The position numbers and the translations under genes were made by a program. From a virus, in IMG/VR virus record IMGVR_UViG_3300035034_001742, positions 1 through 64,000 of that record: a DNA stretch of 64,000 bases. One strand, 5' to 3'. A model generated the notes under the pieces. The model did no database searches. It was given only the letters and a program-made list of their open reading frames with translations, and was not told where the DNA came from. Of this stretch, positions 1-64,000 are shown piece after piece (position 1 is the first letter of the stretch; the number at the start of each line of letters is the position of its first letter).

Positions 1-37
1 CGTTTTCGCCCAAGATTTTTCCTAAACCATTGGCCAT
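1..37 (-). CDS. Start of a gene running off the window, probably prohead scaffold gp22
   Basis: Only the first 12 codons are visible (MANGLGKILGEN). The ATG lies 10 nt beyond the stop of the protease gene, and an AGGAG ribosome site overlaps that gene's last codons. In T4-like phages the gene after protease 21 is scaffold core protein 22, followed by major capsid protein 23, so gp22 is the positional guess. The peptide is too short to confirm the product. The start itself is well supported by the ribosome site and the tight spacing. Confidence 0.5.
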   Translation of the reverse strand, partial: MANGLGKILGEN

Positions 38-47
38 CTTGAGTCTC

Positions 48-683
48 CTAAAATTTCATTTCTCTTATGTACTTAATTATCTCTTTATCGAGATACTTTT
101 GCGCAGATGGGTCAAAAAGAGTCGATTTTGCCGTCTCAAATATCTGCGCTCCGCCTTTCATGTTGTAAAGGCTCTCGTATATTGTTCTTGGATATGCATC
201 CGGGGCGCTTGGTTGAGCTACAATATCAACTGTAATGATATCAAACTCACTTACTGCACCATCGTCATCAACGCTACCCGAACCACGAGAACTTACGCCA
301 AGTTTAGCTCCTGACTGGAGCAATGTTTTAACAATTTGTCCCAGTGGCGTGTCGATAATTTTTAAACTACCGTAACCGTCCGCTCCGTTGATCCACATGC
401 TTTCAATAATATGAGAAACACGGTCTAAGTTAATGGTGAGCTCTTCTGGATGGTCGAGCTCTCCTAAGACTGTGAATCCTCCACTAATTTTTTCGTTTAG
501 TGAATCAACTGCTCTAGTGATTTCACGCAATGGATAAACACGCTGGTTTTGATTGCGAACATCACCTTGAATAAAAATACCTTTCATAAAGCATTCCTTC
601 TTCCCGGTGCCGTCTACAACACTTTCTTCAATTTTCATATGGCCTTTATCAAAGGACATATATTCATAAAGCTTAGCTGCCAT
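48..683 (-). CDS. 21: Prohead core protease, T4 gp21 family
   Basis: Serine protease that digests the internal scaffold of the prohead and trims capsid and internal proteins before DNA packaging. It has 211 residues, almost the length of T4 gp21. The family's active-site signatures are visible: DHPE around residues 77-80 supplies the catalytic histidine, and SSRGSG around 131-136 supplies the serine. The ATG at 683 has an AAGGA ribosome site. It sits 15 nt after the prohead-core gene and just before the probable scaffold gene, the usual T4 head-gene order. T4 gp21 cleaves after (L/I)xE, which matters for the three late proteins at 10.0-12.2 kb whose N-termini contain such sites. Confidence 0.93.
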   Translation of the reverse strand: MAAKLYEYMSFDKGHMKIEESVVDGTGKKECFMKGIFIQGDVRNQNQRVYPLREITRAVDSLNEKISGGFTVLGELDHPEELTINLDRVSHIIESMWINGADGYGSLKIIDTPLGQIVKTLLQSGAKLGVSSRGSGSVDDDGAVSEFDIITVDIVAQPSAPDAYPRTIYESLYNMKGGAQIFETAKSTLFDPSAQKYLDKEIIKYIREMKF

Positions 684-697
684 TGCTGTTCCTTAGA

Positions 698-1558
698 TTA
701 AGACGGTTTCTTAGTTAGTGGGCTTACTGAGCCTACTTTACCGCGCTTGGAGTTTTTGCCAGTACCAACAAAACCACTTTCATCTTCATCGTAAGTTCCG
801 TTAACATTCTTGGGATCTTCACCGATGTTATCAGATGGCGTATGGTCTTTTGCGCTTTCGGCGCTACCGCTCATGTCAGTTTTGCCTTTGGTAAAGTCAA
901 CTGGACCAGGTCCACTTTTTTCTCTACGTGCCGCATCGCTGTATGTGCTTTTGGTGTTGACTTTTGCATTTTTGGAATTCTTGCCGGTACCTACGTACTG
1001 ACCTTCTTTGTCCATGCTTATAGATACTTCATCTTGAAGTTTAGTAGCTTCTCGAATGTTATCCATGTCATCGCCCATGCCCATGTCATCGCCCATATCC
1101 ATTTCAGCTTCATCGCCTTCTTCAGATGAGTAATCACCTGCAAACTCCGAATCGTCGTGGTAAGGTTCTTCCATTTCTTGATTCATAAGCGTTTCGAATT
1201 CAGTGCGTAACTGCTCTAATTGGCTTTCTAAATCTTCGATGCGCTCTTCCGGTTCTTTTTCTTCGCCTTCGTCGCTGTCGTCTTCAACTTCGCCGTTGTT
1301 AACTTCATCGGTTTCTATATCGTCGCCGTCGGCTTCAATATCTGAGATAAAGTCTGCTTTTTCATCGCCGCCGAAGTCTTCGCAAACTTCTTCGTCCATG
1401 TCTTCATCTTCATCGTCTTCATCGTTTACTACTGACTCGTAAATTGAACGAGATTTAGCAACAATGTACTCGTGTAACAACGATTCTGCTTTTTCAGAGT
1501 CTTCGTTCACTAGGTGTTCGAGGATCTTTTCTAAATCGCTTTTCTTTGTTTTAGACAT
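698..1558 (-). CDS. Acidic prohead core protein (gp67/gp68-like)
   Basis: A 286-aa, extremely acidic, low-complexity protein. Residues about 45-115 are mostly Asp and Glu, followed by a coiled-coil-like stretch (about 105-135). The N-terminal part, with ...LLHEYIVAKSRSIYESV, has the helix-plus-YES pattern I associate with prohead core proteins in T4-like phages. The C-terminal half repeats a short block twice (V-G-T-G-K-N-S-K, about residues 190 and 265). The place between portal and protease is where T4 encodes core proteins 67 and 68. Highly charged core proteins of this kind are cut by gp21 during maturation. ATG at 1558 with AGGAG. Assignment rests on position, composition and the N-terminal pattern. 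Confidence 0.65.
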   Translation of the reverse strand: MSKTKKSDLEKILEHLVNEDSEKAESLLHEYIVAKSRSIYESVVNDEDDEDEDMDEEVCEDFGGDEKADFISDIEADGDDIETDEVNNGEVEDDSDEGEEKEPEERIEDLESQLEQLRTEFETLMNQEMEEPYHDDSEFAGDYSSEEGDEAEMDMGDDMGMGDDMDNIREATKLQDEVSISMDKEGQYVGTGKNSKNAKVNTKSTYSDAARREKSGPGPVDFTKGKTDMSGSAESAKDHTPSDNIGEDPKNVNGTYDEDESGFVGTGKNSKRGKVGSVSPLTKKPS

Positions 1559-1614
1559 TGCTTTCAGTCTCCTGTAGATAATTTATTTCATTTGTATTTA
1601 ATGCAAAGAGCAGA

Positions 1615-1649
1615 AAAACAGCTTTAATAGGGTAAAAATAAGCTGTTTT
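1615..1649 (-). terminator. Hairpin between two head genes, possible weak terminator or processing site
   Basis: A perfect 10-bp inverted repeat (arms 1615-1624 and 1640-1649, 15-nt loop). Read on the minus strand, the second arm runs into a short T-rich stretch. It lies in the only sizeable gap of the head operon. The stem is AT-rich, so termination would be partial at best. Confidence 0.35.
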
Positions 1650-1661
1650 CAGATTTGCTGT

Positions 1662-1669
1662 TATTTATT
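1662..1669 (-). promoter_or_regulatory. Possible late promoter, AATAAATA
   Basis: On the minus strand the octamer AATAAATA matches the other late boxes of this phage at 7 of 8 positions. It lies at the end of the 66-aa gene, about 100 nt before the prohead-core gene, with the 1615-1649 hairpin in between. It is weaker evidence than the boxes in gene-free divergent regions. Confidence 0.35.
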
Positions 1670-1865
1670 CTTCTGACTGATTATACATACTGGGTAGAAA
1701 ATTAAGATAATCTTTTTTGTCTACACGTTCTGCATCTCTTGACTTGCGCATTTTATGCAAATGCGAAAGTGTTAAGCGCGGACGTCTTGTATCGTCGTAA
1801 TCAGCCTGACCAATTTCGTCGTGCTCTGGATTGTAAAATTCAACCAGTAATTCTTTACTTTTCAT
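1665..1865 (-). CDS. Small conserved-looking protein between portal and prohead core gene
   Basis: A 66-aa charged protein with the pattern D-TRRPRLTLSHLHKMRKSRDAER, predicted to be a helix. Its ATG overlaps the portal stop codon by one base (TAATG), so it is translationally coupled. Short proteins with an RPRLTL..LHK motif occur at this spot in marine T4-like phages, to my recollection, and T4 itself has small core proteins (gp67, gp68) here. A role in prohead core assembly is inferred from position only. Confidence 0.7.
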   Translation of the reverse strand: MKSKELLVEFYNPEHDEIGQADYDDTRRPRLTLSHLHKMRKSRDAERVDKKDYLNFLPSMYNQSEE

Positions 1866-3574
1866 TACTCTTCACCTATCGGTTCTTCGTCACCGAAGCC
1901 ATCAATATCGTCGTCGCTGATATCATCACCTTCGTCGGCAAACTCTTCGTCAAAACCGCCTTCTGGTGCCATTGTTTCTATGCCACTTGAAGTTATACCT
2001 GCCGAACTTAGATCAGCTTTGGTATCGGATGAACTCGGATCTGACATTCCCTTTTCTTCTTGCCATAACTTTTCGTTTTCTCTCATCTCTTCTTCGGTTA
2101 AACCAAGGTAGCGACTAAGTGCAAAACGTTTAGACAAGTAAGGTATATCAGCCATAGCGGCAAACGTATTAATCTTTGCAGAATCTAATTCGAGCTGTCT
2201 GTACTCTGAGAATGACTGTGGCTCTGGAAATTCAAGTGTGAATAAAGAGTTATCAATTTGTACACCTTTCTTTTTAAGGAAAAGCTTAAACTCTTTATCG
2301 AATGTTTTAGAAAGTTGTTTTTGATAACGCTCGCACACTTTTGAGAATCTAAATTCTTGTATAAATGCTGTGCCTACGCGACCGTCGTTAACTCCCGCTG
2401 AACCGTCTTCTGGACCGCTCGGCAAGTACGAACTCGGTACACCCAATGCACGCAATACTTTGTTGTTAAAGTAGCGCAAATCGTCGATATCACCCAAGTT
2501 ATCACCACCTGGTAATGTTTCAACTTTTGAACCACGACCCTCTGGAGTTGTAGCAAAAAAGTAATCTTCCAACGACGACATAGGGTTATATGCAGAATCA
2601 ACCACACTCTGTCCACCGCCGTCACGACTTGGAATACGCTTTTGCTGTACTTCGTACTTGACTCGTTCTAGGTATTGCTGTGCTTTGTTTGGTGGCATTG
2701 AGCCAACATCAATAAAGAATACACGTCTTTCAGGTGCTCTGTGAACACGATAAATCAGTATACTATCTTCTAACAATTCTTTTTGCTTATATACTTTGTA
2801 AACATACTCAAGTATAGATGTACCAAATGGCCATTGCCCTGTCATTCCGTCGCAAAGTGTCATGTGAACAATGTGATCTGCATCAACAGGTATCTCACCT
2901 TGCTCGCCAAATTTACCATCTGTTACACCACTGCTCGTTACTTGAGAACCATACCCAAGTGAGCTAGTTGTAGGAGAAGTAAACATGATTCCGCCTGCGC
3001 CGCCATAGCCTCGGTTTATGCCGTTCTGTGGTCCGCCTGTTGCAATCATGTCGCCGAGATTTAAGTCTAAATCTTTAACGTAGTAGGCTTCTATTCGTTT
3101 GCCTTCACTTTCGTTAACAACCACTTTGGTTACTTTGTTCGGGTCGCACCAAAACAATTTGTATGTCTCAGGATCACGTATAAAGAACTGATCGCCATAC
3201 TGCAATGTGCTTCTAAACATAGACCACATGCGTTTATCAAATTCATTTAGTATGCACCATTGCTTTAAAACACGAGTAATGATGTCTACTTCTTTGGGAC
3301 TTGGCTCTTCGTGATATTCAAGCACAAAAGGTTTCTTAGACTGTGCATCTTTCTCCGTTGAGAAGTCAGCAATAGTATCTAATGCTTGGTTTACTTCGGG
3401 ATCCAGATTCATTGTTTCGTAAATCTGGTATCTTTCCAATCTATCAGTTGGACCTTCGTATATTTCCGGCAACCAGTTGTTATACTTGTTTACGGTAGCG
3501 TACGAATTGTCGCTGCCTATACTGCTCGATGGTAAAACCGAGTTTACGGGCTTGAAATATTTTTTCCAGCTCAA
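1865..3574 (-). CDS. 20: Portal vertex protein, T4 gp20 family
   Basis: Forms the dodecameric ring through which DNA enters and leaves the head and on which the prohead is initiated. It has 569 aa (T4 gp20: 524). Family landmarks include a PEVNQALDTIADFS-like segment near residue 60, WPFGTSILEYVYKVYKQ and the long helix with DSILIYRVHRAPERRVF in the middle, then the DNL..LRYFNNKVLRALGVP block. The acidic C-terminus (about 530-569) is typical. The start is uncertain. The open frame begins with a TTG at 3574, directly after the tape-measure stop, and the first ATG lies about 55 codons in and would remove conserved sequence, so TTG is preferred. Confidence 0.93.
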   Translation of the reverse strand: MSWKKYFKPVNSVLPSSSIGSDNSYATVNKYNNWLPEIYEGPTDRLERYQIYETMNLDPEVNQALDTIADFSTEKDAQSKKPFVLEYHEEPSPKEVDIITRVLKQWCILNEFDKRMWSMFRSTLQYGDQFFIRDPETYKLFWCDPNKVTKVVVNESEGKRIEAYYVKDLDLNLGDMIATGGPQNGINRGYGGAGGIMFTSPTTSSLGYGSQVTSSGVTDGKFGEQGEIPVDADHIVHMTLCDGMTGQWPFGTSILEYVYKVYKQKELLEDSILIYRVHRAPERRVFFIDVGSMPPNKAQQYLERVKYEVQQKRIPSRDGGGQSVVDSAYNPMSSLEDYFFATTPEGRGSKVETLPGGDNLGDIDDLRYFNNKVLRALGVPSSYLPSGPEDGSAGVNDGRVGTAFIQEFRFSKVCERYQKQLSKTFDKEFKLFLKKKGVQIDNSLFTLEFPEPQSFSEYRQLELDSAKINTFAAMADIPYLSKRFALSRYLGLTEEEMRENEKLWQEEKGMSDPSSSDTKADLSSAGITSSGIETMAPEGGFDEEFADEGDDISDDDIDGFGDEEPIGEE

Positions 3575-3576
3575 AT

Positions 3577-6500
3577 TTAGGCGCCTTTTTCTTCGTTAAT
3601 TCTAACAAGCGTTTTTAATCGCTTGTTGCTCATCTCTACAGCAATGTTTAAGCTGGCAAGAAGTTTAGTTTGTTCTTTCATAATGCTATTTATCTCCGGT
3701 TCGCCAGTCGGGACGCTCTGAGCGACATTTGTTTTGCTAATTTCCGGATTTGTTACTTTATTTGAAACGTTTTCAACCTCGGCGGCAGAATCTACTGGCT
3801 TAACTTGTGACGATGGTAACGCATACGGAACACCTTGGTACGATTCTTTCTTGTCTTGAACCTTGTTTGCATCAGTTTCCATTGATCTCAACAACGGAGA
3901 ATTTTCAACTCTTGCCGATGTACTTATTGGCTTAACGTTACCTAACTTGGCTAGCTCAGCCATGTAACGCTTAATGGACTCGCCGAGTTCGTCGGTTGAA
4001 TTATCAATTTCGCTAGGTAATCGTGTTAACATTGACGGCATAAGAGAGCCGTTACCTGTTTCGTCAATGTGCGATAACATGTTATCAATTGCTTTATTAT
4101 GTTCGTATATAATTGAATCGAAATTAACAGGTGGCAATGTAAATGGATTAAGATCAACTTCGTTTACTGATTTCTCAAGTAGTGCCATTTCTCTTGTGAC
4201 TGGTTCAGCATTAAGCTGAAGTCCGTGAATGGCAGTTAATCCTTGCAACTGCTTATTAATTGAATCAATTCGTTGCTTTATTCTATCTACCATAGACTCA
4301 GGTGCATTTTGAGCTTCGTAACGTTCAACTGTTTCCCACATGCGCTTGGCTTGGGCAGTTAAATAATCTATCACTTCTGCTTCAGTTGAGTCGGCGCCAA
4401 TGCTGGTAATGCGTTGCTTGACAGTGTGTCTTTGCATAGGTAAATTATTTAACTTTTTGTTTATATCGTTTTCAATTGCAGAAAAGTCAACTGACTTTGT
4501 ATTTTTTGCAATATCTTGCATTTTTTCTGCTATTTCATTTTCGATTGAAGAAAAGTCAATTAACCCGGCGTTCACTGTAATCCCAGGTATAATCATTTTT
4601 ACATCTTTGAGATTGATATTACTGCTCAGTAATTCTTTTAAATTGTCAGTAATATCATCGACATCCATGCTTTCGAATATCGATGCCGATTGTGCAAGTG
4701 CTAGCAAATGTGGGGCGAAACCGCTTAGTGCCTTGCCCATTTTTACTAGACCCGGGCCAAGTTCATCAGACACATTTGCAAACTTGCGAAGCATTTCGAT
4801 TGGGCCTTCTTTCTCTCCTCCGAAGAATCCAAAAATTGATTCGCCTATACTACCAAATAAGTCGCCGAGTCTGGCAGCGGCCATGGCCGCTAAACCTACA
4901 CCCAGTTGCATTACACCTTTACCGACGTTGGCTAGATTGTCTCCGTCAAGTGATTCAAATGCTTTTAAACCGTTGGCAAACGTCGGTAATGCTTTGCCCA
5001 TCATCCATGTAGCACCTGCTATTGCTCCGCCTATAAGCAGTATAACACCTGCTATTGTGGTAGCGCCTATTAGTATCTTAGGGGCGGCCATGCCAAATGC
5101 CGCTAGTCCCTTGGCCAGACCTTTTAATAATGCACCGGTGCCTTTGCCTAGTCCTTTGAACATGCTACCGAATATGCCGCCTTTACCACTGCTACCAAAT
5201 GCAACACCGCCTATCAACTTGCCGATACCTGCTGAAATTGCCGAACCGATTAGTGCGGCGCCTGCAACACCAGCAATGGCTATCATTAGCCCTTTGCCTA
5301 TTATGTCAGGAAGAAAATCAAACGACATTGGCTCAGTCTTTTCGCCGCCTGGTTCAGTTGGTTCTCCTGTGAACCAAGATGTTAACGACTTTAACATGCT
5401 TATAAATTTTGGAATAAGTACTTGAGCGGCTGGCACAAGTGCTTCTATTAATTTAGATATAACATCAACTAATTCAGGGGCGGCGGCATCGAATATTTTA
5501 CTTAGATCGGTTATCGATTTGTCTATGAGCTTTATTATTTCTGGGTTACCAAGTACACTTGCAGATATACGCTGAAAGAAGTTACTAAACAGTTTTAAGC
5601 TGTTTTGCATTCTCACAATGCCTGCGGCAGTTTCGCGTTCAGCTAATCTGTCTTGGTTCTCTAATGCTTTAAAATGAAGCTTAGACTGGTTAATATAGTC
5701 AAGCAACATTGTGCTCTCTTCGCCTATCAACTGCGCAAGATTGACGTCAGAACTTTCCAGTGTTTTCATAAACTTGTCAAAGCTGATGTTGGCCAATGCT
5801 TGATCGCCTGACTTGGCGGCTTCGCCTAACTCAGTTAATGCATTCATGGCATCTACTGCACCACCTTTTCTTAACATTTCGAACAATTCAGATTGCTGTG
5901 TAATGGGGTTGGCCAATGCTTTCATCATTGATGTTTGCAGACCTTCGAAATCTTGACCACTTAATTGTGTAGACAGATTTCTAAATACGCCTTGTACCGA
6001 TTCGCTTTGAGTGTTTAAAAATGCCTGAACATCAACTTGCTCAAGTGACTTGGATACTGATTTCATTAACTCAGTTCGTGAATCACCAAATGCCATGCTG
6101 TACTTGTCAATTTCCTTGATCATTCTTTGAGCAGAACGATTCTGTTGCTGTTCTGTCATGTCTCGTTGATAACCAAGAAATCGTTGCGAACGCAAAAACT
6201 CTGCAACTAATTCCGAACTTTCACTTGCTGTAATACCAAGTGATTCTAAACTTTTTGTAACAGATCTCGATGTTCTAGCAAAGGCTTGGATGCCGAATCT
6301 GTTCAAGGTAGATCCGTATTCTTTTGCCAACGATGATAACTCATCGAACGATAAATTTGCGGCATTTGCGGCAACACCAAAAGATGTCAATTCGTTGGCT
6401 ATACCGCCTGTGGCCGATGCCAATTGTATACCCGAACTGTTCAGTGCGGCAACTGCATTTGCTTGTGCAAACATTGCACCGATAGACGCACCGAATGCAG

Positions 6501-6846
6501 TACCGATCATGCCGGCGATGCTGATTAACGATTTGCCAAACATGCCTATTTCTTTAGAGGCTTTCTTGGTTGCGCCGCTGTTATCATCTGTGGCACTGGT
6601 ATTTCTTCGGCTTGAGTCGGCGGCATCATCATTGGCTGATAAAAACTCCCGTACGGAAGCTGAGTCTAAATTTCCGTTGCTGTCTGGTTTACCGGCGGCT
6701 CTTGCAAGTTTTTCTAATGCCTTTTGATCTTTTTTGGCCAAGTCATGCATGTCACCAAGGATATCAGCAATTTGTTTTGCGGTTGTCTCTGACGCCCATT
6801 TTTTGACACCACTGTCGAACCCGCTAATAATCATTCGTTCTGCCAC
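3577..6846 (-). CDS. Tail tape measure protein
   Basis: A 1089-aa protein with the hallmarks of tape measures: alternating long helices, Ala/Gly-rich hydrophobic segments (about residues 102-135, 515-550 and 575-625) and a largely helical C-terminus. Tape measures set tail length inside the tube and help DNA cross the membrane. T4's counterpart is gp29 (590 aa), and the longer form here would imply a longer tail if the usual proportionality holds. The start is GTG at 6846, with GGAG eight bases upstream. The next in-frame ATG has a poorer site. It is the first gene of the leftward late unit, directly upstream of the portal gene and divergent from the g26 frameshift gene that may encode its chaperones. 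Confidence 0.75.
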   Translation of the reverse strand: MAERMIISGFDSGVKKWASETTAKQIADILGDMHDLAKKDQKALEKLARAAGKPDSNGNLDSASVREFLSANDDAADSSRRNTSATDDNSGATKKASKEIGMFGKSLISIAGMIGTAFGASIGAMFAQANAVAALNSSGIQLASATGGIANELTSFGVAANAANLSFDELSSLAKEYGSTLNRFGIQAFARTSRSVTKSLESLGITASESSELVAEFLRSQRFLGYQRDMTEQQQNRSAQRMIKEIDKYSMAFGDSRTELMKSVSKSLEQVDVQAFLNTQSESVQGVFRNLSTQLSGQDFEGLQTSMMKALANPITQQSELFEMLRKGGAVDAMNALTELGEAAKSGDQALANISFDKFMKTLESSDVNLAQLIGEESTMLLDYINQSKLHFKALENQDRLAERETAAGIVRMQNSLKLFSNFFQRISASVLGNPEIIKLIDKSITDLSKIFDAAAPELVDVISKLIEALVPAAQVLIPKFISMLKSLTSWFTGEPTEPGGEKTEPMSFDFLPDIIGKGLMIAIAGVAGAALIGSAISAGIGKLIGGVAFGSSGKGGIFGSMFKGLGKGTGALLKGLAKGLAAFGMAAPKILIGATTIAGVILLIGGAIAGATWMMGKALPTFANGLKAFESLDGDNLANVGKGVMQLGVGLAAMAAARLGDLFGSIGESIFGFFGGEKEGPIEMLRKFANVSDELGPGLVKMGKALSGFAPHLLALAQSASIFESMDVDDITDNLKELLSSNINLKDVKMIIPGITVNAGLIDFSSIENEIAEKMQDIAKNTKSVDFSAIENDINKKLNNLPMQRHTVKQRITSIGADSTEAEVIDYLTAQAKRMWETVERYEAQNAPESMVDRIKQRIDSINKQLQGLTAIHGLQLNAEPVTREMALLEKSVNEVDLNPFTLPPVNFDSIIYEHNKAIDNMLSHIDETGNGSLMPSMLTRLPSEIDNSTDELGESIKRYMAELAKLGNVKPISTSARVENSPLLRSMETDANKVQDKKESYQGVPYALPSSQVKPVDSAAEVENVSNKVTNPEISKTNVAQSVPTGEPEINSIMKEQTKLLASLNIAVEMSNKRLKTLVRINEEKGA

Positions 6847-6871
6847 TTAACATTCTCCGGTTATCTACGTA

Positions 6872-6879
6872 GATAAATA
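6872..6879 (+). promoter_or_regulatory. Late promoter for the g26 unit, GATAAATA
   Basis: GATAAATA in an 80-bp gene-free divergent region, 46 nt ahead of the g26 start codon. It matches T4 late promoters (TATAAATA), which are read by RNA polymerase carrying gp55, and a gp55 homologue is encoded in this window. Confidence 0.75.
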
Positions 6880-6894
6880 CTGTTACATATATCG

Positions 6895-6902
6895 TATTTA
6901 TC
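6895..6902 (-). promoter_or_regulatory. Late promoter for the leftward head/tape-measure unit, GATAAATA
   Basis: The reverse complement of 6895-6902 is GATAAATA, about 49 nt ahead of the tape-measure start. It converges on the plus-strand box at 6872-6879 so that the two late transcripts overlap at their 5' ends. Confidence 0.7.
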
Positions 6903-6925
6903 GATTTTAATTTATTGGAGATAAC

Positions 6926-7768
6926 ATGACAAACAACCCACTCAAGCAGTATTTCAGAACAGCTGAGCTATATACTAAATTGCCAAGTGGAACACACTAT
7001 TACACAGATGCCGTGGTCAGTTTTAATGACGATGGTGAAGTAGGTGTTTCGCCAATGACAGCCAAAGACGAGGTTCTGTTAAAGAACCCAGATGCATTGC
7101 TCAACGGACAGGCCATTAGCCAGGTCATTTCCAGCTGTGTACCAAGTGTAAAGAAACCAAACGAACTGCTTGCAGTTGATGTCGAAGCACTAATGGTTGC
7201 AATACGCCACGCATCGTTTGGTGATGAAATTGAATTAGACGCCATTTGCCCCAAGTGCAAACACTCGAATCACTTTTCAGTAGGCATTGAGCAAACGCTT
7301 AACACCATGAGCAAACTGGATGAGGAGTACAAAATAGGAACCAAAGGCGGGCTATCAATACACATTCGTCCGAGCACCTATCACGAAGTTATAAAAGGCT
7401 ACAAGGCACAGTTCGAAAACTACAAAATTGCCAAATTGCTTAAAGATGATACTCTTCCAGAAGAAGAACGTATAGCGGCATACAGCACAGCATTCACCAA
7501 ACTAAGTGAAATTAATGCCGAACTGGTGTGCGACAGCATAACAAAAGTGGTAATCAACGAGACCAAACAAGAAGTCACCGAACGCAAACACTTGAGCGAG
7601 TTCATTGCCAACATGGATCAGAAAGTGTTTAAAACAATTTCGGAGACACTGGGCAAAATCAACTCAGTGGGTGTCAAGAAAGAGTTCGATGCCACTTGCG
7701 AAAAATGCGAACACCAGTGGAAGACTGAAATCGACTTGAATCCTGTGAATTTTTTTACAGACTCTTAA
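6926..7768 (+). CDS. 26: Baseplate hub / tail assembly protein, T4 gp26 family (PF12322-like), zero-frame product
   Basis: A 280-aa protein with the phrases typical of the family: LKQYFRTAELYTKLPSG near the start and VSPMTAKDEVLLKNPDALLNGQA around residues 40-62. Two CxxC pairs (108/111 and 258/261) could bind a metal. T4 gp26 (208 aa) is needed for baseplate hub assembly. GGAG precedes the ATG. The frame ends at 7766-7768, only ten bases after a run of seven T's that forms a perfect slippery heptamer. Ribosomes slipping there would make a 353-aa product (see 7750-7806 and 7756-7986). Its neighbour across the divergent promoter is the tape-measure gene, which fits a chaperone-type role. Confidence 0.88.
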   Translation: MTNNPLKQYFRTAELYTKLPSGTHYYTDAVVSFNDDGEVGVSPMTAKDEVLLKNPDALLNGQAISQVISSCVPSVKKPNELLAVDVEALMVAIRHASFGDEIELDAICPKCKHSNHFSVGIEQTLNTMSKLDEEYKIGTKGGLSIHIRPSTYHEVIKGYKAQFENYKIAKLLKDDTLPEEERIAAYSTAFTKLSEINAELVCDSITKVVINETKQEVTERKHLSEFIANMDQKVFKTISETLGKINSVGVKKEFDATCEKCEHQWKTEIDLNPVNFFTDS

Positions 7769-7806
7769 TAACAGCAGGTCCCGAGGAAATATCTTCGGTT
7801 ATTAAG
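7750..7806 (+). promoter_or_regulatory. -1 programmed frameshift signal: T TTT TTT plus stem-loop
   Basis: In the zero frame the heptamer T TTT TTT occupies 7750-7756. After a 7-nt spacer comes a perfect 9-bp stem (7764-7772 with 7798-7806). Its loop contains a second small stem (about 7781-7785 with 7793-7798). The zero-frame stop lies inside the first arm. Slippery heptamer, 5-9 nt spacer and stem-loop are the classical parts of a -1 frameshift site. Confidence 0.75.
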
Positions 7807-7986
7807 GAACTTGAAGCAGGTGCCGAATCAGTTGAACAACAAATCATTGACATTTGTTTTGCAATGAATGGCGGCATCGACTGGGACCAGGCGTGGAACA
7901 TCTCTTTTAAAACAAGAGAAAAAATTGTATCATCGATAAACAAAAAGCATCACCAGATGTCAGGAAGCAAAAAAGAGTACATGTAA
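7756..7986 (+). CDS. 51: gp51-like C-terminal extension reached by -1 frameshift from g26
   Basis: This frame is open from 7729 to the stop at 7984-7986 but has no ATG, GTG or TTG before a conserved-looking block (ITAGPEEISSVIKELEAG...). The only ATG is mid-domain, so independent initiation is unlikely. Entered by slippage at 7750-7756 it adds 76 residues to gp26, giving a 353-aa fusion. The segment I-C-F-A-M-N-G-G-I-D-W-D-Q-A-W followed by a helix resembles the short gp51-like hub-assembly proteins of marine T4-like phages, which have ICWYMRGGI-type motifs. By analogy with lambda G and G-T, a small fraction of fusion could serve as tail chaperone. Function is inferred; the open frame and missing start are directly seen. 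Confidence 0.72.
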   Translation, partial: YRLLITAGPEEISSVIKELEAGAESVEQQIIDICFAMNGGIDWDQAWNISFKTREKIVSSINKKHHQMSGSKKEYM

Positions 7987-8498
7987 TGACAGAACTAAAC
8001 GTGCCAGGTCTCAACCGAGACTGTGTAGAGAAATACCCACATTTGCAGGACTTGTATCTTACTCCTGTTATACTGACTTGGGGACGAGTGCCATATTCGT
8101 TGGCAAGCGTGCCTGGCATGATTCAACTGCCACTGCTGACCACAGGGTATGAAAGTGATGACACATTCAGGGACTTCAGTGACGATGGTTCTGTTTATGT
8201 ACAGCCAGTCGACTTTGACGCGGAGGTGTTCAGTGATGTTGTTGTTCACAGAGGGGAGTGTAAAGAGTTTCTACACTATCGTGAGGGCGAGGTGGTTGAT
8301 TCGGTGCTTGGTAATACAGAACTGATCATTCGTGCATTCTCTGTGGAGAAGTTGAGAAGATTCACAGGTATAGTATCTGTGAGAACCATTAACAAAGTGA
8401 TTTATTCAATTAGCTTAAAACCTAATCAGAATATCGTTAAACACTATAGTGAGAATATGCATAAGTCTTACATCAAGTACTATAAGTGTAAGTCTTAA
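7986..8498 (+). CDS. Unknown 170-aa protein downstream of g26/g51
   Basis: I do not recognise this protein. It is 170 aa and starts at an ATG overlapping the gp51-like stop by one base (TAATG), so it is coupled to the frameshift gene and belongs to the same late unit. The first 120 residues are acidic and rich in beta-type residues. The last 40 are basic (R, K, Y), ending ...YIKYYKCKS. No signal peptide or membrane segment is visible. A perfect inverted repeat begins right after its stop codon. A structural or assembly role is possible from context only. Confidence 0.6.
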   Translation: MTELNVPGLNRDCVEKYPHLQDLYLTPVILTWGRVPYSLASVPGMIQLPLLTTGYESDDTFRDFSDDGSVYVQPVDFDAEVFSDVVVHRGECKEFLHYREGEVVDSVLGNTELIIRAFSVEKLRRFTGIVSVRTINKVIYSISLKPNQNIVKHYSENMHKSYIKYYKCKS

Positions 8499-8520
8499 GA
8501 AGTAATGCAAGCATTACTTC
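8499..8520. terminator. Perfect 10-bp palindrome after the g26 unit
   Basis: Arms 8499-8508 and 8511-8520, immediately after the 170-aa gene's stop codon. It could end the late plus-strand transcript and, from the other side, the minus-strand RNA of 8499-9485. Neither side has a long T run, so it may be an RNA end-protecting hairpin instead. Confidence 0.4.
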
Positions 8521-9485
8521 AAATTACCTTTCATTCTGCATTGCGTTCGTATTCACTCACTGCATGCATAACTCAGTTAATTTATTAGCTTTATTGATCT
8601 TCTAAGAGAATAGCTTTAATGTTTAAGTTTAATATTTGTTTTTATATTGCTTTTAATTATTAACTACTACATGGCTATTCTTGATTAAGACTGGCTCAGA
8701 ATTCGCTGTTGCCAGCGAAAGTCTAAGAGAAACCACGAACTTGATTCAGCGCGGGCGAAACTAGGCCATTAAACGTGAAGCTTTATTATCGCAACCGAGG
8801 CGGGTATCGTCTTCCTCTTAGTCTATCGTGATTGCGTTCGCAATCAATACCGCTACCTGCTAAAAACCTAATGGCTAGTTAAAAGCAAGCTCCTGTTGCC
8901 GCTCGCCAAGCGAATTGCTTGCTTGATATTTTTATCAGAGCTAGTGTATTCAGTTGGGTCATCACTCTCTTAATTGCAGAGCAGGATCCAATTTACTCGA
9001 GTGCTTTTACATCCTGTGAATCGTCAGTAACGACTGAGTACCGAGCACGGACCCCGGCAAGAAGGATGTATTATGTCAAAGCTATCTCAAGTGTCGAAGA
9101 AACGTTTGTTATCATTGCACGGACATATCCTATGCAGTACGTTCTTCTGTGGCAACCCAGATCATATTTTAATAACCTACACGATCAACTTCTTCGCTAG
9201 GCACAAGGGTGATAATTTCTATTAACAATAGCCTTTCGGCACAGAGCCACTTTTGGTATTCACTCAATTATTTTTTGGTTTATAATTTTGTTGTAATGCT
9301 GTGGACCTAATGTACCTTGCATAACGGTGTACATATATTGGGACTTTAGTAACCTAAACGCTGATTTGTGGACCAGTGTTAACAATGCGTTAATGTTAAC
9401 CCTTGAGGTCTCTGGTATGTTTGATTGTACGATATGTGCATAGGATATAGGCTCGTCAACTCTATAACCGGTAAATTTTGTAACT
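8499..9485 (-). ncRNA. Candidate large structured RNA (about 1 kb), no convincing protein gene
   Basis: A gene-free kilobase in an otherwise packed genome. Many perfect inverted repeats are visible: 8607-8614/8674-8681, 8702-8708/8713-8719, 8759-8771/8869-8880 (12 bp, one bulge), 8830-8835/8840-8845, 8883-8890/8917-8924, 8924-8928/8933-8937, 9008-9015/9063-9070, and a 12-bp pair 300 nt apart, 9125-9136/9437-9448. A TTGACA-N17-TATACT promoter at 9492-9520 points into it from the right, favouring the minus strand. On that strand the 8702-8719 hairpin has a GCAA loop and another (near 9231-9240) a GAAA loop, both GNRA. An 11-bp direct repeat occurs at 8549-8559 and 9256-9266. Size and phage setting recall the giant RNAs GOLLD and ROOL, but I cannot match it to either consensus. 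Confidence 0.5.
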
Positions 9486-9491
9486 TCGAGT

Positions 9492-9520
9492 AGTATACAT
9501 TCGAACGCCGTAACTGTCAA
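9492..9520 (-). promoter_or_regulatory. Sigma70-type early promoter, TTGACA-N17-TATACT
   Basis: On the minus strand, TTGACA at 9520-9515, exactly 17 bases, then TATACT at 9497-9492. The predicted transcript starts near 9485 and runs leftward into the gene-free structured region. It is back to back with the late box at 9533-9540. The same AGGTTGACA context recurs at 17179-17186 and 22510-22517. Confidence 0.75.
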
Positions 9521-9532
9521 CCTCTTTTTTTA

Positions 9533-9540
9533 TATAAATA
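9533..9540 (+). promoter_or_regulatory. Late promoter, TATAAATA
   Basis: A perfect T4-type late box, 58 nt before the GIY-YIG gene, in the gap beside the divergent sigma70-type promoter. It should drive the four-gene unit ending at 12159. Confidence 0.8.
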
Positions 9541-9597
9541 GTAGAAAGTTGCAAATAATTATAATATTCTACTGAGCAAGCAAGGAAAAACTGATCT

Positions 9598-10008
9598 ATG
9601 TCAGATTACGGACACTGGACCCCAAAAAAACAGTTCGATCCTGAAGAGCATTATGGCTTTGTCTATCAGATAAAAAACATGATAACGGGCGAGAAGTACA
9701 TTGGGCAAAAACAGCTATGGTCCAAGTTTAAAAGGCCTCCTCTAAAAGGAAGAAAGAACAAACGTCATGCCACACGCGAAAGCGATTGGAAAAAGTACAC
9801 AGGAAGTTCAACCCGACTCAACGAAGACATTGAACAGTTAGGAAAGGATAAATTTACGTTTGCTATACTAGAGTTATATCAATCCAAGTGGGAACTAAGC
9901 TATGGTGAGTATAGCAAGATCATCAAAGAAGATGCAATCCCTAAAAATGAATATTACAACGGATTTTTAGGGCGCATTGGCGCTTGTCCATCTAAGGCAA
10001 AATACTAA
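9598..10008 (+). CDS. GIY-YIG domain protein, putative nuclease
   Basis: A 136-aa protein with a whole GIY-YIG-like fold in order: GFVY at residues 20-23, YIG at 34-36, a basic stretch, W-K-K-Y-T-G-S-S, a conserved glutamate within the helix SYGEYSKI, and a terminal YYN. These correspond to the family's tyrosines, arginine/lysine, glutamate and asparagine. GIY-YIG enzymes cut DNA; in T4 they include homing (Seg) enzymes and DenA. This one stands alone without a DNA-recognition tail, and is first in a late operon, which suggests a housekeeping or virion-linked role rather than homing. Whether it is catalytic cannot be judged from sequence alone. The ATG at 9598 follows an AAGGA site. Confidence 0.72.
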   Translation: MSDYGHWTPKKQFDPEEHYGFVYQIKNMITGEKYIGQKQLWSKFKRPPLKGRKNKRHATRESDWKKYTGSSTRLNEDIEQLGKDKFTFAILELYQSKWELSYGEYSKIIKEDAIPKNEYYNGFLGRIGACPSKAKY

Positions 10009-11255
10009 TGAGATTTTTAGATATATTTTTATCGGAAAGCAGGAAGTCCGAATTACTTGCAACACAGCAAGGACCAAAATTGTTGTCCGCATTAAAAAAA
10101 GATAGACTTGCTGACCAATCAATGACTGCTGACCAGTTAACTCTTGAGCTTGAATCAATGGATCCGCTCAAAGGAAAATCATTGCAATGGCTGGTCAACC
10201 GATATGCGGAGGGCAATTTTAAATTAGAAGATGCCCCACGTGTATCAACATCACTATCCGATTTTGCAAAAAAGAAAAATCAACTAGCAAAGAAAGACCT
10301 CAATCAATACCGGTCGTTGTCTGAGCTGGAAGATGCAGTTGAAGATGCAGTTGAAGTGAAAAGTAAAAAACAGCAAAAGGCAGAAATAAAAACCGAAGGT
10401 GCCGATGTGGTATACAAATCGAGTACGTACAGCATTGTTAAATTAAAAACCGAGGAAGCCGCATGTTATTACGGAAAGGGTACCAAGTGGTGCACTGCCT
10501 CTGATAATAACAACATGTTCAATCGATACAACGACGAGGGGCCGATTTATGTAATACTTGATCACGTCAACAATCGCAAGTTTCAGGTGCAGGTGACTAC
10601 TGCTCAATTCATGGATGAAAAAGACGAACCGGTAGATTACCAGCGATTAAGAAAACAGTATCCTGCAATGCAAAAAATTGCTGTACATGATGCTAATGAC
10701 TGGATCAAAGGCGTAGACATCGAAGATCACGAGCAGTTAGCTGACACAATTATACGATTAGCTAACGATGTATTCGGCGGGCGGTGGCCTGAGGCCGAAG
10801 ACGTAATCAGTGAAGATGGTGTGCTGGCATACAACTATGCAATATATATACTCAAACAACCATGGCCAGCAGCCGAAGCCGCCATTGCCGCCGATGCCGG
10901 GGCTGCATACCGGTATGCAAAGGGTGTACTCAAACAACCATGGCCAGCAGGCGAAGCCGCCATTGCAACCAAGCCCATAAGTGCATACAACTATGCAAGT
11001 GATGTAATCAAAGGACCATGGTCAGCAGGCGAAGCCGCCATTGCTACCGATCCCTACTCTGCTTACAACTATGCAAAACGTGTACTCAAAAAACAATGGC
11101 CAGCAGGTGAAGCCGCTATTGCAACCATTGCTGGATTTGCATATCAGTATGCAAGAGATGTAATCAAAAAACCATGGCCCGCAGGCGAAGCCGCTATTGC
11201 ATCCGAGCCTTACTATGCACGCCAATACCAAGAGCGATTCGGAATACAACTATGA
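10008..11255 (+). CDS. Repeat protein with capsid-targeting-like N-terminus
   Basis: 415 aa in three parts. Residues 1-10 (MRFLDIFLSE) look like the capsid targeting sequences of T4 internal proteins and end in an LxE site for protease gp21. Residues about 125-215 contain YGKGTKWCTA and GPIYVI, a pattern seen in other phage proteins of unknown role. From residue 274 come five 26-residue repeats with the core PWPAGEAAIA and a preceding AYxYAxxVLK helix; a degenerate copy precedes them and a partial one ends the protein. The repeats probably form an alpha-solenoid. ATG overlaps the previous stop (TAATG) and the stop overlaps the next ATG. Function unknown; delivery with phage DNA is an inference from the N-terminus. 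Confidence 0.72.
   Translation: MRFLDIFLSESRKSELLATQQGPKLLSALKKDRLADQSMTADQLTLELESMDPLKGKSLQWLVNRYAEGNFKLEDAPRVSTSLSDFAKKKNQLAKKDLNQYRSLSELEDAVEDAVEVKSKKQQKAEIKTEGADVVYKSSTYSIVKLKTEEAACYYGKGTKWCTASDNNNMFNRYNDEGPIYVILDHVNNRKFQVQVTTAQFMDEKDEPVDYQRLRKQYPAMQKIAVHDANDWIKGVDIEDHEQLADTIIRLANDVFGGRWPEAEDVISEDGVLAYNYAIYILKQPWPAAEAAIAADAGAAYRYAKGVLKQPWPAGEAAIATKPISAYNYASDVIKGPWSAGEAAIATDPYSAYNYAKRVLKKQWPAGEAAIATIAGFAYQYARDVIKKPWPAGEAAIASEPYYARQYQERFGIQL
10827..11216 (+). repeat. Five tandem 78-bp coding repeats
   Basis: Units start at 10827, 10905, 10983, 11061 and 11139. Each encodes 26 residues with the core PW(P/S)A(G/A)EAAIA. The DNA is similar enough between units (for example the ccatggccagcaggcgaagc core) that copy number could change by recombination. 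A diverged unit precedes and a partial unit follows. Confidence 0.9.
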
Positions 11256-11695
11256 GATTATATGACCTAATAAATGAAGAAGTATTAAAAAAGCATGAAC
11301 ACGGATTTGGATTTTCCGAATACGAAGGTTCGATATATAGCTTAGTTGGTGGCTCGCGTTCGGGTAGTAGTTCCGCAGGGTTGACTCGGTTGAAATACGA
11401 TATAATCGACAGAGAAACAATGATTGCAACAGACGACTACGAACAATCAAAACGTGGATATGTTGAGTTGTTTGTCAATAATAGCGGCGGGATAGACGGG
11501 CTAGTAAATATTGTGCTTCCTGTTAAAGGTCGCAAACAAGGACTCGGCGCCAGCGTTATAAAAGACCTTGTTGATACTGCCGGTGGCTCGTTAAAGATAT
11601 ATGATATTCAACCTAAAGCAAAGGGCTTCTGGAAAAAGGTGGGTGCAGAGTTAACAAAACGTGGTTCTCCTTACGATGCGATTATAACAAACTAA
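11252..11695 (+). CDS. GNAT-like acetyltransferase with capsid-targeting-like N-terminus
   Basis: 147 aa from the ATG at 11252, which overlaps the previous stop (ATGA). A longer frame from 11174 would overlap the repeat gene by 82 nt and is not favoured. The C-terminal half reads GRKQGLGASVIKDLVD, matching the acetyl-CoA loop R/Q-x-x-G-x-G of GNAT enzymes, and then YDIQPKAKGFWKKVGAE, matching the later A-xx-FW-xx-G-AE element. The first ten residues (MRLYDLINEE) again resemble a T4-type capsid targeting sequence, with INE as a possible gp21 cut site. If so, an acetyltransferase would enter the host with the DNA. Fold assignment is from motifs only; the N-terminal half is unrecognised. Confidence 0.6.
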   Translation: MRLYDLINEEVLKKHEHGFGFSEYEGSIYSLVGGSRSGSSSAGLTRLKYDIIDRETMIATDDYEQSKRGYVELFVNNSGGIDGLVNIVLPVKGRKQGLGASVIKDLVDTAGGSLKIYDIQPKAKGFWKKVGAELTKRGSPYDAIITN

Positions 11696-12159
11696 TGAGA
11701 CTATCTGAACTAGAGAAAACGCGCACAACTAATCCGTTGAACAACGGCACAGTCGATGATAGAGCGTGGGAAATTATGGATGTTTTCGATGATGTTCAAG
11801 CAGACTTGTCTGATGAATTAAAACTGATCAATCCCGAAATACATCGTGATGAATTGGTTGCACAGCTTGTAAGACTTCGACGAGAATGCGGAAGAACCAC
11901 AACTATTGCAATCGATAAGCTAATATCAATAGAGCCTGATTTTAGCAAGGCCCATGTCGACAAAATAACAGGATCCGATACCAAACTGCCTCTGGTATTT
12001 AAAATTAAAAATGAATACGTTATTGCCGATGGTAATCACCGTATAATAGCAAAATATCTTTCCGGTGACAAAACAGTTGCGGTAAATTCAGTTGATATTA
12101 AAGACTTTGTAGATTTAGTAGATACATATTATCGTGCAAGAACAAAAAAAGGCGCATAA
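11695..12159 (+). CDS. ParB/sulfiredoxin-fold-like protein
   Basis: 154 aa, coupled to the previous gene by TAATG. The C-terminal half contains LPLVFKIKNEYVIADGNHRI followed by AKYLSGDKTVAVNSV, the pattern of ParB-N/sulfiredoxin-like domains (ligand strand, then DGNHR and a helix). Such domains bind nucleotides and may act as nucleases, CTPases or kinases; which applies here is unknown. The start MRLSELEKTR is similar to the two preceding proteins and carries an LSE/ELE site. The stop codon lies in the loop of the terminator at 12148-12168, so this is the last gene of the late unit. Confidence 0.65.
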   Translation: MRLSELEKTRTTNPLNNGTVDDRAWEIMDVFDDVQADLSDELKLINPEIHRDELVAQLVRLRRECGRTTTIAIDKLISIEPDFSKAHVDKITGSDTKLPLVFKIKNEYVIADGNHRIIAKYLSGDKTVAVNSVDIKDFVDLVDTYYRARTKKGA

Positions 12160-12168
12160 AGCGCCTTT
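12148..12168. terminator. Shared terminator between converging units
   Basis: An 8-bp stem (aaaggcgc with gcgccttt) and 5-nt loop. On the minus strand the stem is followed by a run of T's, giving a strong terminator for the g55-g47-g46 unit. On the plus strand the T run is only three, so it would be weaker for the late unit. Confidence 0.8.
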
Positions 12169-12174
12169 GTGCAT

Positions 12175-13317
12175 TTAAACAATAGCAGTTACATCAAACT
12201 CAATGTTAAACTTTGTTTTTAATCTAATTTCTTCGACCAGCGTAGCTTTAATTGCATCAACATGTTCGTTAGTAAATGTTAATCCCATTACAAAATCAAA
12301 ATAACTCACAACATCTTCGTCGTTGAAGTTTTCTATATTTTCAACAAGCCAATCTGTTGTTCTTGTATAATGTGCCTCAGATACCCAGTGATAAGGAATC
12401 CAGCAACACTCTCCACGTTCGAATCTTCTGAACCAACCTTGTATATCATCACTCTGGTGTGTCTTGTGTATAATCTTGTGGCCGTCTTCGCCCATTACAA
12501 TACAGCCTAGCATTTCATTAACATCGGATGCTTCTAAGTTTTTATAAGACATCTTGTTCATGTACGTGCTAGGCTCCTTGCCGTTTTTGTGTACGGACTT
12601 AGCATTGACAAATAAAGCGTGATGAATGGTGTAACTGTTAACAACCTTTTCACGTTGTTCAATATCATTGTAAAGCGATAAGCCTTCACATGATGTTTTG
12701 GTAAATGTATCAAACAATGGGCGTTGATGCATGTTGGCACCATACATTAACACACGCAAGAAGTGACTGTTCTCTTGCCGAAAGCCACGACTACGCTTCA
12801 TTTTAGCAGTTCTTACGTCCGGCGACTTCTGATATGCCAACCGTCCTTTGCTTGAACCCTGGTGACGTATGTGAGTTTCTTTGGTGGCAGGTCGTGTGTC
12901 TTTGCTGGTTATAAAAAAGTCAAAGCGATCTACAATGGTATCGTCTAAGTTCCTGTAGCTTAAATACTTGCATTTGCCGTAAATATAACCCGTATATGAT
13001 GGGTTTTTGTGGTCTGGTTCGCCTGCGTACTGCTCTGCGTAAGCGGCTTTTAAAAGTGCGTTAAAAAACTCTTTATTGGCGTCTATGCCAAGTGGAATAA
13101 TACCCTTATTGATAAAGTAAACAACACCACGCCCTTGTTTAAAAGAGTAGTATTCACGTTTATCAATATCGGCGATATCTTGTGTTTCTTTGCCTAGTAG
13201 GCATTGTTTTGCGAGGTTGTTCAATACAGGGCGTATTGCTTCATTAAAAGCGATCTGACCGTCCATCTCATATAGATTAAAACTTTGGCCATTGAATTGG
13301 TAATCACGAAGTGACAT
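12175..13317 (-). CDS. Unknown 380-aa protein, last gene of the g55-g47-g46 unit
   Basis: I do not recognise this protein. It is 380 aa, soluble-looking, with no signal peptide or membrane helix. The middle (residues about 145-185) is basic, with SSKGRLAYQKSPDVRTAKMKRSRGFRQ split by few acidic residues, which would suit nucleic-acid contact. The rest is rich in aromatic residues and His. ATG at 13317. It is separated from g46 by an 84-bp gap with a 10-bp inverted repeat, and ends at the minus-strand terminator. Its place in a recombination/late-sigma operon suggests a DNA or transcription role, which is inference. Confidence 0.65.
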   Translation of the reverse strand: MSLRDYQFNGQSFNLYEMDGQIAFNEAIRPVLNNLAKQCLLGKETQDIADIDKREYYSFKQGRGVVYFINKGIIPLGIDANKEFFNALLKAAYAEQYAGEPDHKNPSYTGYIYGKCKYLSYRNLDDTIVDRFDFFITSKDTRPATKETHIRHQGSSKGRLAYQKSPDVRTAKMKRSRGFRQENSHFLRVLMYGANMHQRPLFDTFTKTSCEGLSLYNDIEQREKVVNSYTIHHALFVNAKSVHKNGKEPSTYMNKMSYKNLEASDVNEMLGCIVMGEDGHKIIHKTHQSDDIQGWFRRFERGECCWIPYHWVSEAHYTRTTDWLVENIENFNDEDVVSYFDFVMGLTFTNEHVDAIKATLVEEIRLKTKFNIEFDVTAIV

Positions 13318-13345
13318 GTTTGTATATCCTTATACGTTTGGATTA

Positions 13346-13378
13346 GTTACAAGCAGGTATGATAACGTTGCTTGTAAC
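13346..13378. repeat. 10-bp inverted repeat between g46 and the orphan gene
   Basis: Arms 13346-13355 and 13369-13378 (gttacaagca / tgcttgtaac), 13-base centre. There is no T run on either side, so an operator, RNA-stability hairpin or attenuator is more likely than a terminator. Confidence 0.5.
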
Positions 13379-13400
13379 TGTGTCCGTGGTTATTTTATTT

Positions 13401-15176
13401 TTAAACTAAATTTGTATCGGTATTCTCGAAACTTGTAAAACCTCCCTCTTTAATTACCTTAAGAACGCTTGATACTCTACCGATAAGTTCATCACGGTGA
13501 CTGATTAAATATATGCATCGTTGATTCTCGCGTGTCATGCGTTTGAGCACTCCTAACGAATTTTCAACTCCGCTTGTGTCTAATCCACCGTCGATTAATT
13601 CATCAATAAACAATAAATTAATCTTACCATTTAAGCTTTCGTATACATCACGGAATGCCCATGACAGTGAAAGTATTAACCTTGTTCTTTCACCGCGGCT
13701 TAAATTATCAAAGTCGAACTCACGTCCGTATTGTGATATTTCAACTTCTAGATCGGATCTAAACTTAACATCATGTGGCAAGCCAACTTTAGACAAGTAT
13801 GACGACAGTCTGCTATTCAAGTACGACAAGTTTTGATCTATGATCTTCTTACGAATAAAGCTGTCCTTGCTGGTTAACAATTTAAGTAAAAAGTCCTGAT
13901 GATCTTTTAACGTAGTATAGTTGTTAATTGTTTCAAAGTCAACCTCTTGAAGACCATCTTTGCGTAAATCTACAATTTGATCAGTGAACGGGTTGACATT
14001 TGTTATTTCCTTTTCAAGGTCGTTTGCTAATGTATCAAGTACAGTCTTGTGATGGTATGCATCGTCAACAGAAGAGTAAAATGTTTTAACCAGTTGGGCT
14101 GGTTCCGCAAGCGACTCAAGCTCTTTGGTAAACTTGTCTATATCAACTTGACATTCGACAATTTTAGCTTGTGCATCATTGTATTGCGTTTTGTACATTG
14201 CAACTATTTCTTCATGTGCTTCATCAGCAAGGCCTTGTTTGCAAGTGGGACACTCTTTGCTATCATGCGTGGTGTTCATCTTGTCTTCGGCTTGCTCACT
14301 GGTTTTCTGGAATGACTTTATCTTCCAATTAACTGATGACAACTCTTTTTCAGCCCACTGTATGGTAGACGATAACTCTTTGCTAATTGCATTTGACTTA
14401 TGGTACTCGATCTCTTGTTCAATATCGAGTTCATATAAGCTCTCGAGTTCACTTTGAGTGTTATTAATTTTAGCTGTGTGACTTCTATCCCATGTCTTGC
14501 TTTTGAGTTCAAGAGAAGATATATTCTTTTCGATTCTTTTGTTTGAATCTTGCACGGCTATAATTTTAAACTCTTCTTCCTTGATGCGATCGCGTGTTAA
14601 CTTGACCAGCACTTTGAGAACTTCTGCCTTTTCGGTTAGCTTGGTAATACCTAGCAACTGTTCTATAATGGCACGCTGGTCGTTAGCACGCATGCTCAAG
14701 AACGGTTCGTTGTACGTGTTCAGCGCAACAATTTGTCTGAACATGGTGTGCGACAATCCGATGATGCGTTCTATCTCGTATTGAGTTAGTCGACTATCAC
14801 CCTGCGCCTCATCCGTTTCTTCTTCGCCGAACTCTTGCCCGTTAGCAATGAACTTGAATATGTTTGGCTTACGACCGCGTTCAATGCGATAGTGTATTCC
14901 ATTCTTTTCAAACTCAAGTGTTACTATCATTGACTTTTGATTAACTTTGTTGACCAGGTTGTCTTTGCGTATCTTGACAATGGCCTCCCCATACAATGCG
15001 TATGACAAGGCGTTTATGATTGTAGTTTTACCTACACCATTTCTCGAGTCGTTGCCACCAAGGTCTAGGTTTTCACCTAGAACCAACACCAGTTCGTCAT
15101 CGACAAACTGGATTGCTTGGCTAACATTACCGACACTGAGAAAGTTTTTAATTGTGACATTGTGTACTTTAAACAT
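13401..15176 (-). CDS. 46: Recombination endonuclease subunit gp46 (Rad50/SbcC family)
   Basis: ATPase subunit of the gp46/gp47 nuclease that resects DNA ends for recombination-dependent replication. From the ATG at 15176 it has 591 aa (T4: 560). Motifs in order: Walker A RNGVGKTT at residues about 45-52, long coiled coils around a zinc hook CPTC (309-312), ABC signature LSRGERTRL near 490 and Walker B LLFIDEL near 515. A frame extension to 15212 exists, but 15176 matches the expected start (FKVHNVTIKNF) and begins one base after the g47 stop. It is co-transcribed with g47 and g55. Confidence 0.95.
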   Translation of the reverse strand: MFKVHNVTIKNFLSVGNVSQAIQFVDDELVLVLGENLDLGGNDSRNGVGKTTIINALSYALYGEAIVKIRKDNLVNKVNQKSMIVTLEFEKNGIHYRIERGRKPNIFKFIANGQEFGEEETDEAQGDSRLTQYEIERIIGLSHTMFRQIVALNTYNEPFLSMRANDQRAIIEQLLGITKLTEKAEVLKVLVKLTRDRIKEEEFKIIAVQDSNKRIEKNISSLELKSKTWDRSHTAKINNTQSELESLYELDIEQEIEYHKSNAISKELSSTIQWAEKELSSVNWKIKSFQKTSEQAEDKMNTTHDSKECPTCKQGLADEAHEEIVAMYKTQYNDAQAKIVECQVDIDKFTKELESLAEPAQLVKTFYSSVDDAYHHKTVLDTLANDLEKEITNVNPFTDQIVDLRKDGLQEVDFETINNYTTLKDHQDFLLKLLTSKDSFIRKKIIDQNLSYLNSRLSSYLSKVGLPHDVKFRSDLEVEISQYGREFDFDNLSRGERTRLILSLSWAFRDVYESLNGKINLLFIDELIDGGLDTSGVENSLGVLKRMTRENQRCIYLISHRDELIGRVSSVLKVIKEGGFTSFENTDTNLV

Positions 15177-15177
15177 T

Positions 15178-16191
15178 CTATAACTCGTTGTAGATTGAAA
15201 GAAGCTTAGCATTGTCGAAAGTTGAACTTTCTATGCTACTAAGTTGTTCCAGTACAATCTGATCGACTGTCTGGTGCTCAATTTCACCATCGAACTCATG
15301 TTCTTCGGCTTCCTTGGCATCGTGTAGCAATTTGAATTCGCGAATGTCGTAGTTCTCCATGAATGTCTCACGCAAAAAGTTTGCTTCTTCGTAAGTGATG
15401 TCTATGTCAAGTGTTACCTTGGCATACGTCTTCGGAAGCAAGTAATGATCAGTATCATCAAGCAACTTGGAAAGCCTACAAGTGACATACTTTGGACCAT
15501 CCGGCCAGTTCACATACTCGGGTTCGCCGTTCCACTCTAAAAACATTGCGCCACGGTCAAAGTCCCATGCATCAGCAAAGTTGTGCCCAAAGGGGTTACC
15601 AATGTAATGAACATTGCCACTTTGTTGTCGTTTGTGAAAGTGCCCACTGAATACATATTCCTGATGTACAAAATGCGTTCTGTTAATTTGTCCGTGATCG
15701 GGCATGTCAACCAATGCATTCATTTTAAATCCGGGTATCTCAAAGTGCCCAAACATGTATTTAGATTTAATCTTCTTAACTTCTTTCCATTCGTCTTCAA
15801 CTAGCCACGGAACAATAGCAACATCACCGTCTTGAAATAACTCGTCGACAATTTTTATGTTGTTAAATTCTGCGCCCATTATAAGCGAATGTATTTCACG
15901 CTTCTCACGATAAAATAAATCATGATTGCCAGTTATAATATAAACTTTTTCAAATGCATTGTTAAGCATTCTTAGCGCAGACATGGTATAGTTTAATGTG
16001 GAAACGTTAACGTTTGATCTATGATGGTGCCAATCACCCAAGAAGATGCATTTTTCGCACCCTCTTGACTTCGCTTCGATGATAAACCATTTTACAAAAT
16101 CTTCGCAGTCATTGTTATGAACGCGAGAGTTATGTTTATTACCAAAGTGAATATCAGTGAAGCAGGCCACGTGTTTAAATAGATTACTCAC
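15178..16191 (-). CDS. 47: Recombination endonuclease subunit gp47 (Mre11/SbcD family)
   Basis: Metallophosphoesterase nuclease subunit, 337 aa (T4: 339). The metal-binding motifs appear in family order: DIHFG near residue 13, GDWHHH near 52, GNHD near 93, then GHFE and GHFHKRQ in the second half. It works with gp46 on DNA ends. It lies between g55 and g46 in one minus-strand unit with only 11 and 1 nt gaps, the usual T4-like neighbourhood. Confidence 0.95.
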   Translation of the reverse strand: MSNLFKHVACFTDIHFGNKHNSRVHNNDCEDFVKWFIIEAKSRGCEKCIFLGDWHHHRSNVNVSTLNYTMSALRMLNNAFEKVYIITGNHDLFYREKREIHSLIMGAEFNNIKIVDELFQDGDVAIVPWLVEDEWKEVKKIKSKYMFGHFEIPGFKMNALVDMPDHGQINRTHFVHQEYVFSGHFHKRQQSGNVHYIGNPFGHNFADAWDFDRGAMFLEWNGEPEYVNWPDGPKYVTCRLSKLLDDTDHYLLPKTYAKVTLDIDITYEEANFLRETFMENYDIREFKLLHDAKEAEEHEFDGEIEHQTVDQIVLEQLSSIESSTFDNAKLLSIYNEL

Positions 16192-16202
16192 AATAATTCC
16201 TT

Positions 16203-17111
16203 TTATTTTTGCTGTTGCGGTTTTGCAGGACGATGCGATTCTTCCCAGTTTCTACGAATTTCCTCTTCGTGTGCATTTTGTCTGGTGTGACTTGGTGCTT
16301 GTCCTGCCGCTTCTAACAAGTCATCGCGAATGTTCTGATTGCGCTTTTCTAAGTTTAATATACGTGTAAAGCTGTTCTTTACAGAGGCCGTAAAGTAAGA
16401 AAAAGGATTATCACTTTTTGCTTCATTGAACTGTAATCCCATTTGCGATAGCTGTAACAATGCCTGACCTTTCATCTCGTCAATGTAAGTGTATCCGCGC
16501 CAGTTGCCACGTTGTCCATAGCGTGCAACCATCAGCAAGTACATTTCTGCAAGCTTGCGTGTTACCGAACCGTGCGTTAACGAAAACTCACCTTTGTGAT
16601 TATGCGAACGTAGCACTTCTTTAACAAACAATTTTTCTTTGTTATCATCTTCGATTTCAAAAAAACGATCACCTTCTGCTGGTTGCACTCTGTAATGCTT
16701 GAAAGGAGGAAAGTTTAATTTGACGTGACGATCGGCCACTGTCTTGTGTGTTTTTTTACGCTCCAGGTCCTCTGGTATATGATCAAACGTCATCACGCGG
16801 AATACCAAATCTTCAACTGGAATATCAGTTGGTTCAATTTTGTATACTGCTAACTTGGGTTTGGTCTTCTGTTCCATTTCTCCACGATCGAAAATCTCAA
16901 CAGCCGCCACGTGCGCTTCTTTGGAAAGACGCTTGGCTTGTGCTTCTTGTGCTTCGAAGATCTTTTCTTGTGTAATTTCGGAGAGGTTGTCAACTATGCT
17001 GTCGAACATTGTGTCGGCTTCGGTATCGTAGTCGCAAAATTGTATTTTGCTTAGATGTATCTGCTTTAACATATCCTTGTTATTGAGATAGTTCACTTTT
17101 CTTTTTGTCAT
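16203..17111 (-). CDS. 55: Late-transcription sigma factor, T4 gp55 family
   Basis: Directs host RNA polymerase to TATAAATA-type late promoters. The recognisable part is residues about 190-275, with RKLAEMYLLMVARYGQRG..WRGYTYIDEMKGQALLQL and NPFSYFTASVKNSFTRILNLEKR, corresponding to the region 2-like core. It has 302 aa, well above T4's 185, with an extra N-terminal half and a Pro/Gln-rich tail ending PQQQK. The start is ATG at 17111, preceded by AGGAG; a GTG at 17141 lies almost at the predicted transcript start and is rejected. A TTGACA-N17-TAAAAT promoter lies just upstream. Its predicted targets are the ATAAATA boxes throughout the window. Confidence 0.92.
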   Translation of the reverse strand: MTKRKVNYLNNKDMLKQIHLSKIQFCDYDTEADTMFDSIVDNLSEITQEKIFEAQEAQAKRLSKEAHVAAVEIFDRGEMEQKTKPKLAVYKIEPTDIPVEDLVFRVMTFDHIPEDLERKKTHKTVADRHVKLNFPPFKHYRVQPAEGDRFFEIEDDNKEKLFVKEVLRSHNHKGEFSLTHGSVTRKLAEMYLLMVARYGQRGNWRGYTYIDEMKGQALLQLSQMGLQFNEAKSDNPFSYFTASVKNSFTRILNLEKRNQNIRDDLLEAAGQAPSHTRQNAHEEEIRRNWEESHRPAKPQQQK

Positions 17112-17155
17112 TCGAACTCCTGTGTTCAATCCATTGGACACTTTAATTTACATGT

Positions 17156-17184
17156 ATTTTACTACAGTTTGTGTCCTTTGTCAA
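17156..17184 (-). promoter_or_regulatory. Sigma70-type early promoter for the g55-g47-g46 unit
   Basis: Minus strand: TTGACA at 17184-17179, 17 bases, TAAAAT at 17161-17156. Predicted start near 17149, giving a short leader to the g55 ATG. It is back to back with the late box at 17211. Confidence 0.8.
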
Positions 17185-17210
17185 CCTATTCCATACCAGT
17201 ATTTTTAGTT

Positions 17211-17218
17211 GATAAATA
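17211..17218 (+). promoter_or_regulatory. Late promoter for the tail-tube/hub unit, GATAAATA
   Basis: GATAAATA 26 nt before the ATG at 17244, in the gap shared with the g55 early promoter. Confidence 0.8.
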
Positions 17219-17243
17219 CAGATATAGATAAATGGAGTACCCA

Positions 17244-17852
17244 ATGACAGATATGAGATGCTCACTCAGAGCAAAAGGTTCAGGCGCAGATATTGTGTTT
17301 GGTCCAAAAGGCGATCCCAATAACATACTATCACCACTGCGGCAGGTGAATAAACTGGTGTTTCCTTACACGCCTACTATACAGACTGGCAATACAGCTG
17401 AGTACGATGAGTATTCCTATGCACAGAGCGCATTTAAGTATCCGTCTTATGTTAAATCGTACCCAAAGGAAATTATGATCTCAGGCGACTTCACTGCTCA
17501 GACTGATTTAGAGTCAAAATACATGTTGGCAGTAATGCATTTTTTCAAGTCCATTACCAAGCCGTATTTTGGTATTTCAAATCAAAGAGCCGGGTCGCCA
17601 CCAGCAGTAATACTTTTTAACTACCTCGGTGATCAGCAATTCAAAGATGTTCCTGTGATAGTAAAGGATTACAGCTACTCGCTTGAGCCCAACGTAGATT
17701 ACGTGTTTGTCGAATCGTTTAACAGCTATGTTCCTACCAAGCTAAATGTGAGTATTGTGCTCGAGTCATACTTTAATCCTGCTATAATAAGAGACAATTT
17801 CGACTTAGACAAGTTTAAAACAGGCGCCCAATTCGGACGAGGATTCATATAA
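17244..17852 (+). CDS. Baseplate tail-tube protein, gp48/gp54-like
   Basis: 202 aa. The pattern LVFPYTPTIQTGNTAEYDEY, then SGDFTAQTDLESKYMLAVMHFF, PPAVILFNYLGDQQF, and VPVIVKDYSYSLEPNVDYV is that of tail-tube-like proteins in T4-like baseplates that cap the hub and start tube growth. T4 gp48 (364 aa) and gp54 (320 aa) are longer, so the exact equivalent is open. The start is ATG 17244, six bases after GGAG (17234-17237). An upstream in-frame ATG at 17232 overlaps that ribosome site and is not used here. It is first in the late unit with gp53-like, hub and spike genes, each overlapping the next by one base. Confidence 0.68.
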   Translation: MTDMRCSLRAKGSGADIVFGPKGDPNNILSPLRQVNKLVFPYTPTIQTGNTAEYDEYSYAQSAFKYPSYVKSYPKEIMISGDFTAQTDLESKYMLAVMHFFKSITKPYFGISNQRAGSPPAVILFNYLGDQQFKDVPVIVKDYSYSLEPNVDYVFVESFNSYVPTKLNVSIVLESYFNPAIIRDNFDLDKFKTGAQFGRGFI

Positions 17853-18148
17853 TGGCAGATTTTCACAAGCAAACAAGTTTCTACAAATCTACACCAGTAA
17901 ACGATTTCTATTTAGGCCTATGGAATCCAATTGACGTACCGACCAGCATCAACGATCGCGAATATGTAATCGAAAGCAAGTACGAACAGCGACCGGATCT
18001 ATTTGCGTCACAAGAATACGGCTCCCCTAGACTGTGGTGGGTACTTGCAATGGCAAACAAGGACATACTAGTTGATCCGATTGGCGATTTCAATGCAGGT
18101 AAAATAATAACAATACCGTCCAAGGCAACAATCGAAAGGCTAGTATAA
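17852..18148 (+). CDS. 53: Baseplate wedge protein, gp53-like (LysM-type)
   Basis: 98 aa. The second half reads YEQRPDLFASQEYGSPRLWW, then VLAMANKDILVDPIGDF and AGKIITIPS, the pattern of the gp53 wedge family and of the LysM-like domain it shares. It is only half the length of T4 gp53 (196 aa), so it represents mainly that domain. T4 gp53 joins wedges around the hub. TAATG coupling on both sides places it firmly in the baseplate unit. Confidence 0.72.
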   Translation: MADFHKQTSFYKSTPVNDFYLGLWNPIDVPTSINDREYVIESKYEQRPDLFASQEYGSPRLWWVLAMANKDILVDPIGDFNAGKIITIPSKATIERLV

Positions 18149-20277
18149 TGATACCGTATCGCGAAGGACTAAAACCACAAGAAAATGTTGAAAATAAACT
18201 TGTGGCTAAACCCAGAGAAACCAAGACATCCGAAACTGATTTTTTACCCAACGTGCTCGATCAGTACGATAACACGACTTATAATCTCAAGCTGTTCATG
18301 ATATCAGAAGCTGATATCATCAGACGCAACTATGATACCAAAGACAGAGTTGTTATAGCCGAAACCGGAGTAACAACACAGATACTCATAGACGACTTAG
18401 AAATTAGAAGTTTTATTGCACCTGGAAGAAGCATCAAAAATCAGGAAGCCAATAAATTTAATTTTGTGTTACGGGAATACTACGGTGCTGGGCTGATTGA
18501 TAAAATTTTCATAGCCAGTACAGATCTTGGTATAAAAAATTATCAAAAGACTCCATATTTTCTCGAGCTAACGTTTGCAGGACGCCAAGTCGGAGATAGT
18601 TCACCGGACATCGAGTCTAAAGCATTGCGTTGGTTATGGCCAATATTCATAAGCAAAGTCGAAACAGAAGTCGATGCGTCGGGTTCGCGCTATTCAATTG
18701 AAGCAAATATATACGGAAACGTTGCCAACTGGGATGAATACGGCAGTATACCCAAGGGCATGTCAGTACAAGGCACAACTGTAAAAGAAGCTCTTACCGA
18801 TCTCCAAACAAAGCTTAATACTGCGGCAAGACAAGAAGCTGTCACAACCACTACTATTCCTGACCTATATTCGATATCAGTAGCGGCGGTATTTGGCGAT
18901 ATGAAACTCACTGAAGACAAGGGTACCAATGCCAGTGCCAAGACGTCAGCTGAAAAAAATGGCGAAGAAAAACGAGACATACGAACAATCGCACTGGACA
19001 AGCATCTACACATAGGCGAAGCAATTAATCGAATCATATCAGTTGCGCCAAAATATCAATCAATCAGTAAGAATACAAGCACTGCCAGTGAACAAGAGCC
19101 AAACGACGCCGAAAAAACAAAACTACTACATCGCATATACACTGATGCTCAAATAAATAGATTCGACTACGGAAGAGGTGATTATGCAAAGACACTTATA
19201 TATAACGTACAGCCGTACGAAATGACAAACTTGCAGTTGTCACCATCTGAAGCAATCGCCAATGGATTAAAAAAATACAAAGAGATACAAGGCAAAGGAC
19301 TAATCAGAAAGCAGTACAACTACATATACACTGGTGTAAATGACCAGGTGCTAGACTTCGACTTAAAGTTTAACTTTGGTTGGTATGTAAAGTTGCCCAG
19401 TCAAGGCGGCCTCGGTACTCAGCACTCGGGTGCTGAAGAAGGGCAACACATCACAAATGTGTTTAAAGAATACAGAAGACTGCGCGAAGAGATCAACAAG
19501 TCGCGTGAGTTGGTTGCAAATGCACCAGATACAAATTCGTTTGTTTTAGGAGGCGTTAATTCAACTGCAAACAACGAAACAGATCGCGTACAAGCCGAAA
19601 TCAATAACTCGAATATATCCGATGCAGAGAAAGCTCAATTAGAAAGACTGTTAGAGTCAGCTATATCTGCCAGATTGCCATTTGATCAGCAAAGTGCATA
19701 CAACGAACGCTATGCAAAATCACAAAACACCGGAAACAGCGTGAGACAAGATATACCACAGAGTGTAACACCCATGAATAGATTTGTGAGTGACTACAAA
19801 ATTAACAAAAAATCATTAGAGACTGCATACAGAAATTACCCAATAAGTTACGCCGAGAATAGAAAAGATACAACAGGTAGCGATTACAGTCGCAGTGTCG
19901 AAGGCAACAAAGGCGCCGGAAGACCGTATGTGAACAGCTTATTCGAACAGGCATTTGCAGGAAACACTGGAGACTTGGTAAATGTTGAAATCAAAATCAA
20001 AGGTGATCCGTATTGGCTAGAATCTCAAGAAGGTCAAGCACCACAGGGAGTGGTTAACACTCGCATCGGTCAAGTCAATTTTGTATTTAGGGTACAAACA
20101 GCAGATTTACCATCGACCACAACCGGGATAGTGGAGCACTCGAACAGCTCATTCAGTGGTGTGTACGGTGTCAAAGAAGTAGAACACAATTTCAGCGGCG
20201 GACAATTTACCCAAACTCTGTTCGCATACCGCGACCCGCAAATATTAATTACCGACGTCACAGGAGCCGACAAATAA
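18148..20277 (+). CDS. Baseplate hub subunit, gp27-like by pattern and position
   Basis: 709 aa. The N-terminal segment LPNVLDQYDNTTYNLKLFM, followed by a beta-rich region with LEIRSFIAPG and LELTFAGRQVG, is the opening pattern of hub proteins in marine T4-like phages. The C-terminus (about 600-705) is again beta-rich, with VNVEIKIKGDPYWLE and a VKEVEHNFSGGQFTQTL segment typical of hub-type domains. T4 gp27 is 391 aa; the extra length is mostly a helical, charged middle (about 230-560). It precedes the spike gene, as expected for the partner that forms the hub with it. Not confirmed beyond pattern and context. Confidence 0.65.
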   Translation: MIPYREGLKPQENVENKLVAKPRETKTSETDFLPNVLDQYDNTTYNLKLFMISEADIIRRNYDTKDRVVIAETGVTTQILIDDLEIRSFIAPGRSIKNQEANKFNFVLREYYGAGLIDKIFIASTDLGIKNYQKTPYFLELTFAGRQVGDSSPDIESKALRWLWPIFISKVETEVDASGSRYSIEANIYGNVANWDEYGSIPKGMSVQGTTVKEALTDLQTKLNTAARQEAVTTTTIPDLYSISVAAVFGDMKLTEDKGTNASAKTSAEKNGEEKRDIRTIALDKHLHIGEAINRIISVAPKYQSISKNTSTASEQEPNDAEKTKLLHRIYTDAQINRFDYGRGDYAKTLIYNVQPYEMTNLQLSPSEAIANGLKKYKEIQGKGLIRKQYNYIYTGVNDQVLDFDLKFNFGWYVKLPSQGGLGTQHSGAEEGQHITNVFKEYRRLREEINKSRELVANAPDTNSFVLGGVNSTANNETDRVQAEINNSNISDAEKAQLERLLESAISARLPFDQQSAYNERYAKSQNTGNSVRQDIPQSVTPMNRFVSDYKINKKSLETAYRNYPISYAENRKDTTGSDYSRSVEGNKGAGRPYVNSLFEQAFAGNTGDLVNVEIKIKGDPYWLESQEGQAPQGVVNTRIGQVNFVFRVQTADLPSTTTGIVEHSNSSFSGVYGVKEVEHNFSGGQFTQTLFAYRDPQILITDVTGADK

Positions 20278-22005
20278 ATGGCAACTCACACAACGACATA
20301 CAACAATAAACCCGAAGCAGGCATGTACGTGGGGTTTGTTAAAGAAGTAGTTGACGTAAAACGTGCCGGGAGACTCAAGGTATGGATACCAGAATTCCAT
20401 GGCAGAGAAGATGATCCCGGTGCTTGGATACTTTGTAACTATTGCTCACCATTCGGTGGTGCAACACCCTGGACTTCACTCTCCGAAAACGAATTTGATA
20501 GCTTTCCTAAAACTCAGCAGTCATATGGCTTTTGGGCAGTACCACCCGATAAAGAAAACGAAGTTTTGGTTGTTTTCCCAAATCGTGACTTGGGCAGGGC
20601 GTTGTGGATAGGAAGTGTGTTCAAAGAATACATGAATCACATGGTTCCGGGTGTACCATCGTCTACCAAGAACAAAAATTTTAAAGGCACTGAGCTACCG
20701 GTTGCTGAGTATAACAAATTTGATCAAGTTTCGGGAGATACTGCTAAACCGTTAGATCCGGTTAGGCCATGGCACAGAACCAGAACTGAGGCAATTGGTA
20801 ACCAGGGGTTAGTCAAAGATAAAGTACGCGGTACTAGCACAAGTGGAGCACAACGTGAGTCACCGTCGCAAGTTTACGGCATGAACACACCGGGACCAGT
20901 GCATCCTACTGTCGAGGGTGCTAGATTGGGCGGTAGTTCGTTTGTGATGGACGATGGCGAAGGCTCTGAGTACATTGGATTTAGGACACGATCGGGCGCA
21001 CAAATAAAAATTGACGAAACAAATGGCATCATGTATGCCATTAACAAGAAAGGTACGTCCTGGATACAAATGGACGAAGATGGCAATGTTGATATATTCA
21101 GTGCAGAGAGCATAAGTGCCAGATCACGCAAGGATATAAATTTCCGCGCTGATAGAGACATAAACATCGAGGCCGGTCAGAACATCAATGTAAAAGCGGC
21201 CATGGATACCGATGCAGAACTTGCAAATGTAGGCCAAGGTGCTGGACTTGGCGGTGATATAAAGATACAGGCATTAAATAATCATCATACCACAGTTGAA
21301 GAAAATCAATTTCATCTTATCAAAAACGGCAACTACGATTCGAAAATCGAAACAGGTAACTCTACCACATACATCGAAGGCACATCAAACGATACTGTAG
21401 TTGGCAATGTCATAACTGAATTTAGAGGGAACCTTGATAATAAAGTAGTGGGCAATCAAACAACAGAAGTTGCGGGCAACTTAACAGTTACCGTAGGCGG
21501 CAACCTAGTGTTTGATGTAGGTAAGGCAACAGAACTACCGGGTACATTTGGATTATCATCGTCAAATGTTCAGGTATCAACCGGCGGCGACATCGGCGGC
21601 AACGGAAATTTTATAGCCGGTGGACAAATGTTTGCTACTAACTTTAAAGCACCAGGCATTGGACTAGTAGGCCATATACACGATATATCCGCCTGGGTCA
21701 AGGCGGATACACACGGCAAGACAGTTGATCCAGGAAGTGCGGATGGTGGCAGTAGTTCAGCAAGCGGACCGAGTGGTTCTGCGCCAGGCGTCCCGGCACC
21801 ACCACTATTAGCAGAAGTTAAAGTAATGCTTGCCAAGACAGATATATTAGCAACATTCCCGAACACTTCAATTACTGCCAATGGCGGTAAAAATATAGAA
21901 ATACCAGACTGGTGGAATCGTGACATATTAGATGTAGAGACAATAGTCGAACGCCTAATGACATACGAGCCTTGTCCAGCACACTTAAATAAAGGTGACT
22001 CATAA
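20278..22005 (+). CDS. 5: Central baseplate spike, gp5/VgrG-like, without an evident lysozyme domain
   Basis: 575 aa. Residues 15-130 form an OB-fold-like domain: MYVGFVKEVVDVKRAGRLKV, WIPEFHG and PNRDLGRALWIGSVF. Residues about 215-340 contain MDDGEGSEYIGFRTRSGAQI and a beta-helix stretch with DINFRADRDINIEAGQNI. A second beta-helix-like part follows (NTSYIEGTSND to TVGGNLVFDVG). The tail has IVERLMTYEPCPAHLN, similar to the conserved THEPWPHHE ending of related spikes. No T4-lysozyme-like domain or E-D-T active site is visible, unlike T4 gp5 (575 aa by coincidence). It pierces the outer envelope during contraction. It ends at the terminator 22004-22033. Confidence 0.8.
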   Translation: MATHTTTYNNKPEAGMYVGFVKEVVDVKRAGRLKVWIPEFHGREDDPGAWILCNYCSPFGGATPWTSLSENEFDSFPKTQQSYGFWAVPPDKENEVLVVFPNRDLGRALWIGSVFKEYMNHMVPGVPSSTKNKNFKGTELPVAEYNKFDQVSGDTAKPLDPVRPWHRTRTEAIGNQGLVKDKVRGTSTSGAQRESPSQVYGMNTPGPVHPTVEGARLGGSSFVMDDGEGSEYIGFRTRSGAQIKIDETNGIMYAINKKGTSWIQMDEDGNVDIFSAESISARSRKDINFRADRDINIEAGQNINVKAAMDTDAELANVGQGAGLGGDIKIQALNNHHTTVEENQFHLIKNGNYDSKIETGNSTTYIEGTSNDTVVGNVITEFRGNLDNKVVGNQTTEVAGNLTVTVGGNLVFDVGKATELPGTFGLSSSNVQVSTGGDIGGNGNFIAGGQMFATNFKAPGIGLVGHIHDISAWVKADTHGKTVDPGSADGGSSSASGPSGSAPGVPAPPLLAEVKVMLAKTDILATFPNTSITANGGKNIEIPDWWNRDILDVETIVERLMTYEPCPAHLNKGDS

Positions 22006-22033
22006 AAAAAGCGCCATTTAGGGCGCTTTTTTT
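22004..22033. terminator. Bidirectional terminator
   Basis: GC-rich stem (gcgcc at 22011-22015 with ggcgc at 22022-22026), 6-nt loop, flanked by seven A's and seven T's. It therefore works as a classical terminator from both sides, ending the spike unit on plus and the two small genes on minus. The spike stop codon overlaps its left edge. Confidence 0.92.
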
Positions 22034-22045
22034 ACATCTTCTAAC

Positions 22046-22213
22046 CTACGATAGTCGTTTACGACATTCGGCTAATTCACCTTGCAGTTCTGTCACATTC
22101 CTTTCGAGTATGGTTTTTTCTACTTGTAGATTATGAACCATGCTTTCTAATAGCTGACATCGTGTTTGCAATTCGTTTCTCTGACGTTGTAGCTCTGCTT
22201 CCGCTTGTGACAT
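22046..22213 (-). CDS. Small coiled-coil protein, 55 aa
   Basis: ATG at 22213, stop TAG at 22046-22048. Nearly the whole peptide is one amphipathic helix with heptad spacing (MSQAEAELQRQRNELQTRC..., ending ECRKRLS), with three cysteines. The ATG follows the stop of the 76-aa gene by 5 nt, with an AAGG site, so the two are co-transcribed from the sigma70-type promoter at 22487. The bidirectional terminator is 13 nt downstream. It may dimerise; no function can be assigned. Confidence 0.65.
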   Translation of the reverse strand: MSQAEAELQRQRNELQTRCQLLESMVHNLQVEKTILERNVTELQGELAECRKRLS

Positions 22214-22218
22214 GGCAA

Positions 22219-22449
22219 TTACCTTGCGACGGCTACCAGTGCGTTGATCTCATCAAATATATCGTTAAGATCTGAAGTCGGTGTGCTAAGTACAAACTTT
22301 TTAATTTTGTAATCGTACATTCCGAATTCCCACAGTTTACCGCTCTTGGAGTGGATTGGATAAAAGCGTCTGAAACCTAAACGTCCATTGATTTCATCTA
22401 CTTCGTCGACCAAACTATTAAATAGCTGGAAGTTGATTTTTTTGCCCAT
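22219..22449 (-). CDS. Unknown small early protein, 76 aa
   Basis: 76 aa, MGKKINFQLFNSLVDEVDEI..., with a mixed alpha/beta composition and no recognisable domain. The middle WEFGMYDYKIKKFVLSTP looks like two strands. It has an ATG at 22449 about 37 nt downstream of the predicted start of a strong TTGACA-N17-TAAAGT promoter, which suggests expression early in infection. Small early T4-like proteins often redirect host functions, but nothing here shows which. Confidence 0.7.
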   Translation of the reverse strand: MGKKINFQLFNSLVDEVDEINGRLGFRRFYPIHSKSGKLWEFGMYDYKIKKFVLSTPTSDLNDIFDEINALVAVAR

Positions 22450-22486
22450 ATATTCCTCTTATCTGGCAAAGTTAAACACAGCCTGT

Positions 22487-22515
22487 ACTTTAACATGGAC
22501 AGAATAGAATGTCAA
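22487..22515 (-). promoter_or_regulatory. Sigma70-type early promoter, TTGACA-N17-TAAAGT
   Basis: Minus strand: TTGACA at 22515-22510, 17 bases, TAAAGT at 22492-22487. It drives the 76-aa and 55-aa genes and is back to back with the late box at 22548. Confidence 0.75.
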
Positions 22516-22547
22516 CCTCTATTTTTTAAAACGGTGTTTTATTTAAT

Positions 22548-22555
22548 GATAAATA
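22548..22555 (+). promoter_or_regulatory. Late promoter for the g25-g6-g7 wedge unit, GATAAATA
   Basis: GATAAATA 28 nt before the g25 ATG, in the gap shared with the early promoter at 22487-22515. Confidence 0.8.
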
Positions 22556-22582
22556 CACAAAACAATAGGATTCAACTACATT

Positions 22583-22960
22583 ATGGCACGACAAAAGTTT
22601 ATTGGCTTTAGCACTTACGGAAAGTTACGCCCACCGTTTACACTGGTTGACATTGATTTGGTTAAGCAGGATTTGCTGAACCATTTCATGACACGCAAAG
22701 GCGAGAGAGTGATGCGTCCTAACTATGGCAGTATTGCACATGAGCTTTTGTTCGAGCCGTTCGATGACTTAACTAGACAGGAAATCATCGATGACACCAT
22801 GGACATAGTCACCAGTGAACCAAGGGTGAGGTTAATAGACATGGATGTACAAGAGACAGACTACGGCATTGGCCTAGCAATTCAATTAGAATTTTTACCA
22901 TCGTACACCGTTGATCAGCTATTTGTAAAATTCGACAGAAACAATAAGGAAACACTATAA
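22583..22960 (+). CDS. 25: Baseplate wedge protein gp25
   Basis: 125 aa (T4: 132) of the GPW/gp25 family, sheath-initiating wedge subunit. Recognised from DLVKQDLLNHFMTRKGERVM, the phrase PNYGSIAHELLFEPFDD, and the EPRV motif near residue 76 that is a family hallmark. It is coupled to g6 by TAATG, the usual g25-g6 neighbourhood. Confidence 0.95.
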   Translation: MARQKFIGFSTYGKLRPPFTLVDIDLVKQDLLNHFMTRKGERVMRPNYGSIAHELLFEPFDDLTRQEIIDDTMDIVTSEPRVRLIDMDVQETDYGIGLAIQLEFLPSYTVDQLFVKFDRNNKETL

Positions 22961-25900
22961 TGTCAGCAATCGTAAGACAATCAAATTTATTTGCTGCCGA
23001 GGACTTCGTAAAAGTATACAAGTCGTTCCAGGATATTAATTTTACTTCATACGACTTTGATACAATTAGAGAATCTCTAGTTGAATACATCAGAGTACAG
23101 TATCCAGAGGATTTTAACGACTTTACTGCGGATTCGGAATTTATTGCAATTATAGAATTGCTTGCATACCTTGGTACCAGTCTTGCCTTTAGAACAGACT
23201 TAAACGCAAGAGAAAACTTGCTAGACACAGCTGAAAGACGCGAAAGTATCATACGTCTAGCACGCATGATCAGCTATCAGCCCAAGCGAAACATTGCGGC
23301 CAACGGCTTGTTCAAAGTGCGTTCTGTTGCAACCAACCAACCAATTAGAGACAGTGCCGGAAATCAGATAAATGGTCTGAATGTCACATGGAACGATCCG
23401 AATAATCCTAATTGGTACGATCAGTTTACCAGCGTACTGAATGCGTCATTGAATCCGACCAACCAATTTGGTAATCCTAGTAAATCACAGCCAATCGGAG
23501 GCATACCAACTGACCTGTACGAGCTAAACAGTGTGCTGGGCATCAACGTTGCATACAATCAGACAATCAACATCAACGGTGAAGAAGTTCCGTTTGATAT
23601 TGTTAACCCTGATTTAGATACCACTATTGTTGAACGTCACCCAGATCAAAACGAAGCGTTTAGCATGATTTACAGAAATGATAGCCTGGGTGTAGGTTCA
23701 GCAAACACAGGATTTTTCTTAAAGTTTGTACAGGGCACGCTGGTTAGTCAGGACGTGAGGTATGATTTTCCACAGCCTAACCGAGTACAAGAAATTGAAG
23801 TCGAGAACATAAACAACTCAGATGTCTATTTGCAAGAAATTAATGATCAGGGTACTGTTCTTGAGAAGTGGGCCAAGGTGCCTAGTGTAAACGGAACAAA
23901 CATCATATATAACAGCATCAATTTTGATGAGCGAAATGTATTTGAACCTATATCAGGACTCAATGACACAGTATCAGTTAAGTTCAGCGATGGTAACTTT
24001 GGTAATGTGCCAAGCGGAATATACAGATACTGGTACAGAACAAGCATCGGCAGAAACATCATTGTTCGCCCTGAAGATGCAAACAACTTACAGCTTGCAT
24101 TGCCTTATGTAGGTAAAGACGGACAGCGTTACACATTGGCCGTATCGTTTGCACTTGAAAACACAGTTGCAAACGGCGCACCACCAGAAACCAATGGCCA
24201 AGTTAAAATAAGAGCACCGCAAACATATTACACTCAGAATCGAATGATCAACAACGAAGACTACAATGTCTTTCCGTTAACGTTTGGTAACGAAATACAA
24301 AAGCTTAGAGCAATCAATAGAACTCACTCCGGGCACAGTAGATATGTACCATTGCGTGACCCAACTGGGTTTCACGACGGTATAACTGTTCTTGGTGAAG
24401 ATGGTGCAATTTACAACGAGTTTAAAAATCAGCGTAGCAAGCTTGAACTTACTGCTACATTAACCGGTGAAGTATCAGTGCAAGCGTCATTTGCATTACA
24501 AGATGCAGTTGGTAATCGCAATTTAGAAAACTTCTTTTACACTGAGTATATTCCTGCTCTTGCTGGTGCTAACCCAGGTGAATTTGTGTTAACTGGCGAA
24601 GGCGCCGAAGTTTCGTTTACGAACAATAACGACGGCGAGATTACCGATATAATTATAGACAACGGCGGCACCAATTATGTTAATCCGCGTTTGAATATAA
24701 TTCGTGCGGATGCTAGTATCAGTTTACTTAATGCCGCAATCGAGTTCGTGACCAATGACGCCGGGGTGATAACGGGTGTACAAGACCTCGACAACGCTGG
24801 TCTAGGATACGATAGTAGTGTAGATACAGTTATTATTACCGACACAGTGTGGAAAACCGCACCCGATACAATTAAAAACGAAACTGGATTTTTTATCAAA
24901 GATCAGACACAGGGTTTACCAAGTGATATTGATTACATTAGTGACTGGCCATACGGCGATGGCAATAGCGGTTCGTACCCTAATATACAGGATACCACCG
25001 GTAGCCAAGTTGTTAATCGCGCCTATCGATATATTACGCCCGGTGCCACTGTTAAGTTTGTGAATAATCCTAACCTGCCATCAGCACAACAACAAGTATT
25101 CAATACATCTGTTGTCTCGATTAATAACTTCGGGCAAGCATACAATCCTTTAATTACCGAAACCGGCACAATTCAACTTGGATCCGATGTTAAGGACCTG
25201 TGGACGCCGCTTGAAGTTAGTCCTATGTTTAGAACCAGCTTTACTGCCGCAGAACTAACTGCAATACAAATTGAGTTTGAAAATTCAACATCGTTTGCAC
25301 TAAAATATCAAGTAGAAATAGATAGCTGGGTAATTATACGCTCAGGATACGATATTGAATCCAGTTACGAATACAACGACAGCGATCCAACTGTTAATAA
25401 TATTAAAGACTGGATGGTGTATGTAGAATATCAGCCAGCCGAAGGTGGCAACAATCCTTTTTACACATTTATAACACGTGGTATAGTAACAGTATTTGAG
25501 TCACTTAACGAAGTTAGATTCTACTGGGATCCTGATAACGTTGTTATAGATTCAGTAACAGGGCGTGCCAATTTTGATAAGATTACAGTGCTGGGAATTA
25601 ACGAAGGTGTTGTGCAATCGGTCGAGTGGGACTTGTCAGGCGTGTTCACTGAAAGCGACGGGTTCCAAGAAACATCAAAGGTGGAAATATCACCAACTGA
25701 TATCAACGAAGATAACACAGCTGACAACCCTGGTAGCTTTAGAGATATTGTTGGCACAAACAACGAAGTAATATTCGAGCGTTACTTTGATATTGACGGT
25801 TATCAAAGAAGTAGACCTTGGTTAACAGGATGGGTAAGTATTGGCGTTAATACAGACTTACCCGAAGCAGAACGCACTGTTATCAGCGGTGATGGTAATT

Positions 25901-26907
25901 CGATATTACGGGTTATTGATAGTAACAACGGCAATACTGCTGACATTTCAGTTGAAGATTACGGCTTATTTATATTTGAGACACTTGCAGAGCTAGGCGA
26001 AACAACAACCGACATTGATGCATTCAGCGCACCGGAAAACACAATGCAAAAGGTATTACAGGAATATATTAACGATCCGCTCGAAACTAGAACACTAGAT
26101 TTTCTCGAAGGCAAATCGTTTAGAGTAGGCGAACCTGATTCGGGTATATCAAATGCAGATCAATTTTATATATTTGAAATTGAGAAGAACGCGTCGGGCG
26201 AGAACATTGTTGTTATGACCCCGGACGATAACCATTATTCGAGAAACGGTAGATCGTTTACGCAGAACACCAATATGCCAATACGCGAATCGTTTTTCTT
26301 TAAATGGAATCATTACATATCTAAGAATCAAATAGTTGACCCAAGTTCAACCAATATTATTGATATGGTGGTGTTAACCAACTTGTATTACAACGATATA
26401 CTAGTTTGGAAATCGCAAGGCGGGTCAATATTAACAAAGCCTAAGGCACCAACAACAGAAGATTTGAGGGTCCAGTTTGCAGAGCTAAATAACTTTAAAA
26501 GCATATCGGATGAGATAATTTATAACTCCGGAAAGTTCAAAATATTATTTGGACCGCAGGCAGTAGACGAACTTCAAGCTACATTTAAAGCGGTCAAGAT
26601 ACCGACTTCAAAGATTAGCAACAACGAATTGAGAACTAGAATTATACAATCAGTAGATCAGTACTTTGACATTAACAATTGGGACTTCGGCGAGCAGTTT
26701 TATTATACGGAGTTGGCTGCATTTATTCATACGCAACTATCGAAGTTTTTGAGTTCGGTTGTTATTGTGCCAAAGCAAGCAGATTCGGAGTTTGGCAACT
26801 TGTTTGAAATATCATCAAGACCAGACGAAATATTTATATCAACTGCTACAGTAGCAGATGTTGAGATAGTTAGTAATTTCACTGAAACAAATTTGAGAAT
26901 TAATTAA
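22960..26907 (+). CDS. 6: Baseplate wedge protein gp6, enlarged
   Basis: 1315 aa, twice T4 gp6 (660). The N-terminus is clear family sequence: FTADSEFIAIIELLAYLGTS followed by LNARENLLDTAERRESIIRL and SYQPKR. The C-terminal LRTRIIQSVDQYFDINNWDFG and SEFGNLFEISSRPDEIFIS close the J-like domain. The extra length is in the middle. It includes residues about 545-630, with two beta-repeat units of the kind GEGAEVSFTNNNDGEITDI and NGGTNYVNPRLNI; the giant neighbour protein has the same type. gp6 forms the core bundle and iris of the baseplate, so the additions probably decorate it. TAATG coupling links it to both neighbours. Confidence 0.9.
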   Translation: MSAIVRQSNLFAAEDFVKVYKSFQDINFTSYDFDTIRESLVEYIRVQYPEDFNDFTADSEFIAIIELLAYLGTSLAFRTDLNARENLLDTAERRESIIRLARMISYQPKRNIAANGLFKVRSVATNQPIRDSAGNQINGLNVTWNDPNNPNWYDQFTSVLNASLNPTNQFGNPSKSQPIGGIPTDLYELNSVLGINVAYNQTININGEEVPFDIVNPDLDTTIVERHPDQNEAFSMIYRNDSLGVGSANTGFFLKFVQGTLVSQDVRYDFPQPNRVQEIEVENINNSDVYLQEINDQGTVLEKWAKVPSVNGTNIIYNSINFDERNVFEPISGLNDTVSVKFSDGNFGNVPSGIYRYWYRTSIGRNIIVRPEDANNLQLALPYVGKDGQRYTLAVSFALENTVANGAPPETNGQVKIRAPQTYYTQNRMINNEDYNVFPLTFGNEIQKLRAINRTHSGHSRYVPLRDPTGFHDGITVLGEDGAIYNEFKNQRSKLELTATLTGEVSVQASFALQDAVGNRNLENFFYTEYIPALAGANPGEFVLTGEGAEVSFTNNNDGEITDIIIDNGGTNYVNPRLNIIRADASISLLNAAIEFVTNDAGVITGVQDLDNAGLGYDSSVDTVIITDTVWKTAPDTIKNETGFFIKDQTQGLPSDIDYISDWPYGDGNSGSYPNIQDTTGSQVVNRAYRYITPGATVKFVNNPNLPSAQQQVFNTSVVSINNFGQAYNPLITETGTIQLGSDVKDLWTPLEVSPMFRTSFTAAELTAIQIEFENSTSFALKYQVEIDSWVIIRSGYDIESSYEYNDSDPTVNNIKDWMVYVEYQPAEGGNNPFYTFITRGIVTVFESLNEVRFYWDPDNVVIDSVTGRANFDKITVLGINEGVVQSVEWDLSGVFTESDGFQETSKVEISPTDINEDNTADNPGSFRDIVGTNNEVIFERYFDIDGYQRSRPWLTGWVSIGVNTDLPEAERTVISGDGNSILRVIDSNNGNTADISVEDYGLFIFETLAELGETTTDIDAFSAPENTMQKVLQEYINDPLETRTLDFLEGKSFRVGEPDSGISNADQFYIFEIEKNASGENIVVMTPDDNHYSRNGRSFTQNTNMPIRESFFFKWNHYISKNQIVDPSSTNIIDMVVLTNLYYNDILVWKSQGGSILTKPKAPTTEDLRVQFAELNNFKSISDEIIYNSGKFKILFGPQAVDELQATFKAVKIPTSKISNNELRTRIIQSVDQYFDINNWDFGEQFYYTELAAFIHTQLSKFLSSVVIVPKQADSEFGNLFEISSRPDEIFISTATVADVEIVSNFTETNLRIN

Positions 26908-29900
26908 TGAATAACAACAAAGTTTTTAACAAGTTACCATCTGTATTTCAGAACGTAACACAGAGAAAGTTTTTCGATGCAACTGTCGATCAGCTGTTCT
27001 CAAAGAAAAACAGTGAAAAAATTGACGGGTACATTGGTAGACGCACCAGCGGCATATACGATCCGCAGAATGATTACTACATTCCGCAAAAGAACAAAGA
27101 GCGCACATGGTATCAGTTAGAGCCAAGTGCTGTTGTTACCAATCCGGAGACCGCTGAAAAAAGTAATTATTACTTTTACTATGATCTGATTAACCGCATT
27201 AATTCGTTAGGCGGTGTAACTGACAATCATGATAGATTGTTTCAATCGGATCAGTATTCGTACTCACCGCCTATAGACATGGACAAGTTTGTTAATTTTC
27301 AAAACTATTACTGGGTGCCAAGACGCTTTGACCCAATTGAACTGTTTGGCTTAACTGACGATTTTGTAGAAAACCAGATATTAGGTAAAACTAAATTTGT
27401 TGCTAGTGGATATTCTCAGTTTGACGATACGCCGTTACAAGACATGGTGTTTACGTCGGGCATGCGGGTAACATTTCCTGACTCGGAGTCGTACAACGAT
27501 CAATACAGCATCGATGGTGTTGGATCATCGATAAGACTGGTACGAGACGAACTTGAAATATTGTCAGCAGTTACATACAATTCTTTGCCGTGGGATGGCG
27601 ATGCAAGTGTAGGTACAGTATCTCTCAACAACACATTATGGGATAATATTCCATGGGATGCAGTCGAGCGCGAAACCACACTAGCTGACTATATTACCAT
27701 TCAAAAAGGTGCGATTAACAGTAACTTATGGTCGCGTACCAACAAGTGGTACCATATTTCTGCAATTGAGCAAACTGTTCGATTTAGCGGTAAAGTGTTC
27801 CCACAGACAGCAGAACGAGCAAGGCGCCCAATTATTGAGTTCTTTAGCAACCTCGAACTTGAAAAATCAGGTATATTCTTTTACAGCGAACTTGATTTTT
27901 ACTCAACGTCACTTACATTCAATGATGTGAACTTAAAAACGGTTGCCGAAGTAAGAACATTACTTGACTCTAACAGCGTTAACAACGGGACACGCATACT
28001 ATTCGCCAACGATGATTTTGTATTCCAGGGCATTGGCTCTAAAGTGAATACAATTGTATGGAAGGTGTTTATACTTGCAGGAATTGTGTATTTAATACCA
28101 GACAACTACAATGTGGTACGTCCGATACCGGTTGAACTATTTTATAACAGATTACCATGGGATGCCGCTAACTCAGAAGTAGATAATACACTGTGGGATG
28201 CGCTAGCGTGGGCGGCAATTGAACTCGATGACGAACAAGGCGTAAAGCGTTTGCTTGAGATCGGCGGCAACTACGTATATGACAATGCGACAGTTACGCT
28301 TCCTGAGAGTGCTAATCTTCCAATAGGCACAGAAATACGTGTGCGTGTTTCACCCGGAACCACTGCAAGAATAGAAGCATTTACACAAGCTGAATTTTTA
28401 TACAACCTAAACGGTACTCAATCGACTGAGATTGAGTTTGACGACAACGAAACTGACATCGGATTTATACTAACATCGAGAGGATGGGAATCGTTTACTA
28501 TTGTTTCGTTTGCTGACACAGCAGAAATAAATGATATTGCATTTGTTACATTTGGTGATTTACCAGTCAATGGTGGAAACAGAGGCGAAAGCTATTACTA
28601 CAATGGCACAACTTGGGTACTTGCAAGCAATCAGAAAATACGCCAGAACCAAACCCCTAAATTTGCGCTTTACGATAACAATAAAATTTCACTAACTGAT
28701 ATAAACAAATATCCGTCGAGTAACTTCGTAGGTTCGGATATATTTTCGTTTAAGGTCTCCAATGAAGCAAGTGTGCCAAATGATCCGATTCTTAGATTGC
28801 CACTTGTGTACAAGAGTTCAGCTCAAAGTTCGGACATTGTGTTCGAGAATGATTTAATAACCGATCGCTACACTTACCTATCGTCAGACAACGATGCCAT
28901 TACTGAAATATCAGGGTATTACTATTATCGTGTTGTTAGCGAAACTGATAATAGAATCGACAGTACTAACTGGGCGTTTGATAACAGCTGGTATGCAATA
29001 TCCGAAAGAACCAAACAGCGTGTGGTCGATAAGTTTGCTGTATTTGACGCAGATGTTAACGAATACCAATTAAGTGTATTTCCGATAGGCGGACGAGACG
29101 GAATTGAAGTTCAATTATCCGGAGTCAACGTCGAGGATTTCGATTACTTTGTGCAAAACAACATTCCGAGTATCAGAGTTAACCGACCACTAAATGTCAA
29201 TGACGACATCGAAGCTAAAACATACTCATCGGATAGCTTGCCTGACGATTCGCAGGGATTCTACGAAATTCCAAGAGAATTAGAATCTAATCCTGAAAAT
29301 GCCGAAGTAGGCGAATACTCGTACGGTGAGTTCGTGCCGCACTTTAGTTCAGTAATTTTCAATCAAGAAAACAACCAAGTAAACCCGAGATCTCGTGCAA
29401 ACATGTACAGAGATACAGTGCGTGACCCATCACTTGGTACTTTAATTATACAGACCAATGCATCCATGCTTAAATCTATGTTGTTTTCGGATCCTAAGGA
29501 TGTGGATGTTATTAGTGCAATACGCTATGCCAAGAACGAATATGTTAACTTCAGAAACTCATTTATAAATGAAGCGTCTCGCTACAAATACGATTTCAAT
29601 CAAGTAGATAACTTCACATTGTATAACTGGGTTTCAGAAATACTTGAAGCATCTGGTCTGTCACGAAGAACAGCAGGCGCGTTCGAAAACGCTTTCATGG
29701 TTGCTTTTGGAGATCCGACGTCTGAAGAACAGTTTGTCATAGACAGATTGTTCAACAATGGCGGTGGCCAAAGCGTTTTACTTTCCAATGTTGGACCTGG
29801 ACAATTCCGCACAATACTTAATGCTGAGCTACCGGGTGTGATATACGATTATAATCTAATTACATTATACGATAACCAAGCAGATCGAAATCTCGACCTA

Positions 29901-32900
29901 GGAACTGATTACTCACTTGAGCGTTCAGGCAGATCTGTAATAATTAGATTCGCAGAGCAATCAGGAGTAACACCTGATGGGCTTATATCGGTTGATATAC
30001 AATCTACTACATCTCAGCTAACATCTTCAATTACGGATGTTACATTACAGAACAACATATTGTATGTGTACGAAGTTGGATCAGATTTTGAGACCAACCC
30101 AGAAACAGCGCAAAAGTTATTACTTGAATCGCAAGATTACTTTGTTAGATACGAAGATGGATTGATCAATATTGACTTTCCGCAAGAAGATGGTTACCCT
30201 CAGGCAGGCAAGATTTATTATGCACGAGTATTTGCTAACAGTGACCCGGCATACATTCCTGCAACTCCTGCAAAATTAGGAATGAGCAAAGTTAATGTAC
30301 CTAGACTTGAAATAGATTCAAGTTACACATTACAGCAAGCAGTTATAGTAGGTCACGATGGTTCACGAACAATTGCGTTTGGTGACTTTGCCCGAGACGG
30401 TAACAACGATTTAATACCAGACGAAAATGGTGCTCCGTACCCAGCCGGACTTGATATTTCAGGCGGAGTTGACAACATACCGTTAACAAATTTAACTAAG
30501 TTTTATGATGTTCGTGATTTACTGTTGCTTGAACTCGAGAGACAAATATACAACAACATTCCTAGTAAGTTCAAGCTAGAATACAATTTATTACTACAAG
30601 AGTCAGACATTAGACCTAGTGCATTGGCTGTAACTGATTATTCACGCCAAGAATATTATCAGTTAGTAACAGAATCATTGTTTTCGAAGTGGACGGCCAA
30701 TAACAGACTTGATTTTAGAAAAAATGAATTCTACAACGAATTCGATTGGAGAACATGGAATTACAGTTCGTTAAATATTAAAATATGGAATGCGTTTACT
30801 AACGAAGTAGTCGAAATACCGGGAACAAAATTACCCGGATCGTGGAAAGGTATATACCTGTACTATTATGGTACCATTGAACCTCATGCTAAACCTTGGG
30901 AATGCCTTGGATTTAGCGAAGAGCCAAGCTGGTGGAGAATCACTACCCAAGCAGGATTCAACGATGGTTTCACTGGCTATGGAAATAATTTTACTGCAAT
31001 TAATACGGCACTGTGGGCCGACATCGAACAAGGCATTATACGCCGGGGTGATAGATCAGGAGTGTTAACACCTGAGCAACAACGCCGAGGATTGTTAGGT
31101 AACTGCAACTTTGATAGAACTGTGTATTTTCAAGACTTACCTAACGGACAGCGCACGTTTAGAGCACCGTACGAAGGCGTTGCAGGCACTGACAACCTAG
31201 TACCAGTTTATGATAACTCAGACAAGAAGTCAATACTTGATATTTTCAATTATCAAGACGGTGATATTGTTAACATCACTGGCGGGTGGGTATACGGTGA
31301 TTCCGGTCCGGTTGAAAACGCATGGTACAGATCATCAGAATTTTTCTTCTCGTTGCTTGAATTCTTTTACATGCTCAAGCCAGCCGCTTTCGGCGAAAAG
31401 TTTTGGGATCCCGAGAGCATAGATTTTGTCGGTGATCAGTTTATTGATGTCAGAACTGGCTTCCGTCCAGTGAACAGTACTCAATTAGTGCATGCCGAAG
31501 TAGACGATGGCGAAACCGTTGTACGCTCAGGATATCAGCAATATATCTCGGATTACTTGATTTTCAACAATGTTGACATCAGGACCAATGTCGGCGATAA
31601 GGTAAGAGGACTCGGAGTACAGCTAGCACATAAAATAGGCGGGTTTACCAACCGTGATAGATTAAAACTTTACCTTGAATCAGTATCAAGCACCGATCAA
31701 GGATCGCTGTTGGTACCGTCGGATAACTTTGATGTTGCACTATACACCGGCGCTCCGATTAGAAGTTATGCATACTCAGGTGTGTTAATTAATGTTAACG
31801 ATGATTCGACGTTCACTGTTTACGGTTACGACCTCATATCGCAAGAGTTTAAAGTATTGCCTGCTAAGTCAAACAGCAAGCAAGTTAGAATAAATGAAGG
31901 CGGTACGCCAGAGTCATTTACCGAGTTTGATTTCGGTAAAAGATATATCGAAGGACAACTTGTGAGATATGAAGGAATCTTTTATCGTGCAAACAGTTCT
32001 TTAATTGCAAATAGTTTTGTATCTGGTGATTGGGTACGTTTACCAGGGCTACCTACATCAGGTGGTCTTTCAGTTGTGTATCGTCCAGATAGAACACAAG
32101 ACTTTCAGCGCGTGGCTTACGGTACTAGATTGACATCAGTGCAAGACGTATATGACTTCATGATTGGCTACGGTGCCCACTTAGAAAGCGAAGGCTGGAA
32201 ATATGATACAATTGACATATACGGCAAAGTAGATAACTGGAAGACTGCCGCCGGCAAGTTCTTGTTTTGGGCAACCAACAACTGGGAAACCAACAATGCA
32301 CTTGCACTGAGCCCGAATGCAACTAATATCACCCTCGAAGTCGAAGACGGTTACCCGGATAACGTGGAACGTCTTACTAATGGTGTATACAGCATATTAG
32401 ACAAAGATGGCTTTGCAATTGCACCAGAAAACACCATAATACAGCGAGACGGCAAGAAGATTACCATTACACCCGTTAATGATGGCGAAGGCGTGTTCTA
32501 TTTGCGTGTTAATGCAAGCGAAACAGAGCACATTGTGATAGTAGACAAGTTAACCGACTTCAATGATACCATATACGACCCAGTGCTAAACACTAGACAA
32601 TCGCGCCTGCGCTTTTCTGGGACCAGAACACTAGATTGGACAGGTAAATTAGAAGCACCGGGTTATTTAGTACAGGGCAATGACTTATTGCCTAACTTAG
32701 AAACGTTAACTGAAAACCTTAGAAACTTGTACGACGAAAACTCAGTCGATGATAACGAAGACTTCGAAAATGCGGCAAGGCACTTAATTGGGTTTGAAAA
32801 CAGAGCGTACTTGGATGCACTTAACGTTACTGATCAAGCACAGTTTAACTTCTACCAGGGATTTGTTGCTGAAAAAGGCACAGCCAATGCAATTGATAAA

Positions 32901-35900
32901 CTGTTAAGATCAAGTAGCATAAATGATAAAGATAAAATATCATATTACGAAGACTGGGCATTCAAAAGCAGTAACTTCGGTGCAACCACAAACGATATAA
33001 GCATCGAGATATTGTCCCAAAGAGATAAAATTAAGTCAGATCCGCAAATCTATAGACTAAACTACAGTTTACGCGACACTGGTTCGATATCGTTAATTGC
33101 TATTTACAGTGCAGAAGAAATATACAGTTCGGTACCGACCGTAACAATCGATCCGCCGACTGGAAACACTGGCACACCAGCGACAGCAATTGCAGTACTG
33201 AACAGTGCTAGACGCATTGAAAGAATCGAAATTACAAATAAAGGTGCAGGATATACGTCGAGACCAACTATAAGAATCGGAGAAGGTCAAGAAACACAAA
33301 ACTTAATCATACGCAACAATAGTACATTCGATCCAGTGACATTGCTTCCTGTTAACACTGATATTGCGTATGCAACTATTCAGCGTACGGTGATCAAAGA
33401 CAATCCAAGAGATCAGATAATCGATATAGATAGTGATGATACAACTCGTTGGATCAGTAAGCCAACAGGTGTTAACTTTGAAAACAGCGTACCCACTATT
33501 GTAGAAGCAGTAAATGGGTTACCAACTGCTGGTAATGTTCATCGTGATGATGTTGACCATGCTGTTTACAGTGATGTATCTCCGTTGTGGGATACTAGAT
33601 TAGATGCAAGACCTAGCATAAATGACACAATATGGGTAGCACAGTCGCCATCGTCTAAATGGGCAGTTTACAAAGTTGCAGAGCGAGAAGTGGTCGAATC
33701 TGCATTGCAAACATTAATGATTTCACAGGCATTAGATTATGATCCTAGCACAGTCGAAGCAATATTTAACATAATGTCGATCGACCTACATGATCAATTT
33801 AGCGAAAATAGTTTCATCAGTAATAGAAATCGCTATCCTGCATGTGTTGTCGGTATAGATGATACAAGCGGCGACTATGTTGCGCAAGAAACTACTTTAA
33901 TAACCGAATTATTAGGTGCCAATGGCACAACCGATAAACTATTATTAACTGCAAAGCGTATATCGGAAACTCAGTATCAGTTGTTTGATGCTAACGACGA
34001 ACCGGTTACGCTCGATGTGTTTTTCAGCAACAACGAAGTTCCGGTTGAATATGTTGTTAAGTTTAGCACATTTGTTAACTTGCGTTTCTCGACACAGAGT
34101 GCAGTAACTGAGTACGCCGGTGACGAAATAATCGATTCTGACTTAGTGTGGATTGACAACAACGGAAACGACAAATGGATAGTTGCTGAATATAGTAGCG
34201 TCGAATTAGACGTGTTGCATCGCAAACAACAACCCCTTATTGACACTGATCTTTACGAAAACATTTATTTGCGTGAAAGAAAGTCAGGCAAAACAATTGC
34301 ACAGTTACCAGTCTACGATCCGGTAAAAGGCATACTGTTCGGCAGTGTCGAAAAGAACGTATCATACAAAACGCCATCTGATCCTGCAAAATACCAAGCA
34401 GGCGGAAACCGAGGACGCACATTCGGTGCACAAGAAGTTGGTCGCGTGTGGTTAGACACATCAACTCTTAGATTTGTTGATTATGAGCAACCACCGGTAT
34501 TAACAGGTGATAGAGCTCAGGCAGTTAGCGATATAATAGAATACAGACGTGATAACTGGGGCAGAGTGTTTGACGGATCGCCAATTGATGTGTATGAATG
34601 GGTCGAAAGTGAAACACCTCCGCTCAATTACAGAGGCAACGGTTCGCCACGCAACACCACAGACTTTATAGAAGATCGCACATACGATTCGTTCAATGAC
34701 GAATCTGAAGTGACATACTTCTTTTGGGTCACCGGCAAAACTGAATTCCCTGCAACCGCACAGAATCGTTCCATGTCAACTACGGAAATTGCCAACACCA
34801 TACGTAACCCAGGCAAGCAAGGCATACAATACTTTGCTCCGATACAGTTCAGTGCAACCAATCAGTCGTTTATTATAGCAAACGCAGACAGCTTGCTCAG
34901 TAACCGAAATTGTGTAATACAGTTGAATTACAGACAGACAGAAAGTGATAATGTAACGCACGACGAGTGGTTGTTATTGCGCGAAGGTGATAGATTTTCT
35001 AAAGTGCCAGATAGACTGTGGGACAAGATGGTAGACTCATTGATTGGATTTACCAAACCGTTACCAGCAGGCGATTATGAAAATGGAATACCGTTTAACG
35101 AAAACGGTGAGTCGATTGTACTTCCGGTACCGTCTACCAGTTTAAGCGAAGATCAGAAATACGGTCTTGGCATTAGACCACAGCAATCCATGTTCACGGA
35201 TGACACTGAAGCAAGACGAATAATTGTTACTAAACTTAACAGCATGATCGAAAGATTGCGCTTTTGGGAATCACCATTGCTAGGTTGGGATGCCGATATT
35301 ACCACCAGTGAATACTGGGGAAATGTAGACTGGTTTGCTGATGGATTTGATAGACTTAATTCCAGAACAAATAGACAAGTTGAGACATTGCAAGCATTGC
35401 TTGGTATAATCGGCACACTAGAAGATGGAGACTTGATAAGAGTGTATCCGTTTAATCCCGATCTATTAATTGATAAATCGGAAGTATACATATATGACTC
35501 AAGCATTAATAATGTGAGACTAATTGCTAGACAAGATGGTGCTGTTAGAATTAACGATAGCATTGTTGAAAACGGTTCGAGCAGAACAGCCAAGTCAGAG
35601 TTACGACAGTTGCTCAATGAACTTAAAGCCAACGTGTTTGTTGCGAGCAATGAAGTTATGCAAAACCAGTTGTTCTTTACTGCGGTGAACTTTGTGGTAA
35701 GCGAACAGAAGGCGTTGGACTGGTTGTTTAAAACATCGTACATCACCTTTGTGCAAGATGGGTTAGCACTTGACCAGGCCAAATTCTTCCAGCCAGACTT
35801 GTTTGATGACTTTCTTGATTACGTGCGCGAGGCAAAACCTTATCACACCAAAATTAGAGATAGCATAATTATTATCACATATGAGTCGCCAGAAGAAACG

Positions 35901-37157
35901 GCAGACGGAACGGCTTTTGATAACTTCATAGGAGACTATGCTTGTGCAAACGGTGTGTGCTCAGGCAGTGTCGAAACCTACCTTAGAGAAATGATTATTA
36001 AAATTGAGTTTGCTCGCACAGGTGAAAACAGTTTAATAATTGACCCCAACCGTAACGGAACAGCTGACCCGACTAGAGTATGGGACAAGCCCGGCACACG
36101 CTGGGACGAAGAGAACTCATTGTGGGATAAGACACTTATTGTGGGCGGTCTGATAGATGCACAGGAAAATTCACCTGTAATTTACAGCTCGGAGCCAGCC
36201 ACAGATGAGCTAGTGTATATTGATCCAGCTGAAACGCTAATAATTGATACGTTCACGTCAGTTTCTCCAGCTGGTAATGATTATTGGGATATAAATAGAT
36301 GGGACAGTGCAAACGGATACGACGAATTGCCAAACCTTGTATTGGCTCAAGAAGTTGCATACAAAATGCACATTCGCAAATACGGCATTGAGTTTGGAGA
36401 ATTCACAGCAAACGCACAAAACACAAGCGCCGAATTAGTTTCGTATTTGCCACCATCACGTTTTGTGCCTAGAGTCACAATTGTTGGCAACGGTAGTTTT
36501 GCCGAGGTGTCTGTTAACAGCATCGACGAAAACGGTGGCATAGCTGAGTTAGAAGTTACATCACCGGGTTTTGGGTATGTAACTGCTCAACTCGATATTG
36601 ACCACCCAAGCGGCACTGGCTTTGCTGGCACGGTTACTATTCTAAATGGATTTGTAACCGCTGTTACTATAACCAATCCAGGATCAGGTTACTCATATTT
36701 CTTTGATAATGGACAGGTTAACAGTATTGAAATCACAAAAGAACCATCGTTTTTGTCTGTATCAATAGAAAACCAAATGTGGATAGGCAACGAACTAATA
36801 ACATACAGTAATGTGAACGACAATGGCGAAACACTAATTGTAACAGGAATACAGCGTGGACAAAAAGGAACCGGGATAATGGAACATCAACCTGGTGTAA
36901 CGATATTCACGGGATCTGATTTCTTGCCCGATCCATTACTTGCAAAAAATAATGTACCAGGCGCCGATGCGCTACTTACTAACAGCGATCAGTACACTAC
37001 TATTGTAAGACGATACGACAATCGTCAAGTAAGAGTACCTAACTGTAATCCATGGTTTAGAAGAGCAAGTCAAGATAATACCAAGTTTGTTGCCAATTCA
37101 GCCGCGGCCAACTACTTGTTAGCAAACGGAACAGGCACATATCCAGGATTTGGATAA
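26907..37157 (+). CDS. Giant baseplate wedge protein, gp7-like by position
   Basis: 3416 aa, the largest gene here and three times T4 gp7 (1032 aa). It starts one base into the g6 stop, where T4-like phages place g7. Residues 1-140 are rich in Tyr (QNDYYIPQKNKERTWYQLEP, YYFYYDLINR). Short W-D motifs recur (LWDNIPWDA near residue 250, LWDALAWAA near 430, then RWDEENSLWDK near 3070). Beta-repeat units GxGYtsxPt are at about 2075-2125 and 3188-3272. The part around 2915-2990 ends with DYVREAKPYHTKIRD, a phrase that I recall from large structural proteins of marine phages. No signal peptide. Identity with gp7 is positional; a fusion with gp8/gp9/gp10-type functions is possible, since no separate genes for these are seen downstream. 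Confidence 0.72.
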   Translation: MNNNKVFNKLPSVFQNVTQRKFFDATVDQLFSKKNSEKIDGYIGRRTSGIYDPQNDYYIPQKNKERTWYQLEPSAVVTNPETAEKSNYYFYYDLINRINSLGGVTDNHDRLFQSDQYSYSPPIDMDKFVNFQNYYWVPRRFDPIELFGLTDDFVENQILGKTKFVASGYSQFDDTPLQDMVFTSGMRVTFPDSESYNDQYSIDGVGSSIRLVRDELEILSAVTYNSLPWDGDASVGTVSLNNTLWDNIPWDAVERETTLADYITIQKGAINSNLWSRTNKWYHISAIEQTVRFSGKVFPQTAERARRPIIEFFSNLELEKSGIFFYSELDFYSTSLTFNDVNLKTVAEVRTLLDSNSVNNGTRILFANDDFVFQGIGSKVNTIVWKVFILAGIVYLIPDNYNVVRPIPVELFYNRLPWDAANSEVDNTLWDALAWAAIELDDEQGVKRLLEIGGNYVYDNATVTLPESANLPIGTEIRVRVSPGTTARIEAFTQAEFLYNLNGTQSTEIEFDDNETDIGFILTSRGWESFTIVSFADTAEINDIAFVTFGDLPVNGGNRGESYYYNGTTWVLASNQKIRQNQTPKFALYDNNKISLTDINKYPSSNFVGSDIFSFKVSNEASVPNDPILRLPLVYKSSAQSSDIVFENDLITDRYTYLSSDNDAITEISGYYYYRVVSETDNRIDSTNWAFDNSWYAISERTKQRVVDKFAVFDADVNEYQLSVFPIGGRDGIEVQLSGVNVEDFDYFVQNNIPSIRVNRPLNVNDDIEAKTYSSDSLPDDSQGFYEIPRELESNPENAEVGEYSYGEFVPHFSSVIFNQENNQVNPRSRANMYRDTVRDPSLGTLIIQTNASMLKSMLFSDPKDVDVISAIRYAKNEYVNFRNSFINEASRYKYDFNQVDNFTLYNWVSEILEASGLSRRTAGAFENAFMVAFGDPTSEEQFVIDRLFNNGGGQSVLLSNVGPGQFRTILNAELPGVIYDYNLITLYDNQADRNLDLGTDYSLERSGRSVIIRFAEQSGVTPDGLISVDIQSTTSQLTSSITDVTLQNNILYVYEVGSDFETNPETAQKLLLESQDYFVRYEDGLINIDFPQEDGYPQAGKIYYARVFANSDPAYIPATPAKLGMSKVNVPRLEIDSSYTLQQAVIVGHDGSRTIAFGDFARDGNNDLIPDENGAPYPAGLDISGGVDNIPLTNLTKFYDVRDLLLLELERQIYNNIPSKFKLEYNLLLQESDIRPSALAVTDYSRQEYYQLVTESLFSKWTANNRLDFRKNEFYNEFDWRTWNYSSLNIKIWNAFTNEVVEIPGTKLPGSWKGIYLYYYGTIEPHAKPWECLGFSEEPSWWRITTQAGFNDGFTGYGNNFTAINTALWADIEQGIIRRGDRSGVLTPEQQRRGLLGNCNFDRTVYFQDLPNGQRTFRAPYEGVAGTDNLVPVYDNSDKKSILDIFNYQDGDIVNITGGWVYGDSGPVENAWYRSSEFFFSLLEFFYMLKPAAFGEKFWDPESIDFVGDQFIDVRTGFRPVNSTQLVHAEVDDGETVVRSGYQQYISDYLIFNNVDIRTNVGDKVRGLGVQLAHKIGGFTNRDRLKLYLESVSSTDQGSLLVPSDNFDVALYTGAPIRSYAYSGVLINVNDDSTFTVYGYDLISQEFKVLPAKSNSKQVRINEGGTPESFTEFDFGKRYIEGQLVRYEGIFYRANSSLIANSFVSGDWVRLPGLPTSGGLSVVYRPDRTQDFQRVAYGTRLTSVQDVYDFMIGYGAHLESEGWKYDTIDIYGKVDNWKTAAGKFLFWATNNWETNNALALSPNATNITLEVEDGYPDNVERLTNGVYSILDKDGFAIAPENTIIQRDGKKITITPVNDGEGVFYLRVNASETEHIVIVDKLTDFNDTIYDPVLNTRQSRLRFSGTRTLDWTGKLEAPGYLVQGNDLLPNLETLTENLRNLYDENSVDDNEDFENAARHLIGFENRAYLDALNVTDQAQFNFYQGFVAEKGTANAIDKLLRSSSINDKDKISYYEDWAFKSSNFGATTNDISIEILSQRDKIKSDPQIYRLNYSLRDTGSISLIAIYSAEEIYSSVPTVTIDPPTGNTGTPATAIAVLNSARRIERIEITNKGAGYTSRPTIRIGEGQETQNLIIRNNSTFDPVTLLPVNTDIAYATIQRTVIKDNPRDQIIDIDSDDTTRWISKPTGVNFENSVPTIVEAVNGLPTAGNVHRDDVDHAVYSDVSPLWDTRLDARPSINDTIWVAQSPSSKWAVYKVAEREVVESALQTLMISQALDYDPSTVEAIFNIMSIDLHDQFSENSFISNRNRYPACVVGIDDTSGDYVAQETTLITELLGANGTTDKLLLTAKRISETQYQLFDANDEPVTLDVFFSNNEVPVEYVVKFSTFVNLRFSTQSAVTEYAGDEIIDSDLVWIDNNGNDKWIVAEYSSVELDVLHRKQQPLIDTDLYENIYLRERKSGKTIAQLPVYDPVKGILFGSVEKNVSYKTPSDPAKYQAGGNRGRTFGAQEVGRVWLDTSTLRFVDYEQPPVLTGDRAQAVSDIIEYRRDNWGRVFDGSPIDVYEWVESETPPLNYRGNGSPRNTTDFIEDRTYDSFNDESEVTYFFWVTGKTEFPATAQNRSMSTTEIANTIRNPGKQGIQYFAPIQFSATNQSFIIANADSLLSNRNCVIQLNYRQTESDNVTHDEWLLLREGDRFSKVPDRLWDKMVDSLIGFTKPLPAGDYENGIPFNENGESIVLPVPSTSLSEDQKYGLGIRPQQSMFTDDTEARRIIVTKLNSMIERLRFWESPLLGWDADITTSEYWGNVDWFADGFDRLNSRTNRQVETLQALLGIIGTLEDGDLIRVYPFNPDLLIDKSEVYIYDSSINNVRLIARQDGAVRINDSIVENGSSRTAKSELRQLLNELKANVFVASNEVMQNQLFFTAVNFVVSEQKALDWLFKTSYITFVQDGLALDQAKFFQPDLFDDFLDYVREAKPYHTKIRDSIIIITYESPEETADGTAFDNFIGDYACANGVCSGSVETYLREMIIKIEFARTGENSLIIDPNRNGTADPTRVWDKPGTRWDEENSLWDKTLIVGGLIDAQENSPVIYSSEPATDELVYIDPAETLIIDTFTSVSPAGNDYWDINRWDSANGYDELPNLVLAQEVAYKMHIRKYGIEFGEFTANAQNTSAELVSYLPPSRFVPRVTIVGNGSFAEVSVNSIDENGGIAELEVTSPGFGYVTAQLDIDHPSGTGFAGTVTILNGFVTAVTITNPGSGYSYFFDNGQVNSIEITKEPSFLSVSIENQMWIGNELITYSNVNDNGETLIVTGIQRGQKGTGIMEHQPGVTIFTGSDFLPDPLLAKNNVPGADALLTNSDQYTTIVRRYDNRQVRVPNCNPWFRRASQDNTKFVANSAAANYLLANGTGTYPGFG

Positions 37158-37170
37158 GGGGTATTTTTAG

Positions 37171-37290
37171 ATGATAAATAAAGCAAGTAATAAAAAGAAA
37201 CCAGATGATCATGCGGTGTGCGATGCTATTGCACACCTTGTCATAAAAGATAAAGATACTGGTAAAATAATCGTTAACAGAAGAGGATAA
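37171..37290 (+). CDS. Small basic protein, 39 aa
   Basis: ATG at 37171, stop TAA at 37288-37290, one base before the next gene's ATG. The peptide is MINKASNKKKPDDH... then ...HLVIKDKDTGKIIVNRRG, so its end resembles a small beta-hairpin. The near-perfect fit into the gap and coding-like sequence support it. The start codon overlaps the late box at 37173-37180, so that promoter could not serve it; it would depend on transcripts coming from g25-g7. Confidence 0.55.
   Translation: MINKASNKKKPDDHAVCDAIAHLVIKDKDTGKIIVNRRG
37173..37180 (+). promoter_or_regulatory. Late promoter ahead of the tail-fibre unit, GATAAATA
   Basis: GATAAATA between the giant wedge gene and the 222-aa structural gene, 112 nt before the latter's ATG. 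It overlaps the first codons of the 39-aa frame. Confidence 0.6.
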
Positions 37291-37291
37291 G

Positions 37292-37960
37292 ATGTTCGAT
37301 ACAAGCACAGCGAATATCAAAGGACATATCACTATTGCCGATGCAGAGACAGGTGATATTTTAGTCGACAAGCCAAATGCAATACATTTTGGTAACATCT
37401 CGACTAAAATTGCAGAAGCATTAATTGGTAAGCCTTCGTCGTTTATTGCCTACATGGCGTTTGGAAACGGCGGTGTTACTGTGGATAACACAGGACAGAT
37501 TATCTACAATGAGCCCAATGTTAGCAATACAAAAGTACCTTCGGCACAATTGTATAACACTGCATTTGTCTACGAGATAAAGAATTATAACGCAGACAAC
37601 CAAAGTAACGCAACACGCGATGCGAACACCGGCGGCGGCGTCAACAACTACGAAGATATCACAATAGTAGTTACACTGACCAGCGACATGCCCAACAATC
37701 AAATGCTGATTGATATTGCCGATGGCTCAAACGGTGAAACAGCAACCAATACAGATTTTGTGTTTAATGAAATAGCATTATACACCGGTCTTAAAAACAA
37801 GGGTAATTTAACCGACCCTAGCGATATAACTGGGTTCTTAACAGATACGTCTGATGTTAGACCGACAATGATAACTCATGTTGTGTTTCACCCAGTTCAA
37901 AAATCACAAAACAGAACACTTGAAATAACATATAAATTACGAATACAGATGGGAAGTTAA
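37292..37960 (+). CDS. Phage structural protein, baseplate/tail, 222 aa
   Basis: Opens with NIKGHITIADAETGDILVDK, followed by NAIHFGNISTKIAEALIG and IAYMAFGNGG, a pattern shared by structural proteins in the tail regions of marine T4-like phages. The C-terminus is a beta-rich ITHVVFHPVQKSQNRTLEIT. It lies 2 nt ahead of the fibre-like gene and after the wedge genes, so it probably attaches to the baseplate or fibre base (place of T4 gp8-gp10). No enzymatic motif is seen. The exact T4 equivalent, if any, is unknown. Confidence 0.65.
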   Translation: MFDTSTANIKGHITIADAETGDILVDKPNAIHFGNISTKIAEALIGKPSSFIAYMAFGNGGVTVDNTGQIIYNEPNVSNTKVPSAQLYNTAFVYEIKNYNADNQSNATRDANTGGGVNNYEDITIVVTLTSDMPNNQMLIDIADGSNGETATNTDFVFNEIALYTGLKNKGNLTDPSDITGFLTDTSDVRPTMITHVVFHPVQKSQNRTLEITYKLRIQMGS

Positions 37961-37962
37961 GC

Positions 37963-39267
37963 ATGGCTTACGAAATTAATAAATCCGATGGTTCGACACT
38001 AACGATCAATGATGGTCAGATAAATGTTCAAACCAGTTTGCAACTTATTGGTAGAAACCGCGCAGATTACGGTGCACCAATAGCACAGAATTTTCTACGC
38101 ATGCTTGATAACTTTGCAAACGAAGTATCACCAGATCAGGCTGCTACTGGTACTGGTGCCGACCCTTTGATAGGGCAATTATGGTACAAGCCGAGTGTAA
38201 AACAATTAAGCGTTTACACTGCAAGTGGACCCACTGGCTGGCAAGGATTGGTTCTTGTTGCAGAGGCTGGTGAAAATACTACCATTGCAAGTTTGGTGTC
38301 GACTGAAATATTAACAGGCTCGATGTCAGTTGGCGCAGGTGGCGTGAATATTACAGACGGCGGCACACTCACAGTCGACGGTATTAGTACATTCAACAAC
38401 AATGTAGATATAACTGGTAATGTTGATGTCGACGGAAATGTGGTTATAAGCGGTAACCTCACAGTTGATACAATAGTTGGATCAAGTAACTTGGTCACAA
38501 TACAAGACACACTAAGCGTCGACAACATTAATATTACAACAGGCGCAAGTACAGCCTACACAATTAATGACGAAGGCATTGCCGCCGTAACTAGTGGAAG
38601 TGCTAGGGCACCAGTTGGTTTCTTTGGTCTTGTAAATAGTAACACCATTGTTGCTAATACAAGTATAGTAACACCCACTATCCAAACCAATGCACTGACA
38701 GCAGAAGGCGGCACCGCAACAATTTCGGGAGCTTGGACCACAAGCAACTTTAGCTTTATTGGAGGCGGGTCACTAGGTGGCGCTTGGCAAGTACCTACCG
38801 GAAGCACATTAACTGCTAACGGTAATATTGTGATAGGCACAGGCACAATTGAAGCAAACTACGCGGATATCGCGGAACGATTCACTGCTGATAAAGTCTA
38901 CACACCCGGAACACTGGTTGATATCGGTGGGGTTGGTGAAGTGACAGAAACTGTGTTAGCATACTCAGACAATATATTTGGTGTGGTTGCTGATAGCCCG
39001 GCGTTTATACTAAACATGAATCACTCAGATCCAAATGTAGCAGTTAATCTTGACTACATGCCTGCTATCACTTTAGTTGGACGTACACCAGTTCGCGTCA
39101 TCGGTGCAGTTAGCAAAGGTGATAGATTAACCAGCTCAAGTATTCCTGGCGTGGCCATGTCTGCTGATAAGACTCAGCTTACCATGTTTAATTACATTGG
39201 CAGAGCGTTAGAAGACAAGACTGATGAAGCTGAGTCATTAATAATGGCAGCATTCGGAGCAAGATAA
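37963..39267 (+). CDS. Tail-fibre-like protein, 434 aa
   Basis: The N-terminus (YEINKSDGSTLTINDGQI, ...LIGRNRADYGAPIAQNFLRM) is the base-attachment pattern of many marine phage fibres. Residues about 120-290 are a repetitive Gly/Thr/Asn-rich beta shaft (NVDITGNVDVDGNVVISGNL). The C-terminal domain (about 300-434) begins NYADIAERFTADKVYTPGTL and resembles the terminal chaperone-like domain found on phage fibre and capsule-binding proteins, some of which cleave themselves. Likely a trimeric adhesin that contacts the host surface. Its host target cannot be inferred. Confidence 0.75.
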   Translation: MAYEINKSDGSTLTINDGQINVQTSLQLIGRNRADYGAPIAQNFLRMLDNFANEVSPDQAATGTGADPLIGQLWYKPSVKQLSVYTASGPTGWQGLVLVAEAGENTTIASLVSTEILTGSMSVGAGGVNITDGGTLTVDGISTFNNNVDITGNVDVDGNVVISGNLTVDTIVGSSNLVTIQDTLSVDNINITTGASTAYTINDEGIAAVTSGSARAPVGFFGLVNSNTIVANTSIVTPTIQTNALTAEGGTATISGAWTTSNFSFIGGGSLGGAWQVPTGSTLTANGNIVIGTGTIEANYADIAERFTADKVYTPGTLVDIGGVGEVTETVLAYSDNIFGVVADSPAFILNMNHSDPNVAVNLDYMPAITLVGRTPVRVIGAVSKGDRLTSSSIPGVAMSADKTQLTMFNYIGRALEDKTDEAESLIMAAFGAR

Positions 39268-39269
39268 TA

Positions 39270-40148
39270 ATGACATATTCTGTTAACGGTAAGATACAAG
39301 CATCTGACTTCAACGGGTTTCGCACGTTAGTAAATGACGTGTACGCCGATGGCAATTCTGGTGCAACCGCAGAAGGGTCAGCCAGCTTCGGATACGGTCA
39401 GTCGCCTATCGGACCTGTATCAGTCGGTGATAAGATTGTTAAAGACAACTGGAACACATTGTTTGCGGCAATACGTGATTGTAGTACCCATCAGGGTTCG
39501 ACCATTACTGACTTGCCAGCAGTAGACACAGACGATCCGGTTTTGATTATACCTACTCTTGTAGATAGAATTAATACCATTCGTACAAATCGTCTGAATC
39601 TTGATCCGTCGCTCGGTACAGTTACATCGGACACAGTTACCAATGCAACCGGTAACTGGGACGGAACGCGAACGCAGACACTTACCTCGACCTTTACTAG
39701 CTGGAATGCAATGCGTTACTTCTTTAATGGCGGTGGTGAAATAAGATTTGCATTTACCTTCACCGGTACACCTAATAACACAACTGAAACTAACTGGATA
39801 GGAATGTCCAGCGCAGTCGATTTAGTTCGCGTTGGCGAAACGACAACTATATCTAACGGTGGCGTCGGTGCATCGAATCTAGGACTATACGACTTTACTG
39901 CATCAACTCAAACAATATTCAGTTATACACCAAGCTTGTATACGTCCGAGCAGTATATCATCCAGGCAAGATTGAATGGTGCACCTGGTTCAGCAACTGC
40001 TATTATTTTCACGCTATCGTTTGTTACACCGGCAGGCGGTGATGTTATAGATTTAACACTCAATAGTCGTACTTATAACCTTAATCCTTCAACACCCGGG
40101 ATTACAATTGCATCTCCTACCATGAGTGCAAGTTCGATTACTCCGTAA
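39270..40148 (+). CDS. Tail-fibre-associated structural protein, 292 aa
   Basis: Starts YSVNGKIQASDFNGFRTLVN, then GYGQSPIGPVSVGDKIVKDNW and TLFAAIRDCSTHQGS, a pattern found in structural proteins that follow fibre genes in marine phages. The second part (about 125-290) is Thr/Ser/Asn-rich and beta-type, with FFNGGGEIRFAFTFTG, suggesting a receptor- or glycan-facing jelly-roll-like domain. It is the last gene of the fibre unit; a 75-bp gap with a late box follows. Confidence 0.65.
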   Translation: MTYSVNGKIQASDFNGFRTLVNDVYADGNSGATAEGSASFGYGQSPIGPVSVGDKIVKDNWNTLFAAIRDCSTHQGSTITDLPAVDTDDPVLIIPTLVDRINTIRTNRLNLDPSLGTVTSDTVTNATGNWDGTRTQTLTSTFTSWNAMRYFFNGGGEIRFAFTFTGTPNNTTETNWIGMSSAVDLVRVGETTTISNGGVGASNLGLYDFTASTQTIFSYTPSLYTSEQYIIQARLNGAPGSATAIIFTLSFVTPAGGDVIDLTLNSRTYNLNPSTPGITIASPTMSASSITP

Positions 40149-40184
40149 CAAATCATAATATAAAAGGTCCAGTGTTGTTCTCAG

Positions 40185-40192
40185 CATAAATA
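40185..40192 (+). promoter_or_regulatory. Late promoter of the sugar/radical SAM island, CATAAATA
   Basis: CATAAATA 31 nt before the 115-aa gene. The bases after it (gCTAAAAC) are nearly the same as those after the box at 56066-56073, which opens the second part of the island. Confidence 0.65.
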
Positions 40193-40222
40193 GCTAAAAC
40201 TACATAACACAGAGAACAATAC

Positions 40223-40570
40223 ATGGATCCGAAGTTAGCAAGAGCCCTCGAGTTTTCTCAGTATCGAGAAACCCTAAACAACCAAATGCAAGCCTTAAAA
40301 TCTCAAGTAGAAGTAAAGCTCATGCATTCTATTAACGGCGGCACGTTTCGAGTATCACCTGAGTTAATTACATTTGTTGATTTATTAATAGCTAAGGGAC
40401 AGTCTGAAACTGTACTGCTTGACATCAACAATACACCTATTAAAATCGCAGACTTAGCAGATTTCAGCACAGACATCTTATCACGCTATCACGAAGTTAC
40501 TAACGACTATCTCACGCAATACGAAAATATTCGTAAGGCTCGCTCGGTCACCAAAATAGTAGGGAAATAA
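40223..40570 (+). CDS. Unknown 115-aa protein heading the accessory island
   Basis: 115 aa, mostly helical (MDPKLARALEFSQYRETLNN and a C-terminal YHEVTNDYLTQYENIRKA helix), no known domain. It follows the late promoter at 40185 and precedes the first glycosyltransferase by 3 nt, so it is probably co-expressed with it. It could be a structural or chaperone-type protein of the fibre region; this is not supported by any motif. Confidence 0.65.
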   Translation: MDPKLARALEFSQYRETLNNQMQALKSQVEVKLMHSINGGTFRVSPELITFVDLLIAKGQSETVLLDINNTPIKIADLADFSTDILSRYHEVTNDYLTQYENIRKARSVTKIVGK

Positions 40571-40573
40571 ACA

Positions 40574-41461
40574 ATGTCAAAGGGTGCAATGATGTTTGCA
40601 CACAACAACGAAGAAATTGACTACATCAAGATTGCATGTTTAAATGCACTAATGATACAAGCGAATCTCGATGTTGGTGTAACACTAGTAACTGATGTCG
40701 GTACATTAAAGTGGGCCAAAGAATCTCTAGGAGCCGATTATCTCGACCAGTGCTTTGAGATTATTATAAGTGAAGATCCGGACTATGTGTACAAGCAAAA
40801 CAATATTCGCGTATTTAGAGATACAGTATACACCACCAAGCATTTGCCTTTTTACAATTGCGATCACTGGAAAGCATACGAGTTATCTCCATACGACGAA
40901 ACACTGTTCATCGATGCAGACTATTTGATAATGAGCGATGCATTAAACAGATGCTGGGGTTCGGCGCACGAAGTAATGATCAACAAAGACATAAGCGAAT
41001 TGTACTTTGGTCGCACACAAGAAAATAGCACAGTGGGCAAATCGGGCATTGACACATACTGGGCAACATGTATATACTTTCAGAAGTCAGAGCTAGCAGA
41101 GCATTTGTTTTACATGGTAAAATACATTTACGACAACTATGCTTACTATCGCGACCTGTATACAACTCCTAATTCGATGTTTCGAAATGACTATGCATTC
41201 AGCATTGCAGTACACATAATGAATGGATTTAGTAACAGTGACTTAATAAAGCAATTGCCAATCCCGGCATTGTACAAATCATTTGACAATGACGATATAG
41301 TTAGCATCAATGGCGTTAATGATATTACATTGCTACTCGAAAAACCTAAGTGCCACGGCGATTATATATTGTCCAGGTTCAAGGGAATGGATGTTCATGT
41401 CATGAACAAGTGGGCAATACTTCGCAATTACGATAAGCTAAAGGAGTTATACAGTGAGTAG
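40574..41461 (+). CDS. Glycosyltransferase-like protein (DxD type) 1
   Basis: 295 aa. FIDADYLI, with the DAD at residues 114-116, is the metal/nucleotide-sugar site of GT-A-fold transferases. The preceding HWKAYELSPYDETLF corresponds to the GT8-like run-up to it. The N-terminus (GAMMFAHNNEEIDYIKIACL) resembles that of the next gene, so the two are paralogs. It overlaps that gene by 8 nt. It probably transfers a sugar from a nucleotide-sugar in the cytoplasm; substrate and acceptor unknown. The acceptor could be phage fibre or a host glycan, since the gene is adjacent to fibre genes. Confidence 0.72.
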   Translation: MSKGAMMFAHNNEEIDYIKIACLNALMIQANLDVGVTLVTDVGTLKWAKESLGADYLDQCFEIIISEDPDYVYKQNNIRVFRDTVYTTKHLPFYNCDHWKAYELSPYDETLFIDADYLIMSDALNRCWGSAHEVMINKDISELYFGRTQENSTVGKSGIDTYWATCIYFQKSELAEHLFYMVKYIYDNYAYYRDLYTTPNSMFRNDYAFSIAVHIMNGFSNSDLIKQLPIPALYKSFDNDDIVSINGVNDITLLLEKPKCHGDYILSRFKGMDVHVMNKWAILRNYDKLKELYSE

Positions 41462-42311
41462 AGGATATTTAGTCATTGCACAAAACTCCGGTGACATAGA
41501 CTACATACGTCAAGCATACGCATTAGCACTAAGCATAAAGAACACACAGCGCATAAACAGCTTTGCCATTGCAGTTGCAGAGAATGATATAGATCTCATT
41601 CCTAAGGACTATTTAGACGTGTTTGATCACGTGGTCGAGATACCTTATACCGATCATGCCGAAGGCGAACAGTGGAAGATACAAAATAAATGGAAGTATT
41701 ACTACATGACTCCATTTGATGAAACTGTTATACTTGACACCGACATGATATTCACCGCTGATGTTAGTTTTTGGTGGGACCACCTTGCAGAACGCGAAGC
41801 TTGGTTCACTACCAATGTTAAAACTTTCCGTGGTACTGATGTCACTTCTGATCACTACCGAAAAACATTTACCAGCAACCATTTGCCTAACGTATACACT
41901 GCATTTGCTTATTTTAGAAAAACTAAAAAAGTAGCAGAGTTATTTGAGTTGACCGAAACCATATTCCACAACTGGGAAAAGTTCTACTTTGAATTTTTAG
42001 ACGACACCAAGCCAGACTGGTTATCGGGTGATGTGGCGTATGCACTTGCAATAAAGTTACTTGGATACGAACACGAATTCACACAACCGTTGAAAAATAT
42101 ACCAACGTTTGTACACATGAAAACAAAATTACAAGACCACAACAACGACATACCATCGGAAGAGTGGACCAAGCACTTGCCGTCGTATTTTAAAACAAAT
42201 GGCGACTTAAAAATAGGTAACTTTAATCAGTTCTATCCTGTTCACTATCACGACAAAGCTTGGTTAACTGATCTAGTTGTTAAACGGTTAGAGGACATTT
42301 ATTATGGATAA
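41454..42311 (+). CDS. Glycosyltransferase-like protein (DxD type) 2
   Basis: 285 aa, paralog of the preceding gene: AQNSGDIDYIRQAYALALSI at the start, and KYYYMTPFDETVILDTDMIF with DTD at residues 95-97. Later histidines (HYHDKAW near the C-terminus) would complete a GT-A metal site. The start is GTG at 41454, with AAGGAG upstream, inside the end of the previous gene. The tandem pair suggests two sugar transfers in sequence, or a duplication with changed specificity. Confidence 0.72.
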   Translation: MSRGYLVIAQNSGDIDYIRQAYALALSIKNTQRINSFAIAVAENDIDLIPKDYLDVFDHVVEIPYTDHAEGEQWKIQNKWKYYYMTPFDETVILDTDMIFTADVSFWWDHLAEREAWFTTNVKTFRGTDVTSDHYRKTFTSNHLPNVYTAFAYFRKTKKVAELFELTETIFHNWEKFYFEFLDDTKPDWLSGDVAYALAIKLLGYEHEFTQPLKNIPTFVHMKTKLQDHNNDIPSEEWTKHLPSYFKTNGDLKIGNFNQFYPVHYHDKAWLTDLVVKRLEDIYYG

Positions 42312-42891
42312 GAAAATGTATGTGTTCTTTAACGAAGATGGTGATATAATGTCTGTATCACCTCGGTCTACAACTGATTTAGAAAATATACAGTCTGCTG
42401 AGCTACCGCGTCAGCAAGCAATTGATTTTTTGTCCGGTACAAAGAACATGTATCGTTATGCAATTGTAGCAGATAAGGAAACCGGTAACTTCAAGTGTGT
42501 ATCAAAAGAAACTGAAGTAAGTCAGCTCAACACAGTAGGTAGGTATTTAACAGAAGTCACCTCCGAGTTTTACGACAAACACGACATAATGATTGAACAT
42601 GATGTCCGTCGTAAAAAGTTGCGCATTACCATGTCAGGCACAGGCATCAGTAAGGCTGATACCAAGCGTAACAAAACACTTATATCGAACCATCGTAAAT
42701 TATCTTTTTATTTTACTTTATTTGGTGATCCAAATATGTTAATATGCGGTTTCGATGTAACTGTCAAGGAACTTGTAGACGGTGACGTATGTGTGAGTTT
42801 TGAGCACCTTGATAGTGAGCTAAATAATGCGACACTATTTACAAAGCAGATCCTAAGCAAGTATCATTATAGGAAGTTACAATACACATGA
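42304..42891 (+). CDS. Unknown 195-aa protein
   Basis: Not recognised. MYVFFNEDGDIMSVSP near the start looks like a beta-hairpin of a small N-terminal domain. The rest is mixed, with a basic stretch about residue 105-135 (HDVRRKKLRI, then KADTKRNKTLISNHRKL). No signal peptide or membrane helix. It overlaps both neighbours by a few bases (8 and 4 nt), so it is part of the glycosyltransferase run. I recall similar proteins beside fibre genes of marine phages but know no function. Confidence 0.65.
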   Translation: MDKKMYVFFNEDGDIMSVSPRSTTDLENIQSAELPRQQAIDFLSGTKNMYRYAIVADKETGNFKCVSKETEVSQLNTVGRYLTEVTSEFYDKHDIMIEHDVRRKKLRITMSGTGISKADTKRNKTLISNHRKLSFYFTLFGDPNMLICGFDVTVKELVDGDVCVSFEHLDSELNNATLFTKQILSKYHYRKLQYT

Positions 42892-43874
42892 CAACAGAAT
42901 TAAATCAATTAGATGTTATTTTTATCAGCTTTGATGAAGATAATTGCGAACAGAACTGGGCAGACTTGTTGACCAAGGTTCCATGGGCACAGCGCGTTCA
43001 TGGTGTAGAAGGCTCCGATGCGGCACACAAAGCCGCGGCACAGTTAAGCAGTACAGATAGATTCATAAGCGTGGACGCAGACAACATTGTTGATATTAAA
43101 TTCTTTGATCAGAAGATTGACTTCGAGAACGAAAAGTTCAAAGACAAAGTTGTTAGCTGGACTGCAAAGAATCACATCAACGGCTTGGAGTACGGCAACG
43201 GTGGACTAAAATGTTGGCCAGTTGAATATGTAATGAACATGCGCACACACGAAGCTGCCGAGGATGATAAGAACCAAGTTGATTTCTGTTGGGAAGACAC
43301 CTACGTACAAATGAACAATCGTTTTTGTACAACATTTCCAAATGGATCGCCACGCCAAGCATTTAGAGCAGGGTTTAGAGAAGGTGTTAAAATGTCTCTG
43401 GACCAAGGCAAGAAAGTAAACTACAAAGGCATAAAGAATAACATTTGGTGGGGCAACTACAATCGTCTTGTTATATGGGCCACTGTAGGAGCCGATGCCG
43501 CTAATGGCGACTGGGCAGTTTACGGTGCAAGACTTGGCTTTTACATGACCAATCTCACCGACTGGGACTTTGTGAATGTAAGAGACTTTGCATATCTTAA
43601 TAAGCTGTTTGCAGAAACAGTAGGTCCGCAGTTTGCAAGCAAAGACACCCATAGTTTTTATTGTCATAACTCCAAGTACTCGTGGAGCAAAGTAAAACTC
43701 GACGAAGAAATAAAACGGTTAGGCATGATTATACGCAAGGAATCAGGCATGGAAATTGCTGAACTTGACTGTACGCAAAGCCGTTTCTTTAAGGGCGCAT
43801 ATATAAACTTACCACGTACAGGATCCTACGTAACCGAAGATGAAATGAATCAACTTCGTGATTTAAACAGCTAA
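42888..43874 (+). CDS. Glycosyltransferase-like protein 3
   Basis: 328 aa. Residues 1-70 read LDVIFISFDEDNCEQNWADLL, ...GVEGSDAAHKAAAQL, FISVDADNIV with a DAD at 63-65, the layout of a GT-A nucleotide-sugar site. The part around 150-200 is rich in aromatic residues (NIWWGNYNRLVIWATVGADA). It differs clearly from the two DxD proteins before it, so it is a separate family. It ends 20 nt before the first radical SAM gene. Donor and acceptor are unknown. Confidence 0.62.
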   Translation: MTTELNQLDVIFISFDEDNCEQNWADLLTKVPWAQRVHGVEGSDAAHKAAAQLSSTDRFISVDADNIVDIKFFDQKIDFENEKFKDKVVSWTAKNHINGLEYGNGGLKCWPVEYVMNMRTHEAAEDDKNQVDFCWEDTYVQMNNRFCTTFPNGSPRQAFRAGFREGVKMSLDQGKKVNYKGIKNNIWWGNYNRLVIWATVGADAANGDWAVYGARLGFYMTNLTDWDFVNVRDFAYLNKLFAETVGPQFASKDTHSFYCHNSKYSWSKVKLDEEIKRLGMIIRKESGMEIAELDCTQSRFFKGAYINLPRTGSYVTEDEMNQLRDLNS

Positions 43875-43893
43875 CACAACACAGGATACAAAT

Positions 43894-45291
43894 ATGTCAG
43901 GAGAAATGGAACGACTTGCAAAAGTCAAGACCAAACTGGATGCGATTAGCCCCTCATTCTGTACTGCAAAGTGGTTACAAGTAACATTGCATCTGCAAAA
44001 TGGATTTAATCACAGTTGCCACCATCCTAAAACACACAAGATTCCGTTAGAAGAAATAGCTAATAATCCTAGTGCATTGCACAATACTCAGTACAAAAAG
44101 CAACAACGTAAGATGATGATCGAAGGCAAGCGCCCCGATGAGTGTCAGTATTGCTGGAATGTAGAAGACTTACCAGGCGACCAATTATCAGATAGGTATA
44201 TCAAGTCAGGCGACATTACCTGGGCCAATGATAAAATAGAAGAAATTGCACAAAGCGATTGGCGAGATGATGTTACACCCACTTATGTAGAAGTAAGCTT
44301 TTCAAATCATTGTAACTTCAAGTGTTCGTACTGTTCTCCAGTACATTCGTCGCAGTGGGCAAAGGAAGCCGCAGAGTTCGGACCGTACCCAACTAGTCAA
44401 AAATTCAACGGTATCGAATACCTTAAGCAAACTGGACAAATGCCAATACCGCACGATGAGTATAATCCGTATGTCGAGGCATTTTGGGAATGGTGGCCCG
44501 AGCTAAGTAAAACGCTTAGAGTATTCCGTGTAACAGGCGGTGACCCGCTAATGGAAAAGAATACGTTTAAGGTAATGGACAGAATTATTGCTGATCCTAT
44601 TCCTGCATTAGAGCTCAGCGTAAACACTAACGGTGGCGTATCAGATAGTCGCATACGCAAGTATGTCGAGAAAGCCAAGCAAGTTGAGAAAGTAATAAGA
44701 TTAAATCGTGTGTACACCAGTGTCGACACACATGGCAAGCAAGCCGAGTACATCAGAAGCGGACTTGAATACGATCGCTGGCTGTCGAACATAGATTACA
44801 TGATGACCGAGCTACCACTTACCAAGTTTACAATTATGTGTACTGCAAATATCTTTAGTGTGGTCAACTTTAAACTGCTACTCGAAGACGTATACAAACT
44901 GAAGTTAAAGCATTACAGTAAACATCGTAAGGTTGCTATCACAATTGATACTTCTATATTGCGCTGGCCTGGTCACCAACGTGCAAACATATTACCACCT
45001 GAGTATGCAGACATGATGCAACCAGCTCTTGATTATATGCGAGCACATGAAGAAGGCAACGAAGAAAACAATATACCGCATTATCAAGGCTTCTTTGATT
45101 TTGAAATTGCAAAGCTAGAACGTTTTATTGAATTCATCAAGGCGCCAAAGCATGCAAACGAAGACTACGATCTAGCAACAACACGAAAAGACTTTGTTAA
45201 GTTTGTCGATGAGCACGATCGCAGACGTGGCACAGACTTTAAAGGAACCTTTCCGGAGTTGCTTGATTTTTATAATACACACAAGGAGTAG
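43894..45291 (+). CDS. Radical SAM protein 1, N-terminal twitch-like domain with CHH variant
   Basis: 465 aa. The radical SAM cluster motif CNFKCSYC is at residues 140-147, and VTGGDPLM (the GGE-like SAM-binding motif) follows about 85 residues later. Upstream of the core is a cysteine domain: FC at 22-23, W27, SCHH at 41-44 and CQYCW near 85, the arrangement of twitch/SPASM auxiliary-cluster sites but placed N-terminally. Where most of its relatives here have CC, this one has C-H-H. Family members use SAM-derived radicals to modify peptides or sugars; no substrate is evident. It is one of six such proteins in the island and ends 3 nt before the first ITEK-type transferase. Confidence 0.88.
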   Translation: MSGEMERLAKVKTKLDAISPSFCTAKWLQVTLHLQNGFNHSCHHPKTHKIPLEEIANNPSALHNTQYKKQQRKMMIEGKRPDECQYCWNVEDLPGDQLSDRYIKSGDITWANDKIEEIAQSDWRDDVTPTYVEVSFSNHCNFKCSYCSPVHSSQWAKEAAEFGPYPTSQKFNGIEYLKQTGQMPIPHDEYNPYVEAFWEWWPELSKTLRVFRVTGGDPLMEKNTFKVMDRIIADPIPALELSVNTNGGVSDSRIRKYVEKAKQVEKVIRLNRVYTSVDTHGKQAEYIRSGLEYDRWLSNIDYMMTELPLTKFTIMCTANIFSVVNFKLLLEDVYKLKLKHYSKHRKVAITIDTSILRWPGHQRANILPPEYADMMQPALDYMRAHEEGNEENNIPHYQGFFDFEIAKLERFIEFIKAPKHANEDYDLATTRKDFVKFVDEHDRRRGTDFKGTFPELLDFYNTHKE

Positions 45292-45294
45292 ACA

Positions 45295-46338
45295 GTGATT
45301 GACATTGTTGACGGTGGTTTGCCAGAGCATTGGGAAATTACAAAAGAATATAATCAGACAATTTATTATATCACAAAACAAATTAACACTCGTTTCCCAC
45401 GCGATAGAAATTTGCTTATTAGCACACAATGGGAATGGATGATACCGCCTGATAAAAATTTAAACAGTCCACGGTACGAAAAGCAATACGATAATGTGTT
45501 TATACTGTCCACTCTCGATACTGTTCCGCGTGACCGTGTAGAAGAATACGAAGCAAAGGGTATTAATGTTTATTACATAGGCAATACTACCGGCCGTGGT
45601 TATTTTAGTTTTCATAGCATAAACAGCAAGCATTTTAAACAGTATACCAACCAAGAACTGGAACCGGTGTCATTTAAAAACAAGTTTTTATGTTACAACA
45701 GAAATCCACATGAACACAGGCTCAAACTTGTAAACGAGATTGTAAAACGTGGACTAGACAAACAAGGCGTAGTTACGCTAGGCGACAACTTTTACACTCA
45801 CAATGTCACTGGCAAGTATCCACTTGCACATGCTGCCGCACCTCGTTCAGTTGAGGAAAATATTAACCAACTAATAACGCAAGGCGATGCCGAAGCGTTA
45901 AATGAGTTGACAATACCGCATGATACCTATACACTGGGTAACATGGAAATATGGCAAAATACGTTTTTGGTTGTTGTAACTGAGACATCAGTTGAGTCTA
46001 ACATGCACATAACAGAAAAGATACTCAAGCCAATGATTGGCAAGCGTCCGTATATAGTGTTAGGTGATGTCGGACTTGAAGATCACTTACAGACGTGCGG
46101 ATTTAAGTCGTTTGGTAAATATTTCGACACAGCGTTTGACAAACTACCTTCCTATAGCATGGAAAAGTATGTTGCCATATGCGAAATTATCGAACAAATT
46201 ACAAACAAGTCCGAGCAAGAGTTGCAAGAACTGTACAACGACATGCGACCAACCATTGAACACAATCACGAAAATGTTAAATGGTTCCAGGATCATAATC
46301 AATTAAAGATACAAAACAAAGGACTTTTTAGGTTATAA
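45295..46338 (+). CDS. Putative transferase with ITEK motif, paralog 1
   Basis: 347 aa. FKNKFLCYNRNPHEHRLKLV in the middle, followed by VTETSVESNMHITEKILKPM, RPYIVLGDVGLEDHLQTCGF and KSFGKYFD, is shared with three other proteins here (53097, 54813, 59872). The layout, with TE..(F/H)ITEK..K near the C-terminus, is that of exostosin/fucosyltransferase-like GT-B proteins, where this part binds the nucleotide-sugar. Start GTG at 45295 with a perfect AAGGAG site. It sits between two radical SAM genes with 2-4 nt gaps, implying a joint pathway. Sugar unknown. Confidence 0.68.
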   Translation: MIDIVDGGLPEHWEITKEYNQTIYYITKQINTRFPRDRNLLISTQWEWMIPPDKNLNSPRYEKQYDNVFILSTLDTVPRDRVEEYEAKGINVYYIGNTTGRGYFSFHSINSKHFKQYTNQELEPVSFKNKFLCYNRNPHEHRLKLVNEIVKRGLDKQGVVTLGDNFYTHNVTGKYPLAHAAAPRSVEENINQLITQGDAEALNELTIPHDTYTLGNMEIWQNTFLVVVTETSVESNMHITEKILKPMIGKRPYIVLGDVGLEDHLQTCGFKSFGKYFDTAFDKLPSYSMEKYVAICEIIEQITNKSEQELQELYNDMRPTIEHNHENVKWFQDHNQLKIQNKGLFRL

Positions 46339-46339
46339 T

Positions 46340-48004
46340 ATGGCTAAAAAACAAGGCGAGTCGTACAGAGAATATAGAGATAGAGTTGTAGACCCTATCT
46401 CCGGGGCCTTCTGTGGTGCCAAATGGTACAATGCAACCATATGGTTAAACAACGGCACAACTACTAGCTGTCACCACCCACCCGCGCACAAAATAGTCGA
46501 CTTCGAAAACGGAGAGACATATGAAGACCTTAAAGCCAATCCTTCATTGATACACAACACCACATACAAGAAGAATGTGCGCAAGCAAATGCTCATGGGC
46601 GAACGTCCTAAGGAATGCGAGTATTGCTGGAAAATTGAAGACTTAGGTCAAGACAAAATTTCCGATCGCGTGTTCAAGAGTGTTATATACACCGATGAAG
46701 AGCTTGAAGAATGCCGTGACGTACATGCCGAAACAGAAGATGTCGATTTAAAGACATTAGAAATTGCGTTCGATTCAAACTGCAACTTTGCATGTTCATA
46801 TTGTAATGCAAGTTTCTCAACCACATGGCAAAAGGATATTCGTCAGAATGGCGCATACCAAAACCTACACAGCGATGGCGCAAGAGCATTCCAGCAAGAC
46901 GGTGGGTGGACCAAGCAGTTCAAGAAGAACGAAGCCAATCCGTACACAGAAGCTTTTTGGGACTGGTGGCCTAAACTTAGTAAATCACTGGATCAGTTGC
47001 GTGTAACAGGCGGCGATCCTCCTATGAGCCCAGACTTCTGGAAGCTTGTAGACTGGTGGAAAGACAACGGGCAAGATTTAGACATGAAGTTCGCAGTAAA
47101 CAGTAACATGGGCCATAAAGGCAAGACCATGGATAAGTTTGTTGAGTGTTCGCACATTTTTAAAGAATTTATTGTTTACACTTCAAACGAGTCCACGTAT
47201 GCGCAAGCAGAGTACATTCGCGATGGTCTAGAATGGTCCTACTGGAAAGAGTCAGTTAATAGATTACTTCAGGAAGGTAGTGTACAGGAGTTGCATGTGA
47301 TGATGACAATCAACAGTTTATGTTTGTTTAGCATTACTGACTTCATGGACTATTGCAACACACTCAAGCGCAAGTACGGACACATGTATGGTGTTTGTTC
47401 TGTTAATATATTGCGTTTTCCAAGTTTCCAAGCACCGGGCACATTGCCTGCAGAGATACGCCACGAACGTGCCGACCATATAGAAAGATGGTTAGCTGAT
47501 AATCGTGATAATGGTGTTATGCATGACATGGAAATAGACGGTGTTGACCGATTGGTAGAGTATTTGCGTAGTGTAGATGAGCCACATAGGTACACCAGCT
47601 CAATTGAGTCGCGCCACAAGGACTTTAAATCGTTTTACAAGCAGTACGACGAACGCCGAGGAAAGGACTTCGTGTCTGCATTTCCTGAATTAGCCGAGTG
47701 GTATAACAGCTTACCTTATCAAGAGTCAATACCAATTTTGCAATTGTACGACGGCGACTCAAGCAAAGGAACAGCAGATCGCAGAGAGCTTGAAGTTCGT
47801 GCCAAGACAGACGAGTGGAAAAACCAAAATACTAACCCCGGTGCCAAGGAGTACAAGGAGAAGAAGTATAATGTTGTAGACTTATCGAGCCTAGGAATTA
47901 CCGAGCTGAGAAAAGTCTACAAGCAAGTGTCAGTGGAGGCAATGAATGTCGACTGGGAACGATCGGAGCTCATTGAAGAAATACTTAGGGAACAGGAAAA
48001 GTAA
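46340..48004 (+). CDS. Radical SAM protein 2, N-terminal twitch-like domain with CHH variant
   Basis: 554 aa, the longest of the six. Cluster motif CNFACSYC at residues 148-155, then VTGGDPPM. The N-terminal domain has FCGAKWYNATIWLNNG, SCHHPPAHK and CEYCWKIED, so it is the close partner of radical SAM protein 1 with the same C-H-H replacement. The last 100 residues (about 450-554) form an extra helical tail (ELEVRAKTDEWKNQN..., ITELRKVYKQVSVEAMNVDW) that the others lack and that could bind a partner or DNA (SAP-like spacing). TAATG coupling to the next radical SAM gene. Confidence 0.88.
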   Translation: MAKKQGESYREYRDRVVDPISGAFCGAKWYNATIWLNNGTTTSCHHPPAHKIVDFENGETYEDLKANPSLIHNTTYKKNVRKQMLMGERPKECEYCWKIEDLGQDKISDRVFKSVIYTDEELEECRDVHAETEDVDLKTLEIAFDSNCNFACSYCNASFSTTWQKDIRQNGAYQNLHSDGARAFQQDGGWTKQFKKNEANPYTEAFWDWWPKLSKSLDQLRVTGGDPPMSPDFWKLVDWWKDNGQDLDMKFAVNSNMGHKGKTMDKFVECSHIFKEFIVYTSNESTYAQAEYIRDGLEWSYWKESVNRLLQEGSVQELHVMMTINSLCLFSITDFMDYCNTLKRKYGHMYGVCSVNILRFPSFQAPGTLPAEIRHERADHIERWLADNRDNGVMHDMEIDGVDRLVEYLRSVDEPHRYTSSIESRHKDFKSFYKQYDERRGKDFVSAFPELAEWYNSLPYQESIPILQLYDGDSSKGTADRRELEVRAKTDEWKNQNTNPGAKEYKEKKYNVVDLSSLGITELRKVYKQVSVEAMNVDWERSELIEEILREQEK

Positions 48005-49215
48005 TGGATGAATCCAATAATCATTTTTGCATGGCGCCATGGCTTCATTTACACATGTGGCCAAATGGTAACGTGTATCCATGTTGTACTGCACCGTCAG
48101 AGGATCCATTTGGCAATACCAAGACTGAATCATTAGAAGAAGTATGGAATGGAGATCGTATGCGAGAGCTACGATCTAACATGCTCTCCGATAAGCCAAG
48201 CAAGTCATGTGAACGTTGTTACAAACTGGAGGAGCATGGTTCCTTTAGTATGCGCAAAGACATGAACCAAAAATTCAAGCACCGCTATAACGATACCAAA
48301 AAGACACACCAAGATGGGCATCATCCCGAAATGAAAATGCGATACATGGACATTCGGTTCAGCAACATTTGCAACTTCAAGTGTCGCAGTTGTGGGCCTG
48401 AGTTGAGCTCGCTGTGGTACGACGATCAGGTTATATTACATGGCAAGCCGGATGGCAAGCGAATACAGCGTCCGTTTAAAACTACCACTGAGCTATGGCA
48501 AAACCTTGAAAAGATTCTTCCTTATGTTGAAGAAGTTTACTTTGCAGGTGGCGAGCCTCTTGTGTCCGTTGAGCATTATGAGATACTAGATTACTTAGTC
48601 GAGCATAATAGAACTGATGTGCGTTTGGTATACAACACCAACTTCAGTAAACTGCGTTTCAAAGGCAAAGACGTATTTGATTATTGGAAAAAGTTTGCAG
48701 ACGTTAATGTTGGTGCTAGCTTGGATGCCATGGGAGAACGCGCCGAGTACATGCGTGCAGGAACAGTGTGGGAAGACATAGAAATAAACAGACAGCGTTT
48801 GCAAAAAGAATGCCCGCATGTTTCTTTCTTTATTGCCGCTACTGTATCTCTTTACAACGGCTGGCACTTGCCCGACTTTTACTTGGACTGGCTAAACAAA
48901 GGGTTTTCGCATTGGGAATCAATCAATATAAATATATTGCATTACCCAGCACACCTCAGCTTAACTGTGTTACCTGCAGAAATCAAAGAACAGATAACTG
49001 CAAAGTATAAAAGAGCAATTGCACGCATACCACCTGAGTACAGAGAATTTAATAGACTGGCAAGCGTGGTTGACTACATGAACAGTCGTGATGACAGTCA
49101 CATGATTCCAGAATTCTTCAAGCGCAATGAAACACTTGACGACATCAGAAATGAAGACTTTATTACTGCATTTCCTGAACTAAAGCCCATGATGCAATAC
49201 AAGGAAACAAAATGA
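48004..49215 (+). CDS. Radical SAM protein 3, N-terminal twitch-like domain
   Basis: 403 aa. CNFKCRSC at residues 123-130, FAGGEPLV about 60 residues later. N-terminal cysteines: FCMAPWLHLHMWPNG, CC at 40-41 region, then CERCYKLEE, with W-N-G-D-R-M-R-E-L-R-S-N-M between, the standard twitch pattern. C-terminus ends DIRNEDFITAFPELKPM, a pattern (R.EDF...FPEL) repeated in the other five, so the paralogs arose by duplication. Overlaps on both sides. Confidence 0.9.
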   Translation: MDESNNHFCMAPWLHLHMWPNGNVYPCCTAPSEDPFGNTKTESLEEVWNGDRMRELRSNMLSDKPSKSCERCYKLEEHGSFSMRKDMNQKFKHRYNDTKKTHQDGHHPEMKMRYMDIRFSNICNFKCRSCGPELSSLWYDDQVILHGKPDGKRIQRPFKTTTELWQNLEKILPYVEEVYFAGGEPLVSVEHYEILDYLVEHNRTDVRLVYNTNFSKLRFKGKDVFDYWKKFADVNVGASLDAMGERAEYMRAGTVWEDIEINRQRLQKECPHVSFFIAATVSLYNGWHLPDFYLDWLNKGFSHWESININILHYPAHLSLTVLPAEIKEQITAKYKRAIARIPPEYREFNRLASVVDYMNSRDDSHMIPEFFKRNETLDDIRNEDFITAFPELKPMMQYKETK

Positions 49216-49325
49216 AAAACGACAGACATGTTGTACTATACAATCGGTATCTAATCTGTTACTACTTGTACATTCCAACATACCGCATTGTAGATGATCA
49301 GTTTTGGGACGATGCTAGTAAATGA
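49212..49325 (+). CDS. Tyrosine-rich 37-aa peptide between radical SAM genes
   Basis: ATG at 49212 overlaps the stop of radical SAM gene 3 (ATGA), and its own TGA overlaps the ATG of radical SAM gene 4, so it is fitted tightly into the run. The peptide has eight Tyr: VLYNRYLICYYLYIPTYRIV, then DDQFWDDASK. Its spacing recalls the small proteins with a Y-x-YYLY...D..(F/Y)D pattern that resemble the start of NAD-type DNA ligases and are common in T4-like phages. A precursor-peptide role for the radical SAM enzymes is possible but unproven. Confidence 0.6.
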   Translation: MKNDRHVVLYNRYLICYYLYIPTYRIVDDQFWDDASK

Positions 49326-50539
49326 GCAAAGCCAAAACTAACTTCTGCGTGCTGCCTTGGGTACACCTAAGTGCCGATACAGATGGCACCTTTAGTCCGT
49401 GCTGTCTGTATCAAGGTGCCATCAAACGCGACGATGGTAAGAAGCACATAACCGAAGGTGTTACTGTTAGTGACGTGTGGAACGGCAAATACATGCAGGA
49501 TCTGCGTACCCAGTTTATTAACGATGAGAGGCCGCATGAGTGTCGTTACTGCTGGGACTTAGAAGACGGTGGCATGAAAAGCAAGCGAATAAACGACTTA
49601 GAGCGGTTCCATGTACCAGAACAAGCCTATGAGGCTGTTACCTCGGAAAAACCCATCTATTTCGACTTAAAACTAGGCAGTATATGCAATCTAAAGTGCC
49701 GTATATGCACGTTTGAGAACAGTATCAAGTGGGCCAAAGATGCCAAAGCGTTAAAGCTTGCAGACGACAGTCTTGTGGATTACTACCTTGCAAACAGTCG
49801 GTGGGCAGAAGACTATCCTGAATTTTGGCAAGACCTATTGCAATACACAGATGATGTTGTGCAAATAGACTTTGCAGGTGGTGACCCATTACTGATCAAG
49901 GAGCATTACCGTTTCTTAGAAATGTTAACTGAGCGTACAGATGTATCTAACATAGCCATTCACTATAATACCAACGGCACCATACTGCCCTCGGATCATG
50001 TACTACAAAATATATGGCCGCAGTTCAAGCGTGTCGAGATAATGCTAAGCATAGATGCAGTAGGCAAGAAGTTTGAATATCAGCGACATGGAGCAAAGTG
50101 GCCAACTGTGGATAAGAATGTTGCAAAGTTTGATGCATTCGACAATACTGTTTTACAGGTTTGCCATACAGTAAATATACTAAACGTTCTTGACATTTGC
50201 GACTTCGTGGTATGGGCAGAAGATAAGAACCTTGAAATCTATTTTAACATGTTGTATCATCCGGATTATTACAATATTAAAAACTTGCCGCTGTCGGCAA
50301 AACAAGTTGTAACTAACCGAGTTAAACACATGCTAAATACACATACGTTTAAATACAAGTCGGCCAGTAAGTCACTTGAAGAAATACGCGACTATGTTGG
50401 TACACCAGGTGGGACCGGCGAGTTAATTGCATTTAATGATATTACACACAAACTTGATGATTTTAGAAATGAAGACTTTGCATCAACTTTCCCGGAGTTA
50501 AAAGAGCACCTATATGGAGAAGCCAAACAAACTACCTGA
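49322..50539 (+). CDS. Radical SAM protein 4, N-terminal twitch-like domain
   Basis: 405 aa. CNLKCRIC at residues 122-129 and FAGGDPLL. N-terminal pattern FCVLPWVHLSADTDG, then CC, then CRYCWDLED, with VWNGKYMQDLRTQF between. The C-terminus has FRNEDFASTFPELKEH. A 26-nt overlap with the next gene indicates translational coupling. Function as for its paralogs: SAM-radical chemistry, substrate unknown. Confidence 0.9.
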   Translation: MSKAKTNFCVLPWVHLSADTDGTFSPCCLYQGAIKRDDGKKHITEGVTVSDVWNGKYMQDLRTQFINDERPHECRYCWDLEDGGMKSKRINDLERFHVPEQAYEAVTSEKPIYFDLKLGSICNLKCRICTFENSIKWAKDAKALKLADDSLVDYYLANSRWAEDYPEFWQDLLQYTDDVVQIDFAGGDPLLIKEHYRFLEMLTERTDVSNIAIHYNTNGTILPSDHVLQNIWPQFKRVEIMLSIDAVGKKFEYQRHGAKWPTVDKNVAKFDAFDNTVLQVCHTVNILNVLDICDFVVWAEDKNLEIYFNMLYHPDYYNIKNLPLSAKQVVTNRVKHMLNTHTFKYKSASKSLEEIRDYVGTPGGTGELIAFNDITHKLDDFRNEDFASTFPELKEHLYGEAKQTT

Positions 50540-51842
50540 TGTATTCTGTACGGCACCGTGGACTCACACCTATGTTAGTCCTCAAGGCGAAAGACGCCTA
50601 TGCTGTGCCAGTAGAGAAGACGCATCATTTCAACGACAGTACATAGATGCTGACACCGGAACAAAGACCGACACGTTCAATCCTGATACTTTAGTCCAGC
50701 ACTGGAACTCAGAGTACATGAAAGATATTCGCAAGCGCATAATGGCCGGTGAGAAGATATCACAATGCGAAGTGTGCAACGATCAAGTTCTCAATCTACA
50801 CACCTATCGTAACTATTTTACTCAGACTCTCTTTCCTCATCACATTGATAAAATTTACGAGAGTACATCGGAAGATGGCCACACCACACTTGAACCCGTT
50901 AGCTTCGATTATCGACTTAGCAACCGTTGCGACTTTAAATGTCGTATGTGCGGAGAGCAACTTAGCTCAAGCTGGGAAGCCGAAAAGCGAAAGCATGGCA
51001 TGTGGGATCCTAAGATTGACAAGTGGATGGCACCAGAACTACGCATTCCAATCAAAGACTTTCAAGAGAATGTGCTCGAAGATGAGCTACAACGTGCCGT
51101 AGACAACGAAACAGTTGAAGAATTATATTGGGTAGGCGGCGAACCATTGATGTGGGAGAAGCACTGGACCGTGATGCAACAACTTGTTGATACAGGTCAC
51201 TCCAAGAATGTGGTTGTGCGCTACAATACGAACCTAAACCGATTGAGTCGTAAAGATTCAAAGCTGTACGACTTGTTGCCGCATTTCAAGCGCGTTAACC
51301 TGTGCGCTAGCATAGACGGTGGTGGGCCAATAGGCGAATACATACGAACCGGATTAAACTGGACAAAATGGTTAGACAATTTCAAACAAGGACTATTCTT
51401 AAAAGAACAGTTCGGTAACGACGGCATTGTGTTCGATGTAACACTGACCATGCCCGGGTTGTTTGCCCTGCAAGACATGTTTGACTTGGCAATTGAGTTA
51501 GACGTCAAAACTTATTTAAAGATTACATTTTCGTTTGACAGTACTGTTCTCATGTCGCCCATGTCATTGCCACGCAATGTTCTTGATGGCATCATAGATG
51601 ACTTGTTGGTTCATATGACACCACGAGCAACCGATAAAACACAAGTGTACATTGACACGCTTAAAGAAATGAAGAAGCGCCCTGTATTTGAAGAGCAGTA
51701 TGACAACTATCAAGACGGCTTTCGAGAAGGACGTAAACGTTTGCTTGACATAGAAGCAATTAGAAAACAACCAATTATCATGGAAGAAATACTTTCGACC
51801 AACAGTCTTGCACTGAGTTGGTGGAATCAGGAGATACAATGA
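50514..51842 (+). CDS. Radical SAM protein 5, N-terminal twitch-like domain
   Basis: 442 aa. CDFKCRMC at residues 139-146 and WVGGEPLM. N-terminal FCTAPWTHTYVSPQG, CC, and CEVCNDQV, so the last cysteine pair lacks the aromatic seen in the others. The C-terminal part (RRPVFEEQYDNYQDGFREGRK...) is more basic than in its paralogs and lacks the R.EDF...FPEL ending, showing divergence. ATG at 50514 lies inside the previous gene; its stop overlaps the next ATG. Confidence 0.9.
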   Translation: MEKPNKLPDVFCTAPWTHTYVSPQGERRLCCASREDASFQRQYIDADTGTKTDTFNPDTLVQHWNSEYMKDIRKRIMAGEKISQCEVCNDQVLNLHTYRNYFTQTLFPHHIDKIYESTSEDGHTTLEPVSFDYRLSNRCDFKCRMCGEQLSSSWEAEKRKHGMWDPKIDKWMAPELRIPIKDFQENVLEDELQRAVDNETVEELYWVGGEPLMWEKHWTVMQQLVDTGHSKNVVVRYNTNLNRLSRKDSKLYDLLPHFKRVNLCASIDGGGPIGEYIRTGLNWTKWLDNFKQGLFLKEQFGNDGIVFDVTLTMPGLFALQDMFDLAIELDVKTYLKITFSFDSTVLMSPMSLPRNVLDGIIDDLLVHMTPRATDKTQVYIDTLKEMKKRPVFEEQYDNYQDGFREGRKRLLDIEAIRKQPIIMEEILSTNSLALSWWNQEIQ

Positions 51843-53104
51843 GCAAAGATCCAAATAAAACATTTTGTGTGCTACCGTGGATTCACTTAGCAACACATCC
51901 TATGGGGCATGTTACTCTTTGTTGTGAAGCTGACATGAACAATAATGCTAGTAGCAGTAGAGACAAGTTCGATACCATAGACGGCAAGCAACTAGAAGAA
52001 CTAAAGTATTTAGGCAAGCATGCAATAACAAAAATACACAATAGCGATTACTTTAACGAAGTGCGCAAGCAAATGTTAGAAGGCGAACGTCCTTCGGCTT
52101 GTACCAGATGTTTTGACCGCGAAGACCAAGGACTAGACAGTAAGCGATTGCTGGAACACCGTGAGTATCCCAATTATAAAATCGAAGAAGCAATCGAAAA
52201 CACAAACGACAACGGCAGTCTAAAGAAAACAGATTTCAGATTTGTTGAGTTTAGGCTGGGCAATGTGTGTAATGTAAAATGTAGAACATGTAACCCTGCT
52301 AGCTCAAACAGATGGAAAACCGATTACGAAAAACTACAAGACGGTGACTGGGATGGTGCCAAAGCAATTCCTCAGTACCGTGGAATAGATTGGAGTACAT
52401 TTGACTGGTGCGAAGACCCAGACGTTTATGAGGATATTCTTGATAAGTGTGAAAACTTAGAAAGCCTATATATAAATGGCGGTGAGCCAACACTCATTAA
52501 AGAGCATTGGACATTCCTTCAGCAACTCATTGACAAAGGATTTGCAAAGAATATTAAAGTATGGTACAGTTTGAATATGACAATGATTCCAGACATTGCA
52601 TTTGAGTTGTGGAGTCAATTTAAAGAAGTTGAAATACGCGCAAGCATAGACGATATTGAACACCGTAATACTTACATAAGACACCCGACCAAATGGAAGA
52701 ATGTGCTGAAAACTGTTGACCTATGCTTGAATAGTGACACTGTTAGAATTAAAATATTGCAAACTATAAGTGTATATAATTTCCCATACTTGAGTGAGTT
52801 TCACGATTACTGGAACAACTACAACGACCGCATAGAAATTGCACACAACTTTGTTATGTATCCTGACTTCATGGCACCCGATGTAATTCCGTTGGAAATA
52901 AGAAAGAAAATAATTGAAAAGATTATGCAATGCAATACAATGTCGCAACAACAGAAGCATGAAATACAACAATTATACGGAACAAAAGAACACGATCCCG
53001 AGAAATGGCAACTGTTTCTTAATTACACTGCTGAGCTTGACTCAATAAGACGCGAATCGTTTGATGAAACTTTTCCTGAATTTAAAGAATTAATAGATGG
53101 TTAA
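51839..53104 (+). CDS. Radical SAM protein 6, N-terminal twitch-like domain
   Basis: 421 aa from the ATG at 51839, with AGGAG upstream and ATGA overlap with the previous stop; longer TTG/GTG starts exist but lack a site. CNVKCRTC at residues 144-151, INGGEPTL later. N-terminal FCVLPWIHLATHPMG, CC, CTRCFDRED. It has the common R.ESF...FPEF ending. Last of the uninterrupted radical SAM run; the next gene overlaps by 8 nt and is an ITEK-type transferase. Confidence 0.9.
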   Translation: MSKDPNKTFCVLPWIHLATHPMGHVTLCCEADMNNNASSSRDKFDTIDGKQLEELKYLGKHAITKIHNSDYFNEVRKQMLEGERPSACTRCFDREDQGLDSKRLLEHREYPNYKIEEAIENTNDNGSLKKTDFRFVEFRLGNVCNVKCRTCNPASSNRWKTDYEKLQDGDWDGAKAIPQYRGIDWSTFDWCEDPDVYEDILDKCENLESLYINGGEPTLIKEHWTFLQQLIDKGFAKNIKVWYSLNMTMIPDIAFELWSQFKEVEIRASIDDIEHRNTYIRHPTKWKNVLKTVDLCLNSDTVRIKILQTISVYNFPYLSEFHDYWNNYNDRIEIAHNFVMYPDFMAPDVIPLEIRKKIIEKIMQCNTMSQQQKHEIQQLYGTKEHDPEKWQLFLNYTAELDSIRRESFDETFPEFKELIDG

Positions 53105-54179
53105 TTTAGTTCATAGCAGAAACAAAGACTTAAAACGTAAATCTTACCGCGGCAAAGATTCGTTATTTGGTTATCTTGATTATTATGATGTTGAGTACTC
53201 GAGTGTTTACCGACATCATGGATATCTGGTTATAGAATTAGTTAACATTTTCGAAACTGCTGACCTGCTTGATTACTTTAGCCCGTGTGAACGCGCAATG
53301 GTAGCAAGCGGTTGGTACAAATTGTTATTGTTTTATCCGAAGGAACCGGTAAGTTATCGGTTAATAAAGACATCGTTGGATGCACTAAACAATCATTTCA
53401 TACCGAATAAAAATATTATACTTGTGACAGGTGAACACGGACCTGAACTACTGCGAGAGTTTCCGTCGGATCTAACTGTTATACCGTACTTCTGGTTTGA
53501 TATGTCCACCTTGCACAGTTATAGTGGACGCACCGATATATCACATAACCCGAGCAAGAGTTTTTTGTGTTATAATGGCACAGTAAAGCTACATCGAACA
53601 CTGATGTTCGAGCAACTTCAGGACAACAAAGACGGCTATGTTAGCTACCTCAAGCGCATTTACAGCAAAGATGTTGTGCAGGATGAAATAGATAACAGTT
53701 TGCTATCAGTACATGAAAAGATAGTTGCACAGAATATATCCTATTCGTCACCTGTTGAAATTGATTTGTCTCCGAGCCAATGTATTACAAATCAGTTTAC
53801 AGACGACTTAGATTTATATCACGACACCAAATTTAGTATTGTTACTGAATCTATCTCGAGTACCGGCTCTTTGTTCATAACAGAAAAAACATTTAAAGCA
53901 ATATTATCTATGCATCCGTTTATGATTTCGGGAAGCCCAGGGCTGATTGCGTTTATGCAGTCACAAGGCTATAAAAGTTATGACTTGATGTTTGACGAAA
54001 CGTATGATAATATACGACACCTAACAGATCGCATGCGAGCCATTGTCGACCAGGTAGCTAATTGTAAATCAACAAATCCGGAATCGGTGTTTGATATTGC
54101 ACATTTTAACCGAGAGAGATGCCTAACCACTGACTATGGCTCTCGACTAAACAGTTTACTTGAGCTCATCGACAAATGA
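53097..54179 (+). CDS. Putative transferase with ITEK motif, paralog 2
   Basis: 360 aa. SKSFLCYNGTVKLHRTLMFE in the middle, then TESISSTGSLFITEKTFKAI, MISGSPGLIAFMQSQGY and KSYDLMFDETYDNI at the C-terminus, the same order as in the 45295 protein and with the added DE.YD typical of this group. The N-terminal half is unlike its paralog, as would suit different acceptors. Overlaps both neighbours (8 and 4 nt). GT-B-like sugar transfer is inferred, not shown. Confidence 0.68.
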   Translation: MVNLVHSRNKDLKRKSYRGKDSLFGYLDYYDVEYSSVYRHHGYLVIELVNIFETADLLDYFSPCERAMVASGWYKLLLFYPKEPVSYRLIKTSLDALNNHFIPNKNIILVTGEHGPELLREFPSDLTVIPYFWFDMSTLHSYSGRTDISHNPSKSFLCYNGTVKLHRTLMFEQLQDNKDGYVSYLKRIYSKDVVQDEIDNSLLSVHEKIVAQNISYSSPVEIDLSPSQCITNQFTDDLDLYHDTKFSIVTESISSTGSLFITEKTFKAILSMHPFMISGSPGLIAFMQSQGYKSYDLMFDETYDNIRHLTDRMRAIVDQVANCKSTNPESVFDIAHFNRERCLTTDYGSRLNSLLELIDK

Positions 54180-54820
54180 AAATACTATTACTGGTCCCGG
54201 ATTTTAGCGATCCTTTCGTATCGCATATGATGAGTAGATTATCCAGCAATGATGATAACTTAGATATTAAAACATTTAGTTATGAGTTCGATGTAAGCAT
54301 GTATGATATTATATATATATTTCCCGGAATGATCCACGGACATATTACAGATAGCATTATTAAGAAAAAAGTAGGACCACTCGTGCTTGGGTTATTATCA
54401 CACCATAACAGTGTGCTGTTATTGCACCATCATTACTCCTGTTTTTATCATGCAGTTACGCTAACTTTTCGTGTAGTTACTGAAAATTTATTTATTAATC
54501 CTTTTGGTATGCTGGTGTTGTTACACAAATATCCGGTAATAGAAAACTATCAATTCGGCAACGGTGACCACGATACCTTCATTTTTGCGAATAACAGTGC
54601 TATAATCTGCTTGGTATCAAGGGTTAATGTTGAAGAGCATGACAAAAAACTAATGCCTGTTATACCGCTTAACGAGTATGTATCGACAAACTTTGAGTTT
54701 GATATTTTCTTTAATGAAAGTTATATATCCTTACCTGTCTTAAGAGAGTTCGGTGATTCATTTTGGAAAATGAATTTTTATCAAATATGGGAGAGCTTTT
54801 ATCATAAAACTTATGGATGA
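54176..54820 (+). CDS. Unknown 214-aa protein, possibly a degenerate relative of its neighbours
   Basis: 214 aa. It starts MKILLLVPDFSDPFVSHMMS, a Rossmann-like first strand, and is rich in His (SHHNSVLLLHHHYSCFYHAV near residue 80). No TEK motif or DxD. Ends FNESYISLPVLREFGDSFWK, where the FNESY spacing recalls the (D)E-S-Y of the ITEK group. It may be a divergent or truncated transferase, but I cannot assign a function. ATGA and 8-nt overlaps on its two sides. Confidence 0.6.
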   Translation: MKILLLVPDFSDPFVSHMMSRLSSNDDNLDIKTFSYEFDVSMYDIIYIFPGMIHGHITDSIIKKKVGPLVLGLLSHHNSVLLLHHHYSCFYHAVTLTFRVVTENLFINPFGMLVLLHKYPVIENYQFGNGDHDTFIFANNSAIICLVSRVNVEEHDKKLMPVIPLNEYVSTNFEFDIFFNESYISLPVLREFGDSFWKMNFYQIWESFYHKTYG

Positions 54821-55955
54821 GCATTCGTACAAGACAGGACGTACATTTTACGATACTGTGTTTTACTATGACTACAAATATGCAAATATGCATGTTAAGC
54901 CAGTCGATTGCAGATATGTAGACTATTCAATAGGGATCATACATTATATTGTTTCGCACTGGGGGTATTTCGGCGACAAGCCGGCTGACATAACAGATGA
55001 AATGATTCGATATGCCAAGCAAGGAAAGGTTAACATTCTATTTGATTTTTCATTCGAGGGAGAATTATTACCACTACAAAATTTCTTAGATCATATGAGT
55101 GGGTTGGGATTGCCAGAAAATTCTTACAGTGCAATCACATCTGCAGGGTATCTCGACGGGTTTTGTCTGCCGGATAAACGCATGATACATTCACCTATGT
55201 TTGAAGTAAAGGCGCTAAAGTGCATGCGATATGAAATTGATAAGCCCATACACAGTTTCGGATTAACGGAACGTCGTAAATTTATAATGCTGAATGCAAG
55301 ACCGAGGCCAGGTCGAATTATACTTTCGTATTTACTATATGCCGCCAATGTTCTCGATAAAGGCTATTGCTCTGTGCCAGCAGAAACAGGAAACGTTGTG
55401 GAAACTTACGATTTTTTTGAAACAATAGAAGTAGAAAAAAAGAGAGGGTTTAGTAACATCAATCCTGCCACAGTGAGTAAAATGCATGCACAGCTACCCT
55501 TTGTGGTCGACCAAGTTAATTACAACAATTCAATAATAATCAATGATACTATATTCTCAGATATATATGACCTAGTAGACTTTGCATTGATTACCGAAAC
55601 CATGGCCGATGAATACCCGGGTAAAGTTTTTATAACAGAAAAAGTACTTAAAGCAATTGCAAATAAAGTTCCGTTTATTGTGCTCGGAGATATACACACA
55701 TTAAAATATTTAAAACAGTTAGGATATAAAACGTTTGATTTTTTAATTGACGAAAGCTATGACTCGATGCCGTATGTCGATAGAGTAAATACAATAGTTG
55801 CAGAAGTAACACGATTATGTGATGTAGATTTTAACAAGTACAGTACCCAGATTAAAGCAGTGACAGAACACAATTATAGTGTGCTGTCCAATGCAGACAA
55901 CTACACAAAGAGAATATCTAATGTAATAGATTTTCTTAGCAAACGCCCTACATAA
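54813..55955 (+). CDS. Putative transferase with ITEK motif, paralog 3
   Basis: 380 aa. RRKFIMLNARPRPGRIILSY stands at the place of the FLCYN..PH.HR block of paralogs 1 and 2. The C-terminus follows with ITETMADEYPGKVFITEKVL, FIVLGDIHTLKYLKQLGY and KTFDFLIDESYDSM. The N-terminal half is again unrelated to the others. After it comes a 141-bp gap with a possible 23-aa frame and a late box, so this is the end of the first half of the island. Confidence 0.68.
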   Translation: MDEHSYKTGRTFYDTVFYYDYKYANMHVKPVDCRYVDYSIGIIHYIVSHWGYFGDKPADITDEMIRYAKQGKVNILFDFSFEGELLPLQNFLDHMSGLGLPENSYSAITSAGYLDGFCLPDKRMIHSPMFEVKALKCMRYEIDKPIHSFGLTERRKFIMLNARPRPGRIILSYLLYAANVLDKGYCSVPAETGNVVETYDFFETIEVEKKRGFSNINPATVSKMHAQLPFVVDQVNYNNSIIINDTIFSDIYDLVDFALITETMADEYPGKVFITEKVLKAIANKVPFIVLGDIHTLKYLKQLGYKTFDFLIDESYDSMPYVDRVNTIVAEVTRLCDVDFNKYSTQIKAVTEHNYSVLSNADNYTKRISNVIDFLSKRPT

Positions 55956-55977
55956 TTAATTTTTAAAAGAGACATCA

Positions 55978-56049
55978 ATGTATAATTTACTACTAATACA
56001 ATTTAGTAACAACCTGTTGGAGAATATCTCCGACTCACTTAACAAGTAA
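55978..56049 (+). CDS. Possible 23-aa peptide
   Basis: ATG at 55978 after an AAGAG-like site, stop at 56047-56049; peptide MYNLLLIQFSNNLLENISDS, then LNK. Its end overlaps a small hairpin (ggaga ata tctcc, near 56021-56033), so this may simply be the untranslated end of the previous transcript. Confidence 0.25.
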   Translation: MYNLLLIQFSNNLLENISDSLNK

Positions 56050-56065
56050 AATGTCACTGGCACGT

Positions 56066-56073
56066 AATAAATA
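56066..56073 (+). promoter_or_regulatory. Late promoter for the sugar-precursor half of the island, AATAAATA
   Basis: AATAAATA 24 nt before the dehydrogenase ATG, followed by aaCTAAAAC as at 40185. Confidence 0.6.
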
Positions 56074-56096
56074 AACTAAAACATATTAGGACAATC

Positions 56097-57311
56097 ATGA
56101 AAGTTGGATTTATAGGAATTGGAAAATTGGGTGAGCCATGTGCTTACCAAATGTCAAAACACTACGATGTAATAGGTTATGATTCGTTTGCAACCCAATC
56201 ACGCTTTCCACAAGCAGATTCAGTACAAGAATGCATGCAAGGCAGAGATATAATTTTTATTGCTGTGCCTACGCCACATGACCCAGCATACGATGGCAAA
56301 GAACCTACCACTCACTTAGAGCCAAAGGATTTCAATTATTCTATAGTTGAAGAAGTATTAAATGAAGTCGCTAAACACGCATCTAACAAACAATTAGTTG
56401 TTCTCATCAGCACAGTGTTACCTGGTACTACTAGGTCAGTTTTTCAGCCATATTTAGGCGGATTTAGGTTCGTGTATAACCCTTATTTGATAGCAATGGG
56501 GACTGTAGAATTTGATATGGTAAACCCAGAGATGATCATTATAGGAACCGAAGACGGATCGTTAACTGGCGATGCGCAAGCACTCATTGACTTTTACAAA
56601 CCTATAATGGAAAACAACCCGCGCATCGAAGTAGGCACGTGGGATGAAGCCGAGTCAATCAAAATTTTCTACAATACCTGGATTAGTTCTAAGTTAGCAT
56701 TGGTTAACATGATGCAAGACGTAGCCGAAAAGAATGGCAACATCAATGTCGATGTGGTTACATCTGCATTGTCTAAATCAACATTTCGCATAACCGGACC
56801 CAAGTACATGACTGCCGGACTAGGCGACGGCGGTGCGTGTCACCCTAGAGATAATATTGCACTGCGCCACATGGCCGGTCAACTGGACCTCGGATATGAT
56901 TTGTTCGATGCAATCATGGTGGCCCGCGAACAGCAAGCCAGCAACATGGCCAAGAGCTTGGTTTCATACGGTTTGCCAGTTGTTATAGTGGGCAAGTCAT
57001 ACAAACCTGGTGTTCAGTATTCAGCAGGATCAATCAGTATCTTAACAGGTGAGTATGTAAAAAAACATGCAGGCGAAGTGTATTATATAGATCACGACAA
57101 ATGCGATGACGATCGAGACTGTGCAACATTTGACGAAAGTAAACCAATGACATACTTAATGGCACACTCCGAGGCAATAACGTACGATAACAATAGTGAT
57201 AACGCTGTGATCAGTCCAGTTGCAGGATCTGTTATTGTTGATCCGTGGCGCAAGCATCCGCCGGTCAACGGCGTAAAGGTTGTACACTACGGAAATACCA
57301 GACGTGTATAA
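56097..57311 (+). CDS. UDP-glucose/GDP-mannose 6-dehydrogenase family protein
   Basis: 404 aa. An NAD-binding GIGKLG (residues 7-12) opens a Rossmann fold. IFIAVPTPHDP near 63 and STVLPGTTRSV near 115 are family phrases. The catalytic cysteine is C248 in GDGGACHPRDN, equivalent to GGxCFPKD. These enzymes oxidise the C6 alcohol of a nucleotide-sugar to the acid (UDP-glucuronate or GDP-mannuronate type), in two NAD-dependent steps. The substrate cannot be told. It would supply an acidic sugar for the transferases upstream. The middle and C-terminal domains appear complete. Confidence 0.85.
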   Translation: MKVGFIGIGKLGEPCAYQMSKHYDVIGYDSFATQSRFPQADSVQECMQGRDIIFIAVPTPHDPAYDGKEPTTHLEPKDFNYSIVEEVLNEVAKHASNKQLVVLISTVLPGTTRSVFQPYLGGFRFVYNPYLIAMGTVEFDMVNPEMIIIGTEDGSLTGDAQALIDFYKPIMENNPRIEVGTWDEAESIKIFYNTWISSKLALVNMMQDVAEKNGNINVDVVTSALSKSTFRITGPKYMTAGLGDGGACHPRDNIALRHMAGQLDLGYDLFDAIMVAREQQASNMAKSLVSYGLPVVIVGKSYKPGVQYSAGSISILTGEYVKKHAGEVYYIDHDKCDDDRDCATFDESKPMTYLMAHSEAITYDNNSDNAVISPVAGSVIVDPWRKHPPVNGVKVVHYGNTRRV

Positions 57312-57327
57312 GGTTGTTTCGTCGCCA

Positions 57328-57696
57328 ATGTATTACGAAGAAATAAAAATAATGCATCTTATGTTACTTGCAAAACTAAAAGCATCTAACATGCTAGCCG
57401 CTCTGCCAGTAGACAATTCAATCAGCCACGACATTGCAAATAAATTCTTTAATACAGACTGTACCGGTAGTCATTTATTCCACCTACCGGCTGCTAAATG
57501 CTTTCGATTTAATGTGCCTGCGATTATAATTACAATGTTTGCATCGCAAGCAACACAAGGCAATCTTGTAATTAACAATGACATTATCATCAACGACGGA
57601 AGCACACCGTCGTTGATGATGTATGGAAACAACTTAAGAATTATCAATACTGTATCATCAACAGTGAGCTTAATAATATCATGCAAGAAAATTTAA
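57328..57696 (+). CDS. Cassette protein A, copy 1
   Basis: 122 aa from the ATG at 57328 (longer TTG/GTG starts exist). Aligns with the 58145 protein over its length: ...DIANKFFN...SHLFHLPAAKCFRFNVP here, ...SIANKFFN...SHVLYLPSRTCFRFAKP there. Both halves end in short hydrophobic strands, as in a small beta-sandwich or cupin. It overlaps the oxygenase-like gene B1 by 16 nt, and the pair A-B is repeated directly after. Function unknown; perhaps a partner of protein B. Confidence 0.62.
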   Translation: MYYEEIKIMHLMLLAKLKASNMLAALPVDNSISHDIANKFFNTDCTGSHLFHLPAAKCFRFNVPAIIITMFASQATQGNLVINNDIIINDGSTPSLMMYGNNLRIINTVSSTVSLIISCKKI

Positions 57697-58145
57697 TAAA
57701 GTTTCGTTTACCAAACTCAGTATGCTCACAGTTAGACAACATTGAATCTCGGTATACAATAGCTAAAGAAACCGGCAAGAAGAAATTTTTAAACAGCGGA
57801 TTCTATCTTAGTGAGTTGGACGCCAACGACTTTGACATGACTGAGACTTACCAGTTCATTGGTGACAAACTAAAATCAGCTGGGTTTAGAATATCAAAAG
57901 ACTTTAACTTAACGTTCATTACCAATTGGCCGGGGCAGACATATATACGACATACCGATAATGTTTTCTTTGTGCATATACCTGTCATCACACACGCAGA
58001 TTGTATGATGATTATCGAAGATACTTTATACCATCTTGAACGTAACTGTTTTTATATTCTTAATACCAAGAAGTGGCATAGCGCATTTAATCTAAGCGAC
58101 CAGCCGCGTTTACACTTGCTCCTAACTGCAGAAGAAATCAATTAA
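57681..58145 (+). CDS. 2-oxoglutarate/Fe(II) oxygenase-like protein B, copy 1
   Basis: 154 aa. NWPGQTYIRHTDN carries H91-x-D93; then HSAFNL with H133 and R143 in QPRLHL. His-x-Asp...His plus Arg is the metal and 2-oxoglutarate site of the double-stranded beta-helix oxygenases, with a 42-residue spacing that is identical in copy 2. Such enzymes hydroxylate amino acids or sugars. The surrounding YHLERNCFYILNTKKW is close to aspartyl/asparaginyl hydroxylases. Substrate unknown. It overlaps A1 and is coupled to A2 by TAATG. Confidence 0.7.
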   Translation: MQENLIKFRLPNSVCSQLDNIESRYTIAKETGKKKFLNSGFYLSELDANDFDMTETYQFIGDKLKSAGFRISKDFNLTFITNWPGQTYIRHTDNVFFVHIPVITHADCMMIIEDTLYHLERNCFYILNTKKWHSAFNLSDQPRLHLLLTAEEIN

Positions 58146-58528
58146 TGATTTCAACAACGGATATGCAAACAGCAAAAAGTCACACAGCTACATTGCAAGC
58201 GCAAGAAACATACGCTGAACTAATACATCGCTTAACAAGAACTAATGTGTTCTCAGCTAATGCTGTCGATAATAACTTGGCAAATTCTATTGCAAATAAG
58301 TTTTTTAATTGCAGTTCAGTTTACAGTCATGTATTGTATCTACCATCGAGGACTTGTTTTCGCTTTGCTAAGCCGACCATGGTGGTTCCTTTGTTTGTTT
58401 CCGGTGACACTGTAATAGTTAACAACAAACACACCATTGTCAAATGCACCAATGACAGTATATTTTATAATAATGGGCTAGGTGTTGTTAATACCGGAGC
58501 ACCGTCGTGTCTGTTGGTGTCGCAGTGA
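58145..58528 (+). CDS. Cassette protein A, copy 2
   Basis: 127 aa, paralog of the 57328 protein (shared IANKFFN, CFRF, VVNTG/IINT pattern) and similarly placed before an oxygenase-like gene. Its N-terminus is longer and lower in similarity. ATG at 58145 overlaps the B1 stop (TAATG). Function unknown. Confidence 0.65.
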   Translation: MISTTDMQTAKSHTATLQAQETYAELIHRLTRTNVFSANAVDNNLANSIANKFFNCSSVYSHVLYLPSRTCFRFAKPTMVVPLFVSGDTVIVNNKHTIVKCTNDSIFYNNGLGVVNTGAPSCLLVSQ

Positions 58529-58983
58529 ACGAAAATATAATACAATTCGATTTACCCGTTTGCTTTCAGCAGGATTTATTATATATAAGCGAAAACTACT
58601 GTGCCGCTGACTCACCGGGCATGCTTGAATTTAAGAGAATTGGTTTCCATCGTTCGAAATTCGACGAATACGATTACGATGAGTTATACAACTTCGTAAA
58701 CAATCGGCTAAACTTACTTGGATTCATGCTAGTTAACCCCATGGTAGTGTACTTGATTACCACGTGGCCTGGTCAAGCGTACACCGCACATCAAGATGAT
58801 ACATTAGTGGTGCATGTTCCAATAACAACAAATCCGCACTGCCGCATGCTTATTGGCGACAACACATATCACTTAACAACAGATAATTTTTATTTAACTA
58901 ATACATACAAGTGTCACAGCGCGTTTAACCTTGGCACTTCGCCACGCACACACATTGTATTCTCAGCAAAGGAAAAATCATGA
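58525..58983 (+). CDS. 2-oxoglutarate/Fe(II) oxygenase-like protein B, copy 2
   Basis: 152 aa from the GTG at 58525, which overlaps the A2 stop (GTGA) and aligns with the start of copy 1 (NENIIQFDL against QENLIKFRL). A frame start at 58507 is therefore not used. WPGQAYTAHQDD gives H89-x-D91; HSAFNL gives H131; R141 follows at the same distance as in copy 1. The site is intact in both copies, so neither looks dead. Followed by the epimerase with an ATGA overlap. Confidence 0.7.
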   Translation: MNENIIQFDLPVCFQQDLLYISENYCAADSPGMLEFKRIGFHRSKFDEYDYDELYNFVNNRLNLLGFMLVNPMVVYLITTWPGQAYTAHQDDTLVVHVPITTNPHCRMLIGDNTYHLTTDNFYLTNTYKCHSAFNLGTSPRTHIVFSAKEKS

Positions 58984-59885
58984 AAATTTTAATAACAGGC
59001 GCAAGCGGCTTCATCGGCCAGCACTTGGTGCAGAAGCTCAAAGGACACGAAATAGTAATACTCAACACTGACCTAAGAGACCACCAAGCAACTCGAGACC
59101 TTGTTAGGTTCGCCAACCCAGAGGTGATTATACATCTTGCCGCGTTAACCGAAGTAGAGCATTCTTTTTATCAGCAGGCATTATTCTCAGATGTGAATTA
59201 TACCGGCACTGTTAATTTAATTGAATCAGCAAGAGAAGCCCCTGCTCTCAAACTATTTCTGTTTTCATCTACCATGGAAACATACGGGTGGCAACCAATA
59301 TCAGATATCATAAGAGACAACGAGGCATTTGAACACGACCCGTTTAACGAAAGCACAATACAAAATCCAAACGCACCGTATGCAGTTGCTAAACTGGGTT
59401 GCGAGAAGTACTTAGAGTATGCCGCGCGTGCATATGACTTGCCGTACTGTATTCTGAGACAAACAAACACATACGGCAGAACAGATAACAACTTCTTTGT
59501 GGTAGAACAGATAATTACACAGATGTTAGCCGGTGACGAAATCAACTTAGGGTATGCAAAACCTTATCGCAACTTCTTGCATATTAGCGATCTGCTCAAT
59601 GCTTATGTAGCAATAATTAACAATGTAGACGCCGTTAAAAACGAGACCTTTTGCGTTGGCCCCGCTAATGCATTATCGATCGAAAAATTAGCCGAAAAAG
59701 TGGCTAAAAAACTTGATTGGCAGGGGATTATAAACTGGAATACAAAGCCCAAACGAGCTGGCGAGATATACTATTTGAACAGCACACATAAAAAGATCAC
59801 AGACACAATCGGATGGTCCCCTGAGATAGATTTAGACACTGGTTTAGACATGACAATTGAGTATTGGAAACATGGTACTAATTAA
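58980..59885 (+). CDS. NAD-dependent sugar epimerase/dehydratase (extended SDR)
   Basis: 301 aa. GASGFIGQH (GxxGxxG at residues 7-13) binds NAD; YAVAK with Y134 and K138 is the catalytic pair, preceded by SSTMETYG. LHISDLLNAYVAIIN and PKRAGEIYYLNSTHKKI are typical of UDP-glucose 4-epimerase-like and dTDP-glucose dehydratase-like enzymes. Substrate is undetermined. With the 6-dehydrogenase it could make a modified nucleotide-sugar. The next gene begins within its last 14 nt. Confidence 0.85.
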   Translation: MKILITGASGFIGQHLVQKLKGHEIVILNTDLRDHQATRDLVRFANPEVIIHLAALTEVEHSFYQQALFSDVNYTGTVNLIESAREAPALKLFLFSSTMETYGWQPISDIIRDNEAFEHDPFNESTIQNPNAPYAVAKLGCEKYLEYAARAYDLPYCILRQTNTYGRTDNNFFVVEQIITQMLAGDEINLGYAKPYRNFLHISDLLNAYVAIINNVDAVKNETFCVGPANALSIEKLAEKVAKKLDWQGIINWNTKPKRAGEIYYLNSTHKKITDTIGWSPEIDLDTGLDMTIEYWKHGTN

Positions 59886-60831
59886 AATACGACTACAAGA
59901 AGATCTGTTTAGACTATTCGATACCGACTTCAGTCCTGCTACCTCTCCTGTTACCAATATATTAAAAACCGGCCAGAGTTTAGTAATAGACACCTCGTTG
60001 GAGGTATTCGATTTAAACAACTTTGCTCGCAAGCATGCGTTCACTGTTCCTGTGTTTGACATACTCAGCGAATGCTGTAAGTGCGCAGGTGTATCAACAA
60101 ATAACATATATTGGCTGACGCCAGTTGCTGAGCACCAAGCAATTCACAGGTACACGTTCAACGGCACGCTACTCGAATACCATAACTCATCCAAGCCTAC
60201 TGTTAACTTCCGCCCTAGTGCTGACGTGCATTTTCTTTCTCTTAACAATCATCCACGACCACATAGAGAAAAGTTGGTAGAATTTTTGGAGTCGTCGGGA
60301 ATCAAAGACAAGTCGCTTTATAGTTACAATCCTCAAGGAGTTCAAAATCAGCGATCAGTTGTGCTTGATGAGCAATTCACTACAGGAAATAAATTAGACA
60401 AGTTAGATAGTGTGCCTGCATACGTTTGGGAAGGAACGCTTATATCTATTGTAACAGAAACTATATTCGCAGAGCCGATTGTGTTTCCAACTGAAAAGAC
60501 GTGGAAGGTATTTGACAAATTCCACTTTCCGGTATTTGTTTCGTGTGCTGGCTTTGTAAGTAGAATACGAGAGTTAGGGTTTGATGTGTTTGATGATTAT
60601 ATCGATCACTCATACGATACCATACAAGATAATACTGAGCGTCTAACGGCAGTGTTTAAAGTGATAGAAGATCTAAGCAAGCGTGATATTAGCGAACTAA
60701 ATCATATCAAGAGCCTGTGTCAGAAACGATTAATAGATAATAAAATGCATTTAAGAAAGCACACCACCTCCGAAATAATGAAGCTCGACATGTACCTTGA
60801 TTCTTTAAAGCGTGTGGTTACGCATAGATAG
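59872..60831 (+). CDS. Putative transferase with TEK motif, paralog 4
   Basis: 319 aa from the ATG at 59872 (a TTG at 59857 is an alternative). FLSLNNHPRPHREKLVEFLE is the counterpart of the FLCYN..PHEHR block, and TETIFAEPIVFPTEKTWKVF, then VSRIRELGFDVFDDYIDHSY, form the C-terminal part. Here the motif is PTEK rather than ITEK. It ends the plus-strand island, converging with the minus-strand array with a 14-nt overlap; no terminator is visible between them. Confidence 0.68.
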   Translation: MVLIKIRLQEDLFRLFDTDFSPATSPVTNILKTGQSLVIDTSLEVFDLNNFARKHAFTVPVFDILSECCKCAGVSTNNIYWLTPVAEHQAIHRYTFNGTLLEYHNSSKPTVNFRPSADVHFLSLNNHPRPHREKLVEFLESSGIKDKSLYSYNPQGVQNQRSVVLDEQFTTGNKLDKLDSVPAYVWEGTLISIVTETIFAEPIVFPTEKTWKVFDKFHFPVFVSCAGFVSRIRELGFDVFDDYIDHSYDTIQDNTERLTAVFKVIEDLSKRDISELNHIKSLCQKRLIDNKMHLRKHTTSEIMKLDMYLDSLKRVVTHR

Positions 60832-61090
60832 AGTTGGTTTTAGACCTGTTGTTGCCTTGGGTAACAACTTTGTATCCGTCGTTTATTGTGAGATTGATCA
60901 TGAGCACATCGTCGTCTGACAATTTTCCTTCTAAGTAAACAGTTCCAAACATGCCCATGTACTTGATGTCGAGCCCTTTTAAGCAACCTGTAATTTCTTT
61001 GAGTGCTTCTTTAAAAAAATCAGGATGCACTGATGCAACTTCGATTTGATCGTTGTCACGATCGTAGTTAATTATCTTTTGCTTTCTCAT
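60818..61090 (-). CDS. Unknown 90-aa protein
   Basis: From the ATG at 61090 (one base after the stop of the 161-aa gene; a longer frame to 61147 would overlap that gene). MRKQKIINYDRDNDQIEVAS, then a helix and TVYLEGKLSDDDVLMINLTI, so alpha/beta. Last gene of the minus-strand array. Not recognised. Confidence 0.62.
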   Translation of the reverse strand: MRKQKIINYDRDNDQIEVASVHPDFFKEALKEITGCLKGLDIKYMGMFGTVYLEGKLSDDDVLMINLTINDGYKVVTQGNNRSKTNSIYA

Positions 61091-61091
61091 G

Positions 61092-61577
61092 TTAGTCCCA
61101 TAGTGAAAAGTAGTACTTGCCAAATAAACGAAGGCCGTTAGCAACACGTTCTCTCTTTCCGTTGTCTTCGTATTCGTAGCCTTCGTCGTCGCGTATTGTT
61201 TTAAATGTCCAGAGCAATTCGTTTAGCACCCAGTTCCATCGTTTGTGTATGTCAGCCTGCTGATACTCAATAGGAACATCTTCGAGATCAACCATCCCCG
61301 AGCCGTGCTTTTGTTCCTTTAACTTTTCGAGCATGGGAGAGATGATATAAGACAACGTATTGTCCATGCTCCACACATCAAACGCATCAATGTGAATTTT
61401 GACCTTTCTTTTTACGTGCTCGTTGCGCCAGTCCAGTAACATGACTATGTATTTGTTGTCAGAAAATCGTTCTCCCACTTTAAATGCCATGTCTTCTGAT
61501 ATACCGAGATACTCAAGCTTGTCGGTAAACGTGTATACTGTCCAGTGATCTACATACTTTCCAATTTTTACTTTCAT
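61092..61577 (-). CDS. Conserved phage protein with KVKIxxxDxWSMDxTL motif, 161 aa
   Basis: RKVKIHIDAFDVWSMDNTL (about residues 57-75), then SYIISPMLEKLKEQKHGSG and VDLEDVPIEY, then KRWNWVLNELLWTF. This string is found, from memory, in a widespread T4-like and jumbo phage family of unknown function. The C-terminus has a WTF...RERVANGLRLFGKY helix. It is soluble and mixed alpha/beta. The ATG at 61577 overlaps the preceding gene's end by 4 nt. Confidence 0.75.
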   Translation of the reverse strand: MKVKIGKYVDHWTVYTFTDKLEYLGISEDMAFKVGERFSDNKYIVMLLDWRNEHVKRKVKIHIDAFDVWSMDNTLSYIISPMLEKLKEQKHGSGMVDLEDVPIEYQQADIHKRWNWVLNELLWTFKTIRDDEGYEYEDNGKRERVANGLRLFGKYYFSLWD

Positions 61578-61894
61578 CCGTATCTATTCAATCCTATGTG
61601 GTACTTTTTATTAATTAGCTCAAATTCAATTGTATCACCGCTTAAAGCGAACAGCGTCGACCATTCTCGTAACTTGGCAAGGTTATGATCTGAATTAACA
61701 ATGTGCAACATGCGATTAGACACATGCCCTTTGATACTGTAATGCTCAAGTATATATGTGTTTAGGTCAATTAGCAAGTTGTTTTCGTCAGCTATCATAC
61801 TAGTGCCAGTGTTAACTGTTATCATGGAGTGCGTTTTGCTAAACATTGAAAATCTAAATTGCCATTTATTTTGAGTCATTGGATTATGTGACAT
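61574..61894 (-). CDS. Small array protein, 106 aa
   Basis: 106 aa, starting MSHNPMTQNKWQFRF. Strand-rich first half; a helix DHNLAKLREWSTLFALSG near residue 70-88 in the place of the array's common C-terminal motif. No known domain. Overlaps the 109-aa gene by 11 nt. Confidence 0.6.
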   Translation of the reverse strand: MSHNPMTQNKWQFRFSMFSKTHSMITVNTGTSMIADENNLLIDLNTYILEHYSIKGHVSNRMLHIVNSDHNLAKLREWSTLFALSGDTIEFELINKKYHIGLNRYG

Positions 61895-62213
61895 TGTGTA
61901 TTCCCTGGGAGTGCGCCGGGTCGACGCTTTCGAAGTCTAGTATTTCGATATGATATCCCTCGAGCTGTGCCATTAGACAGAACTGCGATAAATCTTGTCT
62001 AATCATGTTGTATGGAATAACAACATTGAACACCAATTTCTCCGGATACAGACCACACGCACTAGCAATGTCACTGACTTCATTGATTATGCAATCAATG
62101 CCGGGCGAGTTGGGACTGCCACCTCGCAGGCTTGGCCGCAAAGCATACCCAAAACTACTTGCACTTACTGTTAAATAAATCATGTCTTCTCCATTAAATT
62201 CCAATTTTGACAT
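61884..62213 (-). CDS. Small array protein, 109 aa, with FCLMAQLEGY motif
   Basis: 109 aa. Strands at the start (DMIYLTVSASSFGYALRPSL), a helical middle, then QDLSQFCLMAQLEGYHIEIL, which is like the LEGFVTLMAFEGYH and AERFAFMMGLEGF segments of the 143- and 139-aa proteins. Unknown function. Overlaps its upstream gene by 34 nt. Confidence 0.62.
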   Translation of the reverse strand: MSKLEFNGEDMIYLTVSASSFGYALRPSLRGGSPNSPGIDCIINEVSDIASACGLYPEKLVFNVVIPYNMIRQDLSQFCLMAQLEGYHIEILDFESVDPAHSQGIHNVT

Positions 62214-62485
62214 ACTTTTCTATACAGGAATCTATCGAACTGATCATACCTGTATAGAAATAACTGTTCGCCTGTTCCGGTAATCTGCATGTGAATCAAA
62301 TTATACATCAAAAGCTCAGCTTGGTCAATCAAGAACGGATTGCGCGCCAAGTGACATGTGATGCGGTGGTATTCCACATCGGCTTGTAACGTTGTGTCGC
62401 TGTCATGTCTCATAAATGTTCTACCTTGCATCAAGAACATGGTAAGCTCTTGTTCGGTGGTTGGTAGATTGTCCGTGCTATACAT
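62180..62485 (-). CDS. Small array protein, 101 aa
   Basis: 101 aa, ATG 62485. TTLQADVEYHRITCHLARNP, then DQAELLMYNLIHMQITGTGE, YRYDQFDRFLYRKV. The region DQAELLMYNLI sits where relatives have their L..F..M..LEG helix. Function unknown. Confidence 0.6.
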   Translation of the reverse strand: MYSTDNLPTTEQELTMFLMQGRTFMRHDSDTTLQADVEYHRITCHLARNPFLIDQAELLMYNLIHMQITGTGEQLFLYRYDQFDRFLYRKVCQNWNLMEKT

Positions 62486-62493
62486 GTTGTACT

Positions 62494-62868
62494 CTATTTG
62501 ATTCGTGACTTGAAGTCAATACTAGTTTCCAGCATGGTCAAATACGATACCAGCATGCCGTGGTCCTTAAAGTTAACATTGGTATATGTCACGCCAATAG
62601 TGTCCGAGTTGTAGTGCAGTTTGCATTGCTCCTTGCGGTTGCAAACGGCGCGCAAATCAGTTGGCGTCACCAGCCCCTTGGGCATGATAAATTTGGACTC
62701 TTTCCATTTTGAGTGGTGTGTGATCACCACTGTTCTTCTGTGTTTGCTCATGCGTCGGTACCTTGATGCGATTAATCCGCTATAATAATCATCGAACAGC
62801 ACATTGACTCTGTTCGATTCACGTCGGCGAACCAGTCGCCTTGTTTCTGCAGGGTCACGTAACTTCAT
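62494..62868 (-). CDS. Small array protein, 124 aa, basic N-terminus
   Basis: 124 aa from the ATG at 62868, chosen over a GTG at 62904 that would overlap the previous gene by 50 nt. Residues 1-45 are very basic (KLRDPAETRRLVRRRESNRV, then SRYRRMSKHRR), possibly nucleic-acid binding. C-terminus HGMLVSYLTMLETSIDFKSR resembles the array motif. Unknown function. Confidence 0.6.
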   Translation of the reverse strand: MKLRDPAETRRLVRRRESNRVNVLFDDYYSGLIASRYRRMSKHRRTVVITHHSKWKESKFIMPKGLVTPTDLRAVCNRKEQCKLHYNSDTIGVTYTNVNFKDHGMLVSYLTMLETSIDFKSRIK

Positions 62869-63160
62869 TTTTCCAACGCCTAAGCGGAACCAAGTTGTGA
62901 CCACAAATGGCCAGCCATGTCTCTATTTTTCTTAATTCTCGCCTGGCGCACTTGATTTTTATGACTGCATACGGCTCGTCCACAACCATGCCGCTCAGAT
63001 CAAACCCTTCTTCAATCTCAGCAGCCATGGCTTGTATGTTGGGTTGTATTTTTTTCATGTTCAGTATCTTTGTGGGAGCATCTTTACCTTCTATAAAGAA
63101 CATGAGATCTAACACATAGTATCCGGGTATTTGCTTGACAACTATATTGCATTTAATCAT
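62855..63160 (-). CDS. Small array protein, about 101 aa
   Basis: The start is either the ATG at 63160 (used, 8-nt overlap) or 63178; neither has a good ribosome site. IKCNIVVKQIPGYYVLDLMF, ...IQAMAAEIEEGFDLSG, ...KIKCARRELRKIETWLAICG. A ferredoxin-like beta-alpha-beta-beta-alpha-beta order is plausible. Function unknown. Confidence 0.6.
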   Translation of the reverse strand: MIKCNIVVKQIPGYYVLDLMFFIEGKDAPTKILNMKKIQPNIQAMAAEIEEGFDLSGMVVDEPYAVIKIKCARRELRKIETWLAICGHNLVPLRRWKNEVT

Positions 63161-63572
63161 GAAAGCCAGTCTTAACATATTGTGCCGATATGTATGTAAA
63201 ACCTTCCAGTCCCATCATGAACGCAAACCTTTCTGCTTGATACCAAGTCCCAAACCGAGCCACATAGTAAGCGGTGTACTCTCCATGTCGATTACTGGTC
63301 AGCCTGTACTTGACATCCAGTCTGTTCAGAACGCTGTTTGCTGTGCTGTAAAACACTCGCGCCCGCTCCGTCATTTCGTCATGGTGCATGTAATCCCATA
63401 TGTGAGGGTACGGCAAGTAAACTTGCCAAGTGCCGCGAGTCTTGCTTATGCTGAACCAGTGTTCGCGTATGGCCACCGCTACCCAGTCGGCATCACCTAC
63501 CACCGAAACGGGGTCACCGCCAAACATGGTGAACGGTTCAAGACTTACTTGGTATCTTTTGTATCTGTGCAA
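63153..63572 (-). CDS. Small array protein, 139 aa, with AERFAFMMGLEGF motif
   Basis: Start set at TTG 63572: it is 7 nt after a perfect AAGGAG (63585-63580), whereas the GTG at 63608 and the ATG at 63527 have none. MHRYKRYQVSLEPFTMFGGD, then SVVGDADWVAVAIREHWFSI, and YQAERFAFMMGLEGFTYISA at the C-terminus. Overlaps the end of its upstream gene by 35 nt. Function unknown. Confidence 0.6.
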   Translation of the reverse strand: MHRYKRYQVSLEPFTMFGGDPVSVVGDADWVAVAIREHWFSISKTRGTWQVYLPYPHIWDYMHHDEMTERARVFYSTANSVLNRLDVKYRLTSNRHGEYTAYYVARFGTWYQAERFAFMMGLEGFTYISAQYVKTGFHD

Positions 63573-63969
63573 TGTGGTACTCCTTGATTGCGTTTTCGTA
63601 ATTCTCACAATGGTATCCTTCGAATGCCATCAGGGTAACGAACCCTTCCAGTTCCCGCATGTTGTCCGCAGTGAAAGTGATCAGTATTCCCAGCCGCATC
63701 ATGGCATAGCCCACTATCCCACTTAACTTTGTGGGCTCCGGATCCCCACAGCTGATGTCCCAAGTGGTGTCTCGGACACCACTGTCTTGGGCAATATCGA
63801 TTATGCCCTGACTGGCCTCCTCCAATGTCGAGAAGTACATCTCGACAACTTGGCCAACACCCGCCCCAGCCAAGTTATCCATCAAGCCGTACCAAGCCAC
63901 GTTCAACTCAGGCACCACACGCCAAGCGTCCGCCTGCACCCACTCCAATTGGTATTTGATGTTGATCAT
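63538..63969 (-). CDS. Small array protein, 143 aa, with LEGFVTLMAFEGYH motif
   Basis: 143 aa, ATG at 63969 with AGGAG. YQLEWVQADAWRVVPELNVA opens a strand/helix domain; NMRELEGFVTLMAFEGYHCE is the clearest copy of the motif shared in the array. Unknown function. GC content here (about half) is above that of the head genes. Confidence 0.68.
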   Translation of the reverse strand: MINIKYQLEWVQADAWRVVPELNVAWYGLMDNLAGAGVGQVVEMYFSTLEEASQGIIDIAQDSGVRDTTWDISCGDPEPTKLSGIVGYAMMRLGILITFTADNMRELEGFVTLMAFEGYHCENYENAIKEYHIAQIQKIPSKS

Positions 63970-64000
63970 GATCTCTCCTGGGCGGTCTGCGCGTCACAAC
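63966..64000 (-). CDS. End of a possible upstream gene running off the window
   Basis: One frame is open from the edge to a TGA that overlaps the next ATG (ATGA) and would end ...CDAQTAQERS. The overlap style matches the array, but only eleven codons are visible. Confidence 0.3.
   Translation of the reverse strand, partial: CDAQTAQERS

Follow-up and report, generated by a model that had tools for sequence, protein, structure and literature searches.

Sets of radical SAM genes have already been described in phages. The Campylobacter phages CP220/CPt10 carry 11-12 such genes (PMC2853527) and the marine T4-like genome TARA_ERS488813_N000010 carries 12 (PMC5332604); what both share with the locus described here is a set of radical SAM genes in one phage genome. 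One Campylobacter phage protein (CC_R7) that we checked has no N-terminal twitch domain, and we do not regard the Campylobacter phage genes as direct relatives. In the T4-like pelagimyophages, tail fibres, GT8 transferases and radical SAM cassettes likewise share one variable island, the 'host recognition cluster' (PMC7029224, in the parts of the text available). As described in those parts, that island is nonsyntenic and the N-twitch family is not named, whereas our locus has a fixed gene order and an orthologous radical SAM series; the two are compared by description. In view of these three reports, the sequence-only reading that no such phage system has been described is not supported.

The protein family is also already known by name, without an assigned function, as NF033640 (NCBIfam N_Twi_rSAM, 'twitch domain-containing radical SAM protein', curated cut-off 170 bits); neither NCBIfam nor our literature search names a reaction for it. 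Its domain order is that of the phage proteins analysed here, but NF033640 is a family name only, while our locus places six members in one run inside a fibre/transferase cassette. The N-twitch proteins of the isolated Vibrio phages KVP40 and K566 have, as here, all four N-terminal cysteines and CxxxCxxC, and KVP40 Q6WHP4 matches RSa1 structurally (TM 0.56/0.77). In contrast to our six, the KVP40 copies score below the NF033640 cut-off, and both phages lack GT4 genome-wide and GT1, GT3 and TFg in the genome stretches examined. These isolated phages provide material for tests.

The window is a 64,000-nucleotide stretch of a large aquatic phage, positions 1 to 64,000 of the IMG/VR virus record IMGVR_UViG_3300035034_001742 (Table 1). 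The six paralogs claimed at 43894-53104 are real: all ORFs are present, all six proteins exceed the NF033640 cut-off (305-427 bits) and cover nearly the whole 398-position profile, and C9, C28, C69, C72, C123, C127 and C130 together with GG(E/D)P are invariant in their alignment (numbering of RSb1, the 48004 protein). All are N-twitch proteins, but they do not form a single set, as they split into the subfamilies RSa (43894, 46340) and RSb (the other four). The run is interrupted by one 347-aa gene and one 37-aa ORF, as had been noted. The unusual domain order is likewise borne out, since Pfam SPASM (PF13186) matches the N-terminal part of four of the six proteins (one of these below cut-off) and Radical_SAM follows it. 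In radical SAM enzymes with a twitch domain such as BtrN this order is reversed; the C-terminal twitch of BtrN weakly resembles the N-terminal segment of the phage proteins.

Table 1. Features of the fibre and radical SAM island in the window
Feature	Coordinates	Strand	Description	Evidence
TFn	37292..37960	+	virion protein, first of three fibre-region genes	phrog_11259 E 8e-41
TFi	37963..39267	+	tail-fibre-like virion protein, Peptidase_G2-like C-terminal region	PF11962 E 3.6e-5 (below cut-off)
TFg	39270..40148	+	fibre-region protein, proposed modification carrier	aligned with PA5oct gp360 and bacterial L147 copy
s5	40223..40570	+	115 aa, possibly fibre-assembly chaperone	weak tail assembly chaperone match, E 0.046
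GT1	40574..41461	+	GT8-like transferase with DxD	D114, D116 invariant
GT3	41454..42311	+	glycogenin-like (GT8) glycosyltransferase	profile vs glycogenin-1 E 1.6e-8
c14-position protein	42304..42891	+	position matches c14 of other loci	no family match
GT4	42888..43874	+	DxD protein, GT-A-like predicted fold	AlphaFold2 pLDDT 91.9; best structural matches weak, TM 0.22-0.33
RSa1	43894..45291	+	N-twitch radical SAM	NF033640 338 bits; predicted structure pLDDT 93.8
transferase-like protein (347 aa)	45295..46338	+	invariant R, E, E-K positions	alignment with 53097, 54813, 59857
RSa2	46340..48004	+	N-twitch radical SAM, C-terminal extension ~90 aa	NF033640 305 bits
RSb1	48004..49215	+	N-twitch radical SAM	NF033640 427 bits; SPASM E 5.6e-14, residues 9-73
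37-aa ORF	49212..49325	+		not conserved
RSb2	49322..50539	+	N-twitch radical SAM	NF033640 365 bits
RSb3	50514..51842	+	N-twitch radical SAM	NF033640 319 bits
sixth N-twitch radical SAM	51839..53104	+	RSb family; list start TTG 51818, ATG 51839 equally good	NF033640 364 bits; in tree outside five positional lineages
transferase-like protein	53097..54179	+	family f19	aligned with 45295, 54813, 59857
transferase-like protein	54813..55955	+		aligned with 45295, 53097, 59857
nucleotide-sugar dehydrogenase family protein	56097..57311	+		PF00984/PF03721; TIGR03026 147 bits, below cut-off 190
Asp/Asn beta-hydroxylase-like oxygenase	57681..58145	+		PF05118 E 1.3e-7
second Asp/Asn beta-hydroxylase-like oxygenase	58507..58983	+		PF05118 E 9e-7
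NAD-dependent epimerase/dehydratase	58980..59885	+		PF01370 E 9e-43
transferase-like protein	59857..60831	+		aligned with 45295, 53097, 54813

Relatives from independent viral loci keep the cluster cysteines. All four N-terminal cysteines are present in 98/98 RSa and 90-91/92 RSb relatives, and the three cysteines of CxxxCxxC with the two SAM-motif glycines in 196/196, which excludes a chance origin of the motifs. Judged from these alignments, the six enzymes are shown to keep all predicted ligands for the SAM cluster and one auxiliary cluster. Scans seeded with the 49322 protein, and the first genome scan seeded with the 48004 protein, returned no matches.

Peptides are the substrates of most SPASM/twitch enzymes that have been characterised. 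The radical SAM enzymes could alter protein side chains directly, on a fibre protein or a small peptide, by RiPP-like crosslinks, epimerisation or as partners in beta-hydroxylation. The first Foldseek PDB match of RSa1 is the RiPP maturase SkfB, and two Asp/Asn beta-hydroxylase-like genes lie downstream. However, the nearest folds comprise the peptide maturases SkfB, SuiB and anSME as well as the sugar enzymes BlsE and AprD4 (TM ~0.3-0.4), so that the fold cannot decide the substrate class. RiPP maturase models match the six proteins far below cut-off, and Pfam found no leader-binding domain. The only inserted peptide, the 37-aa ORF, was rejected as a RiPP precursor, as no convincing relative turned up at the other loci (best tblastn E 0.13). 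Moreover, the neighbouring genes are mainly transferases in phages and of glycan type in bacteria, and we consider direct peptide modification improbable.

What is new is that the six radical SAM genes are part of a conserved fibre/transferase cassette. The order tail-fibre genes, s5, GT1, GT3, GT4, radical SAM run is found in all 32 scorable independent viral locus groups, which supports the proposed link to fibre and sugar genes; the genes hold together rather than scatter independently. The c14 position lies between GT3 and GT4 in the fixed cassette order of many jumbo phages. s5 was found in 33 of 55 locus groups and adjoins TFg and GT1 in 31 groups each, and the pairs TFg-s5, s5-GT1 and GT1-GT3 are adjacent in 30-31 groups. 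This is further supported by a neighbourhood search seeded with GT4, a seed free of radical SAM bias: TFg-s5-GT1-GT3 lies upstream in 13/13 loci reaching that far, and an N-twitch radical SAM gene downstream in 12/13 loci with downstream sequence (loci not dereplicated in either count). In isolated phages, tblastn with GT1 and GT4 as queries gave no matches.

In the tree, five of the six radical SAM proteins fall into positional lineages common to different phages (9 label changes observed vs 34.8 shuffled). The six enzymes are therefore probably separate steps as far as sequence relationships indicate, and the multistep pathway suggested earlier gains support from orthologous lineages in fixed order. 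The five ordered lineages also speak against a reading in which the genes serve some other host metabolism or a chemistry linked to defence (viperin-like small molecules) and cluster only because they accumulate where the genome is variable. For that reading, further N-twitch copies are scattered elsewhere in jumbo genomes and there is weak viperin similarity, but no score with the viperin model exceeds 32 bits, far short of its cut-off of 180; a viperin-like function was rejected, and we regard this explanation as highly improbable.

The homologues of the fibre genes are virion proteins in the isolated jumbo phage PA5oct. TFi is 37% identical to its virion structural protein gp359, and gp357 (TFn homologue) and gp360 (TFg family) are marked ESI-MS/MS in the record. 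PA5oct differs from our locus in having TFn, TFi and TFg without s5, GT and N-twitch genes. Among the transferases, the GT3 match to glycogenin-1 spans profile positions 3-110 with D97 invariant, and GT1, with its invariant DxD, matches glycogenin weakly (E 0.13). The predicted GT4 model looks GT-A-like, with a viral capsid glycosyltransferase, that of PBCV-1, first among structural matches that are mostly glycosyltransferases, all weak (E at least 1.4e-3, TM 0.2-0.4). The four transferase-like proteins at 45295, 53097, 54813 and 59857 raised a motif-based suspicion of GT10 fucosyltransferases; with no PDB or Pfam relative, they are left unnamed.

The conserved gene order suggests, without proving, an unusual sugar on the phages' own fibres. 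We favour, at somewhat below an even chance, a fixed glycan core on the tail fibre that is tailored by a variable radical SAM set. The island would then be the fibre-modification part of the host-recognition region. GT1, GT3 and GT4 would attach the first sugar to a fibre protein, of which TFg is the likeliest, and lengthen it into a short glycan, and each N-twitch enzyme may carry out one reaction, oxidising, dehydrating, epimerising or otherwise reworking unactivated C-H positions of the fibre glycan or of nucleotide-sugar precursors, with the dehydrogenase, epimerase and oxygenases acting alongside. In favour of this reading are the fixed gene order, the positional lineages, PA5oct with its fibre genes but none of the s5, GT and N-twitch genes, the glycogenin-like GT3, the weakly supported GT-A likeness of GT4, and the extra carbamoyltransferase, epimerase and cytidylyltransferase-like genes of jumbo relatives. 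Since the transferases of the core do not vary while the radical SAM/tailoring end does, the decoration could be altered in response to selection exerted by host receptors or defences. Against the fibre-glycan reading, TFg occurs without the enzymes in PA5oct, and phage L189, which has the fibre and transferase genes, lacks radical SAM genes to a distance of 8 kb. The fixed order with the transferase core and a fibre protein gives the N-twitch family a concrete substrate hypothesis.

Alternatively, the cassette may act during infection by remodelling a glycan of the host envelope, LPS or capsule, for instance to exclude competitor phages or to keep progeny from being trapped, and lie beside the fibre genes as both belong to a host-recognition island. 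A host-glycan role has been proposed for the GT8 genes of the pelagimyophage cluster (PMC7029224, available parts of the text), and the nucleotide-sugar dehydrogenase and epimerase would fit. Yet the window genes that were scanned include no recognisable polymerase, flippase or exporter. Between 40223 and 55955 neighbouring genes mostly overlap or are separated by few bases, a spacing consistent with a single transcript. The fixed adjacency and order with respect to the fibre genes, and a transcript apparently shared with structural genes, are easier to reconcile with virion assembly than with remodelling of the host early in infection, and we consider host remodelling unlikely.

The family is not specific to phages: it is chromosomal in 74/241 Bdellovibrionota genomes vs 1/190 in Alphaproteobacteria. 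Bacterial relatives, including those of RSa, adjoin carbamoyltransferases, an ABC-2 exporter and GT genes, polysaccharide-type surroundings that agree with envelope remodelling and with the fibre-glycan reading alike. GT2 or GT4 genes lie near bacterial copies and are absent from control regions. General glycan markers are modestly enriched (GT2 6/20 vs 0/20; carbamoyltransferase 2/20 vs 0/20), so that a role of the bacterial copies in a polysaccharide pathway is suggestive only. TFg is missing from the loci of most bacterial copies and cannot be a universal substrate. One Bdellovibrionota chromosome carries TFg-s5-GT1-GT3-c14-GT4-RSb-RSb without TFn/TFi, adjoining genes read as rnhB-rplS-trmD-rimM-pheST. 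This module speaks for the fibre-glycan reading, and its retention of TFg and s5 argues against envelope remodelling; against the fibre-glycan reading, it is the only such case and lies at the end of a contig in a draft genome.

A wider proposal is that jumbo-phage fibres bear a glycan made by an ordered radical SAM series with a permuted N-terminal auxiliary-cluster domain, that the pathway is shared with Bdellovibrionota by gene exchange, and that the variable end alters surface chemistry; taken as a whole we find this doubtful. The phage/bacterium tree has many long branches and shows interleaving, with no direction of transfer. If the fibre-glycan reading is right, phages carry out a glycan chemistry that is unusually elaborate for a virus, and giant phages may depend on it to recognise their receptors. 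The gene pool common to Bdellovibrionota and phages hints at the hosts of some of these phages.

All six adjacent radical SAM proteins of the window exceed the cut-off of NCBIfam NF033640 (twitch domain-containing radical SAM protein), confirming the run of paralogues with an N-terminal twitch-like domain described in the sequence-only reading. Among the cluster ligands, four N-terminal cysteines are invariant in the six (C-x18-C-x40-CxxC in the 48004 protein), and the alignment places the CxxxCxxC core and GG(E/D)P after them. In proteins of independent viral loci these cysteines are retained in 98/98 members of subfamily RSa and 90-91/92 of subfamily RSb. Pfam SPASM matches fall within the N-terminal 70-100 residues of four of the six, and the C-terminal twitch of BtrN aligns weakly with the N-terminal part of their profile, which we take as supporting evidence only. 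The predicted model of RSa1, the 43894 protein, is confident (pLDDT 93.8); viral models, one of them from KVP40, match it better than solved structures, which do so only in part. Direct peptide modification by these enzymes is improbable in our view; peptide enzymes are among the partial structural matches, as are sugar enzymes.

Loci of relatives were gathered using the 43894 protein as query, and near-identical ones were merged into 55 locus groups. The main order is three fibre-region genes (TFn, TFi, TFg), the gene of a 115-aa protein (s5), transferase genes GT1 and GT3, the intervening gene c14, transferase gene GT4, and then RSa and RSb genes. TFg, s5, GT1, GT4 and a radical SAM gene are all present in 31 of the groups, and the order is kept in 32/32 groups offering five or more scorable elements. 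Since this set had been chosen by its radical SAM protein, the search was repeated from GT4 (14 loci, near-identical ones unmerged): TFg-s5-GT1-GT3 lies upstream in 13/13 loci reaching that far, and N-twitch radical SAM genes occur in 12/13 with downstream sequence. The genes thus do not scatter independently, a point on which the sequence-only reading had hinged. In the exception, L189, GT4 is followed by another transferase-like gene and then by genes seemingly unrelated to the cassette. What stays constant is thus the fibre-plus-transferase core, which the radical SAM genes extend usually but optionally. Other loci have a second arrangement with GT7 transferases ahead of RSa, a laminin-G-like domain being present in one of two checked. 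The 262-328 kb contigs that were checked each yield between 8 and 16 hits to NF033640 (E <= 0.001), some below the cut-off.

The window is part of a 79.5-kb viral record whose tail lysozyme is similar to those of PA5oct and RaK2-type jumbo phages. In PA5oct a giant virion gene precedes homologues of TFn, TFi and TFg, marked in its record as detected by mass spectrometry, while s5, GT and N-twitch genes were not found after the TFg homologue. The fibre set therefore does not need the enzymes in order to work. In environmental relatives the cassette lies directly 3' of the fibre set. GT3 is glycogenin-like (E 1.6e-8) and GT1 weakly so; in GT4 the DxD is invariant or nearly so, and its predicted model is confident, with weak structural matches headed by the PBCV-1 capsid glycosyltransferase. 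A tentative reading, which we favour, is that the transferases would lay a glycan core on TFg, the putative carrier, or on a neighbour of TFg, and that the radical SAM enzymes, with a sugar as presumed substrate, would tailor it, probably in that order. Alternatively, the enzymes might remodel the host envelope, which appears rather unlikely. Farther 3', window genes encode a protein similar to nucleotide-sugar dehydrogenases, an epimerase/dehydratase and two oxygenases resembling Asp/Asn hydroxylases.

Where a locus carries two RSa genes and three RSb genes, its paralogues cluster with their orthologues by position and not by phage (9 position-label changes versus 34.8 with shuffled labels). 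Of the six radical SAM genes in the window, the first five belong with lineages a1, a2, b1, b2 and b3, and the sixth is placed elsewhere. Retention of old duplicates in a set order is what one would expect of enzymes that do different jobs.

Features with coordinates in the window and in related loci
Feature	Location	Observation
3416-aa protein	window 26907-37157	positional counterpart of the giant PA5oct virion protein
RSa2 C-terminal extension	window 46340-48004, last 90 aa	not found in the other five of the six
GT7 galactosyltransferase domains, second locus type	families f15, f20 (e.g. L019 7109-8530)	phage; just upstream of RSa
Tandem N-twitch domains, one open frame	L006 9968-12466	phage; 832 aa
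Tandem N-twitch fusion	G104:C28 4820-7672	Bdellovibrionota; frame 1004 aa
Nine clustered N-twitch genes	L149 4651-16647	Bdellovibrionota contig; next to obgE- and rpmA-like genes; one shares 57% identity with a phage RSa
Repeats weakly matched by GT4 profile	L106 protein, domains 639-721 and 769-823	jumbo phage contig

A genome scan gave only four matches, all MAGs and three of them Bdellovibrionota; in the family search (E <= 1e-50) NF033640 occurred in 74/241 Bdellovibrionota genomes versus 1/190 Alphaproteobacteria. In 20 bacterial regions compared with 20 controls, the latter drawn mainly from the same genomes, relatives of GT4 were found in seven, GT2 in six and the MT31 protein family in five, versus none in controls. 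RSa identity between phage and bacterial proteins reaches 40-57%, and the tree interleaves the two (27 state changes), with long branches that give no direction. One contig, in G195, carries rnhB, rplS, trmD, rimM and pheST (assigned by eye) followed by TFg-s5-GT1-GT3-c14-GT4-RSb-RSb; among the 241 genomes GT1 was found nowhere else. This single case, located close to the end of a contig of a draft genome, where misassembly is possible, suggests that the module moves as one unit beginning at TFg.

The enzyme family is already known from the literature, and the idea that host-recognition islands of phages hold radical SAM sets is likewise not new, although the sequence-only reading knew of no such described phage system. 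New relative to the open-access literature searched, in which we found none of them, are the cassette with its fixed order, the lineages that follow position, the cassette-free PA5oct site and the Bdellovibrionota connection.

MT31 directly follows GT4 in both Bdellovibrionota (L139, L140, L141, L143) and phage loci (L007-L012), the one protein checked having no Pfam match; in bacteria and phages alike, GT4-MT31 pairs lie near the other radical SAM families RSd, f98 and f50. In five jumbo phage contigs (L102, L103, L104, L105, L106) GT4 domains are C-terminal in large proteins built of repeats like 'DYSNFDFSWHPD...YIFPSQWQRDGGT.Y'; some of the repeats are weakly matched by the profile of GT4, so the repeats may be degenerate GT-A halves.
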